Source: Pseudohongiella sp. O18 (lineage in GTDB: Bacteria > Pseudomonadota > Gammaproteobacteria > Pseudomonadales > Pseudohongiellaceae). Taken from it: a DNA stretch of 64,000 bases. The position numbers and the translations under genes were made by a program. Shown here piece by piece: positions 1 through 64,000 of this stretch. The stretch covers positions 372,001 to 436,000 of the forward strand of contig NZ_JAJSAR010000001.1 in NCBI RefSeq assembly GCF_021729085.1, given 5' to 3'. The notes below the pieces were generated by a model. The model was not told the DNA's origin. It saw only the letters and a program-made list of their open reading frames with translations, and did not search any database. Positions within the stretch are counted from its first letter, which is position 1; each line of letters begins with the position of its first letter.

Positions 1-354
1 GCCCATCAGGTTCAGCGCCATACTGTGCTGCCATGACAGCTGCCACTGTGAGAACATGTCACCGTCAATGGTCTGATTGGTGAACTGTCCTGCCGCATTC
101 ACCAGAACATCAATCCGCCCCAGCGATGACACAACCTCGTCCATCAGCCGACTGGCCTGCTCTGGCTCAGAGACATCCGCCTGAAACAGCTGATGTCCGG
201 TACCGTCCAGCGTCGTCAGCATCTGCTCTGCTTCTTCGCGGCGACTGCGATAATTGGCGGCGATGATAAACCCGCGTGTCGCCAGCGCCTCTGCGCAGGC
301 CTTGCCGATGCCGGTTGCTGCACCAGTCACCAGTGCCACTTTCTGTTCGTTCAT
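1..354 (-). CDS. SDR family NAD(P)-dependent oxidoreductase (partial, C-terminus outside window)
   Basis: The reading frame is open at the window edge, so only the first 118 residues are visible. They form the N-terminal half of a Rossmann fold: the cofactor-binding TGAATGIG glycine motif lies at about residues 10-17, an acidic DVSEPEQ segment follows, and LVNAAG, the equivalent of the SDR NNAG motif, lies near residue 85. The catalytic Ser-Tyr-Lys residues would be beyond the edge. The start is the ATG behind a GAGA-type ribosome site. The substrate cannot be told from this part; the family reduces or oxidises small carbonyls and alcohols. Confidence 0.85.
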   Translation of the reverse strand, partial: MNEQKVALVTGAATGIGKACAEALATRGFIIAANYRSRREEAEQMLTTLDGTGHQLFQADVSEPEQASRLMDEVVSSLGRIDVLVNAAGQFTNQTIDGDMFSQWQLSWQHSMALNLMG

Positions 355-396
355 ATGCGTATCTCTTTGGTCGTGATTAGTCAGGGCCCTGAACTG

Positions 397-945
397 TCAG
401 AACACTTTCTGCCAGTAGCCAACATCCAGCCAACGCCCTGCCTTGAAGCCAATCTCACGAAAACAGGCAATCTGCGTCATACCCATGGACTCGTGCAATG
501 CGACACTGGCGGCATTGGGCAGTGCAATCCCACCGACGGCCGCATGCACGCCAGCGGCCTGCAGTCGCTCAAACAAATGGGTATACAGCACCCTGCCCAG
601 ACCCTGGCCGTGCCAGTCACGATGCACATAAACCGTTATTTCTACCGAGTACCGATAGGCCACACGCTGCTTCCAGCGCGTTGCATAGGCATATCCCAGA
701 ATCATCCCGACTGACTGTTCGCTACCAGGCTCACCAGCAGACCGTGCAACCAGCCAGGGCAAACCCAGTGCGGCTACATCACTGATCCGACCCGCCATTT
801 CGATTTCAGTGACCGGCTGTTCTTCAAAGGTGATCACTGTATTGGCGACATAGTAGTTATAAATCGCGGCAATCTGCTCCGCATCAACCACCTGGGCCGC
901 TTCAACGAGAATCGGGCGCATCTGTTCTGGGGCGGATTCAGGCAT
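397..945 (-). CDS. GNAT family N-acetyltransferase (phosphinothricin acetyltransferase-like)
   Basis: The 182-residue protein has the layout of the Pat subgroup of GNAT enzymes: IYNYYV near the N-terminus, TFEEQPV, a central VEITVYV strand and the acetyl-CoA loop RDWHGQGLGRVL, then LHESMGM and a terminal W..VGYWQK. It probably acetylates an amino group of a small molecule with acetyl-CoA in the cytoplasm; methionine sulfoximine or phosphinothricin-like compounds are typical of the subgroup, but the substrate is inferred. I chose the ATG at 945, which overlaps the 3' end of the MscS gene by eight bases. The longer frame upstream lies inside that gene. It is the last gene of the 4211-397 operon. 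Confidence 0.85.
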   Translation of the reverse strand: MPESAPEQMRPILVEAAQVVDAEQIAAIYNYYVANTVITFEEQPVTEIEMAGRISDVAALGLPWLVARSAGEPGSEQSVGMILGYAYATRWKQRVAYRYSVEITVYVHRDWHGQGLGRVLYTHLFERLQAAGVHAAVGGIALPNAASVALHESMGMTQIACFREIGFKAGRWLDVGYWQKVF

Positions 946-1942
946 CGGGATCAGCCTTCCCGGCTGGTTTTTTAGTGGTCTTTTTTGCTGGCTGCGAACG
1001 CGCCTGTCTGGTTGACGCCGCAGAGCGTCGCCGCTGTGATGTCTCTGAAACCTGACCGTCCTCGCCTTCCGCTGCAGCATCGTTTAAGGTCTGATCACCT
1101 CGACTGAAGTCTCGACTCAACAGCACGTCCGTCAATATCGACTGTTCCACAAAGCCGCGCTCGCCCGATTTCACCGGCACCCTGACAATCAGATGCACCT
1201 CTCCGGCGGTTGGTACCTGAATTGTTACGCGCGGATCAACGGACGGTACTTCCAGCCCCCGTCGGATGCTGATGCGGTTCATGTAGCGGCGTACCTCTTC
1301 GAGATAACTGCCACAATGCCGCTGTGCCGAGGCCAGAAATGCCTGCTGTGCCTCATACCATTCATCTTCGCGGCGAAAAGGCACGGTAAAGACATGAAAA
1401 ACGTAATCATGCGTAAAGCTTTCATTGATCACCGGATCCGATACGAACATGGAATTCGGGATGACCACGGTGCGCCCGGTGCGCTGATGGGTATATTTGC
1501 CGGGCCCGACTTCCATGATGGTCGTCGCCAGCAGGTTCTGATCAATCACATCGCCACGGAAATCCTTGACCTGTATTCGGTCCCCGAGGTCGAATGAACT
1601 GGAAATGGTTTTCACCATTGAGCCAATCATACAAAGAATCAATTCTTTGGTAGCCACCACAAAGGCTACAGCAATCGCGACGATCGACAGCGCGAGTGTC
1701 CTAAGCTCCTCGCCCCAGATAATGATCAGGCCCAGCGTCAGCAGCAGCACCATTGCACTGCGGGTCTGCACCATCCAGCGGCGCCGCATCTCCGTCGATG
1801 ACACATGTTTGACGATGTAGCGATTGACCAGCGCACGCAGTGCGATGACACCAACGATCAGTATCACCGAACTGGTGATCAGACTCAGCAGAGAGTGTGA
1901 GACTACAAAATTACTGACAGTGGATTGGATCTGCTCCCACAT
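938..1942 (-). CDS. MscS family small-conductance mechanosensitive channel
   Basis: The 334-residue inner-membrane protein has an N-terminal transmembrane helix at about residues 15-38, a second hydrophobic block at 60-110 and the MscS pore-lining helix and beta domain around FDLGDRIQVKDFRGDV, followed by VVIPNSMFVS. MscS proteins open under membrane tension and release solutes during hypo-osmotic shock. The last 35 residues are a very basic, Lys/Arg/Ala-rich tail that is not part of the usual fold. The ATG directly follows the stop codon of the racemase gene (TAAATG), so translation is probably coupled. Confidence 0.88.
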   Translation of the reverse strand: MWEQIQSTVSNFVVSHSLLSLITSSVILIVGVIALRALVNRYIVKHVSSTEMRRRWMVQTRSAMVLLLTLGLIIIWGEELRTLALSIVAIAVAFVVATKELILCMIGSMVKTISSSFDLGDRIQVKDFRGDVIDQNLLATTIMEVGPGKYTHQRTGRTVVIPNSMFVSDPVINESFTHDYVFHVFTVPFRREDEWYEAQQAFLASAQRHCGSYLEEVRRYMNRISIRRGLEVPSVDPRVTIQVPTAGEVHLIVRVPVKSGERGFVEQSILTDVLLSRDFSRGDQTLNDAAAEGEDGQVSETSQRRRSAASTRQARSQPAKKTTKKPAGKADPDA

Positions 1943-2683
1943 TTACTCGCCCACCCTGATGTTCTGTTTGCTGCTGAAAATGTTCAAGGCGTCAGGAACA
2001 ATGGCAGCTTCTACAGCCATGCGCGCGTGAATGGCTGTGGTGTCATACAACGGCACATCAGTATGCTTCGGCTCAACCAGCAAGCCAATTTCCGTACAGC
2101 CAAGAATGACCGCCTGTGCACCCTCTTCAACCAGCTCGTCGATCACAGACAAATACACCTGGCGCGATTCGTTTTTGATCTGACCCAGGCACAGCTCCTG
2201 ATAAATAATGTCATGTACTCGCTTGCAGCCCAGTTGGTTTGGGACAACAACTTCCAGACCGTGATCCTGCAGGCGGCCTTTGTAAAAATCCTGCTCCATG
2301 GTGAACTGCGTTCCAAGCAGGCCAACACGGCTGACGCCAGCAGTTTTGAGCTCCATGGCGGTGGCATCAGCAATGTGCAGCAGGGGCAGTGACACGCGCG
2401 CCTGAATCTGCGGCGCCACTTTGTGCATGGTGTTGGTACAGATAAGTATGAAGTCAGCCCCCGCACGCTCAAGAGCCTCGGCAGCCTCTGACAGAATGAC
2501 GGCAGTTTCGTCCCAGTTGCCAGCATGCTGCAGCGCTTCGATCTCTGCAAAATCAACACTGATCATGGCAATCCTGGCCGAGTGCAAACCTCCAAGGTGC
2601 TGGCGAACACCCTCATTGAGGGCGCGATAGTAAGTCTGGGTCGATTCCCAGCTCATACCGCCCAATAATCCGATGGTCTTCAT
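1943..2683 (-). CDS. Aspartate/glutamate racemase family protein
   Basis: The 246-residue protein belongs to the cofactor-independent Asp/Glu racemase superfamily. The start MKTIGLLGGMSWEST is typical of the YgeA/aspartate racemase branch. Two catalytic cysteines are visible, in LICTNTMHK near residue 82 and in ILGCTEIGLL near residue 196; such enzymes use one Cys on each face of the substrate. The start codon overlaps the stop of the upstream asparaginase by four bases (ATGA). Together the pair suggests handling of aspartate or asparagine stereoisomers; the exact substrate is inferred. Confidence 0.88.
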   Translation of the reverse strand: MKTIGLLGGMSWESTQTYYRALNEGVRQHLGGLHSARIAMISVDFAEIEALQHAGNWDETAVILSEAAEALERAGADFILICTNTMHKVAPQIQARVSLPLLHIADATAMELKTAGVSRVGLLGTQFTMEQDFYKGRLQDHGLEVVVPNQLGCKRVHDIIYQELCLGQIKNESRQVYLSVIDELVEEGAQAVILGCTEIGLLVEPKHTDVPLYDTTAIHARMAVEAAIVPDALNIFSSKQNIRVGE

Positions 2684-3705
2684 ACCGTCATTTCCCCCGC
2701 CAGTGGATGTCGCGCATATCTGGCGATCTCTTCAGCATCATAACCGCAGGCAATCAGATAATACAGTTTGGTGACTGCCGCCTCAGTCGTCAAATCATGT
2801 CCGCAGATGGCACCTGCACTGGCCAGACCACTGCCAGCAGCGTAGCGAGTGAAATCCACCACACCATCCAGCGGCTGCGACACGACCAGCACAACAATAC
2901 CGCTCGCTACAGCCTTGCGCACGGCGTCAAGGAATGCGGGATCACGCGATGGACCTGTACCTGCACCGTAGGCGGTAAGCACAATAGCCCGCAGGCCCGG
3001 CATGGACGCGACGGCAGAAAAAAGCTTGTCACTGATCCCCGGGAACAATTGCAGCACGGCGACGGCATCATTAGCAGGAACGTCGATGGCCTTATTGGTG
3101 GGCTGTTTGCCAATGACCTGCCGGCGTGCACCCGGGTAACGAATCTCGATACCAATCTGGCCAAGCGGCGGGAACCGTGGTGAATCGAAGGCGTCGTAGG
3201 CCCTGGCGGAAACCTTGGTGACACGACAGCCACGCAAAATCCGTGGTCCGAATACAACACAGACCTGAGCCTGTTGAGCCGGCATAGTGCAGGCAACTTC
3301 GATTGCCGAGATCAGATTGCTGCGTGCATCACTGCGGGGAAAACCAAATGGTAGCTGGGCGCCAGTCACCACCACTGGCTTTCCCCAGCGGCGCACAAAA
3401 AAGCTTAACGCGGAACTTGTGTAGGCCAGCGTGTCGGTGCCGTGCAGCACAACAAAACCATCGTAGCTGTCGTAGCGCGACTCGATATCCGCAGCCAGCT
3501 TTATCCAGAGCGCCGGCGTCATGTCCGCGCTGTCGATCAGCGGATCGTATACAAGCACATCAAGTTCCGGCGCGTGGCGCTGGAAGGCCGGCCCGAGCTC
3601 GGCAAGCGCACGCATGTCTGTGGCCAGGTCGCCTGCCGGAGTCAGACCTGACGGTGTCTGTTTCATGCCGATGGTGCCACCGGTATAAATGATGAGTATC
3701 TTCAT
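2680..3705 (-). CDS. ansA: Type I (cytoplasmic) L-asparaginase
   Basis: The 341-residue protein starts MKILIIYTGGTIGM, containing the first catalytic threonine of the asparaginase family. HGTDTLAYTSSALSF near residue 90 carries the second Thr-Asp pair. There is no signal peptide, which fits the cytoplasmic type I group that hydrolyses L-asparagine to aspartate and ammonia. The chosen ATG overlaps the stop of the glycosylase gene by four bases; the longer frame would lie within that gene. It overlaps the downstream racemase in the same way, so these genes are one transcription unit. Confidence 0.9.
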   Translation of the reverse strand: MKILIIYTGGTIGMKQTPSGLTPAGDLATDMRALAELGPAFQRHAPELDVLVYDPLIDSADMTPALWIKLAADIESRYDSYDGFVVLHGTDTLAYTSSALSFFVRRWGKPVVVTGAQLPFGFPRSDARSNLISAIEVACTMPAQQAQVCVVFGPRILRGCRVTKVSARAYDAFDSPRFPPLGQIGIEIRYPGARRQVIGKQPTNKAIDVPANDAVAVLQLFPGISDKLFSAVASMPGLRAIVLTAYGAGTGPSRDPAFLDAVRKAVASGIVVLVVSQPLDGVVDFTRYAAGSGLASAGAICGHDLTTEAAVTKLYYLIACGYDAEEIARYARHPLAGEMTV

Positions 3706-4211
3706 TGTTTTAACAGAGCCTGCTGCCATTGCTGGCATTTTTCCTCAAAGCGCATGGCCGCATGCGCCGGGCTGGTTGACGGCAATACCTGCCATTCGAT
3801 TTCCCGTGCCCGCGGCAGTTCCTGCAGTACATGGCGACGATACAATCTGGCGGCCGCCTGACCGTTCAGACACACCCTGTGAATTTGCGGGCACGATACA
3901 AACAGCGAACCAAAGTCGTTCACCTCGACGGTATCACTGACGATGTCGCTGTCCAGGCTGGTTGTTCTGACACATCGATGCACCACATCCCACAGTGCCA
4001 CCTTGTGCTGGAGTAGCGAATCCACCCGCCGCTCATAAGGCTGATTGGCGTCAAAGCCGAACACCTGGGCCATGATTGGCCAGAAAGCGTTGCGCGGGTG
4101 CGCGTAGTACTCGCTGGCGTCCAGTGACGCCCGCCCCGGCATGCTGCCAAGCACCAGGATGGTGGCCTGATCTGTAAAACGGGGCGGAAAACCAATCAGC
4201 TTTTCAGTCAC
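3702..4211 (-). CDS. DNA-deoxyinosine glycosylase (uracil-DNA glycosylase superfamily)
   Basis: The 169-residue protein matches the hypoxanthine-DNA glycosylase branch of the UDG superfamily (family 6): LVLGSMPGRASLD near residue 20, YYAHPRNAFWPIM at about 36-48, and a later LNGQAAARLYRR. Known members excise hypoxanthine formed by adenine deamination from DNA. It begins with GTG, and I see no strong ribosome site. It is the first gene of a tightly packed operon with asparaginase and the racemase; a functional link is not obvious, although all three concern deamination chemistry. Confidence 0.85.
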   Translation of the reverse strand: MTEKLIGFPPRFTDQATILVLGSMPGRASLDASEYYAHPRNAFWPIMAQVFGFDANQPYERRVDSLLQHKVALWDVVHRCVRTTSLDSDIVSDTVEVNDFGSLFVSCPQIHRVCLNGQAAARLYRRHVLQELPRAREIEWQVLPSTSPAHAAMRFEEKCQQWQQALLKQ

Positions 4212-4250
4212 TGCGGCGCCAGGTGATACATTTGAGCCCGCTGCTCTCGC

Positions 4251-4826
4251 TTACTGCGGACGGTTGAAACGCCCGATGTACACTGATTTGCCAAGAACGT
4301 GCCCCTCCATCGCCGCCATCACGCGATCACGCATTTCCAGCGGGTCGTCGCTGTACTCCAGATCCAGTGTGGTATCCAGCGCAAATACTTCGAACATATA
4401 GTGATGCCTGGGGCGCGTCGCTGGCGCACCTGGCCCCCGGTAAACGCGACCGGTTGCACTGACCTGATAGGCACCGTTGGGCAACTGCATCCCTTCCGGC
4501 TGATCCTCTGCAAGCCCTGTTGCATCACCTGGAAGGTTCCAGACAACCCAGTGGGCCTGATTGCGGGCACCCTGGTTTGGTGCGAAGTCGAGGTCTTCCA
4601 TATTAACCACAAAACTCTGGGTTCCGGCCGGCGCATTGACCCAGCTCAGCTGCGGTGAGGTACCACCGCCGGGAGCGGCATCCGGTGCAGCCTGGGAGAA
4701 TCTCACCGGAATGTCACCACCATCATCAAAACCATGGACGGTCAGTACAAAGTTCTGGGCATTGGCAAAAGCGCTGACACCCAGCCACATCACTGTTGTC
4801 AAAACGATCTTACTCATTTTCTTCAT
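4251..4826 (-). CDS. YbhB/YbcL family Raf kinase inhibitor-like protein, exported
   Basis: The 191-residue protein has a signal peptide (MKKMSKIVLTTVMW..., cleavage after about ANAQ) and then the phosphatidylethanolamine-binding-protein fold: GGGTSPQLSW, the DLDFAP segment, AHWVVWNLP and a GPGAPATRPRHHYMF segment equivalent to the ligand-site GPCPP and HRY motifs. Periplasmic location is likely. The bacterial members have no well-established function. An AAGGAG ribosome site lies just upstream of the ATG. Confidence 0.88.
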   Translation of the reverse strand: MKKMSKIVLTTVMWLGVSAFANAQNFVLTVHGFDDGGDIPVRFSQAAPDAAPGGGTSPQLSWVNAPAGTQSFVVNMEDLDFAPNQGARNQAHWVVWNLPGDATGLAEDQPEGMQLPNGAYQVSATGRVYRGPGAPATRPRHHYMFEVFALDTTLDLEYSDDPLEMRDRVMAAMEGHVLGKSVYIGRFNRPQ

Positions 4827-4873
4827 AACAACTCTCCTTGCTCATTATTATTGGATCAATGTCTGTTCTGGCA

Positions 4874-5506
4874 TTAAGTCTTACTCTCACTTGCATCCGG
4901 GGTTTCCCAGTCACAACGCACCTTTTGCAGTTCGTTGCGCCAGGCATCCGCGTCTCCATAATCGAAAAATCGCTGCTCGCGATCATGGACGCCACGAGCG
5001 CGCTGGGCGTGCTTTATCGGACACCAGTACTGCTCCGTTCGAGCAATAATCTCGCGGGCGTAGGCGATCATGCCGTTGCCATACTCACAGTACAGGCAGT
5101 TGATCTTCTGTATGGTATTCAGATAAGGCAGCCGATGTCTGTCAATGACAATATATTCACTGCGCACAACCCGTGGGATCTTGTAGATTCGAAAGCAGAT
5201 GTGCTGGTAAAGCGTGATTGTAATATCCAGAAGCACCAACGGAATGATCATGCCATAGATGACGGGAGAAGACAGGATCTTGCCAATCGGGGCGCGCGCT
5301 ATAAACCGCAGACTTCCGAGTCGTTCCTGTTGGTGAAGCTTGCGTATGTTGCGATCGAAAACAACCCGTCCACGCTTGAGTGTGTAGTTGAATTGTTCCC
5401 GTTTACCCTCAAGCAGGCGATCAATCTCGGCTTCCACCTCATCGCGTGTCTGCCTGAGTTGTCGCAACAAGTCGTCAAGTTTATCCTGTGCAGCCATAAC
5501 ACTCAC
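4874..5506 (-). CDS. Conserved hypothetical membrane protein with C-terminal Cys-bearing domain
   Basis: I do not recognise a named family. The 210-residue protein begins with a charged helical segment rich in Glu and Arg (residues 1-50), followed by hydrophobic stretches at about 75-105 (PVIYGMIIPLVLLDITITLY). The C-terminal soluble part contains CLYCEYGNG and a third Cys in YWCPIKHA, an arrangement that could bind a metal. The frame begins with GTG behind AGGA; an ATG three codons on is an alternative start. It sits alone between the Mla operon and the YbhB-like gene. Confidence 0.65.
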   Translation of the reverse strand: MSVMAAQDKLDDLLRQLRQTRDEVEAEIDRLLEGKREQFNYTLKRGRVVFDRNIRKLHQQERLGSLRFIARAPIGKILSSPVIYGMIIPLVLLDITITLYQHICFRIYKIPRVVRSEYIVIDRHRLPYLNTIQKINCLYCEYGNGMIAYAREIIARTEQYWCPIKHAQRARGVHDREQRFFDYGDADAWRNELQKVRCDWETPDASESKT

Positions 5507-5545
5507 TCGCAGTCCTGCGTTGTTGTTACAGGGTCTTTACTTCAA

Positions 5546-6388
5546 TCAGGCAGCGCGACACTGGATCGGTGCCCGACGACCAATCTCGAGCCTTAGCTCG
5601 TCACCCTGGCCACGCACCGCAGTCGGACCATTGGTGTAATGAAAACCAGACGCAGTGCGCTGCTGTTGTAGTTCATGCGTCTCGCCTTGCCTGACCAGCA
5701 CGGCAACACCCTGCAATGCAAAGAAGCGAACTTCTATCTCTTCACCGTTTTCACAGGAAAATGACACCCGGCGCTGTGCGGTCGGCTCCCCTGTTGCACC
5801 CGGCTGCGACTGCAGGACTACCCAGTCAATCAGATCACGTGCCAGTCTGTCAGCAGCTGCACCCAGCGCGCGTGTCGACTCTGCCGGCTCAATTGTGTTC
5901 AACGGCTCACGTTCTTCGAAGCGGCGGCTGGCAATGATTCGTCGATCGGACGTGCTGATCAACAAGGCATCATATTGAATCAGGGCCTGCGGGCTGGCAC
6001 CGTCTTCGATCTGAAACGCGCGCAGCATGCCGCCCAGCTCCAGGCGCGACTGCAGTCCTTCGCTGGCAGCACTGAGACCAGCCACGCGGCCGTCACGCCA
6101 GAAAGCATCCAGCACCCAGTCTCGCCACAGCAGTGGCACGGGCGCTATCCAGCGCGCCTGTGGCAAGGCCTGGATCTGACCATTCGACAGTGCCACCAGC
6201 ATACGGCTACCACTCAGCGCCTCACTGGTCACCGGGCGATCAATGCGCAGACTGTCGACGCCGTCACCACCGGTTGCCGTTCGCACTGTGCTGGCCGGGA
6301 GTTCATAGAGATCAATTGGTTCGCGTTCGGGCAACACATTACAGGCCCCCAGGAACATTATAAGTGCTAGGGTAAAAATGTTTCTCAT
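5546..6388 (-). CDS. ABC-type transport auxiliary lipoprotein (PqiC/LptE-like, MCE-associated)
   Basis: The 280-residue protein starts with a lipoprotein signal ending in the lipobox LGAC, so Cys16 is probably lipidated. The following DLYELP and the repeated strands fit the auxiliary lipoprotein family that accompanies MCE transporters (PqiC type). The last 85 residues form an extra module (FSCENGEEIEVRF ... GQGDELRLEIG) that resembles the MliC lysozyme-inhibitor fold, but this is tentative. The start overlaps the stop of the MlaD-like gene by four bases. It is the last gene of the operon and probably acts at the outer membrane. Confidence 0.82.
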   Translation of the reverse strand: MRNIFTLALIMFLGACNVLPEREPIDLYELPASTVRTATGGDGVDSLRIDRPVTSEALSGSRMLVALSNGQIQALPQARWIAPVPLLWRDWVLDAFWRDGRVAGLSAASEGLQSRLELGGMLRAFQIEDGASPQALIQYDALLISTSDRRIIASRRFEEREPLNTIEPAESTRALGAAADRLARDLIDWVVLQSQPGATGEPTAQRRVSFSCENGEEIEVRFFALQGVAVLVRQGETHELQQQRTASGFHYTNGPTAVRGQGDELRLEIGRRAPIQCRAA

Positions 6389-7302
6389 GGCTGGTATTCC
6401 CGGATATTGTCACTACCCAGCACAAAATTGGCGGGGTCATCAGAGATGCGGCGGGTGATGGCATCAACATTGTTCAGAATGCTGCGCAGCTCGCGCATGG
6501 CTGGTCCCAGTTCAGCAAAACTTTGGGCACCGGCGCGCAGCGCTGGTTCACTTTCCCGCAGCATTTGATTCAATTGCTCGCTTGTCATTCTAAGTTCGGC
6601 GATTGCATCACTGGCGCTACCCAGCATGGGCTCCTCGTAACGATCCAGAGTGGCATCGACACGCTGCATCAACTCATTCATCGCGCGGGCACCATCAGCC
6701 AGATCGCTTATACCCGAGCGCACATTATCCTGCTGATCCGCCAGCGCGCCCGTAACAGCCTCCACATTGTCGAGCACACTCGATATGCGTTGCGCATTTT
6801 CTTCTGAGAGCAGGCTGTTGGCGCGCTCCAGCAATGTCGACATATCCAGCAACAGTTGCTCACTGGTCAAGCGTAATTGCGCAAGCGAGGAAGCCGTCGC
6901 TTCGATGACGGGCATGTCGCCATTGTCGGCGGTCAGTCGCGGGCTTTCCGGCAGCCCCTGACTCAGTTCAATGGAAGACGCACCGGTCACATTCAGCAGT
7001 GTCTGCCTGGCTTCTGTGTCCACTTTGATGGGCGTGTCGGCTTCAACCCAGATACGGGCGCGAACAATGCGTGGGTCTACTGGGTCAAGATCCAGCCGCT
7101 CGACAGCGCCGACACGGATGCCGCTGTACTGCACCGGGCTGCCGACCGACAGTCCGGATACGGGCTCGCGAAACAGTACCTGATAGTAGTCTATTTCCCG
7201 GTCGGCGCCGGCACCGGTTATCCACAATGCAAAGCCCAGCAAGGCAGCACCTGCACCCAGGGTGAACAGGCCAACCAGAATATAGTGTGCCCGCGTTTCC
7301 AT
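6385..7302 (-). CDS. mlaD: MlaD family MCE protein (lipid-binding subunit of ABC transporter)
   Basis: The 305-residue protein has one N-terminal transmembrane helix (residues 8-30, YILVGLFTLGAGAALLGFAL) followed by a single MCE domain with VGSPVQYSGIRVGAVERL at about 55-72. A long helical segment then runs to the C-terminus, as in MlaD-like proteins that form a periplasmic hexameric ring or tube for phospholipids. It is longer than E. coli MlaD (about 183 residues) because of this tail. Its ATG shares one base with the stop codon of the ATPase gene. Confidence 0.87.
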   Translation of the reverse strand: METRAHYILVGLFTLGAGAALLGFALWITGAGADREIDYYQVLFREPVSGLSVGSPVQYSGIRVGAVERLDLDPVDPRIVRARIWVEADTPIKVDTEARQTLLNVTGASSIELSQGLPESPRLTADNGDMPVIEATASSLAQLRLTSEQLLLDMSTLLERANSLLSEENAQRISSVLDNVEAVTGALADQQDNVRSGISDLADGARAMNELMQRVDATLDRYEEPMLGSASDAIAELRMTSEQLNQMLRESEPALRAGAQSFAELGPAMRELRSILNNVDAITRRISDDPANFVLGSDNIREYQP

Positions 7303-8069
7303 CAGTTCCCTCGCTCGTTGGCAGCAACGGCGGCTGCCGCTGCACGGCCTCTCGGCCCATGAAAATATTCCTGAATCCAGGCGTCATCCACAGCCGCAAC
7401 CACATCCAGTGTATCGTTAACCAGGACTCGTTTTTGCGACAGGACAGCCACCCGGTCACAGGCAGTGTACAACGTATCCAGATCGTGTGTAATGAGGAAG
7501 ACAGTCAGGTCAAACGCGTCCCGGACGGTAACCAGCAATCGGTCGAAGGCAGCAGCACCGATTGGGTCAAGACCGGCAGTGGGTTCATCCAGAAACAGAA
7601 TGTCCGGATCCAGCGCCAGCGCGCGGGCCAGCGCCGCTCGTTTGACCATGCCACCGGAAAGATCTGAGGGCAGCAATTGCGCGGCATGTTCGGGCAAGCC
7701 GGCCAGCGCAATCTTGACCCGGGCAATGTCATTGGCATCTGCTCGCGACAAACCGATGGTTTCTATCAATGGCAACGCGACGTTTTCTTCAACAGTCAGC
7801 GACGAGTACAGGGCACCGCGCTGAAACAGCACACCGATGCGGGGCTCCATATCGGCTGATTTTCCAATCAGGGACACCGTACCCGCATTAGGTTGATGCA
7901 GACCTGCAATCGACCTCAGCAACACTGACTTGCCGGCACCAGAACCACCAACGACTCCCAGGATTTCGCCGCGCCGCACGTCAAGATCCAGATTCTGGTG
8001 CACAACATGGGTGCCAAACCGGTTCTCCAGCCCGCGCACTGTGATCACTGAGGTTTCAGACGAACTCAT
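7302..8069 (-). CDS. mlaF: MlaF-like ABC transporter ATP-binding protein
   Basis: The ATPase contains Walker A GGSGAGKS, the signature LSGGMVKRAALARA and Walker B ILFLDEPTAGLDP, followed by a switch histidine in FLITHD. The 'SGGMxKR' form of the signature is typical of MlaF/Ttg2A. It powers lipid movement together with the MlaE-like permease. I chose the ATG two bases after the permease stop, which has a GGGA ribosome site; another ATG three codons upstream is possible. The longer frame lies inside the permease gene. Confidence 0.9.
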   Translation of the reverse strand: MSSSETSVITVRGLENRFGTHVVHQNLDLDVRRGEILGVVGGSGAGKSVLLRSIAGLHQPNAGTVSLIGKSADMEPRIGVLFQRGALYSSLTVEENVALPLIETIGLSRADANDIARVKIALAGLPEHAAQLLPSDLSGGMVKRAALARALALDPDILFLDEPTAGLDPIGAAAFDRLLVTVRDAFDLTVFLITHDLDTLYTACDRVAVLSQKRVLVNDTLDVVAAVDDAWIQEYFHGPRGRAAAAAVAANERGN

Positions 8070-8071
8070 CT

Positions 8072-9199
8072 TTACCATCCCATCTGCATAAAGAACAGGG
8101 CGGCAACCGCATCCAGCAGGATCACCACAAATATGGACTGCACAACAGCGGAGGTGGTGTGCTCCCCAACTGACTGCGCGCTGCCTGCAACCTTCATTCC
8201 TTCCAGACATCCAATCAGGGCTATCAGCATGGCAAACACCGGCGCCTTGCTGATACCCAGCAGCATATGACGAATCGGTATATCCTGCACAATCGTCAGA
8301 TACTGCGCGAGAGAAATATCCAGTGAAGCGGCGGCGACCACAGCCCCGCCCGCCATACCGGCCATGATCGACAGAAAGGTCAGCAGAGGCAGGACAATGA
8401 CCAGTGCCAGGACCCGCGGCAGCACCAGTAGTTCAATCGGGCTGAGGTCCTGAACGCGCAGCGCATCCAGCTCTTCGTTTATTTTCATGGAGCCGATCTG
8501 TGCTGCAAATGCGCTGGCTGTGCGACCCGCCAGCAGAATTGCGGCCAGCAGCACACCCAGTTCCCGCATGAAGGCGTAGGCAACCAGATCCACTGTATAA
8601 ATGGTGGCGCCAAAATCGGCCAGAACAGTGGCGCCCAGAAACGCAACAACAGCGCCGACCAGAAAATTGAGCAGCATGACAATGGGCACCGCATTCAGGC
8701 CGGCATGATGCATCTGCGCGGTCAGCGCCGTCCAGCGCCAGCGCCAGGGGCGCGGGATCAATGAGGCAAGGGTTACCAGCGTAACGCCAAGAAAGTCCAA
8801 AAACTGTAATACCTGACGCCACCCACGCATTGTCCAGGCGCCCAGATCGGCCAGCGAGTCGGTAAGCCGCCAGCGCTGCGGAGGTGGGCTGGCTTTCTGC
8901 GACGCAACGGCCTGCGCGACAGCCTGGAGCAGGGCCTGACGTTCTGGCGAAAGCCCGTTGGCAGACTGGGTCAGTTTTGCAAGCGTCTCGGCACCAAACA
9001 GATTCAGCAATATGGTGGCGCCCGAGGTATCCATGGCCGAGACCTCATTGGCATCCAACTGCAGACTGGTGTCGTTTGCTGGATCGACATCCGGCATCTG
9101 AACACGCCTCAGCCGTGAGTAATTCGCCAGCGTCCAGTCGCCGCGCAATATCACGCGTGGCGACTCGCCACGATCCAGCGTCAGCAGTTCATCGATCAC
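8072..9199 (-). CDS. mlaE: MlaE family permease with N-terminal STAS-like domain
   Basis: The 375-residue protein has two parts. Residues 1-95 look like a STAS (MlaB-like) domain, with LQLDANEVSAMDTSGATIL. Residues 120-375 are the MlaE permease, with several membrane helices, ELGVLLAAILLAGRTASAFAAQIG and the coupling segment EELDALRVQDLSPIELLVLPR. Fusion of STAS and permease replaces the separate MlaB subunit of E. coli. It begins with GTG. No mlaC-like periplasmic carrier gene is present in the neighbourhood. Confidence 0.88.
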   Translation of the reverse strand: MIDELLTLDRGESPRVILRGDWTLANYSRLRRVQMPDVDPANDTSLQLDANEVSAMDTSGATILLNLFGAETLAKLTQSANGLSPERQALLQAVAQAVASQKASPPPQRWRLTDSLADLGAWTMRGWRQVLQFLDFLGVTLVTLASLIPRPWRWRWTALTAQMHHAGLNAVPIVMLLNFLVGAVVAFLGATVLADFGATIYTVDLVAYAFMRELGVLLAAILLAGRTASAFAAQIGSMKINEELDALRVQDLSPIELLVLPRVLALVIVLPLLTFLSIMAGMAGGAVVAAASLDISLAQYLTIVQDIPIRHMLLGISKAPVFAMLIALIGCLEGMKVAGSAQSVGEHTTSAVVQSIFVVILLDAVAALFFMQMGW

Positions 9200-9228
9200 T
9201 GTAGGCCTACCAGGCGACGTCGCATGAA

Positions 9229-9771
9229 TCAGTCCAGAATCCCGGTTTCGTAACCATCCAGACTGGCCGTATTCTTCTCCTGCCAGTACTGCTCAATGGC
9301 GGGCCGACCGCGATTGTCAGCCCATTTTGTCAAAGTGGGGCGCTCGCCGGTCATTTCGTAGAAGGGAACCGCGTAGCCGCAGGATGTCAGCACCAGATCC
9401 AGCTCAACCTCAAATATCTGACGGGCACCGGTAAACTCGGGGAACAGCGCCAGATGCTCGCCCCATTGCGCATCACGCGAGTGAATCACGCTTGCCTGCC
9501 CGTAAAGACGCAGTATCAAAGGTTGCCGATCGAAGGAGCAGAACATCAGCGTCATGCGCGGATTCTGCAATATGTGCGCGGCGGTTTCGTTACCGCTGCC
9601 GGTTAAATTAAGCCAGGCAACCCGCTTGGGCCCCAGCACTCGAAAACTGTCCATGCCTTTAGGCGATACGTTTACGCGACCCTCTGGTCCCGCAGTGCCA
9701 ACAAAAAAGAGATGCTGACGCTGGATAAATTCAATATGCGTTTCAGTCAACGCGGGAAACTGCTCGGCCAT
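9229..9771 (-). CDS. Pyridoxamine 5'-phosphate oxidase family protein
   Basis: The 180-residue protein starts MAEQFPALTETH and has the split-barrel flavin-binding fold: FVGTAGPEGRVNVSPKGMDSF at about 24-44, then KRVAWLNLTGSGNETAAHI and RMTLMFCSF. This PNPOx-like subgroup binds FMN or a related cofactor, but most members have no assigned substrate. I chose the ATG at 9771 because AGGAG lies six bases upstream; the longer frame has no such site. Confidence 0.85.
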   Translation of the reverse strand: MAEQFPALTETHIEFIQRQHLFFVGTAGPEGRVNVSPKGMDSFRVLGPKRVAWLNLTGSGNETAAHILQNPRMTLMFCSFDRQPLILRLYGQASVIHSRDAQWGEHLALFPEFTGARQIFEVELDLVLTSCGYAVPFYEMTGERPTLTKWADNRGRPAIEQYWQEKNTASLDGYETGILD

Positions 9772-9911
9772 GGGCTTCTCCTTTGACTGCCTGGGCTGCC
9801 TGCCTGGGCAAACTACTGGCACCATCTGCAGGGGCTGGCTGCGATAGACCGGCCATCAAGGCAGATAGCCGGTGTTCAGCATACTACAGTCTCGGGTAGT
9901 CAAACAGGTGC

Positions 9912-12257
9912 TCAGCCCGCGGCAAGCCCCATTTCTCGACGCAGCTGGGTGGCGGCAGCAACCATCTGCTGCAGCGCCGCCTCTGTCTCTGGCCAGCCGC
10001 GGGTTTTCAGGCCGCAGTCGGGGTTGACCCAAAGATGCTGGATCGGCAACTTGCGCGCCATACGTCTCAACATGGCCTTGATCGCGTCCACTTCCGGAAC
10101 GTTCGGCGAATGTATGTCATAAACCCCAGGCCCAATCTGCGCCGGGTAGTCAAAGTCTTCGAAGGCCTGAATCAGATCGCCGTTGGAGCGCGCGGTTTCA
10201 ATCGTGATGACGTCAGCGTCCAGTGCCGCGATTGCCGGCATGATGTCATTAAATTCCGAGTAGCACATGTGCGTATGAATCTGCGTCGTATCGCTCACGC
10301 CTGCAGCACTGAGACGGAATGCATTAACGGCCCATTCGAGGTAGTGAGCGTGCGCCTGTCGACGCAGTGGCAAACCCTCACGCAAAGCCGGCTCATCAAT
10401 CTGTATCACGTTGATGCCAGCCGCCTCCAGATCACGCACTTCCTCTCTCAGTGCCAGCGCAATCTGCAACGCGGTTTTTTCGCGTGGCTGATCATCGCGG
10501 ACAAATGCCCATTGCAGCATGGTAACGGGCCCGGTCAGCATGCCTTTGACCGGCTTTTTGCTAAGCGACTGCGCATAGCGCGCCCATTTGACTGTCATGG
10601 GGGCAGGGCGTTGAACATCACCAAAAATGATCGGCGGCTTGACGCATCGCGAGCCATAACTCTGAACCCAGCCGTTGCGAGTTGAAGCGTAGCCATCGAG
10701 CTGCTCGCCAAAATACTCGACCATGTCATTGCGTTCTGCCTCTCCATGCACCAGCACATCGAGTCCCAGGGCTTCCTGGCGCTGGATGGCATCGGCGATG
10801 TGATCCTGCATGTATTGCTCATACGCCTCAACGCCTATTTCACCCTGTTTGAACTGCCTGCGTGCTTTGCGTATTTCCTGCGTCTGCGGAAATGAACCGA
10901 TGGTTGTCGTTGGCAGCGGCGGCAGCGACAGATGCGCCTGCTGTTTCCGAATTCTGTCGGCAAAGGGACTATGCCGCTGAAAATCTGTTGCATTGATGTC
11001 CCTCACAGCCTGTTGAACTGACGGCCGATGTATCAGTGAGGACTGGCGCCGTGCCAGCACACTGTCTCGGCTTTCCTGCAGCCATTGTCTGGCCCTGTCT
11101 GAATCGGGCGCCGTCAAAAGACTGGATATGAAAGTCAGCTCATCAAGTTTTTGCCGGGCAAACGCAAGCCAGCCCAACAGGTCACGGTCCAGCGCAGTTT
11201 CTTCGCGAAGGTCGACCGGACAATGCAGCAGAGAACACGACGGCGCCAGCCATAACCTTGCTCCCAACCTGTCGTAAGCACGTCGCAGCAGATCACGGGA
11301 TTTCTCCAGATCGTTGCGCCATATATTGCGACCATCCACGATACCCACCGACAACACCTGATGCACTGGCAGATTATCCAGCACCGTGATGAGCTGTTGC
11401 GGGGCACGGACCACATCAATATGCAGCCCGGCGACCGGCAAGTTCACTGCCGTATTAAGATTCTCGTCCAGCGCACCGAAGTAAGTACTTATCAACAGTT
11501 TGGCTGGCACCGTACGCAGCGCGTGGTATGTCTGCTCAAATGCCTTGTGCCATACACCGGGCAGATCCAGCGTCAGAATGGGCTCATCAATCTGCACCCA
11601 GTCCGCCCCGGCATCCACCAGGGCCTGCAGCAGTTGCTTGTAAACCGGCAACAAATCAGACAGCAGGCTCAGCTTATCGAATCCGGATTGCTGCGACTTG
11701 CCAATCCAAAGATAGGTCAGCGGACCAATGATGACCGGCTTGGCTGTATAACCGGCGGCCACGGCTTCCCGGGTCTCATCAATGATTTGTGTCCAGCTCA
11801 GGGCGAATGTCTGGCCAGACGCCAGCTCCGGCACCAGATAGTGATAGTTGGTGTCGAACCATTTGGTCATCTCGGCAGCAACCGCCGGCTCGCCGCTCGG
11901 TGCACGGCCTCGGGCAACCCGGAACAGCGTGTCCAGATCAATATCGTCGCCATCGTCTGAGCGCTGGCTGCGATGCCTCGTTGGCAGGTGGCCCAGCGTG
12001 GCGGACATGGTCAATACCTGGTCGTACCAGGCAAAATCACCGGTGGTCACCATATTCAGGCCAGCTTCCTGCTGCGCCTGCCAGTTCTGCTGTCGGATCT
12101 GGCGGCCAGTCGCTAACAGTTCCTGCTGGCTGCTGTCGCCACGCCAATAGGCCTCAAGCGCGGTCTTTAATTCCCGATGTGCGCCGATGCGAGGATATCC
12201 AAGCGTGTGGCGTACAATCTGTGACGGCTCTGATGGCCGCGTGTCTGTGAAATGCAT
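9912..12257 (-). CDS. metE: 5-methyltetrahydropteroyltriglutamate-homocysteine methyltransferase
   Basis: The 781-residue protein is the cobalamin-independent methionine synthase, transferring the methyl group from methyltetrahydrofolate to homocysteine. The N-terminal substrate segment [13 protein letters not shown] is clear. The C-terminal catalytic barrel contains [29 protein letters not shown], the zinc ligands in [10 protein letters not shown] and the final Cys in [11 protein letters not shown]. The ATG at 12257 has AGGGGA upstream and gives the usual family length. Two MetR boxes lie in the divergent promoter region shared with metR, so MetR-homocysteine activation is expected. Confidence 0.97.
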
Positions 12258-12306
12258 AACAATCCCCTGTAAAGTCAGGGGCGCTATTGTGCCGATGCCA
12301 ATAAAT

Positions 12307-12319
12307 TGAATAAACTTCA
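12307..12319. promoter_or_regulatory. MetR box 1 (metE-proximal)
   Basis: TGAATAAACTTCA fits the MetR consensus TGAA-N5-TTCA exactly, with A at the centre. It lies 50 bases upstream of the metE start codon. Confidence 0.75.
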
Positions 12320-12337
12320 TATTTCTCAGAAACAATA

Positions 12338-12350
12338 TGAATTTTATTCA
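12338..12350. promoter_or_regulatory. MetR box 2 (metR-proximal, touching its start codon)
   Basis: TGAATTTTATTCA fits TGAA-N5-TTCA exactly, with T at the centre. It starts 31 bases after box 1, about three helical turns, and its last base is the first base of the metR ATG, so binding would block metR expression (autorepression, inferred). Confidence 0.75.
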
Positions 12351-13267
12351 TGATAGTAGAAATCAGACACCTTAAAACCATGCAGGCACTGCGCGACACG
12401 GGTCGCCTGACCGATGCGGCCGAACGTCTGTGTGTGACGCAATCGGCCCTCTCACATCAAATCAAGGAGCTGGAAAGCCGACTCGGCTGCGAGCTGTTCC
12501 TGCGAAAGACCCGGCCACTGCAATTAACTGGTCCGGGACGCCGATTACTGGCACTGGCAGAACAGGTTCTGCCGCTGATTACCGGCGCCGAACATGATAT
12601 CCAGCGCATGGTGCACGGTGACGCGGGCCGACTGTACATGGCCATCGAATGTCACAGCTGTTTCAACTGGCTGATGCCCACCATCGAAGCCTATCGCAGC
12701 AACTGGCCGGCTGTGGACCTGGATTTCTCAAGTGGTTTCATGTTCGACCCATTGCCAGCCTTACACAGCGGGGAGCTCGATCTGGTCATCACATCTGATC
12801 CGCGCGACTACAAATCACTGGCTTACCTGCCGCTCTTTCAGTACGAAATGCAGATCGCAGTGGCTCCTGATCATGCGCTTGCCGGTCAGGCTTTTGTATC
12901 ACCCGGCGACCTGGCACAGGAGACCATCATTACCTACCCGGTGGAGCGTCAGCGATTAGACGTGTTTAATGCCTTTCTGAATCCAGCCGGCGTGGAACCT
13001 GCAGCGGTGCGCACCACAGAATTGACCGTCATGATGATTCAGCAGGTTGCGAATCACCGGGGAGTATGTGCCCTGCCAAATTGGGTCCTGGATGAGTATG
13101 TACGACAAGGTCTGGTCGTGGCTTTACCAGCCACGAAAGCAGGTCATTGGTTAACGCTGTATGCCGCCGTTCGCGCGGAGCAGGAGAACACTGCCTACCT
13201 GCAGAGTTTTGTGCAGAGCGCCCGGTCGCACTGTCTGGAAACATTGCGTGGAGTTCGCAACGGCTGA
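12350..13267 (+). CDS. metR: LysR family transcriptional regulator MetR
   Basis: The 305-residue protein has an N-terminal winged helix-turn-helix (ERLCVTQSALSHQIKELESRLG) and the effector domain of MetR, with IECHSCFNWLMPTIEAYR, DFSSGFMFDPLPALHSGELDLV and TYPVERQRLDVF. MetR activates metE and metH genes with homocysteine as co-regulator. Divergence from metE and the two boxes between them support the assignment. No clear ribosome site precedes the ATG, so the mRNA may have a very short leader. Confidence 0.95.
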   Translation: MIVEIRHLKTMQALRDTGRLTDAAERLCVTQSALSHQIKELESRLGCELFLRKTRPLQLTGPGRRLLALAEQVLPLITGAEHDIQRMVHGDAGRLYMAIECHSCFNWLMPTIEAYRSNWPAVDLDFSSGFMFDPLPALHSGELDLVITSDPRDYKSLAYLPLFQYEMQIAVAPDHALAGQAFVSPGDLAQETIITYPVERQRLDVFNAFLNPAGVEPAAVRTTELTVMMIQQVANHRGVCALPNWVLDEYVRQGLVVALPATKAGHWLTLYAAVRAEQENTAYLQSFVQSARSHCLETLRGVRNG

Positions 13268-13279
13268 ACCTGAATTCGA

Positions 13280-13969
13280 TTAGATGACCACATCAAACAG
13301 CGCACCAATCCCATAGGTTACCAACATCGCGGCAGCACCCCAGAATACAACACGCAACACCGGCTTTAATGGCGCGGCACCGCCCAGGTGGGCTGCCAGA
13401 TAACCAAGCACAGCCAGTGACATCAGTGCCGAAAGGCTGACGGCCAGGGTAAGTGCTGTCAACGGCAGCATGACAGCCACCAGTAACGGTAACGCAGCTC
13501 CTGCCGAAAATGTCAGCGCAGAAGTCAAAGCCGCCTGGAAAGGACGGGCGTTCACCGCTTCTGTAATACCGAGTTCATCCCTTGCATGCGCAGCCAGAGC
13601 GTCACGTGACATTAATTGTCGAGCAACTTCCCGGGCCAGTGCCGGTTCCAGACCTCTAGCCTGATAGATCCCTGCCAGCTCAGCCTGCTCCTGCTCTGGC
13701 TCGGCGGCCAGCTCCTTTCGCTCCTGAGCCAGGTCAGCCTTTTCAATGTCAGCCTGCGAGCTGACTGAAACATACTCGCCAGCAGCCATCGACATGGCAC
13801 CCGCTACCAGGCCAGCCAGCCCCGCGATCAGAATACCTCTGGCGTCTGCGCCAGCGGCGGCAACACCCACAATCAGACTGGCGGTGGAGACGATACCATC
13901 GTTAGCACCTAGAACCGCCGCTCGCAGCCAGCCGCTGCGATTGATTCTGTGTTTTTCAGGATAGGTCAT
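13280..13969 (-). CDS. VIT1/CCC1 family iron/manganese transporter
   Basis: The 229-residue membrane protein has the family start: LRAAVLGANDGIVSTASLIVGVA is the first helix, followed by GAMSMAAGEYVSVSSQAD. The cytoplasmic Glu-rich segment (AQERKELAAEPEQEQAEL, residues 80-97) fits the metal-binding domain of VIT proteins, and three hydrophobic helices follow. Members move Fe2+ or Mn2+ out of the cytoplasm. It ends 12 bases from the 3' end of metR, facing it, with no terminator between them. Confidence 0.9.
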   Translation of the reverse strand: MTYPEKHRINRSGWLRAAVLGANDGIVSTASLIVGVAAAGADARGILIAGLAGLVAGAMSMAAGEYVSVSSQADIEKADLAQERKELAAEPEQEQAELAGIYQARGLEPALAREVARQLMSRDALAAHARDELGITEAVNARPFQAALTSALTFSAGAALPLLVAVMLPLTALTLAVSLSALMSLAVLGYLAAHLGGAAPLKPVLRVVFWGAAAMLVTYGIGALFDVVI

Positions 13970-13984
13970 TGGCTCAGACCAAGG

Positions 13985-14059
13985 TCAATACATCCGGAAG
14001 TCAACACTTCGACCGATGCGCTGCAGTGCTTTTAAATCCTGCTCAGTTTCGATGGTCAT
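13985..14059 (-). pseudogene. 5' remnant of a type I methionine aminopeptidase gene
   Basis: A 24-codon frame reads MTIETEQDLKALQRIGRSV and then DFRMY and a stop. The first 18 or so residues look like the N-terminus of the short type I MetAP branch (MTIE..DLxALxRIGRIV). The similarity ends abruptly and the whole catalytic domain is absent. A GAGGAC ribosome site lies upstream of the ATG. The family match is from memory. The alternative is a chance or genuine small peptide. Confidence 0.42.
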
Positions 14060-14098
14060 AACAGTGTCCTCATTGAGGCTGTTATACCCCGGTGGATA

Positions 14099-14914
14099 TC
14101 AAACCGCAATCGGCCAGACTGGTTGCGGGCCGTCCGGGTCGCTGTCGTCAGGCTGGGCGTTAGTTTGCAGGTAGTCCAGGATGGCTGCTTTCAACGCCTG
14201 ACCACCTTCGAGGCCCTGGTTGCCAAACAGGCGATTGAACTCCAGAACGTAAGGATGATCACCTACCAGCGCTATATCGAAACCGGCGTGGTTAACGCCC
14301 AGCTGCCGCGCCAGCCTTAACGCCAGATCAGTCGCTGCCGCCGGCACCGGGCTGTGGTCTATGCGGCCACCCTGCGCCACATTATTGTAGAACCCTCGAT
14401 CCGACTGGGTACGCCAGTATGCAGTAATGACCTTGTCACCCACAATTACGACACGAACATCACGGTCTATGGGCAGATACTCCTGCACATAAAGTACCGA
14501 TGTTTTTTCGCAGTACTGTTGCCAGTCCTGACGGCTGCTGATCAGCCAGACACCTTCGCCCATGCTGGCCTTGGGCAGCTTGGCAACAAACGGCAGTGGC
14601 ATAAGATCCCAGAGCCGCTCGCGCGCTTCGGCACAGTTATTTTCTATGATCGTCCATGGCGTGTGCGCCGGCGCAACCAGCTCAAACGCGCGCGTCATCT
14701 CAACCTTGTCGTGACCAATACGATAACTGGCCTCGCTGGGAAATACCCGGCAATTCAGGCCATAAACCAAAGCGTTAAGTTGCCAGTATTCGGGATACAA
14801 CACCCAGTCAGCGTGGCTCAGCAGTTCCTTGTGCTGAAAAATATCCTGGGGTTTAAGAACGGTTGTATTGGGAAAGCCGAGAGTTCGGAAGACGTCGAAT
14901 GACACCAGGTTCAT
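14099..14914 (-). CDS. RimK-like ATP-grasp ligase
   Basis: The 271-residue protein has ATP-grasp features: LPFVAKLPKASMGEGVWLI with the glycine-rich loop, VQEYLPIDRDVRVVIVGDKVI, and the metal-binding end FDIALVGDHPYVLEFNRLFGNQG. It resembles RimK and glutathione-synthetase-type ligases that join an amino acid to a carboxylate using ATP. The substrate is unknown. I took the ATG at 14914; a GTG four codons earlier is possible. The upstream membrane protein is probably in the same transcription unit. Confidence 0.8.
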   Translation of the reverse strand: MNLVSFDVFRTLGFPNTTVLKPQDIFQHKELLSHADWVLYPEYWQLNALVYGLNCRVFPSEASYRIGHDKVEMTRAFELVAPAHTPWTIIENNCAEARERLWDLMPLPFVAKLPKASMGEGVWLISSRQDWQQYCEKTSVLYVQEYLPIDRDVRVVIVGDKVITAYWRTQSDRGFYNNVAQGGRIDHSPVPAAATDLALRLARQLGVNHAGFDIALVGDHPYVLEFNRLFGNQGLEGGQALKAAILDYLQTNAQPDDSDPDGPQPVWPIAV

Positions 14915-14947
14915 GTTTGCGCGCACGCACAGGAAAAAGTGCGCATT

Positions 14948-15568
14948 CTATTGGGATTTTTGAATCTGGCAAGTAGTTTTGTGTGTGAGTGAGCTGGTCA
15001 GTGAGGAAAGCAGAATCAGAGTGTAGGCCGTCACCTCAGTAAGTTCTTCATAAAACGCTGGGTGTTCGACGCCCTGATAGCCTTCAAAGAAGGCCGCCAG
15101 ATACAGAAGCAGTCCGGCTGCGACCAGCATCATACCCGCCGGCGTAACCGCGAACTGCAGGGCCTCTTTAAGGTAATGCCTGAAATCAACATAGAGCGCA
15201 TAGGCGAGTAATGCGCAGAAAGCCACTGCCAGCAGGATATTGCGGCCAGTGCCCGAGGTGAGTGTGATAACAGCTGGCGGCAGGTCGAAATCTTCAACAT
15301 CGAGCTCGCGCACAATAAAGCTGTAACATAACAGCGCGCATGACAGCATCAGTAGCGTGTTGTATCGACCGTTGCGCGATAGCGTGACGATAAAGGCAAT
15401 ACAGGCTGCCGAAAGTAAGATCACCTGAGTCGTCTCAAGCAGACCGTATTCGGCATAGATCCGGGTTTGCCCATTGCTCAGGGCTAGAAGAGCCCAGGCA
15501 GCGTAAGCTGCCCAGGCAATCGCAAAGGCGCTATAAAGAGTCAGTAGTGGCCCAGCTGGCTTCGCCAT
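14948..15568 (-). CDS. Hypothetical multi-pass membrane protein
   Basis: I do not recognise a named family. The 206-residue protein has about six transmembrane segments (near residues 8-30, 43-62, 70-87, 108-127, 141-160 and 180-195). Acidic motifs RELDVEDFDLPP and HPAFYEELTE sit between helices and could bind a cation. The gene ends 33 bases before the ATP-grasp gene, so the two may act together on a membrane or secreted product; this is inference. Confidence 0.65.
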   Translation of the reverse strand: MAKPAGPLLTLYSAFAIAWAAYAAWALLALSNGQTRIYAEYGLLETTQVILLSAACIAFIVTLSRNGRYNTLLMLSCALLCYSFIVRELDVEDFDLPPAVITLTSGTGRNILLAVAFCALLAYALYVDFRHYLKEALQFAVTPAGMMLVAAGLLLYLAAFFEGYQGVEHPAFYEELTEVTAYTLILLSSLTSSLTHKTTCQIQKSQ

Positions 15569-15621
15569 CCGTCTCCCTGTGTGTGGCGGACGTTATTTTT
15601 TACGTGAACCGCAGCGCTGTT

Positions 15622-16701
15622 TCAGGCGTTACAGGTTCCCCCAAACTCATCGCCGCCACCACAGTAAGTGTGATGCTGAAGCTGCAGGTGCAATCCATCT
15701 GGGTCTGAAAAATACACTTCCGGAGTACCATCCGGCTCTGCACCCCCACGCTCTGGCATACGCATGGTTACCCAATGCTGCAGCGGAGCAGGTTCACCGT
15801 CGCCGCGTGGCGACAGGCCGTACTCGGTGAGCCTTTCCAGTACCGAGGCTACTGTGAAGTTTTCCATATTTAGACTGACATGATCGATGCGCCCGGTTTG
15901 TGCCGGTACGCCATCCTGCATGCCGCCCACAAACATCAGAAACTGCGTGCCATTACCAAGACCCAAGGTTGGAAACTGCGCCTGGAAAGCCTGATTCTCC
16001 AGTCCGAACAACCTTCTATAGAACTCGTTGCTCAACTGATAGTTGGCGACAAAGGTTGTCAAATGATTGATCTCTCGCAGTTCGATCAGGCCTTCAGTGG
16101 GCGCAGGTTCTGGTGTACAGCTTTCGTCACCGGCACCGCAGTCATCCGGGCTGGAAAGTTTGATTGGTACACCATCGCGGTCCGCCACAAAAAGTTCGTG
16201 ATTGTCCGCCAGCATGGTATCGCTTTCACCCGGCAGTCGACGCAGCCAGGTCATATTGGCGCGCTGCATTGCAGAGGTGCGACTGTCGTAGAAACTGTCC
16301 ACGGTACGATTGATGCCATGCTCAGAAAGCAGACTCTGCAACTGATAACGGGTGTATCCGGGAACTCGCAGTCCGAAGTTACTGATATTGGGCTGCTCAC
16401 CCTCGCGGACCTGAGCCAGCGTGAAATACTGCCCGTCATTGCCTACGCCCAGCGAGACTGTGTCGCCGATGCGGGTAAGGACAGGACAGCCAAACAGGCC
16501 CTGGTAGAATTCCACGGATCGGTCCAGGTCGCTGACCCGGAGCTCAAAACTGTGCAGACCCGTTGTGGGTATGGGTTGCGCACCCGCCTGTTGCGCCATC
16601 GCGCGCATAGCCAGAGGCATGGCTGGTAATGCCAGCAGCAGGCTGCGCCTGGACATGGCCGGCAGTTTCAGGTGCTTGGCTTTGTCTGTGTGTGATGCCA
16701 T
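15622..16701 (-). CDS. Tandem-domain VOC (glyoxalase/bleomycin-resistance fold) protein with Tat-type signal
   Basis: The 359-residue protein has a twin-arginine type signal (MSRRSLLLALPAMPL, residues 16-30) and then two VOC domains: HSFELRVSDLDRSVEFYQGLFG at about 50-71 and INHLTTFVANYQLSNEFYRRLF at about 212-233. The second domain ends with PEVYFSDPDGLHLQL. Such paired domains form one metal-binding dioxygenase- or isomerase-like site. Export by the Tat route suggests a folded metalloenzyme in the periplasm. The ATG at 16701 is preceded by GGGAG. The substrate is unknown. Confidence 0.8.
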   Translation of the reverse strand: MASHTDKAKHLKLPAMSRRSLLLALPAMPLAMRAMAQQAGAQPIPTTGLHSFELRVSDLDRSVEFYQGLFGCPVLTRIGDTVSLGVGNDGQYFTLAQVREGEQPNISNFGLRVPGYTRYQLQSLLSEHGINRTVDSFYDSRTSAMQRANMTWLRRLPGESDTMLADNHELFVADRDGVPIKLSSPDDCGAGDESCTPEPAPTEGLIELREINHLTTFVANYQLSNEFYRRLFGLENQAFQAQFPTLGLGNGTQFLMFVGGMQDGVPAQTGRIDHVSLNMENFTVASVLERLTEYGLSPRGDGEPAPLQHWVTMRMPERGGAEPDGTPEVYFSDPDGLHLQLQHHTYCGGGDEFGGTCNA

Positions 16702-16752
16702 TTTAGGTCTCCCCATCATCGGTGTGATGGTTTGAGCATAATGCGCACGAGG

Positions 16753-17739
16753 TCAAGAGTCCAGCGGACAGGCGCCGCTGCCAGTTACCGGGTACAGCTT
16801 ATGCGGCACCCACCAGACAAAAAAAGCCAGGCCAACCAGCTCTATCAGGGACTGAAAAACAACCACCACAGCTGTCAGCTCATACGACGCTGGCAGCGCT
16901 AACGCCAGCGGCAGCACAACAAAGGAATTACGACTGCCCAGACTGAAGGCAAGCACCCGGCCCTGCCCTGAAGGCAGCCTGAACCAGTGGCTGATCAGCC
17001 TGGAGAGCAGCGCGGCCGCCAACAGAAACAGCACAAAAACCAGCGCCAGCTGCGCCAGAATCGGCCAGGCCGCAATGACTGTTCGCACCTGTGCTGCGGC
17101 GATACAGAAAACAACCAGTGCCAGAAGGGGTACCGGCAACCATGCCAGGCGACCAAGAAGCACAGCGCGATCGTCGCGCCGGCTGCACCAGTGCTCGGTA
17201 AGCATGGCAAAAAACAGTGGCAAAACAATCAGCCCAAGAAACGCTATCACCAGCTCCTGACGCAGGACATTACCAGCAATTTCATTGTCCAGAAATAACC
17301 ACAGGTACACCGGCAGCAGCAACAATTGCAGCAGCAGGCTCACCGGTGTAAAAGCGATAGCGTGACGCGTGTCTCCTCTACCCAGGTGCGTAAATGTCAC
17401 GAACCAGTCCGTGCACGGCACCAGCAGCACCAGTGCAATGCCCAGCTGTACCGCCGGTTGCTCTGGTGCCAGGCGCAGAAGCAGCCATACCACCATGGGC
17501 AGCAGGATAAAGTTGCCAATAACCGCAGCTGTCAGAAACCGGCTATCCGAGAAAGCCTGGTGTAGCTTGGTGAGCGGGACCTGTGTGAAGGTTGTATAAA
17601 TCATCACTGCCAACAGGGGCCACAACAATGCCGGCAGCATTGATTCCAGCACGGGATAATTCAGCCCTGCCAGCAGCCCGGCACTGATGGCGGACAGGTA
17701 TAAATAGACCTGGTACTTCTCAAACGTTTCGCGTTTCAA
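16753..17739 (-). CDS. Bile acid:sodium symporter / arsenic resistance (ACR3-like) family transporter
   Basis: The 328-residue protein is almost entirely hydrophobic with about ten helices. The core motifs LVPCTDWFVTFTHLGRGDTRHAIAF (split across a crossing helix) and SLGSRNSFVVLPLALALP fit the BASS/ACR3 superfamily. Annotated relatives are called arsenic resistance proteins, but no ars regulator or reductase is nearby, so arsenite is not certain. The frame starts with TTG and overlaps the cytochrome b561 stop by four bases, indicating co-translation. Confidence 0.83.
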   Translation of the reverse strand: MKRETFEKYQVYLYLSAISAGLLAGLNYPVLESMLPALLWPLLAVMIYTTFTQVPLTKLHQAFSDSRFLTAAVIGNFILLPMVVWLLLRLAPEQPAVQLGIALVLLVPCTDWFVTFTHLGRGDTRHAIAFTPVSLLLQLLLLPVYLWLFLDNEIAGNVLRQELVIAFLGLIVLPLFFAMLTEHWCSRRDDRAVLLGRLAWLPVPLLALVVFCIAAAQVRTVIAAWPILAQLALVFVLFLLAAALLSRLISHWFRLPSGQGRVLAFSLGSRNSFVVLPLALALPASYELTAVVVVFQSLIELVGLAFFVWWVPHKLYPVTGSGACPLDS

Positions 17740-18275
17740 AGCATTCGCCTGAATATGCCATCGCCACGTAGCATATGTCGCATGGCCGCCGCGATGTGTC
17801 CTGCCAGCAACACGGCCAACATCAACGCGAAAACACCGTGAATCGCAAAAAGCCGTTCTGCCAGCTCTGTGTCCTCGGGCACTCCCGGCATGGCGGGCAG
17901 ATAGAAATCACCCACAATGATCAGCGCCGGGTAGGCAGTAACACCAGCCCATCCCAGCATTGGGGTGATGATCAGCAACACATAAATGCAGTGATGCAGG
18001 CTTTTGGCTGCTATCTGTAAAGACCGCGGCAAGGTCGATGGGTACGGCGGGGCACCAACACGAATTTTCAGGCCAATACGAACCAGCATCAATAACAGGA
18101 CGGTAAAACCCAGAGCCTTGTGTGAGCTGTACAGAGTGTTGGTCAGTGAGCCCCAGATATTGGCTTCCGCCCGGGAGGCCATCCACAAACCGACTGGCAG
18201 CAGAGTCAGCACCATGACTGCCATAAACCAGTGCAGCACGCGCCATCCGATCGGATATTTTTGAATCTGGGACAT
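17736..18275 (-). CDS. Cytochrome b561 family protein
   Basis: The 179-residue protein starts MSQIQKYPIGWRVLHWFMAV and has four transmembrane helices with histidines in the expected heme-ligand places: LHWF in helix 1, SSHKALGF in helix 2, SLHHCIYVL in helix 3 and LLAGHIAAAMRH in helix 4. Members carry electrons between quinol and acceptors in the inner membrane. The ATG at 18275 has AGGAGA upstream. The gene follows the haloalkane dehalogenase and overlaps the symporter gene. Confidence 0.9.
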   Translation of the reverse strand: MSQIQKYPIGWRVLHWFMAVMVLTLLPVGLWMASRAEANIWGSLTNTLYSSHKALGFTVLLLMLVRIGLKIRVGAPPYPSTLPRSLQIAAKSLHHCIYVLLIITPMLGWAGVTAYPALIIVGDFYLPAMPGVPEDTELAERLFAIHGVFALMLAVLLAGHIAAAMRHMLRGDGIFRRML

Positions 18276-18315
18276 GAACGTCTCCTGTTTTTCGGTGAAC
18301 TTGCCAGGCACCCGC

Positions 18316-19290
18316 TTATCGCCGGGGTTCGGAGGCGATTCGCTCCAGCAGTGTCTGGCAGATTTTCTCACCATGAGTATTCTGGGGAAAATGGCCGGCA
18401 TCCTGCAAAGGATCAAAACTTGCGCCCAACTGGCTTGCCCACTCGCGTCCCCATGTTTCTGTGAATACGTCATCCTCGCAGCCCCAGATGAAATACACCG
18501 GTTTCTGCCAGTTCAACAGCAACCGATAATGCAGGGCTTGCGCAGCGGCATTGCCACTATGGTAGTCCAGTGCCGGAATAGAAAGCGGGAACCGACGGTA
18601 GCCGTTAAAAGCCTCATCGGGCAATCCCCGATAGGGCGCTGAGAATCCTCGATACATGCTCTGGGCGCCGTCTTCAAGCGGCGGTGTTTTGCGATTGACC
18701 AGCGCAGGTATAACAATGTCACGTGGCGCCAGCCCACTGCTTAGCAACAGCAACAGCGCGACGTCGGGACAGGGTCGATCGAATAGTCCACCTGAGCGCC
18801 AGTGATTGAACCACTTTCGGATACCGTCCGAATAGTGAAACCCTGGGTGGTGCAACCAGGTATTCATGATCAACAACCTGTCGAAGCGCTCGGGCATCAT
18901 TGCCGCCTGCGCCAGACCAGTGGGGCCACCCCAATCCTGACACACCAGGGTGATGCGCTGCAGATCAAGCTCGGCAATCAAACTGGTGAGGACTTCGGTA
19001 TGCCTGGCAATGGTATACCAGTGAGGGTCGACGGGTTTGTCGGATCGCCCGAATCCCAGATGGTCAGGTGCTATGCAGCGGTACCCAGCAGCCACCAGCA
19101 ATGGAATCATGTCGCGGTACAGATAGGACCAGGTCGGCATACCATGCATCAACAGCATGACAGGACCATCGCGCGGTCCTTCGTCAATATAGTGTTGACG
19201 CAGATCCTGCCACTGGTGGTAGTGCGGCTCGAACGTAAAATCATTCAAGTCAGCAAAGTTGGCATCAGGTGTCCGTATAAACTCGGTCAT
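18316..19290 (-). CDS. Haloalkane dehalogenase (subfamily I-like alpha/beta hydrolase)
   Basis: The 324-residue protein begins with IRTPDANFADLNDF, the start typical of DhlA-type enzymes. It shows the oxyanion motif HGMPTWSYLYRDMIPLL and the nucleophile elbow CQDWGGPTG, where Asp attacks the carbon-halogen bond and the following Trp binds halide. A late DAGHFPQNTHGE provides the catalytic His. Known members hydrolyse haloalkanes to alcohol and halide. It lies 24 bases downstream of the Ada-like alkylation-repair gene, a suggestive pairing. Confidence 0.87.
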   Translation of the reverse strand: MTEFIRTPDANFADLNDFTFEPHYHQWQDLRQHYIDEGPRDGPVMLLMHGMPTWSYLYRDMIPLLVAAGYRCIAPDHLGFGRSDKPVDPHWYTIARHTEVLTSLIAELDLQRITLVCQDWGGPTGLAQAAMMPERFDRLLIMNTWLHHPGFHYSDGIRKWFNHWRSGGLFDRPCPDVALLLLLSSGLAPRDIVIPALVNRKTPPLEDGAQSMYRGFSAPYRGLPDEAFNGYRRFPLSIPALDYHSGNAAAQALHYRLLLNWQKPVYFIWGCEDDVFTETWGREWASQLGASFDPLQDAGHFPQNTHGEKICQTLLERIASEPRR

Positions 19291-19314
19291 GCCCGCTTGT
19301 TCTCCACATGTTTA

Positions 19315-20169
19315 TCAAGTCGTGACAGTAACAGCCTGCTCCAGATTCTGCACGATTTCCCATGCCTGCACCACGGCCTTGCGATTCTCGCCCCAGCGAT
19401 ACCCGCCAAGCGCACCACTCTGTTGTATGACTCTGTGGCAGGGAATCAAAAGCGCAACCGGATTGGCACCGATTGCGCTGCCAACAGCTCTGGCTGACCT
19501 TGGTGCTCCTATCGCTGCGGCGACCTGTCGGTAGCTGGCCAGTTCTCCATGCGGTATGTTCAGCAAAGCGCGCCAGACTGCGAGCTGAAAGTTGGTCCCA
19601 CTCACGTGCAGGGAAAGCGGGTTGTTGTTGTGCGCCGATGCGTGCTTAAAAAAGCCTTCAATCACCGGCCGTGTGGCGGCCACATCCGCAATGATGGCAC
19701 TCATTGGCCAATCCTTTTGCAGACGCGACAACAGCTCCGACTCTGGCTCATGATCGACAAACGCCAGTCGGCACACACCACGCGGGGTAACCGCAACAAA
19801 CAGCTGTCCAAGTGGACTATCGTGCACACCATAACGGATACACAGCTGCTCTCCGCCGCTTCGGAACTCTCCCGGCGTCACCGCTTCCAGTTGCACAAAA
19901 TGATCGTGCAGGCGGGAACTGCCGCTCAGTCCAAGATCAAGAGACACATCCAGCAGGGAGCGACGCTGTCTGAGCAAGTACTTGCCACGCTCCAGTGTCA
20001 CTGTCTGCAAAAAACGTTTTGGCGAAATGCCTGCCAGTCGACTGAACTGACGCTGAAAATGATAGGGACTCAGGTTCACGTGGGCTGCCACAGTTTCCAG
20101 GCTTGGCTGGTCTGTCGCATGCTCTACAATATAGGTCATGGCACGTGCTATTCGGTCATAATCGGACAT
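19315..20169 (-). CDS. AraC-type HTH/methylated-DNA-[protein]-cysteine S-methyltransferase fusion (Ada-like)
   Basis: The 284-residue protein has an AraC DNA-binding domain (residues 1-100, with VAAHVNLSPYHFQRQFSRLAG) joined to an O6-alkylguanine transferase domain ending in the active-site motif IPCHRVIQQSGALGGYRWG. The N-terminal zinc/methylphosphotriester domain of full Ada is absent, so it probably repairs O6-alkylguanine and binds DNA but cannot sense phosphotriesters like E. coli Ada. A 9-base inverted repeat overlaps its start codon. Confidence 0.92.
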   Translation of the reverse strand: MSDYDRIARAMTYIVEHATDQPSLETVAAHVNLSPYHFQRQFSRLAGISPKRFLQTVTLERGKYLLRQRRSLLDVSLDLGLSGSSRLHDHFVQLEAVTPGEFRSGGEQLCIRYGVHDSPLGQLFVAVTPRGVCRLAFVDHEPESELLSRLQKDWPMSAIIADVAATRPVIEGFFKHASAHNNNPLSLHVSGTNFQLAVWRALLNIPHGELASYRQVAAAIGAPRSARAVGSAIGANPVALLIPCHRVIQQSGALGGYRWGENRKAVVQAWEIVQNLEQAVTVTT

Positions 20170-20200
20170 GATGCTGCCTCTGTATACTCTACAGCATCAT
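20168..20200. promoter_or_regulatory. Inverted repeat overlapping the ada-like start codon
   Basis: ATGATGCTG at 20168-20176 and CAGCATCAT at 20192-20200 form a perfect 9-base inverted repeat around a 15-base spacer. On the minus strand the 5' arm overlaps the stop region of the DUF998 gene and the 3' arm contains most of the ada-like start codon, with the GAGG ribosome site in the loop. It could be a translation-coupling hairpin or an operator. Confidence 0.5.
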
Positions 20201-20826
20201 CTTAAATTCTTTGCCTCGCCAGACCGACCCGAATCTTGCTGTCTTGTTATACACCACCAGGCAGATGCCAGCAGCAAGCCAAAGACTATCCATTCTGCCA
20301 GACGCTGCAGCAGACCACGCCACTCATAGAGTCCAGGGTCAGCCATCATGCCAAACAGTGTCAACCAGACCATGGCGGCGGCCACCCAGACAACACGCAT
20401 GAATTTTGAAATACGTGGGGTAAAGGCCAAAAGCACCAAGGCCACGGTGGTGGTCAGGTATGTCACTATGGCAAGCGCGTTATGAATCATCTGACTGGCA
20501 CTGCCTTCAGCCGGGCAACCGATGTCGCAGGGCGCAAGCGCCGATCCAAGGTAGGCAATCGGCTCTGATAACAGCAGCCAGTACCCCAGGCGGCTGACGC
20601 CCTTCACAGGGACCACCGGAGCGGCGGTAACCAGCAGTGCCGCCGACAGGACTGCAAAAGGCACAAAACCAAACCAGCCAATCAACGACGCATAGGGCGT
20701 GCCGGCCGCGTTGAGCTCGCTTATGTATTGTCCAAGGTGGGAGTATCCCGGTTTAAGGAGGGCACCACCGAAGAGCATGATAAGGTAACTTGCAACCACC
20801 GCCACGATCAGCCAGCGCTTATTCAT
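20197..20826 (-). CDS. DUF998 family membrane protein
   Basis: The 209-residue protein has six predicted helices (about residues 5-25, 48-68, 78-98, 112-132, 145-163 and 175-195) and the family segment GYSHLGQYISELNAAGTPYA after the first helix, with CDIGCP in a periplasmic or cytoplasmic loop. DUF998 proteins have no established function. AGGATAGGAT precedes the ATG. It ends 28 bases before the ada-like start codon. Confidence 0.8.
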   Translation of the reverse strand: MNKRWLIVAVVASYLIMLFGGALLKPGYSHLGQYISELNAAGTPYASLIGWFGFVPFAVLSAALLVTAAPVVPVKGVSRLGYWLLLSEPIAYLGSALAPCDIGCPAEGSASQMIHNALAIVTYLTTTVALVLLAFTPRISKFMRVVWVAAAMVWLTLFGMMADPGLYEWRGLLQRLAEWIVFGLLLASAWWCITRQQDSGRSGEAKNLR

Positions 20827-20890
20827 ATCCTATCCTTTTTAACAGTCCGTCCAACCTGATTTTGTGTGGCTGGTTAACGCCTTAAACGCT

Positions 20891-21541
20891 CTAGTTCTGG
20901 AACGCCTCGTCGCCATAGTCCGGGCACGACTGTACAGTCATCGGCTCGAGGGCCTGGCGGCGACTGTCTGCGACCCAGCATTCGTCAAAAATGGAACAAT
21001 AGCAGTAGGAAATTGAATTCTCCGGGTTCGCAATCATGGCCTGAAACTGTCGCGCGAGGCTCTGCTCTGTCACCGTGATCAAGTCTCGTCGTACGCCTGG
21101 GCTAAGCACGCGATCACTCAGGGTGCTTCTGCCAACCTGCTCATTCAATTCACCACCCAATTGCGTCACTACCTGCTCCCAGTCACGCATGGCCTGTCCA
21201 TCCAGAACCACACGCACTGAACGTACCAGTGCCGGTCCAACTCCGGAATTGGTCACCGACAACATGAAGCCAGCTCTATCGCCGGTATCAAAATCTTCAA
21301 CTGACAGCTGGACGAAGGGCCAGACCGCTGCCGCCGTCTGCTGACGTACTGCCTGAGACTCCGTCAATGCCGCATAAAGCGCCAGGACTGCGATAAAAAC
21401 ACCCACCACAGATAACACCGTCTGCCAGAATGACAGGCGAACCAGGCGCCGCTCCGTTCCACTCAGCCCCGGGTCATCGACTACCGATGGGGTATCGGCA
21501 TCGCGGGAGACAACAACTTCCTCATCATTACTTTTAGTCAC
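20891..21541 (-). CDS. Hypothetical single-pass membrane protein
   Basis: No named family is recognised. The 216-residue protein has a charged cytoplasmic N-terminus, one transmembrane helix (LSFWQTVLSVVGVFIAVLAL, residues 35-54) and a soluble outer domain of about 160 residues containing FVQLSVEDFDTGDRAGFMLS and a Cys-containing stretch SISYCYCSIFDECW. The beta-rich pattern resembles domains in membrane-anchored proteins of marine gammaproteobacteria, but this is only an impression. The frame starts with GTG. Confidence 0.6.
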   Translation of the reverse strand: MTKSNDEEVVVSRDADTPSVVDDPGLSGTERRLVRLSFWQTVLSVVGVFIAVLALYAALTESQAVRQQTAAAVWPFVQLSVEDFDTGDRAGFMLSVTNSGVGPALVRSVRVVLDGQAMRDWEQVVTQLGGELNEQVGRSTLSDRVLSPGVRRDLITVTEQSLARQFQAMIANPENSISYCYCSIFDECWVADSRRQALEPMTVQSCPDYGDEAFQN

Positions 21542-21585
21542 GCTCTTATAACTTCCCTATGCGTATTCTCATTCTGCCGGTTTTA

Positions 21586-21900
21586 TCAACCCGCTGGCTG
21601 AAACCAGAATTCCACTTCATCGGTTTCCACATCAAATGTTGCTGCATGTTCCGCATGAGCAGGCACGTGATACCAATCGCCGGGGCCAAACCGTTCAGTT
21701 GTCCCATTCATGATCAGGATCAACTCGCCCCTCGTGATGACACCATAATTATCCGTGTCGTGGGTATGTGGCGGAATCGTGGTACCAGCCGGATAGGATG
21801 CAAACAGCACCTCGGCACCGTCTGCTTTGAGTTTGTAAGCGTCAAATCTCCCGTCGTACAACGGCAGCTGTTTTATTCGATTGGGGTATTTCCCTGACAT
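21586..21900 (-). CDS. Small cupin domain protein
   Basis: The 104-residue protein is a single cupin barrel: PAGTTIPPHTHDTDNYGVITRGEL carries the His-x-His and the later Glu of cupin motif 1, and FGPGDWYHVPAHAEH is motif 2. Metal binding is likely. The role is unknown; such small cupins often bind sugars or act as dioxygenase-like proteins. Confidence 0.82.
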   Translation of the reverse strand: MSGKYPNRIKQLPLYDGRFDAYKLKADGAEVLFASYPAGTTIPPHTHDTDNYGVITRGELILIMNGTTERFGPGDWYHVPAHAEHAATFDVETDEVEFWFQPAG

Positions 21901-21934
21901 GGCGGCGGCCCCGGCAACAGACTCAGCACTGAGC

Positions 21935-22396
21935 TTACACCGAATTTAATTCATAGTTAACCAGATCGATCCCTGATTTACGTTCTGCGGATACCAGACT
22001 AAAACCAAATTTTGTATAGAGCGTTGTAGCGGGCACATTCAATTTTGCTGTTGACACCTTCACGCTGTGGCCAGATGTCTCTGCCAGCAGTTGACCAAGC
22101 AGACGAGTAGCGTGCCCCAGTCTCTGAAACCTGGGGTGCACTACCAGAGAATCAATATTGCCGTGCTTGTAATGCAATACACCCGCCAGATGATCATCGG
22201 CAAAGGCTCCGTAGTAGCGCCCCGTGTCGCCAGCAATATTGGCGGCTGTTCGTTTTAGCGGCGGAAAGTCAGTCACACCCAGCAAGTCTGCTTCCTGCTG
22301 GTAGGCAGCCTGCATAACTGCATGAATGGCTATCGCCACATTCAACTCAGCGTGCGCGAGCAATCTGATGGAGGATAAACAGTAGGTAGTGCCCAT
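21935..22396 (-). CDS. GNAT family N-acetyltransferase
   Basis: The 153-residue protein has the GNAT core: YYGAFADDHLAGVLHYK, the central IDSLVVHPRFQRLGHATRLLGQLL with the acetyl-CoA loop, and TLYTKFGFSLVS near the end. The substrate is unknown. The start at 22396 lacks a strong ribosome site, so a shorter form is possible. It is followed after 34 bases by the cupin gene. Confidence 0.82.
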   Translation of the reverse strand: MGTTYCLSSIRLLAHAELNVAIAIHAVMQAAYQQEADLLGVTDFPPLKRTAANIAGDTGRYYGAFADDHLAGVLHYKHGNIDSLVVHPRFQRLGHATRLLGQLLAETSGHSVKVSTAKLNVPATTLYTKFGFSLVSAERKSGIDLVNYELNSV

Positions 22397-22418
22397 GGTG
22401 GATGTATCGCCCTGATAT

Positions 22419-23027
22419 TCAGCTGGCGGGCTTGCGAGCCACTATCTGAAAAATGTGCCAGCTGTGAGGAACACCTCCTGCCGTCTTGCCGCTTGAACGA
22501 TGCACCTTAAACCGCAGCACTTCATACGGCCTGAGTATAGCTTCGACGTCTGATTGATCGAATGCTGAGACATGCGACCAGAACACGCTGGGGTTGTCTC
22601 CCGGTTGCGCCATGGTATCTTCTCGCCCCAGCAAAGATCCGCAGAATATTCCACCTGGCAGCAGGCATTCGTAGATATTATCCCAGACAGTGTTGAAGTG
22701 ATCTGGTGGGCAAAAAAACAGACTGGCGTCTGCCACTACCAATGACGCTGCCGGATAGTCAAACGTCTCAAACGATGCCTTGGACAGGACCACGTCTTTT
22801 GATCCCTGGAATCGACCCTGGCAGACTGACAGCGCCTGATCATCCATATCAAATGCATATACGCGAAAACCGCTATCCAATAAATAACTGATGTCTGCGC
22901 CAGCGCCACAACCGCAATCAATGGCGGTTCTGGCGCCGTCGACTCTGCTGACAGCGAACTTCAGGTCGTCCCGTGTCGGGCGATCTGTGGTCGCCTGCAG
23001 ATATTGCGCAATGTCTGCGTCTGACAT
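22419..23027 (-). CDS. Class I SAM-dependent methyltransferase
   Basis: The 202-residue protein has the SAM-binding motif I AIDCGCGAGADISYLL at about residues 35-50, motif II YAFDMDD at 56-62 and LVVADASLFF as the motif IV strand. The layout resembles TehB-type small-molecule methyltransferases. AGGGA lies seven bases before the ATG. The substrate cannot be assigned. Confidence 0.85.
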   Translation of the reverse strand: MSDADIAQYLQATTDRPTRDDLKFAVSRVDGARTAIDCGCGAGADISYLLDSGFRVYAFDMDDQALSVCQGRFQGSKDVVLSKASFETFDYPAASLVVADASLFFCPPDHFNTVWDNIYECLLPGGIFCGSLLGREDTMAQPGDNPSVFWSHVSAFDQSDVEAILRPYEVLRFKVHRSSGKTAGGVPHSWHIFQIVARKPAS

Positions 23028-23112
23028 GATAAATCCCTATTGCTACATAGCCTGACTGGCCAGACATCGATCACAGCTTCCACACACGGACAGTTGACCA
23101 TACAATTTCGCT

Positions 23113-23829
23113 TCAGGAAACAACCGCCACGTGTCCCAGCAAGCCCAGCATAAAGCCCGCGACAGCGCCCAATGGAGGCGCCCAATGCCGCTTCAGTTGT
23201 GCCTGTGGCGCGATATCCTGAAACACAATGTACAGGATGCCTCCCGCTGCGAAAAGCATGATGCAGGAAATCACCACCGTGTATTCGGCAAGAAAAATAT
23301 GTCCAATAGCGCCGGCGGCAGGCCCCAATAAAGCGAGTCCTGTAAAGATAAGTACGATGCGCAAGCTCCGATATTCAGTTGATGACCTGACTTCTCTAAA
23401 AGCGTTGAATCCCTCGGGCAGATTCTGCAGCGCAATAATCCCTGCCAACAGAAATCCAGCATCACTGGAAACCGTGAAAGTGGCGCCCAGCGCCATGGCT
23501 TCCGGAATAAAGTCAGACAGCATGGCTATCAGCTGATTGAAGGGCGTGTTGTATTTCGCAAGCAGGATATCAATCACCATGAATGTAATCCCACCTGCCG
23601 CGAAACACACAACAATCAGCAACAGAGACAGGTTTTCGATTCCCTCTGGAACAAGCACCAAAGCTACTGCGGCCAACAGTGCGCCTCCACCGAAGGCAAT
23701 CACGCTGTGACGGACTTCCGTCTCTAACCACTGTGGTCGAATTCTCTCAACAGACGCAATCGTTGCACCTAAGGGCATCGCGATTCCAGCCATAAAGCAC
23801 AGCAGTATGATCTCAACGAGTTCGCTCAT
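23113..23829 (-). CDS. ZIP family metal transporter
   Basis: The 238-residue protein has about eight helices. Helices 4 and 5 carry SDFIPEAMALGATF and IALQNLPEGFNAFRE, the metal-site motifs of ZIP proteins; the histidines seen in many ZIPs are replaced by Asp and Asn, as in some ZupT-like relatives. Members import Zn2+, Fe2+ or other divalent metals. Confidence 0.85.
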   Translation of the reverse strand: MSELVEIILLCFMAGIAMPLGATIASVERIRPQWLETEVRHSVIAFGGGALLAAVALVLVPEGIENLSLLLIVVCFAAGGITFMVIDILLAKYNTPFNQLIAMLSDFIPEAMALGATFTVSSDAGFLLAGIIALQNLPEGFNAFREVRSSTEYRSLRIVLIFTGLALLGPAAGAIGHIFLAEYTVVISCIMLFAAGGILYIVFQDIAPQAQLKRHWAPPLGAVAGFMLGLLGHVAVVS

Positions 23830-23881
23830 TCGAGTTAAGTGAAGCCAGCCTGTCTATCAAATGGTCATAATCCAGTGAGAA

Positions 23882-24340
23882 CTACAATTTGCGACCCAGC
23901 TTGCGCTCGGCCAGCCGACGCTCCCAGCCGGGGCTCATAAAGCTGATCACTTCAAAAGCAATCAGGCCCTGCACGACAAGCCCGGCGCCGAGGCCGGCAA
24001 AAATAATATAAACCACCGGCTCACCGTGGAAGGCAACCAGAAATACAGCCGCCAGTACTACATAGGTCACCAGAAATTCGTAGAATTCTTTCATCCTTTT
24101 GGCGTAAAGCAATGCCTGTTGTTCGTCTGCTTTCAATTGCGAATCGTCTTGCATGGGTTCATCCTCCGCTTGTAAATGAGATAGATCCACCTCAAACACG
24201 GAAGCAAGTGCCTTGCATGTCTCCATACTCGGCTTGTGGCCCTGCTCTATACGCTGAATTGTTCGCGTCGTAACACCCGCCATTTCAGCCAGCTGGCTTT
24301 GCGACCATCCATTTTTCAGACGTAATTTCCTGATAATCAT
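23882..24340 (-). CDS. XRE-type helix-turn-helix regulator with two transmembrane segments
   Basis: The 152-residue protein has a Cro/CI-type HTH at residues 3-55 (LRLKNGWSQSQLAEMAGVTTRTIQRIE) and a C-terminal 2TM domain (FLVTYVVLAAVFLVAF and YIIFAGLGAGLVVQGLI), giving a membrane-anchored DNA-binding protein. The ATG at 24340 has AAGGA upstream; the longer frame does not. Two direct repeats in the promoter region may be its own operator. Confidence 0.82.
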   Translation of the reverse strand: MIIRKLRLKNGWSQSQLAEMAGVTTRTIQRIEQGHKPSMETCKALASVFEVDLSHLQAEDEPMQDDSQLKADEQQALLYAKRMKEFYEFLVTYVVLAAVFLVAFHGEPVVYIIFAGLGAGLVVQGLIAFEVISFMSPGWERRLAERKLGRKL

Positions 24341-24425
24341 TACACAGTCCTTATTAGGCCCATCGGAGCCCTGCTGAGTCCGTATCACTGCTTGAGGCAA
24401 TGCAAGACTGGGCAAATTTCTTCTC

Positions 24426-24472
24426 AATTAAAACGACACAAACACGACATCATGACGAAATTAACGCGACAC
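24426..24472. promoter_or_regulatory. Direct repeats upstream of the XRE regulator
   Basis: AATTAAAACGACAC at 24426-24439 and AATTAACGCGACAC at 24459-24472 match in 12 of 14 positions and are 33 bases apart, about three helical turns. A third partial copy, ACACGACA, lies between. They are 86-132 bases upstream of the regulator start, a plausible operator. Confidence 0.45.
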
Positions 24473-24523
24473 TTCTTTTATTTCAAAACCTTAGCAGCAC
24501 AACTTTGTTGGCTTCGTGCCAAT

Positions 24524-24931
24524 TCAAGAGGCGTGCTCCGCCTCAAGACGCTGTCGGATATCCTCGCAAGACGCCTGCACCAGCTTAAGCAGCGCGTCCT
24601 CATCAACGCTGAATTTTGGTGAAAGCTTTACATGACGCATGAACTTGCCCGTGCCAACCAGAAGTCCGTCCGGGTCCGGCAGTTCAACACCATGAAAAAA
24701 GCCCAGATTGACATGCGCTTTAAACACATCAACGTAAGCGAATGCAGTCTTGTTGACGCAGGCTGTTGGCTGATTGTCATGCAGCACCTCGGTGACATCA
24801 TCGCCACACATGCGCAATGCGTCGAACCATTTGAGAGCAATGCCACCCAGTTCGCTGTCATGTGCCTCAAACCAAAGTTTGACCTCAGGGTGGCCTTTCT
24901 CTGCATCCCTGAGTCTGAAGAGCCCTCTCAC
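24524..24931 (-). CDS. DUF1801 domain-containing protein
   Basis: The 135-residue protein fits the DUF1801/YdhG-like family: WFDALRMCGDDVTEVLHDN, AFAYVDVFKAHVNLGFFHG, then GTGKFMRHVKLSP and a C-terminal helix. Function is unknown; the fold resembles a small alpha/beta frataxin-like domain. It begins with GTG behind GGGAG. Confidence 0.8.
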   Translation of the reverse strand: MRGLFRLRDAEKGHPEVKLWFEAHDSELGGIALKWFDALRMCGDDVTEVLHDNQPTACVNKTAFAYVDVFKAHVNLGFFHGVELPDPDGLLVGTGKFMRHVKLSPKFSVDEDALLKLVQASCEDIRQRLEAEHAS

Positions 24932-24963
24932 GATTTAACTCCCACTCTGTTGCGCGATTCAGT

Positions 24964-25332
24964 TCAGTCAGCGGAAAGCCAGGCTTCTGCCACCGGCTTC
25001 TCACTCAGTTTAAAGGCCTTGATGCGCATCCACGGTATCAGCATGCCTTCCAGCTCGCTGAGGCGCTGAACCCAAGTCTCGTCTGCGAGTACCGCCGCCT
25101 TGCTAAAACGTCTGATGACACGAAACATGGCTGGCAGTCGGGAAAATTCCACAGCCATGGCACTGGGCGTAGGAAATCTGAACTCGGGTATCTCAAACAG
25201 CATCTCGCCGTCTTCGATGCCTTCAGAATGCGTGATGATCTCGTCCAGTGCCATTTCCATTTCGGTGGAATCCAGTTTGCCACTGAATTCCATATTGAGG
25301 CGCTTGGGCCCAACTCGCTCTACCTTAAACAT
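24964..25332 (-). CDS. SpoIIAA-like / STAS-fold protein
   Basis: The 122-residue protein has the pattern of the SpoIIAA-like family: an N-terminal strand KVERVGPKRLNMEFSGKLD, an alternating alpha/beta middle and SKAAVLADETWVQRLSELEG near the end, followed by MRIKAFKLSEKPVAEAWL. Relatives are small cytoplasmic proteins without enzyme activity known to me. The ATG at 25332 follows AGGAG by five bases. Confidence 0.78.
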   Translation of the reverse strand: MFKVERVGPKRLNMEFSGKLDSTEMEMALDEIITHSEGIEDGEMLFEIPEFRFPTPSAMAVEFSRLPAMFRVIRRFSKAAVLADETWVQRLSELEGMLIPWMRIKAFKLSEKPVAEAWLSAD

Positions 25333-25369
25333 AGTCACTCCTCAGCGGCCAGGACTGGCCTTTCGCCCG

Positions 25370-26152
25370 TCAACCGCTTAATGGCTGATTTTGCGGTTTG
25401 TAGAATGCAATCGCGTTGTCAGTGAGCACCGCCTGAGCGGCTGTTTCTCCCAGCGTTTCTAGGATAATCTCAATATCATGATCTTGGAAGGGAATCGGCG
25501 CGCGGGTGCCTGGCAGATCTGTGCCAAACATCAAAGCCTTCGGGTTTGCATCGTGCAGCAGACTGATAGCGTCGGCCGCAGCAAAATCGACTCTGCCAAA
25601 TCCTGTCGCCTTGACCCTGACGCCGGCCTCAACAAGCTTCACGAGTGTTGGCAAACCAGCCTTCTTCAAGCCCAGATGGTCAATACAGACAGCTGGCAAT
25701 CGATGTATCGTCGCTGCCAATTGTCCGAGATTGCTGGCGTCGACATACAGCTCCACATGCCAGCCCACCAGTTCATGAACTCTGCTGGCCATTGAAGACA
25801 GGTGGCGAAGATCTTCAGAACCGCCGCGATACAGATTAAAGCGAAGTGCGCGGACACCGGCTTTGTTCAATTCGATGATTTGATAATCGGGTGCATCAGA
25901 GGGCAGCTGTGTCACACCTACGAAACCAGCGCCAAGAACATCAAGTGCAGCAAGCAGATAGGTCTGATCAAAACCCTGAAAAGAGCCTGAAACAATGGCA
26001 CCGCCACACACATCAAATCGTGAAACCCTCTCCAGATAGGCTTCAGCGGTGAAGGCATCTGGCAAATAACCATTATTGGCCACCAGTGGAAAACGGGGAT
26101 CGATAATGTGCAGATGACTGTCAAATACCCTGATGCGCTGAGTAGGCTTCAT
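25370..26152 (-). CDS. Amidohydrolase family (TIM-barrel) hydrolase
   Basis: The 260-residue protein starts with RIRVFDSHLHIIDPRFP, the HxH metal motif of the amidohydrolase-2 group, and ends with LMFGTDLPGTRAPIPF carrying the catalytic Asp; CIDHLGLKK provides the middle His. Such enzymes hydrolyse lactones or decarboxylate aromatic acids. The gene lies 14 bases after the 7TMR sensor gene, so the two are probably co-transcribed. Confidence 0.85.
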   Translation of the reverse strand: MKPTQRIRVFDSHLHIIDPRFPLVANNGYLPDAFTAEAYLERVSRFDVCGGAIVSGSFQGFDQTYLLAALDVLGAGFVGVTQLPSDAPDYQIIELNKAGVRALRFNLYRGGSEDLRHLSSMASRVHELVGWHVELYVDASNLGQLAATIHRLPAVCIDHLGLKKAGLPTLVKLVEAGVRVKATGFGRVDFAAADAISLLHDANPKALMFGTDLPGTRAPIPFQDHDIEIILETLGETAAQAVLTDNAIAFYKPQNQPLSG

Positions 26153-26166
26153 GGCTGCACAAGCGT

Positions 26167-28362
26167 TCAGCTGCGCTCACCGCTGGTTAGTGCCTGCAGC
26201 TCCAACAGCGAATATTTCAGGGCCTCGCGGGTTTCTGCAGGCAGGTTCTGCTTGTCCTTGATGGCAGCCAGCACAAAGTATCCAGTGCGGGCGACCTGAC
26301 GCCACCTTGGTCGTTTGGGAAACGATTCTTCGCCAAGATAACGATCCAGCGTACGAGTCCGCAGGCGTCCATTGTCGATGACAATAGCCCACAGCTTGCT
26401 CTCCTGCGCCAGCTCCACTTTGGTTTTAGAGGTGTACATCTCCCAACACTCCACCGCCAGGCGCATGGTTTCAATCAGTCGCGACTTCAGGGAGTGGCTG
26501 GTCGGCGAATCTGAGCCATTGCCGGTCAGTGAGTTTAAGCTCTCAAAAACTTGCTGCAATTCCCGGCGAACCTGTGGCGCTGCGTCGATCAGCAACGGTT
26601 CCAGTGACTGCAGCTGTTTGGAGACAGAACCCAGTCTGTCTCTGGCCTGAGCCATCATGCGGAAGGCCAGAAGCGGATCACCGGATCCTTCTTCATGGCG
26701 AGGGTCATTGAGAACCAGTAAGTAAAATGCATCCTCTACGCCAATCTGGGCTAGCTGGCCTCGGACAACAATCTCGGCATCCCGACCTTGAAGTGCCAGA
26801 TTTTCGATTGTCATCGCAAGTTCGCTGTCATCATCCTGGCCTGACAGGTTGCCTAACACAAATTGCTCCGGATTTGAGGAATCTGCCAGCAACCTGGCGA
26901 ATTCTGTTTCCTGTAAATCTGCCTTGTTCAACCCCAGCAGACTGCAGAACCCATGGGACGCAAAAGTGATGTAGCCCGCTTCATTGAGCGCCACCAGGCT
27001 GAGATCACTGTGCTCGAGTATCTGGTGCAGTCGGTTTTGCGACTGTTTTAGTTGCTGCTCAGCCAATTGGAACTGCTGTATCTCGGACTCAAGGCGTGCT
27101 TTTTCCTGTAGCACCAGCTGTTTTTCGCGCTCCAGCAGCCTGAATCGCCAGGCCAGGGCAAACGAAAACAGTACCGTTTCCGCCATCAACCCCAGGAACA
27201 GGGCGTTATCGGTAAACCAATTGTGCGGAAAGACACCCAGCACTAAGGTGCCGAAACCAACAATAACACCAATTTCACCTATCAAGGTGACCAGCAAATA
27301 AAGTTTGGCCAGCGCGTGTCCTCGCACTACACCATCCACCATGGCGTAAATGATGGCACCTATGGCAAAAAAGCTGAAAATCAGCGAACTGCTCTGAAAC
27401 AGGCCAAAATCTTCCGGAACAACAGCAAGAAGCAGCAATAGCACTGCAATCGCAATCAGTACGCTAAAAACCCTGCCGAGCACTTTGTGATAGGAGTCTA
27501 TGTCCAGAAACGATCGCGTGAACTGCAGGCGGGTCAGACTGAGCAGCGCGACAGAGGCGCCGCTTAGGTGACGCATAACATAGTTGTCATTCAAATCCAG
27601 AAACACCATGTGGCCGTTTATGCCCAGGTAAACCAGCAACACCGCTGCTGCGTAAGCCACATAATAGATGTAATTCCTGTCGCGCACGGTCAGATACAGG
27701 AATAAGTTGTATAGAATCATGATACCAATGGTGCCGTAGAACAGGCCCATGATCAGTATTCCCTGAGCTTCATTACGCTTGAACGCGGTCTCGGACCATA
27801 GTGTCAGTGGCACATGAAAGTTGCGGAACGAGGTCGCACGAATATAGATGGTCGCGTCGGACTCCGGCTGCAGACGCACCACGAAGCCCCCGGGCAGTGT
27901 CCGCACCTCTCTTGGATGGAATTCGGTCTGATTGTTGTGCATGTACATGCTTTCCAGCACGTCACCATCACTGTCGAGAATCCAGACGAACACATCATCG
28001 GTGGGCTTGGGAGGGCCGATCTCCAGCAAGTAGGGTGTAGCCTCGTCAACTAATCCAGCCTCCCAGTCCAGATCGAGCTTGAACCACAAAGCGGTATCGG
28101 TATACCCGAAATCGAGATCTTCTGGAAAGTTACGACTGAAACGTGAGGCTGAGGCGGGACTCGACACCTCCTCAAACGATAGCGAAGCAGAGTCATCTTT
28201 CAGCAATAACACATGCTCAGCCAGTGTGATCGATTCCACTTCCGGCCCAATACTGACCGATTGGGACCAGGCGGTTGAGAATGTTCCTGTAAGAAAAAGG
28301 GCAGTAAGCACTAAAAGAGTGCGGATGTACCATTTTGAGCCTGGTCTTGAGTGGAGTGTCAT
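26167..28362 (-). CDS. 7TMR-DISM sensor protein with PAS-like domain and unassigned C-terminal module
   Basis: The 731-residue protein has a signal segment (residues 12-33), a periplasmic 7TMR-DISMED2 domain (about 45-190, with FGYTDTALWFKLDL), seven helices (about 200-405), a coiled coil (410-445) and a PAS-like domain (about 450-545, with LVALNEAGYITFASHGFCSLLG). Residues 550-731 contain no GGDEF, EAL or kinase motif. Instead the end carries ESKLWAIVIDNGRLRTRTLD and PKRPRWRQVARTGYFVLAAI, a module I recall from other signalling proteins but cannot name. It is divergent from the two-partner secretion operon and may control it; this is inference. Confidence 0.85.
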   Translation of the reverse strand: MTLHSRPGSKWYIRTLLVLTALFLTGTFSTAWSQSVSIGPEVESITLAEHVLLLKDDSASLSFEEVSSPASASRFSRNFPEDLDFGYTDTALWFKLDLDWEAGLVDEATPYLLEIGPPKPTDDVFVWILDSDGDVLESMYMHNNQTEFHPREVRTLPGGFVVRLQPESDATIYIRATSFRNFHVPLTLWSETAFKRNEAQGILIMGLFYGTIGIMILYNLFLYLTVRDRNYIYYVAYAAAVLLVYLGINGHMVFLDLNDNYVMRHLSGASVALLSLTRLQFTRSFLDIDSYHKVLGRVFSVLIAIAVLLLLLAVVPEDFGLFQSSSLIFSFFAIGAIIYAMVDGVVRGHALAKLYLLVTLIGEIGVIVGFGTLVLGVFPHNWFTDNALFLGLMAETVLFSFALAWRFRLLEREKQLVLQEKARLESEIQQFQLAEQQLKQSQNRLHQILEHSDLSLVALNEAGYITFASHGFCSLLGLNKADLQETEFARLLADSSNPEQFVLGNLSGQDDDSELAMTIENLALQGRDAEIVVRGQLAQIGVEDAFYLLVLNDPRHEEGSGDPLLAFRMMAQARDRLGSVSKQLQSLEPLLIDAAPQVRRELQQVFESLNSLTGNGSDSPTSHSLKSRLIETMRLAVECWEMYTSKTKVELAQESKLWAIVIDNGRLRTRTLDRYLGEESFPKRPRWRQVARTGYFVLAAIKDKQNLPAETREALKYSLLELQALTSGERS

Positions 28363-28459
28363 TTTTCTCGTAATAACAAAATCTTGCTGTTTGTTTAACC
28401 CTATTTTGGCCCTATTGTTTCAGCGTGTCGAGCTATCGTTCGAGCCTTTTCCTGTAATA

Positions 28460-28476
28460 CTTGGTAACAAACCAAG
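28460..28476. promoter_or_regulatory. Inverted repeat in the tpsA leader
   Basis: CTTGGT-AACAA-ACCAAG is a perfect 6-base inverted repeat 27 bases before the exoprotein start codon, in the 141-base divergent region shared with the 7TMR gene. It may be an operator or a leader hairpin. I see no strong sigma-70 hexamers. Confidence 0.35.
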
Positions 28477-28503
28477 AAACGCACAATAAAACAGGTAAGC
28501 CAC

Positions 28504-31500
28504 GTGCCTCCCAGCCGATTCAAACGTCTCGAACTGGCCGTCGCCATATGCGCCGCCAGCCTCACCATGCATTCCAGTCGCGCTCAGGATCTGCCACAGG
28601 GCGCAGATGTAACTCACGGCCGGATAGACATCGACGTACAGGGCCAGCACATGCAGGTCCAGCAGGGCAGCCAGTACGGTATTGTTAACTGGGACACCTT
28701 CAGCATCGGCGCTGGCTATCATGTTGACTTCGACAATGGCAGCGGCGCTACACTCAACCGTGTCACTGGCACAGATGTCTCTCACATTTACGGACAACTC
28801 ACGGCCAGCGGCAGCGTCTACCTGCTTAACAGCAATGGCATCGTCATCGGAGAAGGCGGCCAGGTGCTGACCGGCGGGCATTTCATTGGCTCCACGCTCG
28901 ATATCCAGGACAGTGATTTCCTGGATGGCGGTGGCTTCTCGCTGTTTGGCGAGGCCTCAAGCGGGGTCACCAACCTGGGCAAAATCTCCTCCTCTGGCGG
29001 CAATGTCCTGCTGGCAGGCTATACCGTGGAAAACCGCGGCGAGATCAGCGCGCCGCAGGGTCATGCCGGTTTAGCCGCGGGTACCCGGGTAGATGTGCTG
29101 ACCGACACGAGCTGGGCCGGCGGTGCCTTTGCCGTGAAACTCGGCGAGCGCGACAGCTCTGTCAGTAACGAAGGCCGCATCCAGGCCATGGTCGCCGAGC
29201 TGCGCACCCACAATGGCAACATCTACGCGCTGGCAGGCAATAACACCGGCCTTATTCAGGCAACCGGCGTGCGCAGCGAGGGCGGCAAGGTCTTTCTGAC
29301 GGCGGAAGACGGCCTGGTGCAAAGCAGCGGTGTCGTGTCGGCTGTCAAAGCCGATGGCAGCGGCGGGGATATCGAGATATCCGCACAGACTATTGAGAAT
29401 TACGGTGGTGTGCAGGACGTCAGTGGCAGCACCGGTGGTCGCATTGCCCTGACCGCGGACAGCATCATCAGCGATACCACAATGCGCGCAGATGGTACGG
29501 ACGGTGATGGCGGCGTTATCACGCTGGAAGCTGAGGACCAGGCCCTGTTAACTTCCGCCGGCAGCATCAGCGCCCAAGGCTCAGCATCTGGCGGTGAGAT
29601 TGCCGTGGATGGTGGTAGTGGCAAAACCCTCCTGTCCGGCTCGATAAACGTGTCTGGAGGCCTGCAGGGTGGCCGTGTCAGTCTCTGGGGCCAAAGTGTG
29701 TCGATGTTTGGCGGCAGCATCCTGGCAGAGGGTGGCGCACTCGGGGGTGAGGTCTATCTGGGTGGCGGCTGGCAGGGTCGGGACATCTGGCAAGGAAACG
29801 CACTGCTCGAGACAAGCAACTCACAATCCACCTACCTCAGCGAGACCAGTCATATCAGCGTTGATGCCAGACAGCTGGGCAAAGGCGGTACTGTCGCCGC
29901 CTGGTCTGATGGCATAACGCAGTTTGCCGGCAAAATCACCGCCCGCGGCGGCCTGCTGGGCGGCGATGGCGGCATGGTTGAAACATCCGGGCTGGACGGC
30001 CTTGGCGTGTCCGGCGATGTTGATGCCGGCGCACGCGCGCCATACGGCACCAACGGCGCCTGGCTGCTGGACCCCAAAAACATAACGATTTCCGAAACTG
30101 CCGCACCACTGGAGGAGTTCCGCCGGGTGCTTAACGAACCCGGCGCCCGTGCTGCCTCTTACACGACCTGGAATTTTGGGCAGGACGTGGATATCAGTGG
30201 CAATACTTTTATCGTCTCGACCAGAGAGAGCACGGCGCAGGGCAGGTCAGCCGGCGGTGTGTATGTATTTGAGGACGGCAGGTTCTCAGCCTTGTTGACC
30301 AGTGGACTGTCCAGCACTGTGGATTTCGGTAAGACCATCGCCATAGCCGGGGATTTTATTGCAGCGTCTGCGCCCGGTGACCGCCAAACAATTGAAGGTA
30401 CCATCTCTCAGTATCGGGGCTCGATCTCGTTCTTTCACCGGGGAGATGGCTGGAAAAACGGCACCCAAAGCCTGCTTAGCAAGCAGTACAACCCCTATTC
30501 CAAGCAGACTAATGATTTTTCGACTGATGATTGGGGCGCTGCACTGGTCGGTGCCGAGCGCTCCGGCAACACCTACTTTTATATCAGCAATCCATTGGCA
30601 GATCTGAATTCAATCAATGGCGAGGACGCTGGCACAGTGCTGGTCTACAGCTGTTCCTCCCCCACATTCTGTGGATCCGCCGGGGAGCTCACGGCTGAAA
30701 CCAAGGTCGCCGATCAGCGCTACGGTACAAGCCTGGCTGCAGATGGCGATGTCGTTGCGATAGGCAGCACTAAATCGTACCACCCTACACTTGCCACTAA
30801 TCAGCTGGATGTATTCGTTGGCTTCAACCGGCTTAATCTGACTATCGAGGGTTTCGGCAGTATCGGCGGGTTTGACGTTGATGACAGAACCCTGGTGGTA
30901 AATTCCGGGGACTCATTCCGTCAATTTGATTTGTCTCTTGGCGATAGTGGGACACAGGCCCAACAAAGCGCAGCGTGGACTATAGCCAAACCCGTCAATC
31001 TATGGGTAGCAAATCGGATTGCGGTCTCTGGCGACACCCTGCTGGTGGAGAACGGCTCCACAAGCAGCAGTACAAGACATGCGATTTATCAACGGCCGTC
31101 TGCAGGTTGGAATAGCTGCCCGGAGTCCGACTGCGCATACAGCCTTAACATCACACTCAGTGGTGAGAGGGCGAATTCGTTCGCTCTGGACGGAGACCTC
31201 GCTATTATCGGACAACAAGACTGGGCCTCCGGAGCCGGCCGAATCAACATATTTACTCGCCACAATGGCACCTGGGGGTATGGCGAAACGCTGGGCGCTA
31301 CCCAGCTTGACTATACAACAGAATTTGGTGACGCCGTTGCCATCGACGGCGATACCTGGGTCGTTGGCGACTCATCGGTGGCCTTCAATGCCACAAATGA
31401 AGGCGCCGCCTACATATTCGAGAATGGCAGCCTGGCCGCCAGGCTGGGTCGTCGTTATCCACGCTTCATTAGCGGTAGCTCTTATGGTTTCGGATTGGAC

Positions 31501-34500
31501 GTCGGCATCGATGGCTCGACAGTGGCAGTCATCAGTCCGGGCGACGCCTACATTTTTGAAAAAGGCGCTGGCTGGAAGAACGGCACAACCAATCTGACCG
31601 GCTATAAATTCTTCGGCAGCAACACAGTCAACAGTCTGTCGCTGGACAATAACCTCCTTGCTGTTGGTTTCACCCATCAGAGCAAAACCACGCCGGGGCA
31701 GGTGAAACTGTTCCAGAACAGTGGTACGGGATGGCAGAGCGCCCTCGATAACGCTCTTGCCAGCCTGATGCCCAGCACCTCCCAGAACAGCGATGGTTTT
31801 GGCATCGACGTCGCGCTGGACGGCAATACACTGCTGGTCGGACAGGCTTCGACTGACAACAGCATCACGCAGCGTGCATTTATATTCGAAAACACCTCCA
31901 ATGACTGGTCCACTGCGGTAGAGACCATTCTGAACCGTGGTCTCGGTGCCAACAATGACCTCTCGTCTGGTCTGTTTGGTGGTTCCGTCGCGCTGGACGG
32001 CAATCTCGCAGTGGTAGGTTTTGGTACACAATTCGGCAATGTGCAGCAATCCAGTACAACGGGCGCCTATGTATTCGAAAAACAAGGCAGCTGGGCCGCG
32101 TCAAGCCAGCCGGCAGCGCGTCTGCAGGTAAATCATACTGGATTTGGTGCTGCAGTGGCCGTAGACAACGGTCTGATCGGGGTCAGCGCCTTTCCGGGCA
32201 ACAATAGTGTCGGAGGCGCAGTTTACCTGTTCAAGAAACAGGGCGGCTGGCAGGACGGCAGCAATAATCTGATCGCGTCACTGGCTGCTGCCAGCAGCGG
32301 TGGCAGCGACAGATCCAGCATCGGGTACAGCCTGGCAATTTCTGGTGACAAGGTCGTATCTGGCGGCACGCCCGCAACCGCGCCTGGCTCGAATCCCTGG
32401 CGGGCCGGTTTCCTGTATCAGGGCCCATTTGACGTCGAAAGCCGATTTGCTTTCGGCAACCAGCCAGGTGACACACTCAGCCTGAAGGCCAGCTCGCTCG
32501 CTGGTGCGCTGTCCCTGGGCACCGATATCACCTTGCAGGCCAACAACGACATCAACGTCATTGATGCAATCACCGTGAACAACCCTGATGGCAACGGCGG
32601 CAAGCTGACCCTGGAGGCTGGGCGTTCGATTCTGGTGAATGCGTCGATCACCACGGACAGCGGGGACCTGCACCTGTTGGCTGGCTCTCCCAATGCCAAT
32701 GCTACTTATCGTGACAGCGGCGAAGCGCGCGTGTTGGTCGGCACCGATTCAAATAACAATTCTGCCACGCTCAATCTGGGCTCCGGCAATTTGCTGATCA
32801 ACGCGCCGGATCGCTTCGAGAACCGCGCACTGACCAACAACATCTTCCGATTTGATGCAACCAATCCCGGCGTCTTCCGCGTATTCTCAAAGACACCAGA
32901 CAACACAGGCGCCATCTCGCCCAGTAATTTGCGAAAGAACCTGGATATTACCGGCCGCGACTTTGTGCACTACAACAAGACGTTCGATTATTCCAACCCG
33001 ATTCCTGACGATCTCCCTACCGGTAGCGGATTCTTCTATACAATTCGTCCGTCGATACGGGTCTCCGTAGGAGACTCTACAGCAACATTCGGTGATGAAG
33101 CCGTTGCCACACTTCAACTGGACTCGGCAACGCTGGATGGCAACGACATTGATGCTGACGCTTTCGGTATCACGGCATCCGGGATACTGACTGTCGTCAA
33201 GACAGCCCCGGCCGATCATGTCAGCAAAACAGCGGGCGGCTTTGCCGAGGTTGGCAGCTATACGGACGGCCTGATCGCGACCTTACGCCAGAATGTTACG
33301 ACCGGCAGCCTGTTCGGGGTTGACGTCACGGCAGGTGAAGCCGGCGATCTGACGGTCACCAAGAAATCGATTCGCGCTATCGTCGACAATGTGACGCGCG
33401 AGTACGGCACCGCAAATCCTCAGTTCACATTTACCTTCAAAAACCTGCAGGATGACGGCGCAGGCCTGGTGGCAGGCGATACCGTGTCAGTATTTGACAC
33501 GCCGCTGACAGTGACAACTGACGCGGCTCTGGATACGGATGTGCGCCCCCAGCCCTTTGACCTGGTTGCAGGTGGCGGCGCAGACAACAACTACGATGTG
33601 ACGCTGGTCGACGGCCTGCTGACCATTGTGCAACAACAATTACAGGTTACCGGCCTGAGCGCACAGGACCGGGTGTACGACGCGACTGCAAGTGCGACTC
33701 TCAGTGGCGCTGCCACGATTGCGCCGCTGGCCGGGGATGACATCTCGCTGGGTGGCACACTTACAGCGACTGCCAGTTTTGCCAGCAAGCACGTCGGCAA
33801 CGACAAGCCCGTCACCATCAGCGGACTGCAACTGAACGGCGCTGATGCGCCCAACTATGCTCTGGTACTCCCGAACCTGACTGCCAGCATTACGGCGCTG
33901 GCCCTGAATCCTACGGGCCTCAGCGCCGCCGACCGTGTGTACGACAACACCACCCAGGTCAGTCTCAGCGGCACCCCCTCAATTGCGCCGATTCAGGGCG
34001 ACGACGTCAGCCTGGCAGGAACCGTCAGCGGCAGTTTCTCTGACAGGAACGCGGGTATCAACAAACCGGTCCGGCTCACCGGCCTGACGCTTGACGGCGC
34101 CGACGCAGGCAACTACACATTAAACCTCTCTGATGCCCTGTTTGCCTCTATCAGTCCCCGCGAACTGCAGGTGACCGGGCTGACCGCGCAGGACAAGGTT
34201 TACGATGAGACACTCAGAGCCACAACGACGGGCACTGCCACCGTCACTGCACTGGGCGAGGACCAGGTGCAAGTGGGCGGCACAGCTCTTTTCCAGTTTT
34301 CGGATCGCCACGTCGGCACCAACAAAGTTGTTACCGCCAGCGGCTTTACGCTGCACGGCGCACATGCGGGCAATTACACCTTGCTGCAACCGACCGGGCT
34401 GACAGCCAGCATCACCCCAAGGGACGTGGTGGTCACTGGCCTCAGCGTTGTCGACCGAATTTATGATGGCACTGCCGCGGCCAGGCTAGTTGGCAATGCC

Positions 34501-37500
34501 GGTATCAGCACTTTTGGTCAGGACGATGTTACGCTGCAGGGTGACGGCACGGCCCTATTCGCGGACAAACACGTTGGTAGCAATAAAGCTGTTACTGTTA
34601 ATGGCTTTAGCCTGACCGGTGCTCACGCAGGCAACTACAACCTGCTGCAACCCAGCGGGCTGAGTGCCAGCATTCTGGCAAGACCTCTGAGCGTAAGTGG
34701 CATCACAATAAGCAATCGCGCCTATGACGGAACCATCAACGTCAGTTTCACCGGTGATGCGGCAGTCAGCGGCGCGCTTGACGGTGATGATCTCAGCATC
34801 GACAGCAGTGGTTTCACGCTAAACTTTCTTGACAAGAATGTCGGTACAGATAAAAAAGTACGCATTGGCGGCGTAGCACTCAGTGGCGCAGATGCCGCAA
34901 ATTATGATGCAACCGATGCCGGATTGGTCGCATCAATCACTCCGCGTCTGCTCGACCTGCTCGACGTTAATGTTGCCGACAAAATTTACGACAGGACAAC
35001 CAGTGCTACCGTTACAGGTGGTCGCATTACTGGCATCCTGACTGGTGACAGCCTCAGCCTGCTGGTGTCTGAGAGATTTGGCATCTTTTCGGACAAGAAT
35101 GTTGGCCAGAACAAGACCGTAACAATCGCTGGCTTCTCCCTGACCGGCAGCAGTGCAGGAAATTACGCGCTTAATCCACTGACTCTGAATGCCAGCATCA
35201 CGCCTCATACTCTTAACATCACTGGTCTCAATGGCGATAAGACATACGATGGCCAGGCATCTACCACCTTACGTCACAACGGTCTGGACAGCGCTTTTGT
35301 TGGAGACGACGTCAGCCTGGATGGATCAGCAGTCAGCGCTGCCTTCGCTGATAAACACGCCGGAGCGAACAAAAACCTTAGCTTGACTGGCAGTTTCACC
35401 CTGCAGGGCAATGATGCCAGCAACTATTTACTGAATCAGCCAGGCGCCCTGACTGGCACCATCAGTAAACGCAACATTACAGTTGACGGTCTGACTATCG
35501 CGGACAAAGTGTATGACGGCACAACCACAGCAGAAATTTCCGGTACTGGGACGTTTGGCGGTGCGATAGCTGGGGACGACCTGGCAATCAATGTCGGTGA
35601 GGTCGATGTACAGTTCGCTGACAAGAATGCAGGAAACAACAAGCCAGTTGCCATGTCGGGTGTCACACTCAGCGGCGCCGACGCTGAAAACTATTCAGCC
35701 GCTACTCCGACCGGTCTTACTGCATCTATCACACCGAAGGCGCTGACAGTATCCGGGATTGGCGCCAGCGACAAAGTGTACGATCTGACCACATCAGCGA
35801 CCTTGACTGGCACTGGCGTGATTGCCGGCCGTATCGATGGCGACCTGGTCACACTTGATGAAAGCGCCCGTTCGGGCAGTTTTGCCGACCGTCATGTCGG
35901 GGAGGACAAAGTCGTCACTGTCTCTGGCCTGGCACTCGCTGGCAATGATCGCAACAACTACGTAATTTCGCCGGTCAGCGACGTAACCGCTTCCATCACA
36001 CCTGCTACTGTATCGCTTACAGGTCTCACGGCGATAAACCGTGTGTATGACGCAACCACGCTGGTGAATCTGGACGGTGTTAGCACGCTTGATTTTGGCA
36101 CACTTGGCACCCTAAAAAGCATCAAAGACGATCTCTCCCTGCTCGGAACACCAGTCGCCAACATGAACGACAAACATGTAGGTGACAACAAAGCATTGAC
36201 CGTCAGCGGTGTCACCCTGGGCGGACAGGACGCTGGCAACTACACACTGAACCTGCCGACTACGCTTAGCGCAAATATCACGCCTCTGGAGCTTACCGTT
36301 GTCGGCCTGACGGCGGTGGACCGGGAGTACAATGGCGACAATATTGCTGATCTGTCCGGCACCCCCAGTGCCGCCTTTAAAACAGGAGATGCTGTGAGCA
36401 TCAGCGGATCGCCGCTCGCCACGTTTGATTCCAAAGACGTCGGCGCACGCACAGTGAACGTCACAGGCTTTGAGCTGGATGGAGATGACGCCAGCAACTA
36501 CCGGCTGAAACAGCCTGAGCCATTGAACGCCTCGATTTCACCCTACCAACTCGTCCTGCAGGGCGTTGTCGCCGACGACAAAATCTACGATGGCACCACA
36601 GTGGCGCCTCTTAGCGGCAGCCTGTCTGTCAGTCCCTTGGGTGGGGATTCTGTTACTGTCAGTGGACAGCCTGTTGCGACGTTCGCCAGCAAGAATGTTG
36701 GTGACTCCATTGCTGTCACGCTAAGCGGCCTGGGTCTGTCCGGCGGCGGCAGCAATAATTACATCTTTACTATTCCAGAGTTGCAGGCGTCCATCACACC
36801 GCGGACACTGACAGTTAGTGGCATTACCGCCATGGATAAAGTCTATGACGGCACGACTGCTGCTTCCTTCAGTGGCACTGCAACACTACCCGATGTGGTT
36901 TCCGGCGACGCCGTGGATTTTGACGCGTCTATTCTTAGCGGCAGTTTCCGTGACAAGAATGTCGGTGACGGCAAACTGGTGACCGTGGAAGGCGGCGGAC
37001 TCAGCGGAACAGATGCCGGCAACTACCTGCTGCAACTGCCAGGAAGCCTCACTGCATCAATTACACCAAAGCCTTTGAGTATCACAGGAATAAGCGCAGC
37101 AGACAGGGTCTATGATGGCACAACAACCGTATCGGTATCAGGTGGCAATCTTGAAGGCATGATTGACGGTGATGCAGTGCAACTTTCAGCTGCCGGTGCC
37201 ACAGGCACGCTGTCCGACCCTGATGCGGGTGACAACAAACCGGTCACAGTGGCGGGCTTCTCAGTCACTGGCGCAGATTTTACAAACTACTCTTTAGCAG
37301 AACCCGAAGGGGTTACTGTCAATATTCTCCAGCGTCTGTTGGAGATAAGCGGCGTCCAGGTAGCTGACAAATTCTTTGACGGCAATACCTCAGCAACCGT
37401 CAGCGGCGGAAACCTGCAGGGCGTGATCAGCGGCGATGATGTTGGCCTGGTCGGTGCCAATATCAGTGGTGAGTTTGCCGACCCTGAGGTTGGCGACAAC

Positions 37501-40470
37501 AAACCCGTTATTCTGTCAGGCTTTGATCTGACGGGCAGCGATGCAGGAAACTATTCACTGGGTGACGCACCAAGCACCACCGGCAACATTAAGCGTGAGC
37601 TACAGCTGATCACCGATGTCGTACCACCGGAAGTCTTGCGTGCCCAGGCCGACACGAATCTGGAAGCACAACGGGAAACGCTGACCGCAATGGTCAACGC
37701 ACAGGCGGACGCGGTAACTGTGGTCGAATATGAAGCGGCGACCGCCAGCGTATTTCAGCGCGTGGCAGCTGCACCTGTCAACAATTCGATTCTGGCAACA
37801 CCACCCGAGCAACAGGACACTTTCACTCAGACCTATGTGGCGGCAGCGCAGACATTGCAACAACGTCAGCAGGAGTACGCGGCCCTGGAAACCGGCTATC
37901 GCAGCGAAGCTCGATACCTGAAGTCACTGACACAGACATTCAATCAGGTGCAACGGGATCTTCAAGTGGCGTCTGCATTGATTCCCGCGATTGAATCCTC
38001 CATCGCCGGAGCCACCGCTGCGCTGGCTGATCTTGATACGAATCTGGCCGAAATTCAGGAAGCACGCGAGCGACTGGCGGAATACACACAACTGGAACAG
38101 GAAGCTCTGGCCACAGGTCGCGGCGCGGAGGCTGCGCAGTACCGCGAGATGCAAGCCGGTTTACAGGAACTGATCGATCAGGAAGACGAATTGCTGCAGC
38201 AACGCGCAGAAACAGAACAGCTGATTGCAGAGCAGCAGCAGGAAATCGAGAGCACGCGCCAGAGCATCGCTGAGCTGGAAGAGCAAAGCCAGGTGCTAAG
38301 CGCCGAAATGAGTGACACCGAAATCGAAGTGCAACTGGCCGCAGAGCGCGCCAGCGCGTTGCGAGAAGGAATCGCTGAGGCCAGCGAGGAAATGGAGACC
38401 GCACGCGCGGAAGGTGCGGCAGCTTACGAACAGCGGGCCAGCAACCTTGCCCAGGCCCGCCAGGAAGCCGAGGCCAAGGTAAATAATCTGCAAGCGGTCG
38501 TTTCATCAGACCTGGCGCAGCGCACTGCCGCCAGCCTGGTGGATACCGACCCAGCGGTTGTTGCAACGCTGGCGGGACGTGAGCAGGCCACCGCCGCGAA
38601 AAATGCGGTAGGCCAGACAATTTCGCAGACCCTGGGTGCCGGAGCACTCAATTACGCGGAACAACTGGCACAGCAGGCGACCTCTGGTCAGGGCCTGGGC
38701 GTCAACCCGCAGCAACTGCGAGACGGCCTGGTCAACAGCGTACCTGAACTCAACCAGCTGCAGACCCAGTACCAGTCAGCCATGACTGCCCAGCAGTCCG
38801 CAATGACAAGCATTGAGGACATATTCTTTGCTGGCCCCCGAAATGCGGCGCGCACTCTGTTGGGCGTCACTGGTGCCCAGGCTGACAATCTGCCAATGGT
38901 TGCTGCTGCGCGCGAGCGGATGAATAGTCGCATTGCACAACTTGCAGGTGTTGACCTCAGCACCATTCCAGCCGTGGACGCCAGTGGCAACCCATTGCCC
39001 ATGGTGGAGCGTATTGCGCTGGGGATGCTGGCCCGCCAGGGTGCCACCGACCTGGCGGCAGCCGCCAACCCCGGCACGCTGGGTTCGGCGGCCAGTGGTT
39101 ACCAGGCACGCATTGATGCGGCGGTCGGACGTGAATTTGGCATCACACCCACTCAGGCCTTGAATGACCCCAATGCTGCCTTGAATGCAGCAGCAGATCT
39201 GGTACCAACCGATCGGGACAGTGCCATTGATGTGGCCGAGCAAATGTTAGTGGCCCGCGTCCGGCTTGATGGCGCCCTTCAGGACGCCGCCATGCAGGAA
39301 GCAGCCGCCCAGGATCCAACGGGCACGCTGGCCGAAGTCAACAATATCGAAGCCGCCGCTGAGCAGGCGTTTGCCGATACCTATGGTCAGACACCCGAAG
39401 AAATGCTCATCAGTTATATCAATGGTCAGGCAGATGCCGCACGTGCTGCCGACACGCCCGAGGAAATGCTGGAGCTCTACCTGCAGAACAACATGCCTCA
39501 GGCAGCGCTGGCAAGAGACGTTATCGAAGGCATGCGCAATGGCGCGCCACCCGATCAGTTGCTGGCAATGGTGGCCAGTTCCTCAACGGGCGGCCGCAAC
39601 AATCCACTTTCCATCAACAACACGGGCGATGCAGCGAATGCCGGTCGCACTGGGCTGGCCATGCAGGACGCGGCAATCACGCAGGCCGAGGTCGCTGATC
39701 GCACAGGTACGCTGAGAGCGGTTAACGATGTGCGCGGCGCGGTTGATGCCGAGTTCGCCGCCGTGTTTGGCGGTAGCCCGGAAGAGTTGGCTCTCAATGC
39801 GCTGGAAGATCCGGAAGCTGCGGCCGGCCAATTGCTTGAACTGGGTGAAGATCTGTTCTCTAACCCGGAAGGTGCCACACTGGAGGCTGTCAATATCGTC
39901 GGCAGCGGTGCTGTCAGTGCGGCCAGCAGCGCGCTGAACACAGCACGCAATCAGCTGGAAGTCCTGGCGGGTCCGCTCGGTGGCGTCGGCGAGGCCATGA
40001 CCACCATTGCTGACTGGGGCGGAGACATTGTCGGCGGCGCCATCGACTTTGCCGGTGACCTGTTCGGCTTTGGCGGTGGTGGTCCGTCCGATGCAGAAAT
40101 CGCCGCGGCCCAGGCTTTTGTAGCACAGCAGGCTCGTGTGGCTGAACTGGAGCAGCAACAGGCTGAAGATCAGGCGATTATGGCCTACCTCGAGCAGGCC
40201 CGTGCAGTCGCTGAATCCAAATACCGTCTGGCGGTCGGCGTTGAAAAAGCCAAAGACCAGGTGAGCCAGTATGTGCTGAACGCCAAGGTAGAGTCACGCC
40301 GCGAGCAGGAATACCAGGTCACCCGCCAGGCCAGCACCGAGGTGATCCGTGAGTATGTCCAGAACAACCTGGAACAGGAGGCCGGTGCTGCCCAGCGCCA
40401 GCTGCAGGCCGTATCCGGCACGCCGGAAGAACTCGCCGCACGCGCAAACGCCTGGAGGGCAGGATCATGA
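28504..40470 (+). CDS. Giant two-partner secretion exoprotein (TpsA) with beta-propeller-like, MBG and YDG repeats
   Basis: The 3,988-residue protein starts with GTG behind AGGTAA. Residues 1-28 are a signal peptide. The TPS secretion domain follows, with GIVNWDTFSIGAG and NSNGI (residues 109-113), a variant of the NPNGI motif. A right-handed beta-helix runs to the WLLDPKNITI motif near 520. Residues 557-1309 hold 14 FG-GAP-like blades. An MBG domain occupies about 1620-1712, 15 YDG-type repeats 1713-3032, and a Glu/Gln-rich coiled coil 3113-3333. The C-terminus has three related TPEE-type repeats and another helical region. It should be exported by the Sec system and then by the downstream TpsB. 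A surface adhesin or ligand-binding filament is the likely role; no toxin domain is visible. The last codons overlap tpsB by four bases. Confidence 0.93.
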   Translation: MPPSRFKRLELAVAICAASLTMHSSRAQDLPQGADVTHGRIDIDVQGQHMQVQQGSQYGIVNWDTFSIGAGYHVDFDNGSGATLNRVTGTDVSHIYGQLTASGSVYLLNSNGIVIGEGGQVLTGGHFIGSTLDIQDSDFLDGGGFSLFGEASSGVTNLGKISSSGGNVLLAGYTVENRGEISAPQGHAGLAAGTRVDVLTDTSWAGGAFAVKLGERDSSVSNEGRIQAMVAELRTHNGNIYALAGNNTGLIQATGVRSEGGKVFLTAEDGLVQSSGVVSAVKADGSGGDIEISAQTIENYGGVQDVSGSTGGRIALTADSIISDTTMRADGTDGDGGVITLEAEDQALLTSAGSISAQGSASGGEIAVDGGSGKTLLSGSINVSGGLQGGRVSLWGQSVSMFGGSILAEGGALGGEVYLGGGWQGRDIWQGNALLETSNSQSTYLSETSHISVDARQLGKGGTVAAWSDGITQFAGKITARGGLLGGDGGMVETSGLDGLGVSGDVDAGARAPYGTNGAWLLDPKNITISETAAPLEEFRRVLNEPGARAASYTTWNFGQDVDISGNTFIVSTRESTAQGRSAGGVYVFEDGRFSALLTSGLSSTVDFGKTIAIAGDFIAASAPGDRQTIEGTISQYRGSISFFHRGDGWKNGTQSLLSKQYNPYSKQTNDFSTDDWGAALVGAERSGNTYFYISNPLADLNSINGEDAGTVLVYSCSSPTFCGSAGELTAETKVADQRYGTSLAADGDVVAIGSTKSYHPTLATNQLDVFVGFNRLNLTIEGFGSIGGFDVDDRTLVVNSGDSFRQFDLSLGDSGTQAQQSAAWTIAKPVNLWVANRIAVSGDTLLVENGSTSSSTRHAIYQRPSAGWNSCPESDCAYSLNITLSGERANSFALDGDLAIIGQQDWASGAGRINIFTRHNGTWGYGETLGATQLDYTTEFGDAVAIDGDTWVVGDSSVAFNATNEGAAYIFENGSLAARLGRRYPRFISGSSYGFGLDVGIDGSTVAVISPGDAYIFEKGAGWKNGTTNLTGYKFFGSNTVNSLSLDNNLLAVGFTHQSKTTPGQVKLFQNSGTGWQSALDNALASLMPSTSQNSDGFGIDVALDGNTLLVGQASTDNSITQRAFIFENTSNDWSTAVETILNRGLGANNDLSSGLFGGSVALDGNLAVVGFGTQFGNVQQSSTTGAYVFEKQGSWAASSQPAARLQVNHTGFGAAVAVDNGLIGVSAFPGNNSVGGAVYLFKKQGGWQDGSNNLIASLAAASSGGSDRSSIGYSLAISGDKVVSGGTPATAPGSNPWRAGFLYQGPFDVESRFAFGNQPGDTLSLKASSLAGALSLGTDITLQANNDINVIDAITVNNPDGNGGKLTLEAGRSILVNASITTDSGDLHLLAGSPNANATYRDSGEARVLVGTDSNNNSATLNLGSGNLLINAPDRFENRALTNNIFRFDATNPGVFRVFSKTPDNTGAISPSNLRKNLDITGRDFVHYNKTFDYSNPIPDDLPTGSGFFYTIRPSIRVSVGDSTATFGDEAVATLQLDSATLDGNDIDADAFGITASGILTVVKTAPADHVSKTAGGFAEVGSYTDGLIATLRQNVTTGSLFGVDVTAGEAGDLTVTKKSIRAIVDNVTREYGTANPQFTFTFKNLQDDGAGLVAGDTVSVFDTPLTVTTDAALDTDVRPQPFDLVAGGGADNNYDVTLVDGLLTIVQQQLQVTGLSAQDRVYDATASATLSGAATIAPLAGDDISLGGTLTATASFASKHVGNDKPVTISGLQLNGADAPNYALVLPNLTASITALALNPTGLSAADRVYDNTTQVSLSGTPSIAPIQGDDVSLAGTVSGSFSDRNAGINKPVRLTGLTLDGADAGNYTLNLSDALFASISPRELQVTGLTAQDKVYDETLRATTTGTATVTALGEDQVQVGGTALFQFSDRHVGTNKVVTASGFTLHGAHAGNYTLLQPTGLTASITPRDVVVTGLSVVDRIYDGTAAARLVGNAGISTFGQDDVTLQGDGTALFADKHVGSNKAVTVNGFSLTGAHAGNYNLLQPSGLSASILARPLSVSGITISNRAYDGTINVSFTGDAAVSGALDGDDLSIDSSGFTLNFLDKNVGTDKKVRIGGVALSGADAANYDATDAGLVASITPRLLDLLDVNVADKIYDRTTSATVTGGRITGILTGDSLSLLVSERFGIFSDKNVGQNKTVTIAGFSLTGSSAGNYALNPLTLNASITPHTLNITGLNGDKTYDGQASTTLRHNGLDSAFVGDDVSLDGSAVSAAFADKHAGANKNLSLTGSFTLQGNDASNYLLNQPGALTGTISKRNITVDGLTIADKVYDGTTTAEISGTGTFGGAIAGDDLAINVGEVDVQFADKNAGNNKPVAMSGVTLSGADAENYSAATPTGLTASITPKALTVSGIGASDKVYDLTTSATLTGTGVIAGRIDGDLVTLDESARSGSFADRHVGEDKVVTVSGLALAGNDRNNYVISPVSDVTASITPATVSLTGLTAINRVYDATTLVNLDGVSTLDFGTLGTLKSIKDDLSLLGTPVANMNDKHVGDNKALTVSGVTLGGQDAGNYTLNLPTTLSANITPLELTVVGLTAVDREYNGDNIADLSGTPSAAFKTGDAVSISGSPLATFDSKDVGARTVNVTGFELDGDDASNYRLKQPEPLNASISPYQLVLQGVVADDKIYDGTTVAPLSGSLSVSPLGGDSVTVSGQPVATFASKNVGDSIAVTLSGLGLSGGGSNNYIFTIPELQASITPRTLTVSGITAMDKVYDGTTAASFSGTATLPDVVSGDAVDFDASILSGSFRDKNVGDGKLVTVEGGGLSGTDAGNYLLQLPGSLTASITPKPLSITGISAADRVYDGTTTVSVSGGNLEGMIDGDAVQLSAAGATGTLSDPDAGDNKPVTVAGFSVTGADFTNYSLAEPEGVTVNILQRLLEISGVQVADKFFDGNTSATVSGGNLQGVISGDDVGLVGANISGEFADPEVGDNKPVILSGFDLTGSDAGNYSLGDAPSTTGNIKRELQLITDVVPPEVLRAQADTNLEAQRETLTAMVNAQADAVTVVEYEAATASVFQRVAAAPVNNSILATPPEQQDTFTQTYVAAAQTLQQRQQEYAALETGYRSEARYLKSLTQTFNQVQRDLQVASALIPAIESSIAGATAALADLDTNLAEIQEARERLAEYTQLEQEALATGRGAEAAQYREMQAGLQELIDQEDELLQQRAETEQLIAEQQQEIESTRQSIAELEEQSQVLSAEMSDTEIEVQLAAERASALREGIAEASEEMETARAEGAAAYEQRASNLAQARQEAEAKVNNLQAVVSSDLAQRTAASLVDTDPAVVATLAGREQATAAKNAVGQTISQTLGAGALNYAEQLAQQATSGQGLGVNPQQLRDGLVNSVPELNQLQTQYQSAMTAQQSAMTSIEDIFFAGPRNAARTLLGVTGAQADNLPMVAAARERMNSRIAQLAGVDLSTIPAVDASGNPLPMVERIALGMLARQGATDLAAAANPGTLGSAASGYQARIDAAVGREFGITPTQALNDPNAALNAAADLVPTDRDSAIDVAEQMLVARVRLDGALQDAAMQEAAAQDPTGTLAEVNNIEAAAEQAFADTYGQTPEEMLISYINGQADAARAADTPEEMLELYLQNNMPQAALARDVIEGMRNGAPPDQLLAMVASSSTGGRNNPLSINNTGDAANAGRTGLAMQDAAITQAEVADRTGTLRAVNDVRGAVDAEFAAVFGGSPEELALNALEDPEAAAGQLLELGEDLFSNPEGATLEAVNIVGSGAVSAASSALNTARNQLEVLAGPLGGVGEAMTTIADWGGDIVGGAIDFAGDLFGFGGGGPSDAEIAAAQAFVAQQARVAELEQQQAEDQAIMAYLEQARAVAESKYRLAVGVEKAKDQVSQYVLNAKVESRREQEYQVTRQASTEVIREYVQNNLEQEAGAAQRQLQAVSGTPEELAARANAWRAGS
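30172..32430 (+). repeat. Fourteen FG-GAP-like blade repeats within the TpsA gene
   Basis: Each unit of about 54 residues has a core such as FGxxVAIDGDTWVVG, a loop, and a closing strand like GAAYIFENG. I count 14 units, which equals two seven-bladed propellers. The units are diverged at DNA level. Confidence 0.7.
33640..37599 (+). repeat. Fifteen YDG-type repeats within the TpsA gene
   Basis: Units average 264 bases (88 residues) and follow the pattern LxVxGLxAxDKVYDGTTxA, then a GDDVxL stretch, FADKHVGxNKxVT, and ADAGNYxLxxPxxLTASITP. They are degenerate in DNA, so they are protein repeats and not a recent tandem expansion. Confidence 0.9.
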
Positions 40471-42287
40471 ACAACACTAAACCATGGTCTATCTGCTTAA
40501 GCCTGGGCCTGCTGGCAGCTTTGCCGGCCACGGCCCAGCAGTCAGAGTCCGGCGTTCAGGTGATTGGTCCACAATCCACGGTGGAACGTTATGATGCGCC
40601 GGTACTCCCGATCGGGTCCGCAGAAGGCATGATCGACTTTCCATCGTTGATCAGTGCGCCTGGCGCCGATGATGGCATTGAAATCATGCCCAGCTTTGAC
40701 GCCGTCACGATAGAGATACTGGGCACCGGGCAGAGTCGCCAGGAGGGCGAATTTGTCGACATTCTGGGTCAGAGTCGCGCTGACGACACTAACCGCGATG
40801 CCTTGTATGGGGCGCTTCGTGAAACCCTGTCCGTGCATCAGGGACTGCCACTGACGCTGGGCGATGTGCGCTTCATTCAGCAGGACATTACTGATGCCTA
40901 TCGTAGCAACGGTTACCCATTGCTGTCTGTCATCGTTCCTCCGCAGGAGATCGCCAATAATCATCTGCGTGTGCAGGTCAACGAGTTCCGGCTGGCAGAG
41001 GTGCGGCTCAGCTATGGTCGTGGTGATGGCAACTATAGCGACGGCGACCCTCGCTGGAGTGATCCTGAAAAAATTCAGGCGCGCTTCGAGCCCGTTCTTG
41101 AGGCGCCTATCCTCAACCAGCAATCGCTGGACGATGCCGTCGAACAGCTTAACCGCAGCCCGTTCCGCAGTGCCCGAGTGGTGTTTGAGCCAGGCACGGA
41201 ACTGGGTCAGAGTATTGCCAATGTGCAGATTGACGAACAGCGCCCCTGGAGTATTCAGGGCGGCTATAACAATCATGCCACGGAAAGCTCCGGCACTAAC
41301 CGATACTCCCTCAGCGCCACCCTGGGCAACATCCTCGGGGAAAACAACCAACTCTCGCTAAACGCCACCTTCGGCGACAGTATTGAGGAGTTCAGTAATT
41401 ATTCAGCAGTGTTCACCGTTCCGAACCGCTGGGGACATACATTTACATTAAATACCAACTATTCTGATACGGCATCCAGCACCATTCCCGGCATCGATTC
41501 AGCCAGCACATCCCTTCAAATGACTGCCGACTACCGTGTACCTTTGCGACGCGGTGACAGCTGGGAATTGTCTGGCAACGCGGCCTTTTCCTTAAAACAA
41601 TTTGAACGCGCCAGCCTGTTTGGTGGCACTGAAGTGGGTGGCGCCGAGTATGACGGCGCACAACTGTCCGCTGGGCTGACGCTGAACCTGCAGCGAGAAT
41701 TCAGCTCCAACCAGATCTCGGCGACTGTGTTTAACAGTCTCGCCGGTATAACCGACCTGAACAACGCGGAAAACTATCGCCGCTTCTACAACAGCGCCGA
41801 TGGTGATCCTGAAAGCACGCATATCAGCCTGAGTATTGCCCACATGCAGCAACTCGGCGTGCTTGGTGATCGTTGGAGCAACTGGCGTACCGAGACTCAG
41901 ATCTCCGCACAATATGCCATCACCCAGCTGGCAGGCAGTGATAATTTTGCACTGGGAGGGCCCGGCATCCTGCGCGCCTATCAATCCAGTGAAGGCGCCG
42001 GAGACCGTGGTGCGTTCATCAACCAGACGCTGCATTTCCCACCGTTGAGCCGCCCAGTCCTGTATGGTCTGATCCAGAACGTGCAGTGGTCCGCTTTCGT
42101 AGAATCAGGCACGGCGGAATTCGAGAACGGCGGCAGCATCACACTATGGGATGCAGGGCTGGGAATGTCCCTGCAGTTTCGTGGCAACACGCGCTGCAAC
42201 TTCACGCTTGCGGTTGCCGGCGAGGATTCAGGGCAGACGCAATCGGGAGATAGTCGGTTTTTCGCGGGGTGTAATTTCTCTTATTGA
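40467..42287 (+). CDS. ShlB/FhaC/HecB family two-partner secretion transporter (TpsB)
   Basis: The 606-residue outer-membrane protein has a signal peptide (MNNTKPWSICLSLGLLAALP, cleaved near ATAQ), two POTRA domains (about residues 75-240, with SNGYPLLSVIVPPQ and QSLDDAVEQLNRSPF) and a C-terminal 16-strand barrel of the Omp85 superfamily ending in FFAGCNFSY with a terminal aromatic residue. The segment GGPGILRAYQSSEGAGDRG resembles the conserved loop 6 VRGY/F region. Its ATG overlaps the exoprotein stop (ATGA), so it is the dedicated exporter of that protein. Confidence 0.94.
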   Translation: MNNTKPWSICLSLGLLAALPATAQQSESGVQVIGPQSTVERYDAPVLPIGSAEGMIDFPSLISAPGADDGIEIMPSFDAVTIEILGTGQSRQEGEFVDILGQSRADDTNRDALYGALRETLSVHQGLPLTLGDVRFIQQDITDAYRSNGYPLLSVIVPPQEIANNHLRVQVNEFRLAEVRLSYGRGDGNYSDGDPRWSDPEKIQARFEPVLEAPILNQQSLDDAVEQLNRSPFRSARVVFEPGTELGQSIANVQIDEQRPWSIQGGYNNHATESSGTNRYSLSATLGNILGENNQLSLNATFGDSIEEFSNYSAVFTVPNRWGHTFTLNTNYSDTASSTIPGIDSASTSLQMTADYRVPLRRGDSWELSGNAAFSLKQFERASLFGGTEVGGAEYDGAQLSAGLTLNLQREFSSNQISATVFNSLAGITDLNNAENYRRFYNSADGDPESTHISLSIAHMQQLGVLGDRWSNWRTETQISAQYAITQLAGSDNFALGGPGILRAYQSSEGAGDRGAFINQTLHFPPLSRPVLYGLIQNVQWSAFVESGTAEFENGGSITLWDAGLGMSLQFRGNTRCNFTLAVAGEDSGQTQSGDSRFFAGCNFSY

Positions 42288-42305
42288 CGCACAAGAATTG
42301 AATTC

Positions 42306-42331
42306 TAAACTTATCCACAGGGTGCCGATAA
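42306..42331 (+). promoter_or_regulatory. FliA (sigma-28)-like promoter of the chemoreceptor gene
   Basis: TAAA at 42306-42309 and a perfect GCCGATAA at 42324-42331 are separated by 14 bases; the usual spacing is 15. The element lies 54 bases upstream of the MCP start codon. Confidence 0.6.
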
Positions 42332-42384
42332 CCAGATAGTAACATCTACAAAATCTCTATCGTCGGTAAAAAAGGCTTACCCTC

Positions 42385-44112
42385 ATGTCCGTTAAACAGA
42401 AACTCATCGGCATGGCTGCCCTCGCAGTTCTGCTACTTTTGATTGTTGGAGGCTTCGGTTTCACGGGCATTGCACAATTAAACCAATCGACCAGTCATTT
42501 ACAGCTTCAGTCCAACATTCTTGGCAACCACCTGACCGCAGACATGATGCACGATGCGCTTAGTTCTGACGTGCTCGCCGCGGTGGTGGCGAGCAGCAGT
42601 GGTGATCGCGAGGCAATTGAGACAGCGCGCGCTGATCAGCGCGAGCACGCCCAGACCTTCCGCGACATGCTGGCGGCCAATGAGTCGCTTATCACGGACC
42701 CGGAAACAGCCACCGCTCTACAGACTGTGTTGCCTGTATTAACCGACTACATCAACTCGGCCGACCGTATCGTTTCGCTCGCTGAATCCAATCTGTCTCG
42801 GGCGCTAAGTTCGTCTCCAGCCTTGACTGCCAGTGTTCTGACGGTCGATGAACCTCAGGAACAAAACAATGCCGCAGCAACCGTTGTCGAGCCTGTGACA
42901 GAAGCCCGGCCAACGCAGGCCCTCGCCGAGCTGGACGACTTTCGGGCAGCATATGCCCGTCTGGCGGATGAGATGGAGAGCCTGACCAGACTCATCGAGC
43001 AAAATGCGGCATCCGTAGAGGCTGAAGCCGATGAGACAGCTATAGCATCGAACATGTTGATGAGCCTTGGTCTGGGTGTTGGTGTGCTATTGATGGTTGC
43101 ACTCGCCTGGCTGATCAGTCGCAGCATTGTTGGACCATTAAACGAGTTGCTCGCCAACGCTGAAATAGCCGCCACCGGGAATCTGGGTACATCTCTTACG
43201 ATTAATGGCAGTCAGGAAATCGCCAACTCAGCCAGAGCTCTGGAAACGATGCGCTTAAATCTGTCTACCATGGTAGCTGCCATTGGAGACTCGGCCAAAC
43301 AACTGTCGTCTGCTTCAGATGACATGACGTCAACCACCTCCAAGAGCCGAGGCAGTGTTGATCAACAGCAGGCGGCGATCTCCCAGGTTGCCGCTGCCAT
43401 GCACGAAATGACCGCCACATCGCAGGAAGTTGCCGACAATATCAAACGCATTGCGGATGCCGCCGTTGCTGCTAACCAGGAAAGCACCGCTGGTACTGAG
43501 GTGGTCCGCGGCACAATCAGTGACGTGCGCGATCTGGCGGCACAAATAGAACAGTCTGCCGCTGTCATCAATCAACTCAATGAGGACAGCGAAGACATCT
43601 CCGGAGTACTCAGCACCATTACCGGTATTGCCGAACAAACCAACCTGCTGGCACTAAACGCCGCCATTGAAGCGGCTCGTGCAGGAGAACAAGGCCGTGG
43701 CTTCGCTGTGGTCGCCGACGAAGTTCGCACGCTTGCCAGCCGCACACAGCAGTCCATCGGACAGATTCAGGCGACCATCGAGAAGCTGCAGGGCGGCTCC
43801 CAGTCAGCGGTCAAGGCAATGGAGAGCAGCCGCAATAAATCCGGCAAAGTGATGGAGCAGGCGCGCCGTGCGGGGGCCTCGCTGGAGGCGATCGTGCGCG
43901 GGGTATCTGAAATAAAAGACATGAGCGTGCAGATCGCCGACGCGGCTGCGCAGCAGAGCACGGTGTCTGAAGATATCAGCAGATCTCTGGAGCAGATAGA
44001 CGGGCAGTCACACATCACCACCGAAGGCCTGGGGCGCACCAGCCAGAGCGCGGTTGCCGTGGCGGATATTGCCTCTGAACTGACAAAGGCGGTCTCAAAA
44101 TTCCGGTTGTAG
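42385..44112 (+). CDS. Methyl-accepting chemotaxis protein
   Basis: The 575-residue chemoreceptor has a first helix (residues 7-31), a periplasmic sensing region of about 190 residues that is mostly helical, a second helix (about 224-248, [18 protein letters not shown]), a HAMP domain and a cytoplasmic signalling domain whose tip reads [20 protein letters not shown] with [14 protein letters not shown] next. It signals to CheA/CheW and is adapted by methylation. The periplasmic domain contains a low-complexity Ala/Val/Glu stretch near residues 150-175. The ligand is unknown. Confidence 0.95.
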
Positions 44113-44155
44113 GCCTGTGGCTTGTCGACGTCGGCGGGAGAGCGCAGAGAGTCAA

Positions 44156-45346
44156 CTACATCAGCGACAGCTCCAAGCGAAGACCAAATACCAGAGCATC
44201 GTCTGAGTCGCGTTCGGCACCCGGATTGACCACGTATTGCAAATTGGTCTGAATTGAAACTACGTCCCCCAATGGTGCACGATAACTTAGTTCGAAATTG
44301 GTTTCGTGGGCAGCCGTATCAACTCCTTCAAGACGATTCAGCGATTTAAAGTCTGCGCCCGTCACACCCGTGGCCACCGCCAAACCCACGGCATCATCAG
44401 GCCGGGCCGCCAAAAATTCGCTTAACACCAAGCCTGCGCCGGTGTACCCGCTCAGCTGATTTATCTGACTGTCGGCAATACCGACTCGAACAAAACCATT
44501 TAACTGCCCGGGTAGCCAGTCAACCGGAGCAAACGCATGATCGATAAATCCGTACAGCCCTTTATTGTGGCGCGTTGACGGATCTCGCTGCACCGGATCG
44601 GCCAGTGTCTCAGTTTCCGTCGTGTAGAACCAGGCGCCCAGTCCCAGGCGGCTTTGCGAAAACTGTCGGTCAGCTTCCGCCGCCAGCAGTAACCCCTCAT
44701 CACTGCTCCAGTAAATGCCACTGTGGTTGTCGTTTTCCGGATTTCCCGGCACGGCGTCCAGAATGGCAATACGGTATGACATGCTTTCCGACACGCTGCC
44801 CTGCCAGCGCAGAGCCAGCGATGTCAGGGGAAATAAAGACGGACCGCGCTCACCACTTTGAGCATAGTCCGTACCGATCCCATGAGCGGGATTGAGGAAA
44901 AAACCCGCTGTGTCGATCGCATCGAACTCAGAGTTCAGATCATACAGACCAAAACGGAGAGAGTGCGCAGATGGCCAGGTTTTGTCGATCCACAGTTCCA
45001 AAATACCAAGCATGGAGGTCGTATCGATATTGCTGATGCCATGCACGGAGCTGACTAGCCTGTCAGACAGCGTGTCATTGTTATTGTACAAACCATAGGC
45101 AAACACCGTTACACCGTCCCAGCCCCAGGCCCTTTCCGCGTCCAGTGTCAACGTCAAGTCGAGATTATCCAGATAAACCTCGTCCTGAGAGATTCCGCCG
45201 CTCTGATTGGACCACAGCTCGCCAGTGTAGATCAGCTCTGTACTGAGTGGTTCTGCGTGCAGCTGGGAACAAAACAATAGCGGCGCTGACGCTGCCAGGA
45301 CAAGATTTTCAAATGCACGTGAAGAAGGGCTGGTATTGTCTCGCAT
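44156..45346 (-). CDS. Carbohydrate porin, OprB-like family
   Basis: The 396-residue protein has a signal peptide (cleavage near QLHAEPLS) and alternating beta-strand sequence with family features such as ILELWIDKTW, LRFGLYDLNSEFDAIDTAGFF (split by a turn) and AHGIGTDYAQSGERGPSLFP. OprB porins let sugars cross the outer membrane. It ends LELSLM and not in the usual aromatic residue, which is atypical. A direct-repeat pair and a hairpin lie upstream. Confidence 0.82.
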   Translation of the reverse strand: MRDNTSPSSRAFENLVLAASAPLLFCSQLHAEPLSTELIYTGELWSNQSGGISQDEVYLDNLDLTLTLDAERAWGWDGVTVFAYGLYNNNDTLSDRLVSSVHGISNIDTTSMLGILELWIDKTWPSAHSLRFGLYDLNSEFDAIDTAGFFLNPAHGIGTDYAQSGERGPSLFPLTSLALRWQGSVSESMSYRIAILDAVPGNPENDNHSGIYWSSDEGLLLAAEADRQFSQSRLGLGAWFYTTETETLADPVQRDPSTRHNKGLYGFIDHAFAPVDWLPGQLNGFVRVGIADSQINQLSGYTGAGLVLSEFLAARPDDAVGLAVATGVTGADFKSLNRLEGVDTAAHETNFELSYRAPLGDVVSIQTNLQYVVNPGAERDSDDALVFGLRLELSLM

Positions 45347-45409
45347 GAATCAGATCGCTATAACATCGTGACTGGGTATACGAGTAATAGCGGCAGATAG
45401 CCGGCAAAG

Positions 45410-45454
45410 TTGATCACTCCTTTCCTGATTGATCACACGGACAGGCGTGTCCGT
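45410..45454. promoter_or_regulatory. Direct repeats and hairpin upstream of the porin gene
   Basis: TTGATCAC occurs at 45410-45417 and again at 45429-45436, a 19-base period, each with the palindrome TGATCA. Next to it ACGGACA-GGCG-TGTCCGT (45437-45454) is a 7-base perfect hairpin. There is no T-run, so an operator is more likely than a terminator. Confidence 0.4.
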
Positions 45455-45488
45455 CGGGTCACATCGCGATCACTGGAGCCCTGGAGTG

Positions 45489-46457
45489 TCAGTCAGCGGC
45501 ACGCTTCGCCTTTTTGTTCGCATACATCGCCGCATCCGCCTCGTGCAGCATATCCTCAATTGACGCATGTTTGAGTGGTTCATAAGCAACCAAACCATAG
45601 GAAAACCCAAACTCGTAAGGTAGCGCCAGCTTTTCACACTGCGCCTGCAGTCGCTCACGAAACTGTTCTATCAGATTCCTAATGGTACCTGGATCAACAT
45701 TGGTCATCAGGACGACAAACTCATCGCCGCCAAGTCGGGCGAACACATCCGAGGTTCTGAATGAGGAGCGCATCTGGTCCGCAAAAAGCTGAAGTACCCG
45801 ATCACCCTCCGCATGCCCATGGACATCATTCACTTGCTTGAATTTATCCAGATCAAAATAGACCAGCGTCGCCGGAAACATCTGCCGTCTGCACAATTCC
45901 AGACTGTATTTGCTGAGCGTCAGAAAGCCCCGTCGGTTCGAAATTCGTGTCAGTTCATCCGACACCGCCAACTGCACAGCCATTAGCTCGCGCTCTACCA
46001 TCCCTGCGAGGTCAGCCAGCATCTCTATATCGTCCTTCTCCAACGTTCGTGGTTCACGGTCGATGATGCACAGCGTTCCCATGGGCTGTCCACTGACGGT
46101 TCGCAACGGATATCCGGCGTAGAATCGAATATGTGGTTCCCCGGTGACCAGTGGGTTATCCGCAAAGCGCTCGTCAGCCAAGGCGTTTTCGATAACAAAC
46201 GCGCCTGAGTTCAGGATGGCGTGTCCACAGAAGGAGATCTGCCGATCGGTCTCGCTGGCTTCCAGTCCAAGGCAGGATTTAAACCACTGGCGATTTTCAT
46301 CGATCAGACTGACCAGGGCAATGGGCACTCCAAACACCCGCCGCGCCATGCGCGTGACACGATCGAAGCGCTCCTCAGGGGGCGTATCCAGAATATTTAG
46401 CGACTTTAGCTGTGAAAGACGCTCAATTTCGTCGGCGGGCAGTGGGGCAGCAATCAT
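45489..46457 (-). CDS. Diguanylate cyclase with N-terminal GAF domain
   Basis: The 322-residue protein has a GAF domain (about residues 20-155, with FDRVTRMARRVFGVPIALVS and FKSCLGL) and a GGDEF domain (about 165-322) with an intact active site ARLGGDEFVVLMTN, so it probably makes cyclic di-GMP. An RxxD inhibitory site is not obvious. There is no membrane segment, so it senses a cytoplasmic signal. The ATG at 46457 follows AGGAG. Confidence 0.92.
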   Translation of the reverse strand: MIAAPLPADEIERLSQLKSLNILDTPPEERFDRVTRMARRVFGVPIALVSLIDENRQWFKSCLGLEASETDRQISFCGHAILNSGAFVIENALADERFADNPLVTGEPHIRFYAGYPLRTVSGQPMGTLCIIDREPRTLEKDDIEMLADLAGMVERELMAVQLAVSDELTRISNRRGFLTLSKYSLELCRRQMFPATLVYFDLDKFKQVNDVHGHAEGDRVLQLFADQMRSSFRTSDVFARLGGDEFVVLMTNVDPGTIRNLIEQFRERLQAQCEKLALPYEFGFSYGLVAYEPLKHASIEDMLHEADAAMYANKKAKRAAD

Positions 46458-46712
46458 GGTTAACTCCTTGGCAGGATTTCGAAATTTTTCAGGAGGCAAC
46501 CCGTACCAGCATTAACAATCGCAAGGTAGGTGTTATCGCGCCGTTAATGCAAATGTTGCTTTAGATACAAAAACAACGCAAGTCAAATTGGCGTGAATCC
46601 GGATCAGATCAGACCAAACCACTTAAAGGTTCGAGTCGTAGGCCACTATGGAGCTTATTGTTGCGCGTGATGCGTGACATCGACTTTCATCGAAGTTTAC
46701 AGGAGAAAGACT

Positions 46713-47201
46713 ATGTCCAGCCCCGAGCACAAACAGAAGATCTGGAACCTTATCAAAGACATCAAGAACGCCATGCTGACAACACGTCATGGTGAGGAGC
46801 TGCGCTCGCGGCCAATGGTGCTGGTACAGGATGAATACGACGGAACATTGTGGTTCTTCACCGACCTGGATTCAGAGAAAGTATTTGAACTTGAGGATGA
46901 CAACGATGTCTGCGTGTCTTTCTCTGATCCTCACAACCATGTCTACGTCTCGCTGACCGGCACTGGCCGTGCCACGCGCGATAAAACACTCATCGATCGA
47001 TACTGGAATTCAGTCATTGGCGCCTGGTTTCCGGAAGGGAAGGAGTCGCCCAATGTTGGCATGCTGGAAATCAAGGTTCACAAAGGCGAGCACTGGAACA
47101 GTGACAGCAGCAAAATGGTAAAAAGCATCAAAACCACGGCTGCAAAGGCCAAAGGTGAGCAGCCTGATCTGGGAGAGCACGAAAAATTCGGCACTAAATA
47201 A
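46713..47201 (+). CDS. Pyridoxamine 5'-phosphate oxidase family (general stress protein 26-like)
   Basis: The 162-residue protein starts MSSPEHKQKIWNLIKDIKNA and has the split-barrel pattern AMLTTRHGEELRSRPMVL, TLWFFTDLDSEKVFEL and VSLTGTGRATRDK. This matches the general-stress flavin-binding group. The ATG at 46713 has AGGAG seven bases upstream. The 255-base region before it holds no other gene and no feature I can name. Confidence 0.88.
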   Translation: MSSPEHKQKIWNLIKDIKNAMLTTRHGEELRSRPMVLVQDEYDGTLWFFTDLDSEKVFELEDDNDVCVSFSDPHNHVYVSLTGTGRATRDKTLIDRYWNSVIGAWFPEGKESPNVGMLEIKVHKGEHWNSDSSKMVKSIKTTAAKAKGEQPDLGEHEKFGTK

Positions 47202-47250
47202 GGCCTGCGCTATCATGCAGACGACCATATTGGCACAGAGAGAGTTCACA

Positions 47251-47862
47251 TTAAGACGGCGTGATTATCGTTCTGAAAGTCAGATTGACCCTTGGTCCGC
47301 GAGGGCGCGTTTCTTTCGGGATACCATGCTTCCAGTTTTTCTGTGTCTCTCCCGCCATCAATAAAAGGCTGCTGGAAGGGAGCAGCAATACCACATTTTC
47401 GATGTCTTTGCGGTGCCTGTGTTTCAACACAAAGCGCCGCTCCTCACCAAATGAGACAGATGCGATGACCGGTTGCGCCCCCAGCTCCGGTTCATCGTCG
47501 GCATGGAACCCCATACTATCCCGATGGTCGCGATAATAGTTGACAAGTACACTGTTGAACGAGGCGCCGCTCAGTGCTTCAACTTTCGATTTGATATCCA
47601 GCAAAAGATCAGACCATTGCTCGGGCGCAAGTGTTATGCCGGAGTACGAGTATTCCGCTCCCGCATCCCCGTGCCAGGCAAGCAAGCGGGGCTGAAGGTA
47701 TGACTTCCCCCAGAGGGTGATGCGATCCTGCCGCCAGTTGGTCTCCCGTATCAGCCGCTCCAGCAATTGTTTGTCTTCGCCGAAATCAACATGGCGCCAA
47801 AGCAAAATCTCCGCGTCATCAATCGCCAGTGATTCACTGTGTCCTTCATCAAAAAGATCCAT
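47251..47862 (-). CDS. AlkB-like alpha-ketoglutarate-dependent dioxygenase
   Basis: The 203-residue protein has the Fe(II) and 2-oxoglutarate ligands of AlkB proteins: GFHADDEPELG gives the HxD pair, KHGIPKETRPRGPRVNLTFR gives the distal His and the Arg that binds oxoglutarate, and YRDHRDSMGFH is typical of ALKBH2/3-like repair enzymes. It probably reverses N-alkyl damage in nucleic acids. I chose the ATG at 47862 over the upstream GTG. Confidence 0.88.
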   Translation of the reverse strand: MDLFDEGHSESLAIDDAEILLWRHVDFGEDKQLLERLIRETNWRQDRITLWGKSYLQPRLLAWHGDAGAEYSYSGITLAPEQWSDLLLDIKSKVEALSGASFNSVLVNYYRDHRDSMGFHADDEPELGAQPVIASVSFGEERRFVLKHRHRKDIENVVLLLPSSSLLLMAGETQKNWKHGIPKETRPRGPRVNLTFRTIITPS

Positions 47863-47894
47863 CAACACACAACCTGGATAACTGACTATCCGGC

Positions 47895-48266
47895 TTAGAC
47901 ATGTTGATCAATCAGAATGGGATTACCGTCCGGATCAAATACCGTAAAGCTCGCCGGTCCTTTATCACCCGAAATGGACGGCTCAACTATTTCAATTCCT
48001 TTGGACTCCAGTTGACGGCAAAGCTCACGTGCGTCTTCAAAGCTTTCCAGATTCTCAGCATTCTGATTCCATCCAGGATTGAATGTCAGTATGTTTTTGT
48101 CGAACATCCCCTGAAACAATCCGATGTTGGTCTCGCCATTTTTCATGATCAGAAAATTGTGTGACTCTGCGCCAGCGTAGACTTCAAAACCCAGTTTTTC
48201 ATAAAAAGCTTTGGACTTTTGCAGATCTTTGACTGTCAGACTGATGGAAAAGCAACCCAGTTTCAT
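47895..48266 (-). CDS. VOC family protein
   Basis: The 123-residue protein is one VOC unit pair: [20 protein letters not shown] with [10 protein letters not shown] at the N-terminus and [17 protein letters not shown] at the end, with a histidine and a late glutamate-like position for a metal. The function is unknown; relatives include glyoxalase-like and resistance proteins. Confidence 0.85.
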
Positions 48267-48292
48267 AGTTCTCTCCGCCTCTTCAACGTGGT

Positions 48293-48664
48293 TCAGCTGT
48301 TGCCAGTATGCAGCTTGCCAACTGCGATTTCCAGGCGCTTGATTTCACGTATCACGGAGTTTCGATTCATCTCCATCCAGCTCCACAGCTTTAACATCCC
48401 CTGAGCATTGACTGTCATGACGAACCACACCCCCCAGAAGACCCGCTGGTCGACACTCTCTGCCATAAAAAAGCGATACCCGCACCAGATCAGGACCACG
48501 GTCAGCACGGCTATCGCCACGTAGGCAACCACCATCCAATGCCGCAGCCCACCTTTAAACGGACTGGCAGCAAACTGAATCAGCCCCTCCTTTTCTGCCA
48601 TCGCCTTATCAATCTCTGCCGCATCACTTTCAAGTTCATTTTTAATACGATTGTCCAGATTCAT
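48293..48664 (-). CDS. Two-helix membrane protein (DUF6768-like), linked to the sigma factor gene
   Basis: The 123-residue protein has two helices (about 43-64 and 76-95) and a conserved [21 protein letters not shown] segment after them. I recall this pattern from DUF6768 proteins encoded next to ECF sigma factors; the name is uncertain. It starts 24 bases after the sigma gene, so it may be its membrane partner or anti-sigma-like regulator. It lacks a zinc-finger anti-sigma motif. Confidence 0.72.
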
Positions 48665-48688
48665 TCTCTGCTCTCCTGAATCAATGGC

Positions 48689-49207
48689 TTATACGTCAAA
48701 CCGCTCTTTCAGCAATCTTCGGGCCCGATTCAACCGCGACTTGACTGTGCCCTCTGATATCCTGAGCACCTGCGCCACCTGCCTGACGGACATTTCCTCC
48801 AGGTAGAACAAGTGGATCATCTGCTTCTCCAGCGAAGGCAGTCGATTGATCGCGGCATTGAGCGATTCTTGTTGTTCACTGTTATCATCACTGAGCTCGG
48901 GCTCAACATCCGACACGTCAAGTTGCTGATCCGAGCCTCTGGTTTTTTTGAGCAGATCGATACAACTCCAGTGCACCAGCTGATACATCCAACTCTTGAA
49001 CGCTTTGGGGTCATCTAATTGACGAATGTTTCTGGCCAGTCTGAACCAGGCTTCCTGGGCTGCATCCTGTGCTATCTGACGATCACCGCTTACTTTGTAA
49101 CCATAACGCAGTAGAGCGTTCTGGTAGCGCTGAAAAAGCTGTTGGAAAGCCCTGTTGTCGCCATCCTGAGCTTCCAGCACCAAAAGCTCTTCTTCAGCCT
49201 GTTGCAT
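48689..49207 (-). CDS. ECF-type RNA polymerase sigma factor
   Basis: The 172-residue protein has region 2 (FQQLFQRYQNALLRYGYKVS, DAAQEAWFRLARNI) and region 4 (LPSLEKQMIHLFYLEEMSVRQVAQVLRISEGTVKSRLNRAR, quoted in parts), the two-domain layout of ECF sigma factors. CGGAGTG lies before the ATG. It is followed by a two-helix membrane protein gene. An ECF-type promoter lies upstream, which suggests autoregulation. Confidence 0.92.
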   Translation of the reverse strand: MQQAEEELLVLEAQDGDNRAFQQLFQRYQNALLRYGYKVSGDRQIAQDAAQEAWFRLARNIRQLDDPKAFKSWMYQLVHWSCIDLLKKTRGSDQQLDVSDVEPELSDDNSEQQESLNAAINRLPSLEKQMIHLFYLEEMSVRQVAQVLRISEGTVKSRLNRARRLLKERFDV

Positions 49208-49231
49208 TCGTCACTCCGATTCACTCATCTC

Positions 49232-49261
49232 TTAAGACGATGCGAATGGCTGGCGGGTTCA
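49232..49261 (-). promoter_or_regulatory. Candidate ECF promoter of the sigma factor gene
   Basis: On the minus strand TGAACC (49261-49256), a 16-base spacer and CGTCTTAA (49239-49232) fit the -35 GAAC and -10 CGTC pattern of ECF promoters. It lies 25 bases before the sigma factor start codon. Confidence 0.5.
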
Positions 49262-49277
49262 TTTAAATTTTCTTGTT

Positions 49278-49745
49278 TCAGTCAGGCAACGATTTCCGCA
49301 TCCGTGCATTCGGAACAACAACACCGCGAACTTCCGGCAAGCGTTGCTCGACGATGCAAAAACCGTATTTTGCAAAAAAAGGTTGTGCCGTGCGGCTCAC
49401 GTCCGCTGTCATTTCTTTGAGCCCCAGTGCCGCCGCTTCGCCAAGCAGCGCTGACATTAGAAGTTTGCCGATGCCTTTGGATTGATGATGCCCTGAGACA
49501 AAAAAATGGTCCACATATCCATCGGGCTGTATATCTGCGTAACCCACCAGCTGTCCGTTTAACTCAGCCACGAAGGGTTTTATCCCTCGAATCTTCTGCA
49601 CCCATAGCTCAGGATCCAGATCATCGGGCGCCCAGGCCTGTATTTGCTGTGGAGTGTAATCTCGACTGGCAATCAGGTGGACGGCTGAGTGAAAGACATC
49701 AAAGAGCCTGTGTTCTTCGCCTGGCCGGTAGCGACGGATATTCAT
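49278..49745 (-). CDS. GNAT family N-acetyltransferase
   Basis: The 155-residue protein begins MNIRRYRPGEEHRLFDVFH and carries the GNAT core VDHFFVSGHHQSKGIGKLLMSAL, with MTADVSRTAQPFFAKYGFCI after it. The YTPQQIQAWAP segment is frequent in a subgroup of putative acetyltransferases. The chosen ATG overlaps the upstream gene by four bases (ATGA). Confidence 0.85.
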   Translation of the reverse strand: MNIRRYRPGEEHRLFDVFHSAVHLIASRDYTPQQIQAWAPDDLDPELWVQKIRGIKPFVAELNGQLVGYADIQPDGYVDHFFVSGHHQSKGIGKLLMSALLGEAAALGLKEMTADVSRTAQPFFAKYGFCIVEQRLPEVRGVVVPNARMRKSLPD

Positions 49746-50035
49746 GCCTTTCTTCCCTGACTCTGCTGCCATGGGCTCGGTTTCTTGTCCGTCCGGTGGA
49801 CACAGCCCGGCCAACAGCACGGCCGCCGCTTTCCTTCGAGCAGCTCATCCACAGCGCGATCAATTCGCCTTAGTCGTGTTTTTTCCTGCTTGGCATCCTC
49901 AATCCAGCATATGAACTCATTGCGGGCAATCGGCGTCAAGCTTTCCCAGAGTTCAACGGTTTTGTCACTTCTCTTCAGCGCAGCGAGGAAGTCTGTCGGC
50001 ATGTCATGCACAAGTCCGCCAGATAGACTGGACAT
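49742..50035 (-). CDS. YdeI/OmpD-associated family small protein
   Basis: The 97-residue protein has DMPTDFLAALKRSDKTVELW and TPIARNEFICWIEDAKQEKT, the C-terminal pattern of YdeI/OmpD-associated proteins, followed by a Cys-containing basic tail (RPCCWPGCVH). It is shorter than the full-length family. It overlaps the GNAT gene and is probably co-translated with it. The function is not established. Confidence 0.75.
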   Translation of the reverse strand: MSSLSGGLVHDMPTDFLAALKRSDKTVELWESLTPIARNEFICWIEDAKQEKTRLRRIDRAVDELLEGKRRPCCWPGCVHRTDKKPSPWQQSQGRKA

Positions 50036-50069
50036 ACGATCACCTTTTGGTCAAATTCGACAAGCAAAG

Positions 50070-50618
50070 TCAGTCTACTTTTCTGATAGTGTCTCCCGAC
50101 TTTACGACGCCTGCAACCGTAACCCGCGCATTGATCCCTCGAAGGTTGAGCGCTTTTCCCTCATCAGAGTTTACAAATAAAACCGCGTCTTTGCCGAAAC
50201 GTTCCTTGAACTTCTTGCATCCCAGGTGCGGCTCGCTGGTGACTTCCAACCTGGCAGTCCCTATCTCGAGGACCGTGCCGGCGGGCAAATTTTCAGCACT
50301 CAGATCCAGATCCACATAAAACTGATCGCCCGCAAGCGGCCAACGGTCCCTGGTTTGTGCAATCACTGAGATACTGCGTGAGTTCATCAGGTTAATCTGC
50401 ATATCCGGATTGGCAGTTGCTCTTCTGCCCTTGCCATCACTTCTGGTCAGCCAGTTGTCACCTACCAGCCCGTGAGTTGAATCCAGCTCGGCGTGCGCCA
50501 GAACTTCACGCTCACCGGTTTCCGGCCTACGGACGATCAACTCCACCGTACCAACTTCTTTGGGTGAGCTCTTGATGTCACTCAAGCCCTTTTCCAGCTC
50601 GTCCATACTTGTAAACAT
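50070..50618 (-). CDS. MOSC domain-containing protein
   Basis: The 182-residue protein is a single MOSC domain: EVLAHAELDSTHGLVGDNWL, MQINLMNSRSISVI and the conserved cysteine in EPHLGCKKFKERFG. MOSC proteins carry sulfur in Moco-dependent or related chemistry. The ATG at 50618 has AGGGAA upstream, 12 bases beyond the channel gene stop. The partner protein is unknown. Confidence 0.85.
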   Translation of the reverse strand: MFTSMDELEKGLSDIKSSPKEVGTVELIVRRPETGEREVLAHAELDSTHGLVGDNWLTRSDGKGRRATANPDMQINLMNSRSISVIAQTRDRWPLAGDQFYVDLDLSAENLPAGTVLEIGTARLEVTSEPHLGCKKFKERFGKDAVLFVNSDEGKALNLRGINARVTVAGVVKSGDTIRKVD

Positions 50619-50629
50619 GTCAGTTCCCT

Positions 50630-51070
50630 TTAATCTTTGTTCCAGTTTCTCTGCATCTCGAGGAATGTGTATGACGCTGACCATGTGATCAGCACGAATC
50701 CCACTAGTGATTGTGTGCCATAAAGAAAGCGTATTGGCCCCATGGGAATCATGTCACCATATCCCAACGTGGTGTAGGTCACCGCTGACATGAAGATATA
50801 GTCCAGAAATGACATCACCTCATAACCACTGACAACACCCACGTCATTTTTTTCTACCAGCCACCAGGCACTGATGCCGAATATCCAGATAGCGGCGACG
50901 TGAATAATAAGTATGCCAAACAATAGCAGCAGGATACGTTGTCGATGCGAAAGTGAGGACCTGGCAATAAAACGACTAAACACAATGAAGGCTTCGTAGT
51001 GAAGCATCACAGCCGCTACAGAAGTAACGACTGTCGTAAAAAACGCGAACACATGATACTGATCCAACAC
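50630..51070 (-). CDS. Two-helix ion channel (potassium channel family)
   Basis: The 146-residue membrane protein has a selectivity-filter motif TYTTLGYGDMIP at about residues 96-107, flanked by helices. An additional N-terminal helix (residues 8-28) precedes the pore unit, giving three membrane segments. TLGYGD is the standard K+ filter. It carries no cytoplasmic RCK domain. Confidence 0.87.
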   Translation of the reverse strand: MLDQYHVFAFFTTVVTSVAAVMLHYEAFIVFSRFIARSSLSHRQRILLLLFGILIIHVAAIWIFGISAWWLVEKNDVGVVSGYEVMSFLDYIFMSAVTYTTLGYGDMIPMGPIRFLYGTQSLVGFVLITWSASYTFLEMQRNWNKD

Positions 51071-51101
51071 TCAGTCCCTTTCTACGTCAGCAGACCCTCA
51101 C

Positions 51102-51686
51102 CTAAAGTTCATATTTCAGTGACACAGTCAACGCTGAACTCTTGTTGTTGAGATTAGGCCAATCTGAAAATTCCAGGTCAAATGCATTGTATTCCAGGTC
51201 AATCTCCAGGGTCTGCGAGAGCTCGTAGCTGAGGCCCAGGCCGTAAACGATATCGGATTCATCAATCTCCAATATAGTTAACTGATTCTCCCCGCCATTC
51301 CGACTGAAAAAGAAGAAGGAGGAATCAGCGCTCCACCAGAAATTGCCCACCTTGCCATAGACTGCAAGTCGTTCGGACAAGGGAAACTGGGCAATGATAG
51401 AAGCTGTTGCACCGGTGACATCAAAATCGCTGTATAACGAGTTCGGCGCAGGATATTCACCCAAATCCTTGTACCCAAGCTCCAGGGCAAGATAAGGATT
51501 GAATTGCCAGCCGGCTGCGACTTTTAAAACAGTGGTGTTCTCTTCAGGAAGGCCGGATTGTATCCAGTTCTGCCCAACACCAGCGCTCACATACAAGCCC
51601 GTGTCAGTAAGCTGATCGGCCTGCACCACACTCATTGGACATACCAGGCAAATAACCAATCCAGCCTTTTGTAGTCTATTCATCAT
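51102..51686 (-). CDS. Outer-membrane beta-barrel protein (OmpA/OmpW-like small barrel)
   Basis: The 194-residue protein has a signal peptide (cleaved near VVQADQ) and eight or so amphipathic strands: GLYVSAGVGQNWIQSG, AGWQFNPYLALELGYKDLGE, LAVYGKVGNFWW and a final SSALTVSLKYEL. This is the outer-membrane beta-barrel fold used by small adhesins and pores. The function is unknown. Confidence 0.83.
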   Translation of the reverse strand: MMNRLQKAGLVICLVCPMSVVQADQLTDTGLYVSAGVGQNWIQSGLPEENTTVLKVAAGWQFNPYLALELGYKDLGEYPAPNSLYSDFDVTGATASIIAQFPLSERLAVYGKVGNFWWSADSSFFFFSRNGGENQLTILEIDESDIVYGLGLSYELSQTLEIDLEYNAFDLEFSDWPNLNNKSSALTVSLKYEL

Positions 51687-51733
51687 GTATATACCCGTCC
51701 CTGTTGATTTACTTATATAGGCTTATGCCGACG

Positions 51734-52336
51734 TCATTCGCGCCCCACTGTCGCCAGTGCGGCGCCCGCACCAAGATACGAACCGCCACTAAAGAGGCCT
51801 GTGGCACGACTGTCCGGCAGAGACTTAAGTTTGCTCGCGATTTTGCTGCTCAGCAACGCGTAAAGTGAGTCCAGTGTGACTGCCATCACCCAGAATAACG
51901 ATGACAGGACAGCAACCTGAGCCAGGTAGGATTGGCCGGGGGAGACAAACTGGGGAAGGAACGCGCCGAAGAAAAGGATGGTCTTGGGGTTCGTCAGGGA
52001 CACCCAGAACCCTCTGTTAAATGAGCCCAGGGCAGTGGGTGGCGTGGCCGCCACGCGTTGCAAAGACGCCTTAAGATGCCTGAATCCAAGATACAACAGG
52101 TAAGCCACGCCCAGCCATTTCAGCCACCTCAGCCCTTCGCTTATCGCCGTGACGAACCAGGCTGTTCCCAGCGCGGCGACCATTAACTGGATAATCATCG
52201 CTGCGCTGGTTCCCGCGACTGTCTGCATGCCTCTTGACCTGCCATGCACCACGCTGGTGGTGATGATCACGATCACATTGGGACCCGGAACTATGATCAG
52301 GCCCAATGAGACGAGGACAAATAGCGCCAGCTCCAT
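51734..52336 (-). CDS. LysE family amino-acid exporter
   Basis: The 200-residue inner-membrane protein begins with FVLVSLGLIIVPGPNVIVII, the PGPN motif of the LysE/RhtB family, and has five to six helices with GFWVSLTNPKTILFFGAFLP in the middle. Members export amino acids or their derivatives. It starts two bases before the cupin gene ends, in the same transcription unit. Confidence 0.9.
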   Translation of the reverse strand: MELALFVLVSLGLIIVPGPNVIVIITTSVVHGRSRGMQTVAGTSAAMIIQLMVAALGTAWFVTAISEGLRWLKWLGVAYLLYLGFRHLKASLQRVAATPPTALGSFNRGFWVSLTNPKTILFFGAFLPQFVSPGQSYLAQVAVLSSLFWVMAVTLDSLYALLSSKIASKLKSLPDSRATGLFSGGSYLGAGAALATVGRE

Positions 52337-52338
52337 GA

Positions 52339-52728
52339 TTACAACGCTCTGTTTTGAGTTTCCTGTCCAGGCGTAATGAAGAGCACGCGTGAGAACTCCG
52401 GTGTTTTTGCAGTATGCCAGATGCCTTTTGGCACTATCACATACTGCCCGGGCTCCGACAGCTCAATCGTCTTATCACCGTCCTCAGCTTGCAGATGAAA
52501 CGTTGTCGAGCCAGCCAGCAGTACGACAATTTCGTCTCCATGCGGATGCATCTCCCAGCTTGGCCAGTCAACATCAAACTCATGACAGGAGATCAGGTCG
52601 TGCCCCTCGAAGCTGCCGTAAGTTTTATCGAGCCGTTCGTAAAGCCCCGGATCAAAGCGCTCTACCGTAGCAGCCTTGTTTGGGCTCATGACAACAAAGT
52701 CTTTCAACAGATTCAGCGGCAGCTTCAT
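52339..52728 (-). CDS. Cupin domain-containing protein
   Basis: The 129-residue cupin contains FDVDWPSWEMHPHGDEIVVLLAG with His, His and Glu as metal ligands and PGQYVIVPKGIWHTAK as motif 2. It lies two bases before the LysE-type exporter gene, so the two are probably translated together. The function is unknown. Confidence 0.83.
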   Translation of the reverse strand: MKLPLNLLKDFVVMSPNKAATVERFDPGLYERLDKTYGSFEGHDLISCHEFDVDWPSWEMHPHGDEIVVLLAGSTTFHLQAEDGDKTIELSEPGQYVIVPKGIWHTAKTPEFSRVLFITPGQETQNRAL

Positions 52729-52787
52729 TTATATATCCTTGTTATAGAAGTCTGATTATTGCCTGATCAAACCAGTATTGGCTACCG

Positions 52788-53252
52788 TCATGCCTGATCA
52801 TATGCTCTCTCAAGCGCGGCAACATCAATCTTGACCATTTGCATCATGGCGCCCATCACAGCCTGAACCTTGTTGGCGTTCCCGTCGTTGATCAGTTCCA
52901 TGAAACGCCTTGGAACAATCTGCCATGTCAGTCCGAACTGGTCTGTAATCCAGCCGCACTGCATCGGTGTTGCACCCGCATCGATGAACTTGTTCCAGTA
53001 ACCATCGAGTTCCACCTGATCTTCACAGTCCACATAAAGTGAGAAACCCTGGGAGAAGCTGAAGTAAGAACCTCCGGCCTGATAACCCATGAAGGACTGA
53101 CCACCGATGTCGAACTCTGCAGACGTAATCGGGCCGTCTTCCCCATTGCGTGCCATTTTCCGGACTCGGGAATCCGGAAAGGTTTCAGTATAGAACCTGA
53201 TCGCCTCTTCCAGGCGATCATTAAACATTAAAAACGGCGTCACTTTTGACAT
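52788..53252 (-). CDS. VOC family protein (PhnB/UbiG-type 3-demethylubiquinone methyltransferase-like fold)
   Basis: The 154-residue protein starts KVTPFLMFNDRLEEAIRFYT and contains ITSAEFDIGGQSFMGYQAGG and GWITDQFGLTWQIVPRRFME. This matches the glyoxalase-fold proteins sometimes labelled 3-demethylubiquinone-9 3-methyltransferase, although no methyltransferase motif is present. AGGAG precedes the ATG. Confidence 0.86.
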   Translation of the reverse strand: MSKVTPFLMFNDRLEEAIRFYTETFPDSRVRKMARNGEDGPITSAEFDIGGQSFMGYQAGGSYFSFSQGFSLYVDCEDQVELDGYWNKFIDAGATPMQCGWITDQFGLTWQIVPRRFMELINDGNANKVQAVMGAMMQMVKIDVAALERAYDQA

Positions 53253-53323
53253 TGATACAGCTCCTTTGTGTTGATCCTTCTGTAGTCGTCCATGACAGGC
53301 TTATTTCGACACGCGCCTGGCTG

Positions 53324-54877
53324 TTATTTATCCGGATAAATCGATTCTGCGCCTGAGTAGCGCACACCCGACAGCAACGCCATATCCCGGTTCCAGGTCG
53401 CCAGATCATCCGGATTGAACTTACCCAGCGAATCATGCCCACAGGCGCGCGCCATCACCTGCATCAGTTCTACCGAGGCTCGCAGAAAGTTGTTGAGCCG
53501 CTCTGCCGACGCGTCGACGTCCAGGCGTTTGCGCAGGTCCTCTCGCTGCGTCGCGATTCCTGCCGGGCAATTGTTGGTGTTGCACATTCTTGCGCCGACA
53601 CAGCCGATCGCCTGAATGGCACTGTTTGCCAGTGCAACACCATCGGCACCCAGGGCCATCGCCTTCACAAAATCAATCGGCACACGCAAGCCACCTGTGA
53701 TAATCAGCGTCACGCGGCCGCTGGCTTTTTGAGCATCCAGATAGCGGCGCGCACGCGCCAGGGCCGGAATGGTTGGTACACTGATGTGGTCGCGGAACAT
53801 TTCCGGCGCAGCCCCCGTGGCACCGCCACGACCATCCAGAATAATGTAGTCGGCGCCCGCGTCCAGCGCAAACTGAATATCACGTTCGATATGATTGGCG
53901 CTCAGTTTGAAGCCAACCGGTATGCCACCGGTAATCTCACGCACGCGGCCAGCAAAGCGCGCAAAATCCTTGACCGTGGACAGATCCTTGAACGTGGGTG
54001 GCGACACAGCCGCTTCGCCTTCCGGAATCCCGCGTACCTCAGAGATCTTTCCCTTGTTTTTGATACCTGGCAAGTGCCCACCAGTCCCGGTCTTCGCCCC
54101 CTGGCCACCTTTAAAATGGAAGCTTTGAACCTTCTCTAACAGTTCTTCCTTATAGCCAAACTGGGCACTGGCAAGCTCATAGAAATAACGGGAGTTCGCC
54201 GCCTGTTCCTCGGGCAACATGCCGCCCTCACCTGAGCAGATGCCGGTTCCTGCGAGCTCCGCACCCTTGGCCAGTGCAATCTTGGCTTCTTCTGACAGAG
54301 CGCCGAAACTCATGTCGGAGACAAACAGGGGGATTTTTAATACCAGTGGCTTTCTGGCTTCCGGGCCGATGACCAGTTCGGTCGTGACCGCGGCATCTTC
54401 CATCAGTGGTTTAGTAGCCATCTGCGCGACCATTAACTGCAGGTCATCCCAATGGGGTAAAGTGTGCCGCGGCACACCCATCGCGGTCATCGGGCCATGG
54501 TGGCCCATTTTGGACAAACCCTCGCGCGCCAACTGATGAATAAATTCGACTGTGGGTTCTTCTTTGGTTGCTTTGGGAGCCGGGGCCTCGGAATCGGAAT
54601 CCGACGCGCCGGGCCCCTCCTTGCCGACCTGTTCTGACGTGAACTGTTTATGCGTGCCATCGCAGTAAGGCGCATTGGCGGTATGCTTGCATCGGCACAA
54701 ATAGGCGTCGCCGCTTTCTTCTGCTTTAAAGGCTTTGGGTTTGAAATCCGTTCCTTTGTGCGACCCATCACAGAAAGGCTGATCCTTGGAACGCCCGCAC
54801 ATGCAAAAGTAATATTCGGAACCCTCTTTGAGTTCGACTTTGATCGGCTTGTTGTCAGCGATGATCGGGTTGCTCAT
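53324..54877 (-). CDS. Fusion of two CDGSH iron-sulfur motifs with a glutamate synthase-type FMN domain
   Basis: The 517-residue protein has two CDGSH-type iron-sulfur motifs in its first 75 residues, CMCGRSKDQPFCDGSH and CRCKHTANAPYCDGTH, each with three Cys and a His. After a linker comes the FMN-binding glutamate synthase alpha-type domain, with MSFGALSEEAKIALAKGAEL, GEGGMLPEE, a SFHFKGGQGAKTGTGGHLPG stretch and the Cys cluster CVGARMCNTNNCPAGIATQ. It is a flavoprotein that probably moves electrons; the natural substrate is not known. AGGGAG precedes the ATG. Confidence 0.9.
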   Translation of the reverse strand: MSNPIIADNKPIKVELKEGSEYYFCMCGRSKDQPFCDGSHKGTDFKPKAFKAEESGDAYLCRCKHTANAPYCDGTHKQFTSEQVGKEGPGASDSDSEAPAPKATKEEPTVEFIHQLAREGLSKMGHHGPMTAMGVPRHTLPHWDDLQLMVAQMATKPLMEDAAVTTELVIGPEARKPLVLKIPLFVSDMSFGALSEEAKIALAKGAELAGTGICSGEGGMLPEEQAANSRYFYELASAQFGYKEELLEKVQSFHFKGGQGAKTGTGGHLPGIKNKGKISEVRGIPEGEAAVSPPTFKDLSTVKDFARFAGRVREITGGIPVGFKLSANHIERDIQFALDAGADYIILDGRGGATGAAPEMFRDHISVPTIPALARARRYLDAQKASGRVTLIITGGLRVPIDFVKAMALGADGVALANSAIQAIGCVGARMCNTNNCPAGIATQREDLRKRLDVDASAERLNNFLRASVELMQVMARACGHDSLGKFNPDDLATWNRDMALLSGVRYSGAESIYPDK

Positions 54878-54995
54878 TCGGAAGCTCCCTGTGTTGCAAA
54901 TGGGTTGCTCAAACAGGCGACTCAGAATACCGCCCTGTCAGCCGGTTTGAGGTCTTGTCTCTTAATTTCTTACGCACGCCGGCAAGAAAAAGATG

Positions 54996-55706
54996 TCAGC
55001 TGCCAGTATCCTCGCGGCTTAACACCCAGAGTTCATCAACTTCGCGGAAGCCCAGGTGTTGAGCCAGCTTTACGGAGGCCGGGTTGCTTTGTAGCGCCCC
55101 CCACACTGCCGTTTTACCGCGCTTCTCCATAATGCCCATGAGCGCGGTCACCGCAGAAGCAGCAAAGCCTCGGCGTCGATGGCTTGCCAGAGTATCAATA
55201 GAGATGTCCCACAGGGCTTCAGTTTCGGACGCAACGTAAGCGAATGCAACGGGCAAAGCACCATCAAATGCAGCCACCACCTGAACTTTATCACCCAATA
55301 CATCACAGATTTCTTCCTTTAGGCCCTCAGGAAGGTGCTCCAGCAGGGCCGCATCTGCGTGCCCCATCAAGCGGCAATTGTGCTGGATGGTCCGGGGTAG
55401 CTCACCTGGCGAGATGAATATGGTGGCGATCTCAGCTCGAAAGTCCTTCAGCACCTGGTTTGCCTGTGCAACGTTGTCAGAAAAAGCCAGTAACTCAGAC
55501 ACATCCTCAGCCGCACGTAACAGCTGCGCGGGATCTACCCGACCAACCACAGAGCCTATATCGTCTTCGGTGCTCCAGACGATGAACCCATCCTGGGTCG
55601 GATTCTCCAGGGCCAGTGACCGATCTGAAGCCAAAAGATCGCGCGTTTCCACCCACCGAGGCTCGTCTGTCAGACGCTCAAGGTATTTTTGCTTCACGTC
55701 ATGCAT
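54996..55706 (-). CDS. GNAT-family acetyltransferase with extended N-terminal region
   Basis: The 236-residue protein has a C-terminal GNAT core (IDTLASHRRRGFAASAVTAL and SVKLAQHLGFREV) and an N-terminal part with about 130 residues of mixed helices and strands. The N-terminal half may be a degenerate second acetyltransferase domain. The substrate is unknown. The gene ends 118 bases from the CDGSH fusion gene. Confidence 0.78.
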   Translation of the reverse strand: MHDVKQKYLERLTDEPRWVETRDLLASDRSLALENPTQDGFIVWSTEDDIGSVVGRVDPAQLLRAAEDVSELLAFSDNVAQANQVLKDFRAEIATIFISPGELPRTIQHNCRLMGHADAALLEHLPEGLKEEICDVLGDKVQVVAAFDGALPVAFAYVASETEALWDISIDTLASHRRRGFAASAVTALMGIMEKRGKTAVWGALQSNPASVKLAQHLGFREVDELWVLSREDTGS

Positions 55707-55724
55707 GCCATGACACTCCCTGAT

Positions 55725-56837
55725 TCAGGCCCGGTCCAGCGACAGAAAACGCTCCAGACTGATCTGCTCATCCTGCAGCGCTGATTTAAAGCCCGCTTCT
55801 TTGGGGGCGCGCCCACTGACATACCCAGGCTCCAACACCAAAGCCCCGTCATGGATCGTGGCATTGGCCCAGCCGATCACCTGGCCACGCCACAGCATCG
55901 GCATTGCGTAATAGCCACGCACTCGTTGTCTCGCCGGTGTGTAGGCCTCGAAGCGGTAGGCCCAACCCCAGAACCGCTCAAAGCGATCTCGATCCCAGAC
56001 TATCGGATCAAAAGGCGCCAGGAGGCGCAATTTTTCATCCAGACTTTCATCATGGGCGAAACGGCGAGCACCCGGATTATCGCCAACTGGCCAGAACCAG
56101 CTGCTACCGTCCACTGTTGCCTGCGGCAGACGAGCCCTGGCCCGCGCGAGAGCCTCACCCCGTCGCTCACGCCACTGAGGGACTGCCGAAGAACACACGC
56201 TGCTTATCAGACGGCCCAGCGTAGCCGCAGGCAGTGGGGCATATTTGGCCACTACGACGTCAATTAATACATCAAGCACAGTATCTGCCGCAACGGGCTC
56301 TTGAGCCTCAGACAAAGACGGCGCATACAGGCGCACGCCAGCCTCACGACGCGCCACACGCAGCAGGCCACGATAGTGCATACCATCAAGCAGTTGCGTA
56401 CTGGCGCGGCTGTTACCACCAAACCAGTTTTTTGTGGTGCCATGCTGAAAAGCCGCGTCCACTTCGCGCGGATGCACAACACCGCCGCTCTTTACGAATT
56501 CCAGCACTGCCTGAGCCTGCTCCCAACGTGCAGATGACCACTCCTTGCGCGCCGTGCGCGGATGCATCAGCTGCTGCGTGTTGCGCGGCAGGATGCCGTA
56601 GTTAACAAAGAAGTCTTCTTCAACAGCCAAGCGCGGATACCGGGCCTCCAGATCGCCGGCATGGTAGTCGTCAACGCGATGGCGCAGTGTCAGATCCTGG
56701 GCTCGCGCAGGCGCGCGTATCGGGTCAAGCTGGACAAAACCCAGCCTGGCAATCGCACGAGAGAGGGTGGTCGGTTTAAAGAGGCTGCGCGAGATGGCGT
56801 AGCGGCGCAGGTGATCTATGGTGAGGGGAGTTGCCAT
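55725..56837 (-). CDS. Winged-helix DNA-binding protein, YcaQ-like (HTH_42 family)
   Basis: The 370-residue protein belongs to the YcaQ/AlkX glycosylase-like family: LGFVQLDPIRAPARAQDLTL at about 30-50, EWSSARWEQAQAVLEFVK, FGGNSRASTQLLDGM and LLAPFDPIVWDRDRFERFWG near the end. E. coli YcaQ opens interstrand DNA crosslinks by cutting glycosidic bonds. I chose the ATG at 56837, directly after the SH3 gene stop. Confidence 0.85.
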   Translation of the reverse strand: MATPLTIDHLRRYAISRSLFKPTTLSRAIARLGFVQLDPIRAPARAQDLTLRHRVDDYHAGDLEARYPRLAVEEDFFVNYGILPRNTQQLMHPRTARKEWSSARWEQAQAVLEFVKSGGVVHPREVDAAFQHGTTKNWFGGNSRASTQLLDGMHYRGLLRVARREAGVRLYAPSLSEAQEPVAADTVLDVLIDVVVAKYAPLPAATLGRLISSVCSSAVPQWRERRGEALARARARLPQATVDGSSWFWPVGDNPGARRFAHDESLDEKLRLLAPFDPIVWDRDRFERFWGWAYRFEAYTPARQRVRGYYAMPMLWRGQVIGWANATIHDGALVLEPGYVSGRAPKEAGFKSALQDEQISLERFLSLDRA

Positions 56838-56842
56838 GCCGG

Positions 56843-57190
56843 TTAAATCTGTTGCAATAGTGCTGATGGCAGCCAACCATGTCTGCCTTCGTCGTTCAGG
56901 CACCACGCCCAGCCATCAAGCTGTTTGATTAATTCTAAGCTCTCACCGGCTTCCGCGCTAAGCTCTTGGGCCGAATATTGCGATCTTGCAATGGCATCAT
57001 TCGGCCCTGAGCTGACGAGATACTTCAAAGGCGCCCAACCAGTATTGCCATTTGCTGTCGTTACCCTTATCCAGCCCGGATACTCGTCATCCATCTCACC
57101 TAGACTGACGGCCTCACCGACCTCAAATGAGATCGGGTCGGGGTAGGCTGATTTGTATGATTTTATGACTCTGACTTTCATAGAGGCCAT
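56843..57190 (-). CDS. Tandem SH3-like domain protein
   Basis: The 115-residue protein contains two bacterial SH3-like units: residues 3-60 (SYKSAYPDPISFEVGEAVSL and GWIRVTTANGNTGWAPLKYL) and residues 70-115 (ELSAEAGESLELIKQLDGWA and GRHGWLPSALL). It has no signal peptide. It probably binds a protein or small ligand. It ends six bases before the glycosylase-like gene. Confidence 0.8.
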   Translation of the reverse strand: MASMKVRVIKSYKSAYPDPISFEVGEAVSLGEMDDEYPGWIRVTTANGNTGWAPLKYLVSSGPNDAIARSQYSAQELSAEAGESLELIKQLDGWAWCLNDEGRHGWLPSALLQQI

Positions 57191-57238
57191 GAGTGGCGCT
57201 TCAACCTTCAGTCATGCGTTAAAGAGTATTGTTGACAG

Positions 57239-57628
57239 CTATGCAACGCCAAGGTCACTAATCATGACGTAGTACCCATCAGGATCTCGCAACGCGAATT
57301 CCTGCGTGCCAGTGGCAGGATTTGTGTTGGGCTCCTCCTCAAGACTGGGAACCAGCGTCCGGGCCCGCGCTAGCGCTTCGTCAAAGTCGTCAACTCTGAA
57401 AAACAACAAAAGTCCATTGCCAGGCGTGGCGCTGGCCGGGCTGGTGAGCGTGGGATGATCATGATCGCCCCATCTATGCAGACAAAGGAGCACGGTTCCA
57501 TCGTCATCCAGAATCTGCCCGAAGTAGTCGTGGGCAGGCTCTCCCAGAGACTGCCCAAACAACTGTTGATACCAGCGATAACTTCTGGCGACGTCAGCAA
57601 CGCCAACAATTGTCCAGGTTCTTTTCAT
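57239..57628 (-). CDS. VOC family protein
   Basis: The 129-residue protein has the VOC pattern WTIVGVADVARSYRWYQQLF at the N-terminus, GNGLLLFFRVDDFDEALARA in the middle and FALRDPDGYYVMISD at the end. It is probably a metal-dependent or binding protein of the glyoxalase/bleomycin-resistance fold. The start ATG at 57628 follows AGGA. Confidence 0.87.
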   Translation of the reverse strand: MKRTWTIVGVADVARSYRWYQQLFGQSLGEPAHDYFGQILDDDGTVLLCLHRWGDHDHPTLTSPASATPGNGLLLFFRVDDFDEALARARTLVPSLEEEPNTNPATGTQEFALRDPDGYYVMISDLGVA

Positions 57629-57646
57629 CAAATGTCCTGAGTTACC

Positions 57647-59080
57647 TTACGTCAGATTCATGACTCGCTGCATTACCTGCCGACGCTCGCGGATCGGGTC
57701 TTCGACGACCCGGCTCTCGTTGTTCAACACCATGACCTGACGCGATTCGCCAGTGTATACAGGCCAGTCAGGCAGCTTGCCAGTATCGGGGTTGCCGCTA
57801 CGCGCAAAGGCAATCCAGCTGTCGCTGATCTTGTCCGCCATCGCGCGCTCTTCGGCGGTGCCGGTTGTGAATCCATACACCGTACGCTCAGCATGAGTGT
57901 TGTCAAAGACAAATGGAATGTCCAGTGCATGGGGTGTCATCAGCCGACCATCAAGCGTCTGGGTTTCCCAGGTCAGATAGTAGGAACGGACTGGCGCAGC
58001 ATTCAATGCAGCACGACGTTCAGCAATAACCGTGCAAGGCACTACGTAAGCGCGATCGCTGACAATCAGGAAGAACAGTTCGCTGGGCGAGGCATCCGGC
58101 TCGGCGCTGCGATAGACATCAACGACTTCACGTGTCATGTCTCCCAGTATTGACTCTAGCCGCTGCATCATCGTGGCTTCATCAAGGTTAAATGCTTCAG
58201 TGTCGCCTCGCATTTGCAGGGTCAGCTCAGTGCGATTGGCGCCCACGATCAGGGGCACATCCGGATTCACAGCGGAGGCGGTCGGGTGAAACGGTGAGGC
58301 AGGCAGGGCATCGCCATCCACAACCGGCGCAAAACTGCTGGTTCGTGAAATGGCCTGATAGGCGGCGATAATACGTTCGACCGGGGCGTTCTGCAGGCCC
58401 TGCATATCACCGGTTTGCAGACCCAGCTCCTCAAATAGCGAGGTAGCCTGACGTGTGCCGGCCTCTGCCGAGGCCAGACGAATGGTGGGTCCGCTTTGAA
58501 TCACTGCACGGTGAAACAGCCCTTTGGCGGCAGGCATGGCCAGCAATGTACCGACCTTGCGACCACCGCCGGACTCACCGAATATCATCACGTTGTCCGG
58601 GTCGCCACCAAACTGTTCAATATTGCGTTGCACCCACTGCAGTGCCGCGACCAGATCCAGCATACCCGCTGTCCCGGCATGCGCAAATGACTCGCCACCC
58701 AGCTCTGCCAGATGGGTGAAGCCCATGATATTGAGGCGATGATTGACCGTGACGACAACCACGTCACCACGATTGCAAAGATTGGTGCCATCGTAGCTGG
58801 GGCTGGAACCGCTGAGGCTGGTAAAACCACCGCCATGACACCAGAACATCACTGGTCGCTTCCGGTTGCTATTGGCTTCCGGCGTCCAGACATTGATCGC
58901 CAGACAGTCTTCACTCTGACCCGCTGCCAGCTGACCGTTGCTCCCCAATGTTTGGGGCGCTGTGGGTCCGTACTCGACCGACTCCCGGATACCCGTCCAC
59001 GCAGTCGCTGGCTGTGGTGGACGAAAGCGGTTCTCTCCCGCGGTGGACGCGCCATAGGGTATGCCTTTGAACACGCTCAC
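57647..59080 (-). CDS. Carboxylesterase, frameshifted C-terminal part
   Basis: The 477-residue frame is the body of a type-B carboxylesterase: FKGIPYGASTAGENRFRPPQ near the start, the oxyanion motif CHGGGF, nucleophile elbow GESGGG with the catalytic Ser, and a late PHALDIPFVF that supplies the active-site His. It hydrolyses carboxylic esters. Its natural start is missing: the frame opens with GTG at 59080, within four bases of a stop codon that ends the N-terminal part (59077-59277). One base appears to be missing in a GGG run at the junction. Confidence 0.88.
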   Translation of the reverse strand: MSVFKGIPYGASTAGENRFRPPQPATAWTGIRESVEYGPTAPQTLGSNGQLAAGQSEDCLAINVWTPEANSNRKRPVMFWCHGGGFTSLSGSSPSYDGTNLCNRGDVVVVTVNHRLNIMGFTHLAELGGESFAHAGTAGMLDLVAALQWVQRNIEQFGGDPDNVMIFGESGGGRKVGTLLAMPAAKGLFHRAVIQSGPTIRLASAEAGTRQATSLFEELGLQTGDMQGLQNAPVERIIAAYQAISRTSSFAPVVDGDALPASPFHPTASAVNPDVPLIVGANRTELTLQMRGDTEAFNLDEATMMQRLESILGDMTREVVDVYRSAEPDASPSELFFLIVSDRAYVVPCTVIAERRAALNAAPVRSYYLTWETQTLDGRLMTPHALDIPFVFDNTHAERTVYGFTTGTAEERAMADKISDSWIAFARSGNPDTGKLPDWPVYTGESRQVMVLNNESRVVEDPIRERRQVMQRVMNLT

Positions 59081-59277
59081 CCTTCATTGACATAACCACG
59101 CACTCTGCCAGTGTCGATCTCCACGACCGATGAGGGTGAGCTTTGCGCGGCAACACGGCCGGGCAGCCACAGACCACTGGCACCGATAGCACCAACGGCA
59201 CCCAGCTGTATGGATTGACGCAAGAACCGGCGACGGCTTTGCAGTCTTGGGGATTGTCCGCGTGATGATCCTGTCAT
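59077..59277 (-). CDS. Carboxylesterase, frameshifted N-terminal part with Tat signal
   Basis: The 66-residue frame starts at the ATG at 59277 and has a twin-arginine motif SRRRFLRQSI, a hydrophobic core and an alanine-rich cleavage region (GRVAAQ), followed by VVEIDTGRVRGYVNEG. That last piece is the first strand of a type-B esterase, directly continued by FKGIPYG in the next frame. The two parts are one gene interrupted by a missing base. The exported product would be periplasmic. A sequencing or assembly error must be excluded. Confidence 0.85.
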   Translation of the reverse strand: MTGSSRGQSPRLQSRRRFLRQSIQLGAVGAIGASGLWLPGRVAAQSSPSSVVEIDTGRVRGYVNEG

Positions 59278-59386
59278 GATTAGAGTTCCAGTCAAAAATT
59301 ACTTGTCTAGCATTCCGAATCCGAGATTACAATAGAAATCCGGCAGCTTACTGGAAGGACGAGATGAGGCCTTTAGGCGGCATTGA

Positions 59387-59719
59387 CTAGGCCTGTAGTT
59401 TATCTTCTTGATAATCCGCAGCCTCAATCAGCAGGGCTGCCAGCTCCCGCGCTTCGCCTGCCGGAAACGAAACGGTATACCCTCTCATACTTCCCAATGA
59501 GGTCGTTGAAATTTCCAATCCAACAAGTCGCACTGGCCCACCATCAACAGCGTGTACTTTAACCTCGTGGGAAACTATTTTTCTTTTGGAGGAAACGCTA
59601 TCAAACGTCTTGATTATTTTACCACCCAAGAGGACACCTTTGCCGCGTTTCGTGAACGCTGCAATAAAAACCCAGGCGAATGCTATAATGAAAAATGCTA
59701 ATGATATTCCTTCGGCCAT
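59387..59719 (-). CDS. Hypothetical single-pass membrane protein
   Basis: No family is recognised. The 110-residue protein has an N-terminal helix (GISLAFFIIAFAWVFIAAF, residues 4-22), a basic stretch (KRGKGVLLGGKIIKTFDSV) and a small beta-rich domain ending in ALLIEAADYQEDKL. A perfect AGGAGG ribosome site lies upstream of the ATG, which supports translation. The C-terminal part may bind a nucleotide or lipid, but this is only a guess. Confidence 0.7.
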   Translation of the reverse strand: MAEGISLAFFIIAFAWVFIAAFTKRGKGVLLGGKIIKTFDSVSSKRKIVSHEVKVHAVDGGPVRLVGLEISTTSLGSMRGYTVSFPAGEARELAALLIEAADYQEDKLQA

Positions 59720-59814
59720 AGCGCCTCCTCACTCCGAGCATATCGCGTATTCATTTTGGCACCATCGATATCTGTGGCCGGCAGCTCAATGTAATTGATT
59801 TTTACTTTTGTCAT
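59698..59814 (-). pseudogene. 5' remnant of a VOC-family gene
   Basis: A 38-codon frame starts MTKVKINYIELPATDIDGAK, the N-terminus typical of small VOC proteins (INYIE.PATDI..AK.FY). After codon 20 it continues with unrelated MNTRYARSEEALW and a stop, inside the leader of the next gene. A GAGGCC sequence lies before the ATG. The rest of the gene is absent, so a deletion is likely. The family match is from memory of many such N-termini. Confidence 0.45.
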
Positions 59815-59883
59815 CTCGGCCTCGTAAGCCTGACCGTCTGTAATCAACGTAAAGTGCTCGACGGTTTGCTACATTGCGTCAAC

Positions 59884-60285
59884 TTACTTCGGCAGACCCT
59901 CAAACTCTGGCGCGTCACCAATCGAATCACTCCACGGCGCTCTGCTTGATGTAAAGATACGCGCGGTTGGCAACATAGCTACTTCCGTATCCAGACACCC
60001 GGCCGGAACGACTACCAGATCTGTTGTGTCCTCGCTTGGCAGCGCGGAACCACAAAACTTACAGAAACTTTTGTTGTGACGAGTACCCGGAAGCGTAAAG
60101 GAGCTCACAGCCGACTCACCGGCAAGCCACTTCAACTCTGCCGACTGTGAGAATAGATTCGCCGCATGGGCAGAACCCGTATCCTTTTGACAGTGCCTGC
60201 AATGACAAAGGTAAAAGCTGTCGAAGTCTCCAAGGACTTCAAATTTCACAGTGCCGCAAAGGCAAGACCCTTCATGCCTGGTCAT
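59884..60285 (-). CDS. GFA family (glutathione-dependent formaldehyde-activating enzyme-like) protein
   Basis: The 133-residue protein has the zinc-binding cysteines of GFA proteins: HEGSCLCGTVKFEV, YLCHCRHCQKDTGSAHAAN and FCKFCGSALPSE, each in the expected place. The family includes proteins that bind S-hydroxymethylglutathione; this protein is not proven to do so. The ATG at 60285 follows AGGA by six bases. The 164-base region before its 3' end holds a VOC gene remnant. Confidence 0.9.
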   Translation of the reverse strand: MTRHEGSCLCGTVKFEVLGDFDSFYLCHCRHCQKDTGSAHAANLFSQSAELKWLAGESAVSSFTLPGTRHNKSFCKFCGSALPSEDTTDLVVVPAGCLDTEVAMLPTARIFTSSRAPWSDSIGDAPEFEGLPK

Positions 60286-60335
60286 AGAATTCCTTTCTGT
60301 TTTTTTCAGATGACACACATATGGCGCCCTTCATG

Positions 60336-60962
60336 TTAGCTGATGAGCCCTGCCATCTCACGGCTGTGTGCTCTATCCCCGGCCTCGAGTCCTGCTTTAA
60401 CACCAGCACGATTTCTTTCTGGCTGATTCTGACTCGCTTTTAGTTTGCCAGTCAAAGTCTCAATGGTGATTTCAACACCAACGATTGCCGTTATCAGCCG
60501 ATCTGTATATTCCGATGGCGCGTCATCGACAGACCAGGGATCACTCATACCAGACTCATGCTGATCTGTCAGCTGATGAAGATGCTGTTGCAGCCAGGTA
60601 CTGTCCTCGATAATTCGGGCGCTGCCCTCCGCGTGGACAGCAAGATAGTTCCAGGTTGGGACCACCCGGCCTGTTTCTGCCTTCGTCTCATACCACGACG
60701 GTGAAATGTAGGCATGTGGCCCCTGGAAGACCACAAGTACGCGTCCCCCTTCTTGTAGTCGCTTCCAGGCGGGGTTGTTGCGAGCCAGATGACAGTGAAG
60801 CTTGCCAGGAGAACCTTCTGGATCAGCAACTAACTGGAAGGGAACATGATTCGCCTCAATGCCAGCATCATCCGCAATCACCAACAGACCAAACCCATAG
60901 TCACGAATATACTGCTGAAGCTTTCCGATGTCGTCTTCCCTGAAATGAGCTGGCACATACAT
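60336..60962 (-). CDS. FMN-binding negative transcriptional regulator (PaiB-like)
   Basis: The 208-residue protein has the PaiB/FMN_bind_2 pattern: MYVPAHFREDDIGKLQQYI at the start, HVPFQLVADPEGSPGKLHCH, FQGPHAYISPSWY and VPTWNYLAVHAEGSARII, followed by GVEITIETLTGKLKASQNQP. Bacillus PaiB represses protease genes; the enzyme-like fold binds FMN. The small gene at 60989-61147 precedes it. Confidence 0.9.
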   Translation of the reverse strand: MYVPAHFREDDIGKLQQYIRDYGFGLLVIADDAGIEANHVPFQLVADPEGSPGKLHCHLARNNPAWKRLQEGGRVLVVFQGPHAYISPSWYETKAETGRVVPTWNYLAVHAEGSARIIEDSTWLQQHLHQLTDQHESGMSDPWSVDDAPSEYTDRLITAIVGVEITIETLTGKLKASQNQPERNRAGVKAGLEAGDRAHSREMAGLIS

Positions 60963-60988
60963 GCTTTATTACTCCCTGCAATCTCTTG

Positions 60989-61147
60989 TTAGAAACCTTT
61001 TTTCAAAATTTTTCGGATCCGTGCCTTTACGGACAGTGCCTCATCACGCATACCCATCTCAAAGTATTGCCTGGTCTCGTTTAGATATTCTGAATGCTGC
61101 TTACTTAATTTATAGAAGCCGTTATAAGACCAGGCGCGCTGTTCCAT
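60989..61147 (-). CDS. Small basic hypothetical protein (52 residues)
   Basis: A frame of 52 codons with start ATG reads MEQRAWSYNGFYKLSKQ and then a helical HSEYLNETRQYFEMG and a Lys/Arg-rich end ALSVKARIRKILKKGF. It lies between the serine hydrolase and PaiB-like genes with no overlap and has a balanced, charged composition. The ribosome site is weak (GAAAG). I do not recognise it; it could be a small regulator or a shadow, so confidence is low. Confidence 0.4.
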   Translation of the reverse strand: MEQRAWSYNGFYKLSKQHSEYLNETRQYFEMGMRDEALSVKARIRKILKKGF

Positions 61148-61185
61148 GATCTTTCGAGTGGTGACGTTCAGCCATATAGATCATT

Positions 61186-62319
61186 TCAATAAACGAACGA
61201 TCGAAGAAATGCCTGCGCAAATTCCGAGCGCTGAACTTCGGCCCGGTCAAGTGGATTGTCCCACCAGACACCCTCACTGTTGGCCAAGAGAATGAAACTA
61301 AGACCCTGGGCAGGCACCTTAAGATACAGCGCTGAATAGGCATCCTCCCACCATCCCGAATGCCAGACGAGTTTGTGCCCCTGATACCCCTGCACATACC
61401 AGCCAATGCCATACGGGAAGAGCTCACCGTTGCGCGACGTGGTGGCCGCCATCATTTCTGCCTTCGACTCTGCTGAGATTAACACCCCCTGATCAAGCGC
61501 GATGTCGAACCTGGCAAGATCGAGAACGGTGGTGATGACTCCTCCGGCAGCGCCGTCACCCTGAGGTGGAGGTGCAGGCGCGCGCTGCGGCGCTCCAGAA
61601 CTGTCAATTCGATAAGGAGGGGCTAACTGCTGAGCCAGATCGTCACGTAGCGGCAGGTTCCTGTGCCTGCGCGCCGACTGCTCCATTTCAGCCACATCGA
61701 AAATATGCTGCTGGATAAGAGTCGAGAAAGACTCGTCAGCGGCTGCCATGATGGGACGCGATGCCCATGAATAGAGAATGGGGTTGTACGAGAAACGGGT
61801 ATTGGGGACTCCCGTCGCCGTGTGAGACAACAGGTGTCGAAGCGTGTGGTCGGAAGGCTGGCAGTGAAGCTCCTGTGCAAAGATGGACGGTTGTTGGCTG
61901 AACTCTGCGCAAAAGTTTGACCAATCACTGTAGGTACTGATTGGCGTATCAAGATCAAGTAGACCCTTCTCCACGAGCCGGAGAGCCAGGACGGCAGAGA
62001 GTGGTTTCGAGACAGATGCGACGTCATAAACGGTAGCGGCAGTAGCTGGAATGCCATTTTCGACATCAGCATAACCAAGCCCTGACGCAAGGACGACTGC
62101 GTGATTTTTCACGACAGCCACAGACATTCCGGGAATATTGGCCGCTTCTCGCAGTTTGTCGAGCTGTTGGGCAAAAGCTTCGAGGTCTAATGACTCCCCG
62201 CCTGCTGAGGTTTGACTCTGCGCGGATGACAGACTTGGGAGCGATGCCAGCAGGAGCGCGAGAATGATGATTTTTGAGATTACTGCACTAGAACCAAGCA
62301 CATCTCCGCCCTCGCTCAA
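61186..62319 (-). CDS. Serine hydrolase (class C beta-lactamase/D-Ala-D-Ala carboxypeptidase family), exported
   Basis: The 377-residue protein has a signal peptide (SKIIILALLLASLPSLSSAQ, residues 15-34) and the beta-lactamase-like catalytic SxxK motif in ASVSKPLSAVLA near residue 103. The family members cleave amide or ester bonds; a later GWYVQGYQGHKLVWHSGWW may take the place of the KTG box. The frame opens with TTG, overlapping the upstream stop by three bases; a GTG at 62301 is an alternative. Confidence 0.84.
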   Translation of the reverse strand: MSEGGDVLGSSAVISKIIILALLLASLPSLSSAQSQTSAGGESLDLEAFAQQLDKLREAANIPGMSVAVVKNHAVVLASGLGYADVENGIPATAATVYDVASVSKPLSAVLALRLVEKGLLDLDTPISTYSDWSNFCAEFSQQPSIFAQELHCQPSDHTLRHLLSHTATGVPNTRFSYNPILYSWASRPIMAAADESFSTLIQQHIFDVAEMEQSARRHRNLPLRDDLAQQLAPPYRIDSSGAPQRAPAPPPQGDGAAGGVITTVLDLARFDIALDQGVLISAESKAEMMAATTSRNGELFPYGIGWYVQGYQGHKLVWHSGWWEDAYSALYLKVPAQGLSFILLANSEGVWWDNPLDRAEVQRSEFAQAFLRSFVY

Positions 62320-62765
62320 CTCATCTTAGCTCTTTCCAGCTTCTCTTTTGCTTCACTGATACTTGTCAAACACTCTGCCCGTAACGACGGAAACTCTTTG
62401 TCGATCACAGACATTTCGGAATCGTTTAAAAGCTGTTCGAGTTGAGATTCTTCAGCAAGTCTTTGGTCAATAATTTCGACTGTCTGATCGGCAGAAAATG
62501 CCGCCTCCAGTCGCTGCAATAAATGCTGGCCCGTTTGTCGGTCCGGATCGGGGACCGAGGGCAGGTCGTCACTGGCCCGGATGGCCACTGCTACTGATTT
62601 CTCCAGAACCTGTCGGCTTTCTGCAAGCTGCATAAACAGTTCCTTGACCGCACTGTCACTCACAAACTCAGCAGCGTCACGATAGTCTTCGTCACTGCTT
62701 ATAAGCGCAACATGTAAGTTGTTCAGTGCAACCTGTAGGTCATTGCGCAATAAGCTCATACTCAT
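62316..62765 (-). CDS. PA2169-like four-helix-bundle protein (DUF2383-like)
   Basis: The 149-residue protein has the pattern of four-helix bundle proteins of the DUF2383/PA2169 type: LRNDLQVALNNLHVALISSD, YRDAAEFVSDSAVKELFMQL and IIDQRLAEESQLEQLLND are all amphipathic helices. It has no signal peptide. The function is unknown; relatives are stress-linked. It overlaps the next gene by three bases. Confidence 0.8.
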   Translation of the reverse strand: MSMSLLRNDLQVALNNLHVALISSDEDYRDAAEFVSDSAVKELFMQLAESRQVLEKSVAVAIRASDDLPSVPDPDRQTGQHLLQRLEAAFSADQTVEIIDQRLAEESQLEQLLNDSEMSVIDKEFPSLRAECLTSISEAKEKLERAKMS

Positions 62766-62809
62766 TTCCCTTAATGTGGTTTTTCCCGCCGACGATAAAT
62801 CAGCAACCT

Positions 62810-63718
62810 CTATTCAACCAAAGATATCGGTTTGGGTGCTAGAATTTCGAGTGCATCTGGTAATACTTTAAAATGTGCCGGTGTGCTAGTCACCGGTTCG
62901 CCATCGGCGTGAATAGCCATCACTTTCCGCCCTGTTGTCAGGGTGATGCTTTCGGCCTGCAGATTGAACACCCGTGCGTTGTATCTTTGCCGACCATCAC
63001 GCAGTAAAGGCGCCAACGTTAACAGCTCCCAAACCCCCTGCGGGCGTAGACTGTACAATGATAACTTTCCATCATCGATGCGTTTGTTTTCATCAATCAC
63101 ATTGCCACCACCATAGTAGCGTCCATTGCCAACCGCAATCTGTATAGAGCGCTGGCGGTGAGGAACGTCATCGGCAGTAATGGTGACCTTAAATTGCTTT
63201 ATTCGCAGCAGCGCCGAAAAGAATGCCTTCAGGTAGCTAAAAACGCCCCAGTGCTTTTTCACTTCATCGCTTAACTCTTCGGTAACCTGCACTCCCAACC
63301 CGAGATGCGCGACATTAAAAAAGTAGTGGTCGTTTACCATACCCAGGTCAATCGACTGACGCACACCCGACACAATGACATCAAACGCTTCGTCCAGTTC
63401 GCCGGTAAGCCCTAGCGAACGAGCCAGATCGTTGGCCGTACCCAGGGGCAATATGGCCAGCACCAGGCCACTCTCATGCATTGTGCCAGCCATGGAACTG
63501 ATTGTGCCATCGCCCCCGCCGACGATCACCAGATCCAGTCTTTCTTTACGATCCAGCACCGCGCGGCGGCTTTCCTCAGGGTTCTTGGACACCAATCGCT
63601 CAACGGCCATGCCAGCCCGCTCCAGCTTTGCAATGCCTTCGTCCAATTGTGCGCCGGCGCACTGTCGGGCTTTGGGATTAGTGATAAGCAACGCCTGGCG
63701 TATATCTGTTCGATTCAT
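62810..63718 (-). CDS. Diacylglycerol kinase-catalytic-domain lipid kinase (YegS-like)
   Basis: The 302-residue protein has the lipid-kinase ATP motif VGGGDGTISSMAGT and LPLGTANDLARSLG, then FFNVAHLGLGVQVTEEL and a late IHADGEPVTSTPAHFKVLPD, the family order for YegS/DgkB. It probably phosphorylates diacylglycerol or a related lipid at the inner membrane. I chose the ATG at 63718; a GTG nine codons upstream is an alternative. Confidence 0.9.
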   Translation of the reverse strand: MNRTDIRQALLITNPKARQCAGAQLDEGIAKLERAGMAVERLVSKNPEESRRAVLDRKERLDLVIVGGGDGTISSMAGTMHESGLVLAILPLGTANDLARSLGLTGELDEAFDVIVSGVRQSIDLGMVNDHYFFNVAHLGLGVQVTEELSDEVKKHWGVFSYLKAFFSALLRIKQFKVTITADDVPHRQRSIQIAVGNGRYYGGGNVIDENKRIDDGKLSLYSLRPQGVWELLTLAPLLRDGRQRYNARVFNLQAESITLTTGRKVMAIHADGEPVTSTPAHFKVLPDALEILAPKPISLVE

Positions 63719-63760
63719 TCGATTTCGCTTTCCCTGTTTGCTCACTGTCTCAGGGTCACA

Positions 63761-63774
63761 GTAAACGAGTTTAC
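63761..63774. promoter_or_regulatory. Inverted repeat between divergent genes
   Basis: GTAAAC-GA-GTTTAC is a perfect 6-base inverted repeat 43 bases upstream of the lipid kinase start, in the 202-base divergent region shared with the plus-strand gene at 63921. It is a candidate operator. Confidence 0.35.
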
Positions 63775-63920
63775 ATTCAAGACCCTTTAGCTGCCTGGCT
63801 CAACAGCGATATCTCAAAATTAATCGTTCATCCCTACATCCAAATGCCGGAATCAGAGCATTGTCAGGGTAAGAGTGGCTGAAAAGCCTGATTTTAACCC
63901 ATGCACTGAGGATACATACG

Positions 63921-64000
63921 ATGGGCGGAGATACACTTATTGCCATGACCTTGTTTATCAGTTTGTTCGGCAGCCCGATTGCGATGCTTTATATTTACCT
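63921..64000 (+). CDS. Small membrane protein (partial, C-terminus outside window)
   Basis: The first 26 codons are visible: MGGDTLIAMTLFISLFG followed by a hydrophobic SPIAMLYIY. The ATG follows GAGGATA at a good distance, so translation is plausible. The start of a transmembrane helix is all that can be seen. No family can be named from this part. Confidence 0.5.
   Translation, partial: MGGDTLIAMTLFISLFGSPIAMLYIY

Follow-up and report, generated by a model that had tools for sequence, protein, structure and literature searches.

Exoproteins of the two-partner secretion (type Vb) pathway, such as EtpA and the HxuA/FHA-type TpsA proteins, combine a TPS domain and a beta-helix with a TpsB partner, and all three are also present at the tpsA locus described here, which lies in a 64,000-nucleotide stretch of the genome of Pseudohongiella sp. 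O18 (contig NZ_JAJSAR010000001.1, positions 372,001 to 436,000; the whole stretch is hereafter called the window, and coordinates are counted from its first letter). For these proteins, loops and extra-helical elements are mentioned in the accessible part of one account, in which FG-GAP has 0 occurrences (PMC5422565), and the propellers of the HxuA system belong to host haemopexin and not to HxuA, according to the available text of PMC4873976. CdrA of Pseudomonas aeruginosa is likewise a TPS adhesin with a predicted beta-helix, encoded in a two-gene operon, but it has a size of 220 kDa, and the available part of its description contains 0 occurrences of YDG and mentions no propeller (PMC2847200). 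BapP of Pseudoalteromonas tunicata bears a predicted propeller, carried on a chain of Ig-like repeats, but this propeller is N-terminal and five-bladed, and a TPS beta-helix is lacking according to its authors (PMC12153261, accessible part). Bap1 and RbmC, two matrix proteins of Vibrio, also contain FG-GAP repeats; the FG-GAP repeats in the available text of PMC7841849 are theirs, and CdrA is mentioned there as well. Overall, no account of a TpsA carrying an FG-GAP propeller was found in the accessible open-access literature when TPS, TpsA, or filamentous hemagglutinin was combined with FG-GAP, propeller, MBG, YDG, 7TMR-DISM, or helix, nor in the available parts of PMC5422565, PMC2847200, PMC12153261, PMC3796261, PMC3482391, PMC7841849, PMC4257694, PMC4873976, and PMC4104836. 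Stand-alone FG-GAP_2 proteins (L079-L083) share the blade family of the tpsA product, with TSP3 repeats in four of the five, but differ from it in that a TPS match occurred in none of the five scanned. Archaeal surface-layer proteins reportedly contain both beta-propeller and beta-helix domains, going by the title of Jing et al. 2002; both folds thus occur in one protein, and nothing in the title marks it as a TPS protein.

The tpsA gene (28504..40470, plus strand, as are all its features below) was delimited with Pfam and orthologues and encodes 3,988 amino acids from a GTG start whose position is shared by all four orthologues (that of the window and three others). A Sec signal peptide at approximately residues 1-27 (28504..28584), read by eye, is kept in the four orthologues and is followed by the TPS secretion domain at residues 27-279 (28582..29340), which scored 98.8 bits in Pfam against a cut-off of 33.5 (E 6.4e-28). 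This domain matched EtpA and heme/hemopexin-binding protein in the PDB, EtpA being the best PDB match (residues 12-295, 1.5e-47). The usual NPNG motif is replaced by NSNG at residue 109 in all four orthologues, which we take as a variant that would not bar TpsA membership, because whole-domain TPS scores exceed the cut-offs. No other TPS match occurs in the window's genome. Downstream follow a first beta-helix stretch similar to other TpsA proteins (residues 281-519; 29344..30060), the joint WLLDP, identified by TpsA comparison as the insertion point (residues 520-524; 30061..30075), about 14 FG-GAP_2 blades recognized by Pfam and a blade profile (residues 554-1311; 30163..32436), the resumed beta-helix (residues 1313-1440; 32440..32823), and an MBG_2 domain (residues 1627-1707; 33382..33624; Pfam, 3e-10). 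The YDG region (residues 1711-3035; 33634..37608) comprises exactly 15 repeats according to both Pfam (15 stretches, 843.9 bits, 6.7e-261) and spacing, with a period of 86 to 94 residues, and one slice of it gave a single PDB match with an E value of 0.9. The C-terminal module (residues 3036-3988; 37609..40467) was modeled by AlphaFold as nearly all helical (mean pLDDT 48.8), with long helices reaching a pLDDT of ∼70 or more at approximately residues 3116-3275 alone. The tpsB transporter gene (40467..42287, plus strand; 606 aa, Pfam ShlB and POTRA_2) overlaps tpsA by four bases, and a tpsB orthologue also follows tpsA in the other three carriers. The first-pass annotation, made from the letters of this DNA, had called a 3,988-residue TpsA exoprotein with a TPS start, an MBG domain, 15 YDG repeats, a helical C-terminus, and an overlapping tpsB gene directly behind it, and each of these calls held, with Pfam recovering both the FG-GAP_2 and the YDG repeats.

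In the whole tpsA product, FG-GAP_2 scored 63.2 bits against a Pfam cut-off of 23 (2.5e-17, three stretches), and it also exceeded the cut-off, with 27.9 to 41.4 bits, in four of eight slices spanning residues 520-1623. A profile built from eight blades of stand-alone FG-GAP proteins and tested against 200 shuffles found 12 stretches in residues 531-1312, all of which scored above the 95th percentile of the best-per-shuffle scores (0.3 bits) and eight above the shuffle maximum (5.4 bits); as internal controls, the first 782 residues of the YDG region reached −4.0 bits at best and helix 1 reached −1.1. Two further blades near residues 677 and 786 were placed by spacing and reading alone, so that the 14 propeller-like repeats reported earlier are reached with 12 found by the profile and two by such reading. 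Two seven-bladed propellers are perhaps the simplest split of these 14 blades. With hand-set blade bounds, blade 1 pairs with blade 8 and blade 2 with blade 9 as reciprocal best matches, consistent with a doubled seven-bladed propeller, and the remaining five i/i+7 pairs are not best matches; the mean pair score, under the same bounds, was 29.3 at offset 7, with the top value (31.3) at offset 11. Exactly seven FG-GAP_2 matches were counted in 16 of the 75 genomes with FG-GAP_2 (per genome and not per protein, with no more than 18 candidates scored in each). AlphaFold gave a mean pLDDT of 38.1 for residues 400-1440, and neither the propeller profile nor a stand-alone FG-GAP protein had a match in the PDB; the fold of the head, its ligand, and its function are what we infer from sequence. 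DxDxDG calcium loops are typical of integrin-type FG-GAP propellers. A motif search of the whole protein found no DxDxDG, which counts against an integrin-like calcium site but does not count against FG-GAP_2 membership. The mature product has only four cysteines, arranged as two close pairs in the first seven blades, C717/C723 in blade 3 (30652..30672) and C872/C877 in blade 6 (31117..31134), and both pairs are kept in all four orthologues; judging by their spacing alone, they would form two small disulphide loops in the first half of the head. The blades are proposed as a putative ligand-binding head.

The place of the blades was examined by a joint survey of 75 TpsA ORFs, namely, 72 loci chosen by eye among the TPS matches listed (frames of 1,500 amino acids or more), L085, L086, and the window. 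The joint motif was counted in 51 of them, and the 24 without it include L130, L163, and L166-L168, whose false-looking motif was removed by hand. In TpsA proteins from elsewhere in the family and order, W-LLDP leads straight into the next helix rung, and a profile of the post-joint rung (matches counted at E ≤ 1e-3) placed that rung 5 to 21 residues past the joint in 42 of the 51 joint-bearing ORFs; these short distances are partly built in for uninserted ORFs, because the profile was made from such ORFs, leaving out the propeller ORFs, L114, L169, L127, L132, L134, and L146. The rung lies 801 residues past the joint in the window (at approximately residue 1320, 43.7 bits), 804 to 807 in the three orthologues, and 443 in L086, while in L085 it was placed ∼1,790 residues past the joint by a narrower search, the full-length search giving no match. 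The full-length search had no match in seven of the 51 ORFs in total, three of them with inserts (L085, L169, and L114) and four (L129, L132, L134, and L146) judged by eye to have a short gap and to be uninserted. Among six further pieces outside the 75 (L172-L177), two have the joint, both uninserted with the rung at 10 and 12, and four are without it. The post-insert segment of the window is 45% identical to that of L086 and 38% to that of L085. Because a helix rung resumes after the blades, the blades evidently lie inside the beta-helix and interrupt it at the joint WLLDP-520. The first-pass annotation had set them between the beta-helix and the YDG stalk, as a possible ligand-binding head in mid-filament, and both points need revision: the blades fall within the helix, and they occupy 14 to 33% of the sequence from the N-terminus, which is a sequence position and not a place along the fibre.

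Large inserts at the joint were found in five of the 51 joint-bearing survey ORFs, three consisting of FG-GAP_2 blades, one of a DUF5650 array, and one of an unrelated piece of ∼190 residues. In the class sample of 369 genomes, FG-GAP_2 was detected in 75, TPS in 122, and both in 29, and the two occur in one ORF in at least four of these 29 genomes (at least 4/369), represented by the window, G546 (L085), G730 (L086), and several ORFs of G416. The arrangement is therefore rare but not unique; the earlier view that it is not a standard architecture stands as to its rarity, and three full-length orthologues have the same order. The TPS domain of L085 was missed by Pfam and detected by other searches. 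L086, from another family of the same class, resembles the window in having a TPS domain, a beta-helix, a joint (FDP), six recognized FG-GAP_2 blades, a resuming rung, five YDG repeats, and an MBG_2 domain, but its MBG_2 match comes after the YDG repeats, and a caspase C-terminus replaces the helical module (Peptidase_C14, 1.8e-24; L086 spans 1313-7768, plus strand). Its six recognized blades, rather than seven, weigh against a seven-bladed propeller. In L169 (2-4351, minus strand), a long DUF5650 array lies directly past LLLDP and is perhaps another propeller-like head. In L114 (1-4350, plus strand), the insert of ∼190 residues at the WLLDP joint contains four cysteines, and both Pfam families found in this piece match best outside the insert. 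The 1.7-Mb genome G416 has 13 TPS and 83 FG-GAP_2 matches among the matches listed. Its TpsA ORFs L087, L088, and L089 carry FG-GAP_2 arrays and a joint-like motif, and their rung match is weak in L087 and L089 (14.8 and 17.6 bits) and missing in L088, so that the place of their blades relative to the joint is at best weakly supported. TPS-bearing frames of 29,206 and 18,106 amino acids were also seen among the matches listed (G462:C1:290030 and G515:C1:301724).

A quick tree of the TPS domain plus helix 1 (66 rows) required five changes of the insert label, with long-branch warnings for rows including L087, L089, and L086. A TPS-only tree of 48 rows was obtained by removing 18 of the 66 rows: 15 lacked a clear motif, among them L087 and L088, which had also been marked for removal, and L089, L143, and L151 were taken out by hand; it holds seven insert rows, L114 being excluded. 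This tree required four insert-label changes, at least three of them forced by well-supported branches, and a single-change history occurred in 0 of 200 bootstrap trees. Repeated insertion at the joint is likely, not proven, because gains and losses are not separable on the trees. Different cargo at one joint is a stronger argument for repeated insertion than the trees, and the joint seems to be a plug-in site that has been used more than once.

Among 56 relatives, 16 gave a TPS match, a count that includes the window's genome. The search for proteins with the same domain order was productive, yielding three full-length orthologues of ∼4,000 amino acids each, namely, L020 (G008, 91% identity), L019 (G007, 78%), and L021 (G025, another genus, 74%), all of which keep the order. 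L022 (3,911 aa) was rejected as an orthologue, with a match spanning 77 residues. The C-terminal module occurs in four of 137 family genomes, those of the window and the three orthologues. In the order (390 genomes), matches to the propeller profile turned up in 10; they span its whole length solely in the window's genome and G007, the two carriers seen there, and those in the remaining eight are short and weak, five of the ORFs behind them being FG-GAP_2 proteins without a TPS match.

A 7TMR-DISM receptor gene (26167..28362, minus strand; 7TMR-DISMED2 and 7TMR-DISM, with a weak PAS match) is transcribed divergently from tpsA, and the 141-bp intergenic region between them (28363..28503) contains a GCCC/TATT-rich stretch that is partly conserved in the alignment of the four. 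Pfam found no HisKA, HATPase, or receiver domain in this receptor; all three are present in a paralogue of the same genome (L170). Residues 398 and 415 of the receptor align to 424 and 878 of the paralogue, so that ∼440 residues that include the kinase-receiver core are missing. Any match to the receptor was found in 69 of the 137 family genomes, and an orthologue (71 to 88% identity over nearly the whole length) occurs in exactly the same four genomes as tpsA; the next-best match by score had 34% identity, with short C-terminal stretches of up to 51%. This co-occurrence and the divergent placement suggest that the receptor gene and tpsA may form a unit.

We regard it as reasonably probable that the tpsA product forms a fibre exported by two-partner secretion and bears a plug-in head on its beta-helix shaft, with a role in attachment or matrix building. 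The chain would be exported by Sec and is predicted to be passed across the outer membrane by TpsB, after which the beta-helix would fold outside the cell and the blades would close into propellers projecting sideways from the shaft. Because a closed propeller begins and ends at nearly the same place, such a head could be spliced into a loop while the helix stays unbroken. The head, perhaps stiffened by the two small disulphide loops, may bind a glycan or a protein; the YDG repeats would supply length, the helical C-terminus would hold or anchor the fibre, and the kinase-less receptor may tune the same locus. A broader proposal, which we offer as possible rather than probable, is that the LLDP joint serves TpsA beta-helices in general as a plug-in site, at which whole binding heads that differ in fold (FG-GAP_2 propellers, DUF5650 arrays, or a domain of ∼190 residues) would have been inserted repeatedly with shaft and secretion undisturbed, the head being paired here with a dedicated kinase-less 7TM receptor in a three-gene sense-and-attach unit.

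The protein might instead be a released matrix protein resembling CdrA, its head binding the cell's own exopolysaccharide and its fibre cross-linking cells under c-di-GMP control. According to the accessible part of PMC2847200, CdrA binds Psl and is a TPS adhesin regulated by c-di-GMP, and a GAF-GGDEF gene (45489-46499) lies downstream of tpsB in the window, with an 80% identical one beside tpsB in G008 and a 44-residue piece (54%) just after tpsB in G007. However, this nearness is weak, because a GAF-GGDEF search matches 5 to 44 places per genome in 15 genomes of the genus, mostly through the GGDEF part. Moreover, MCP and OprB genes separate tpsB from the GAF-GGDEF gene in the window (42385-46499), and the examined flank in G025 has no GAF-GGDEF match. 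We therefore consider a CdrA-like matrix protein unlikely.

Less likely still, and in our judgment quite improbable, is that the blades serve only as a spacer or stiffener and bind no ligand. In favour of such a role, identity to the most distant orthologue is lower for the insert (67%) than for the TPS domain (85%) or the post-insert helix (85%; YDG region, 69%; last 588 residues, 77%), but the insert aligns end to end among the orthologues with 3 to 12 gap columns, and none of the four has lost either cysteine pair. The YDG array, whose repeats have a within-protein likeness of ∼42% (median), is old and frozen, since in 179 of 180 cases a repeat finds its best match in another species at its own position. 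A recent repeat expansion was rejected on this conserved position and on Tandem Repeats Finder, which returned one 40-bp row in 28000-43000.

Large TpsA proteins also include CdiA, the contact-dependent effectors marked by a VENN boundary motif, a variable C-terminus, and an immunity gene. A CdiA-like effector with a toxic C-terminus was nevertheless rejected as highly improbable: the tpsA product lacks VENN, its C-terminus is 79 to 87% conserved and not polymorphic, Pfam gave no toxin family above cut-off, and no immunity gene stands between tpsA and tpsB, because tpsB overlaps the tpsA stop codon. That the propellers are an enzyme, for instance a glycan-cleaving one, is just as hard to credit: propeller folds can be enzymes, but no enzyme family exceeded the Pfam cut-off.

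The tpsA of the window is thus a real, conserved, and rare TpsA variant. What appears to be new, at the level of sequence, is where exactly the insert sits and the reuse of the joint for different cargo; an adhesive role, a ligand, and the link to the receptor are put forward as hypotheses. A propeller is a closed fold, and the joint would offer a test of how such a fold passes through the TpsB pore. If the joint accepts whole folded domains, this would explain why heads so unlike one another can be displayed through a single secretion route, would show where many giant TpsA proteins that lack annotation probably carry their binding part, and would provide a defined place for probing the cargo limits of type Vb secretion.
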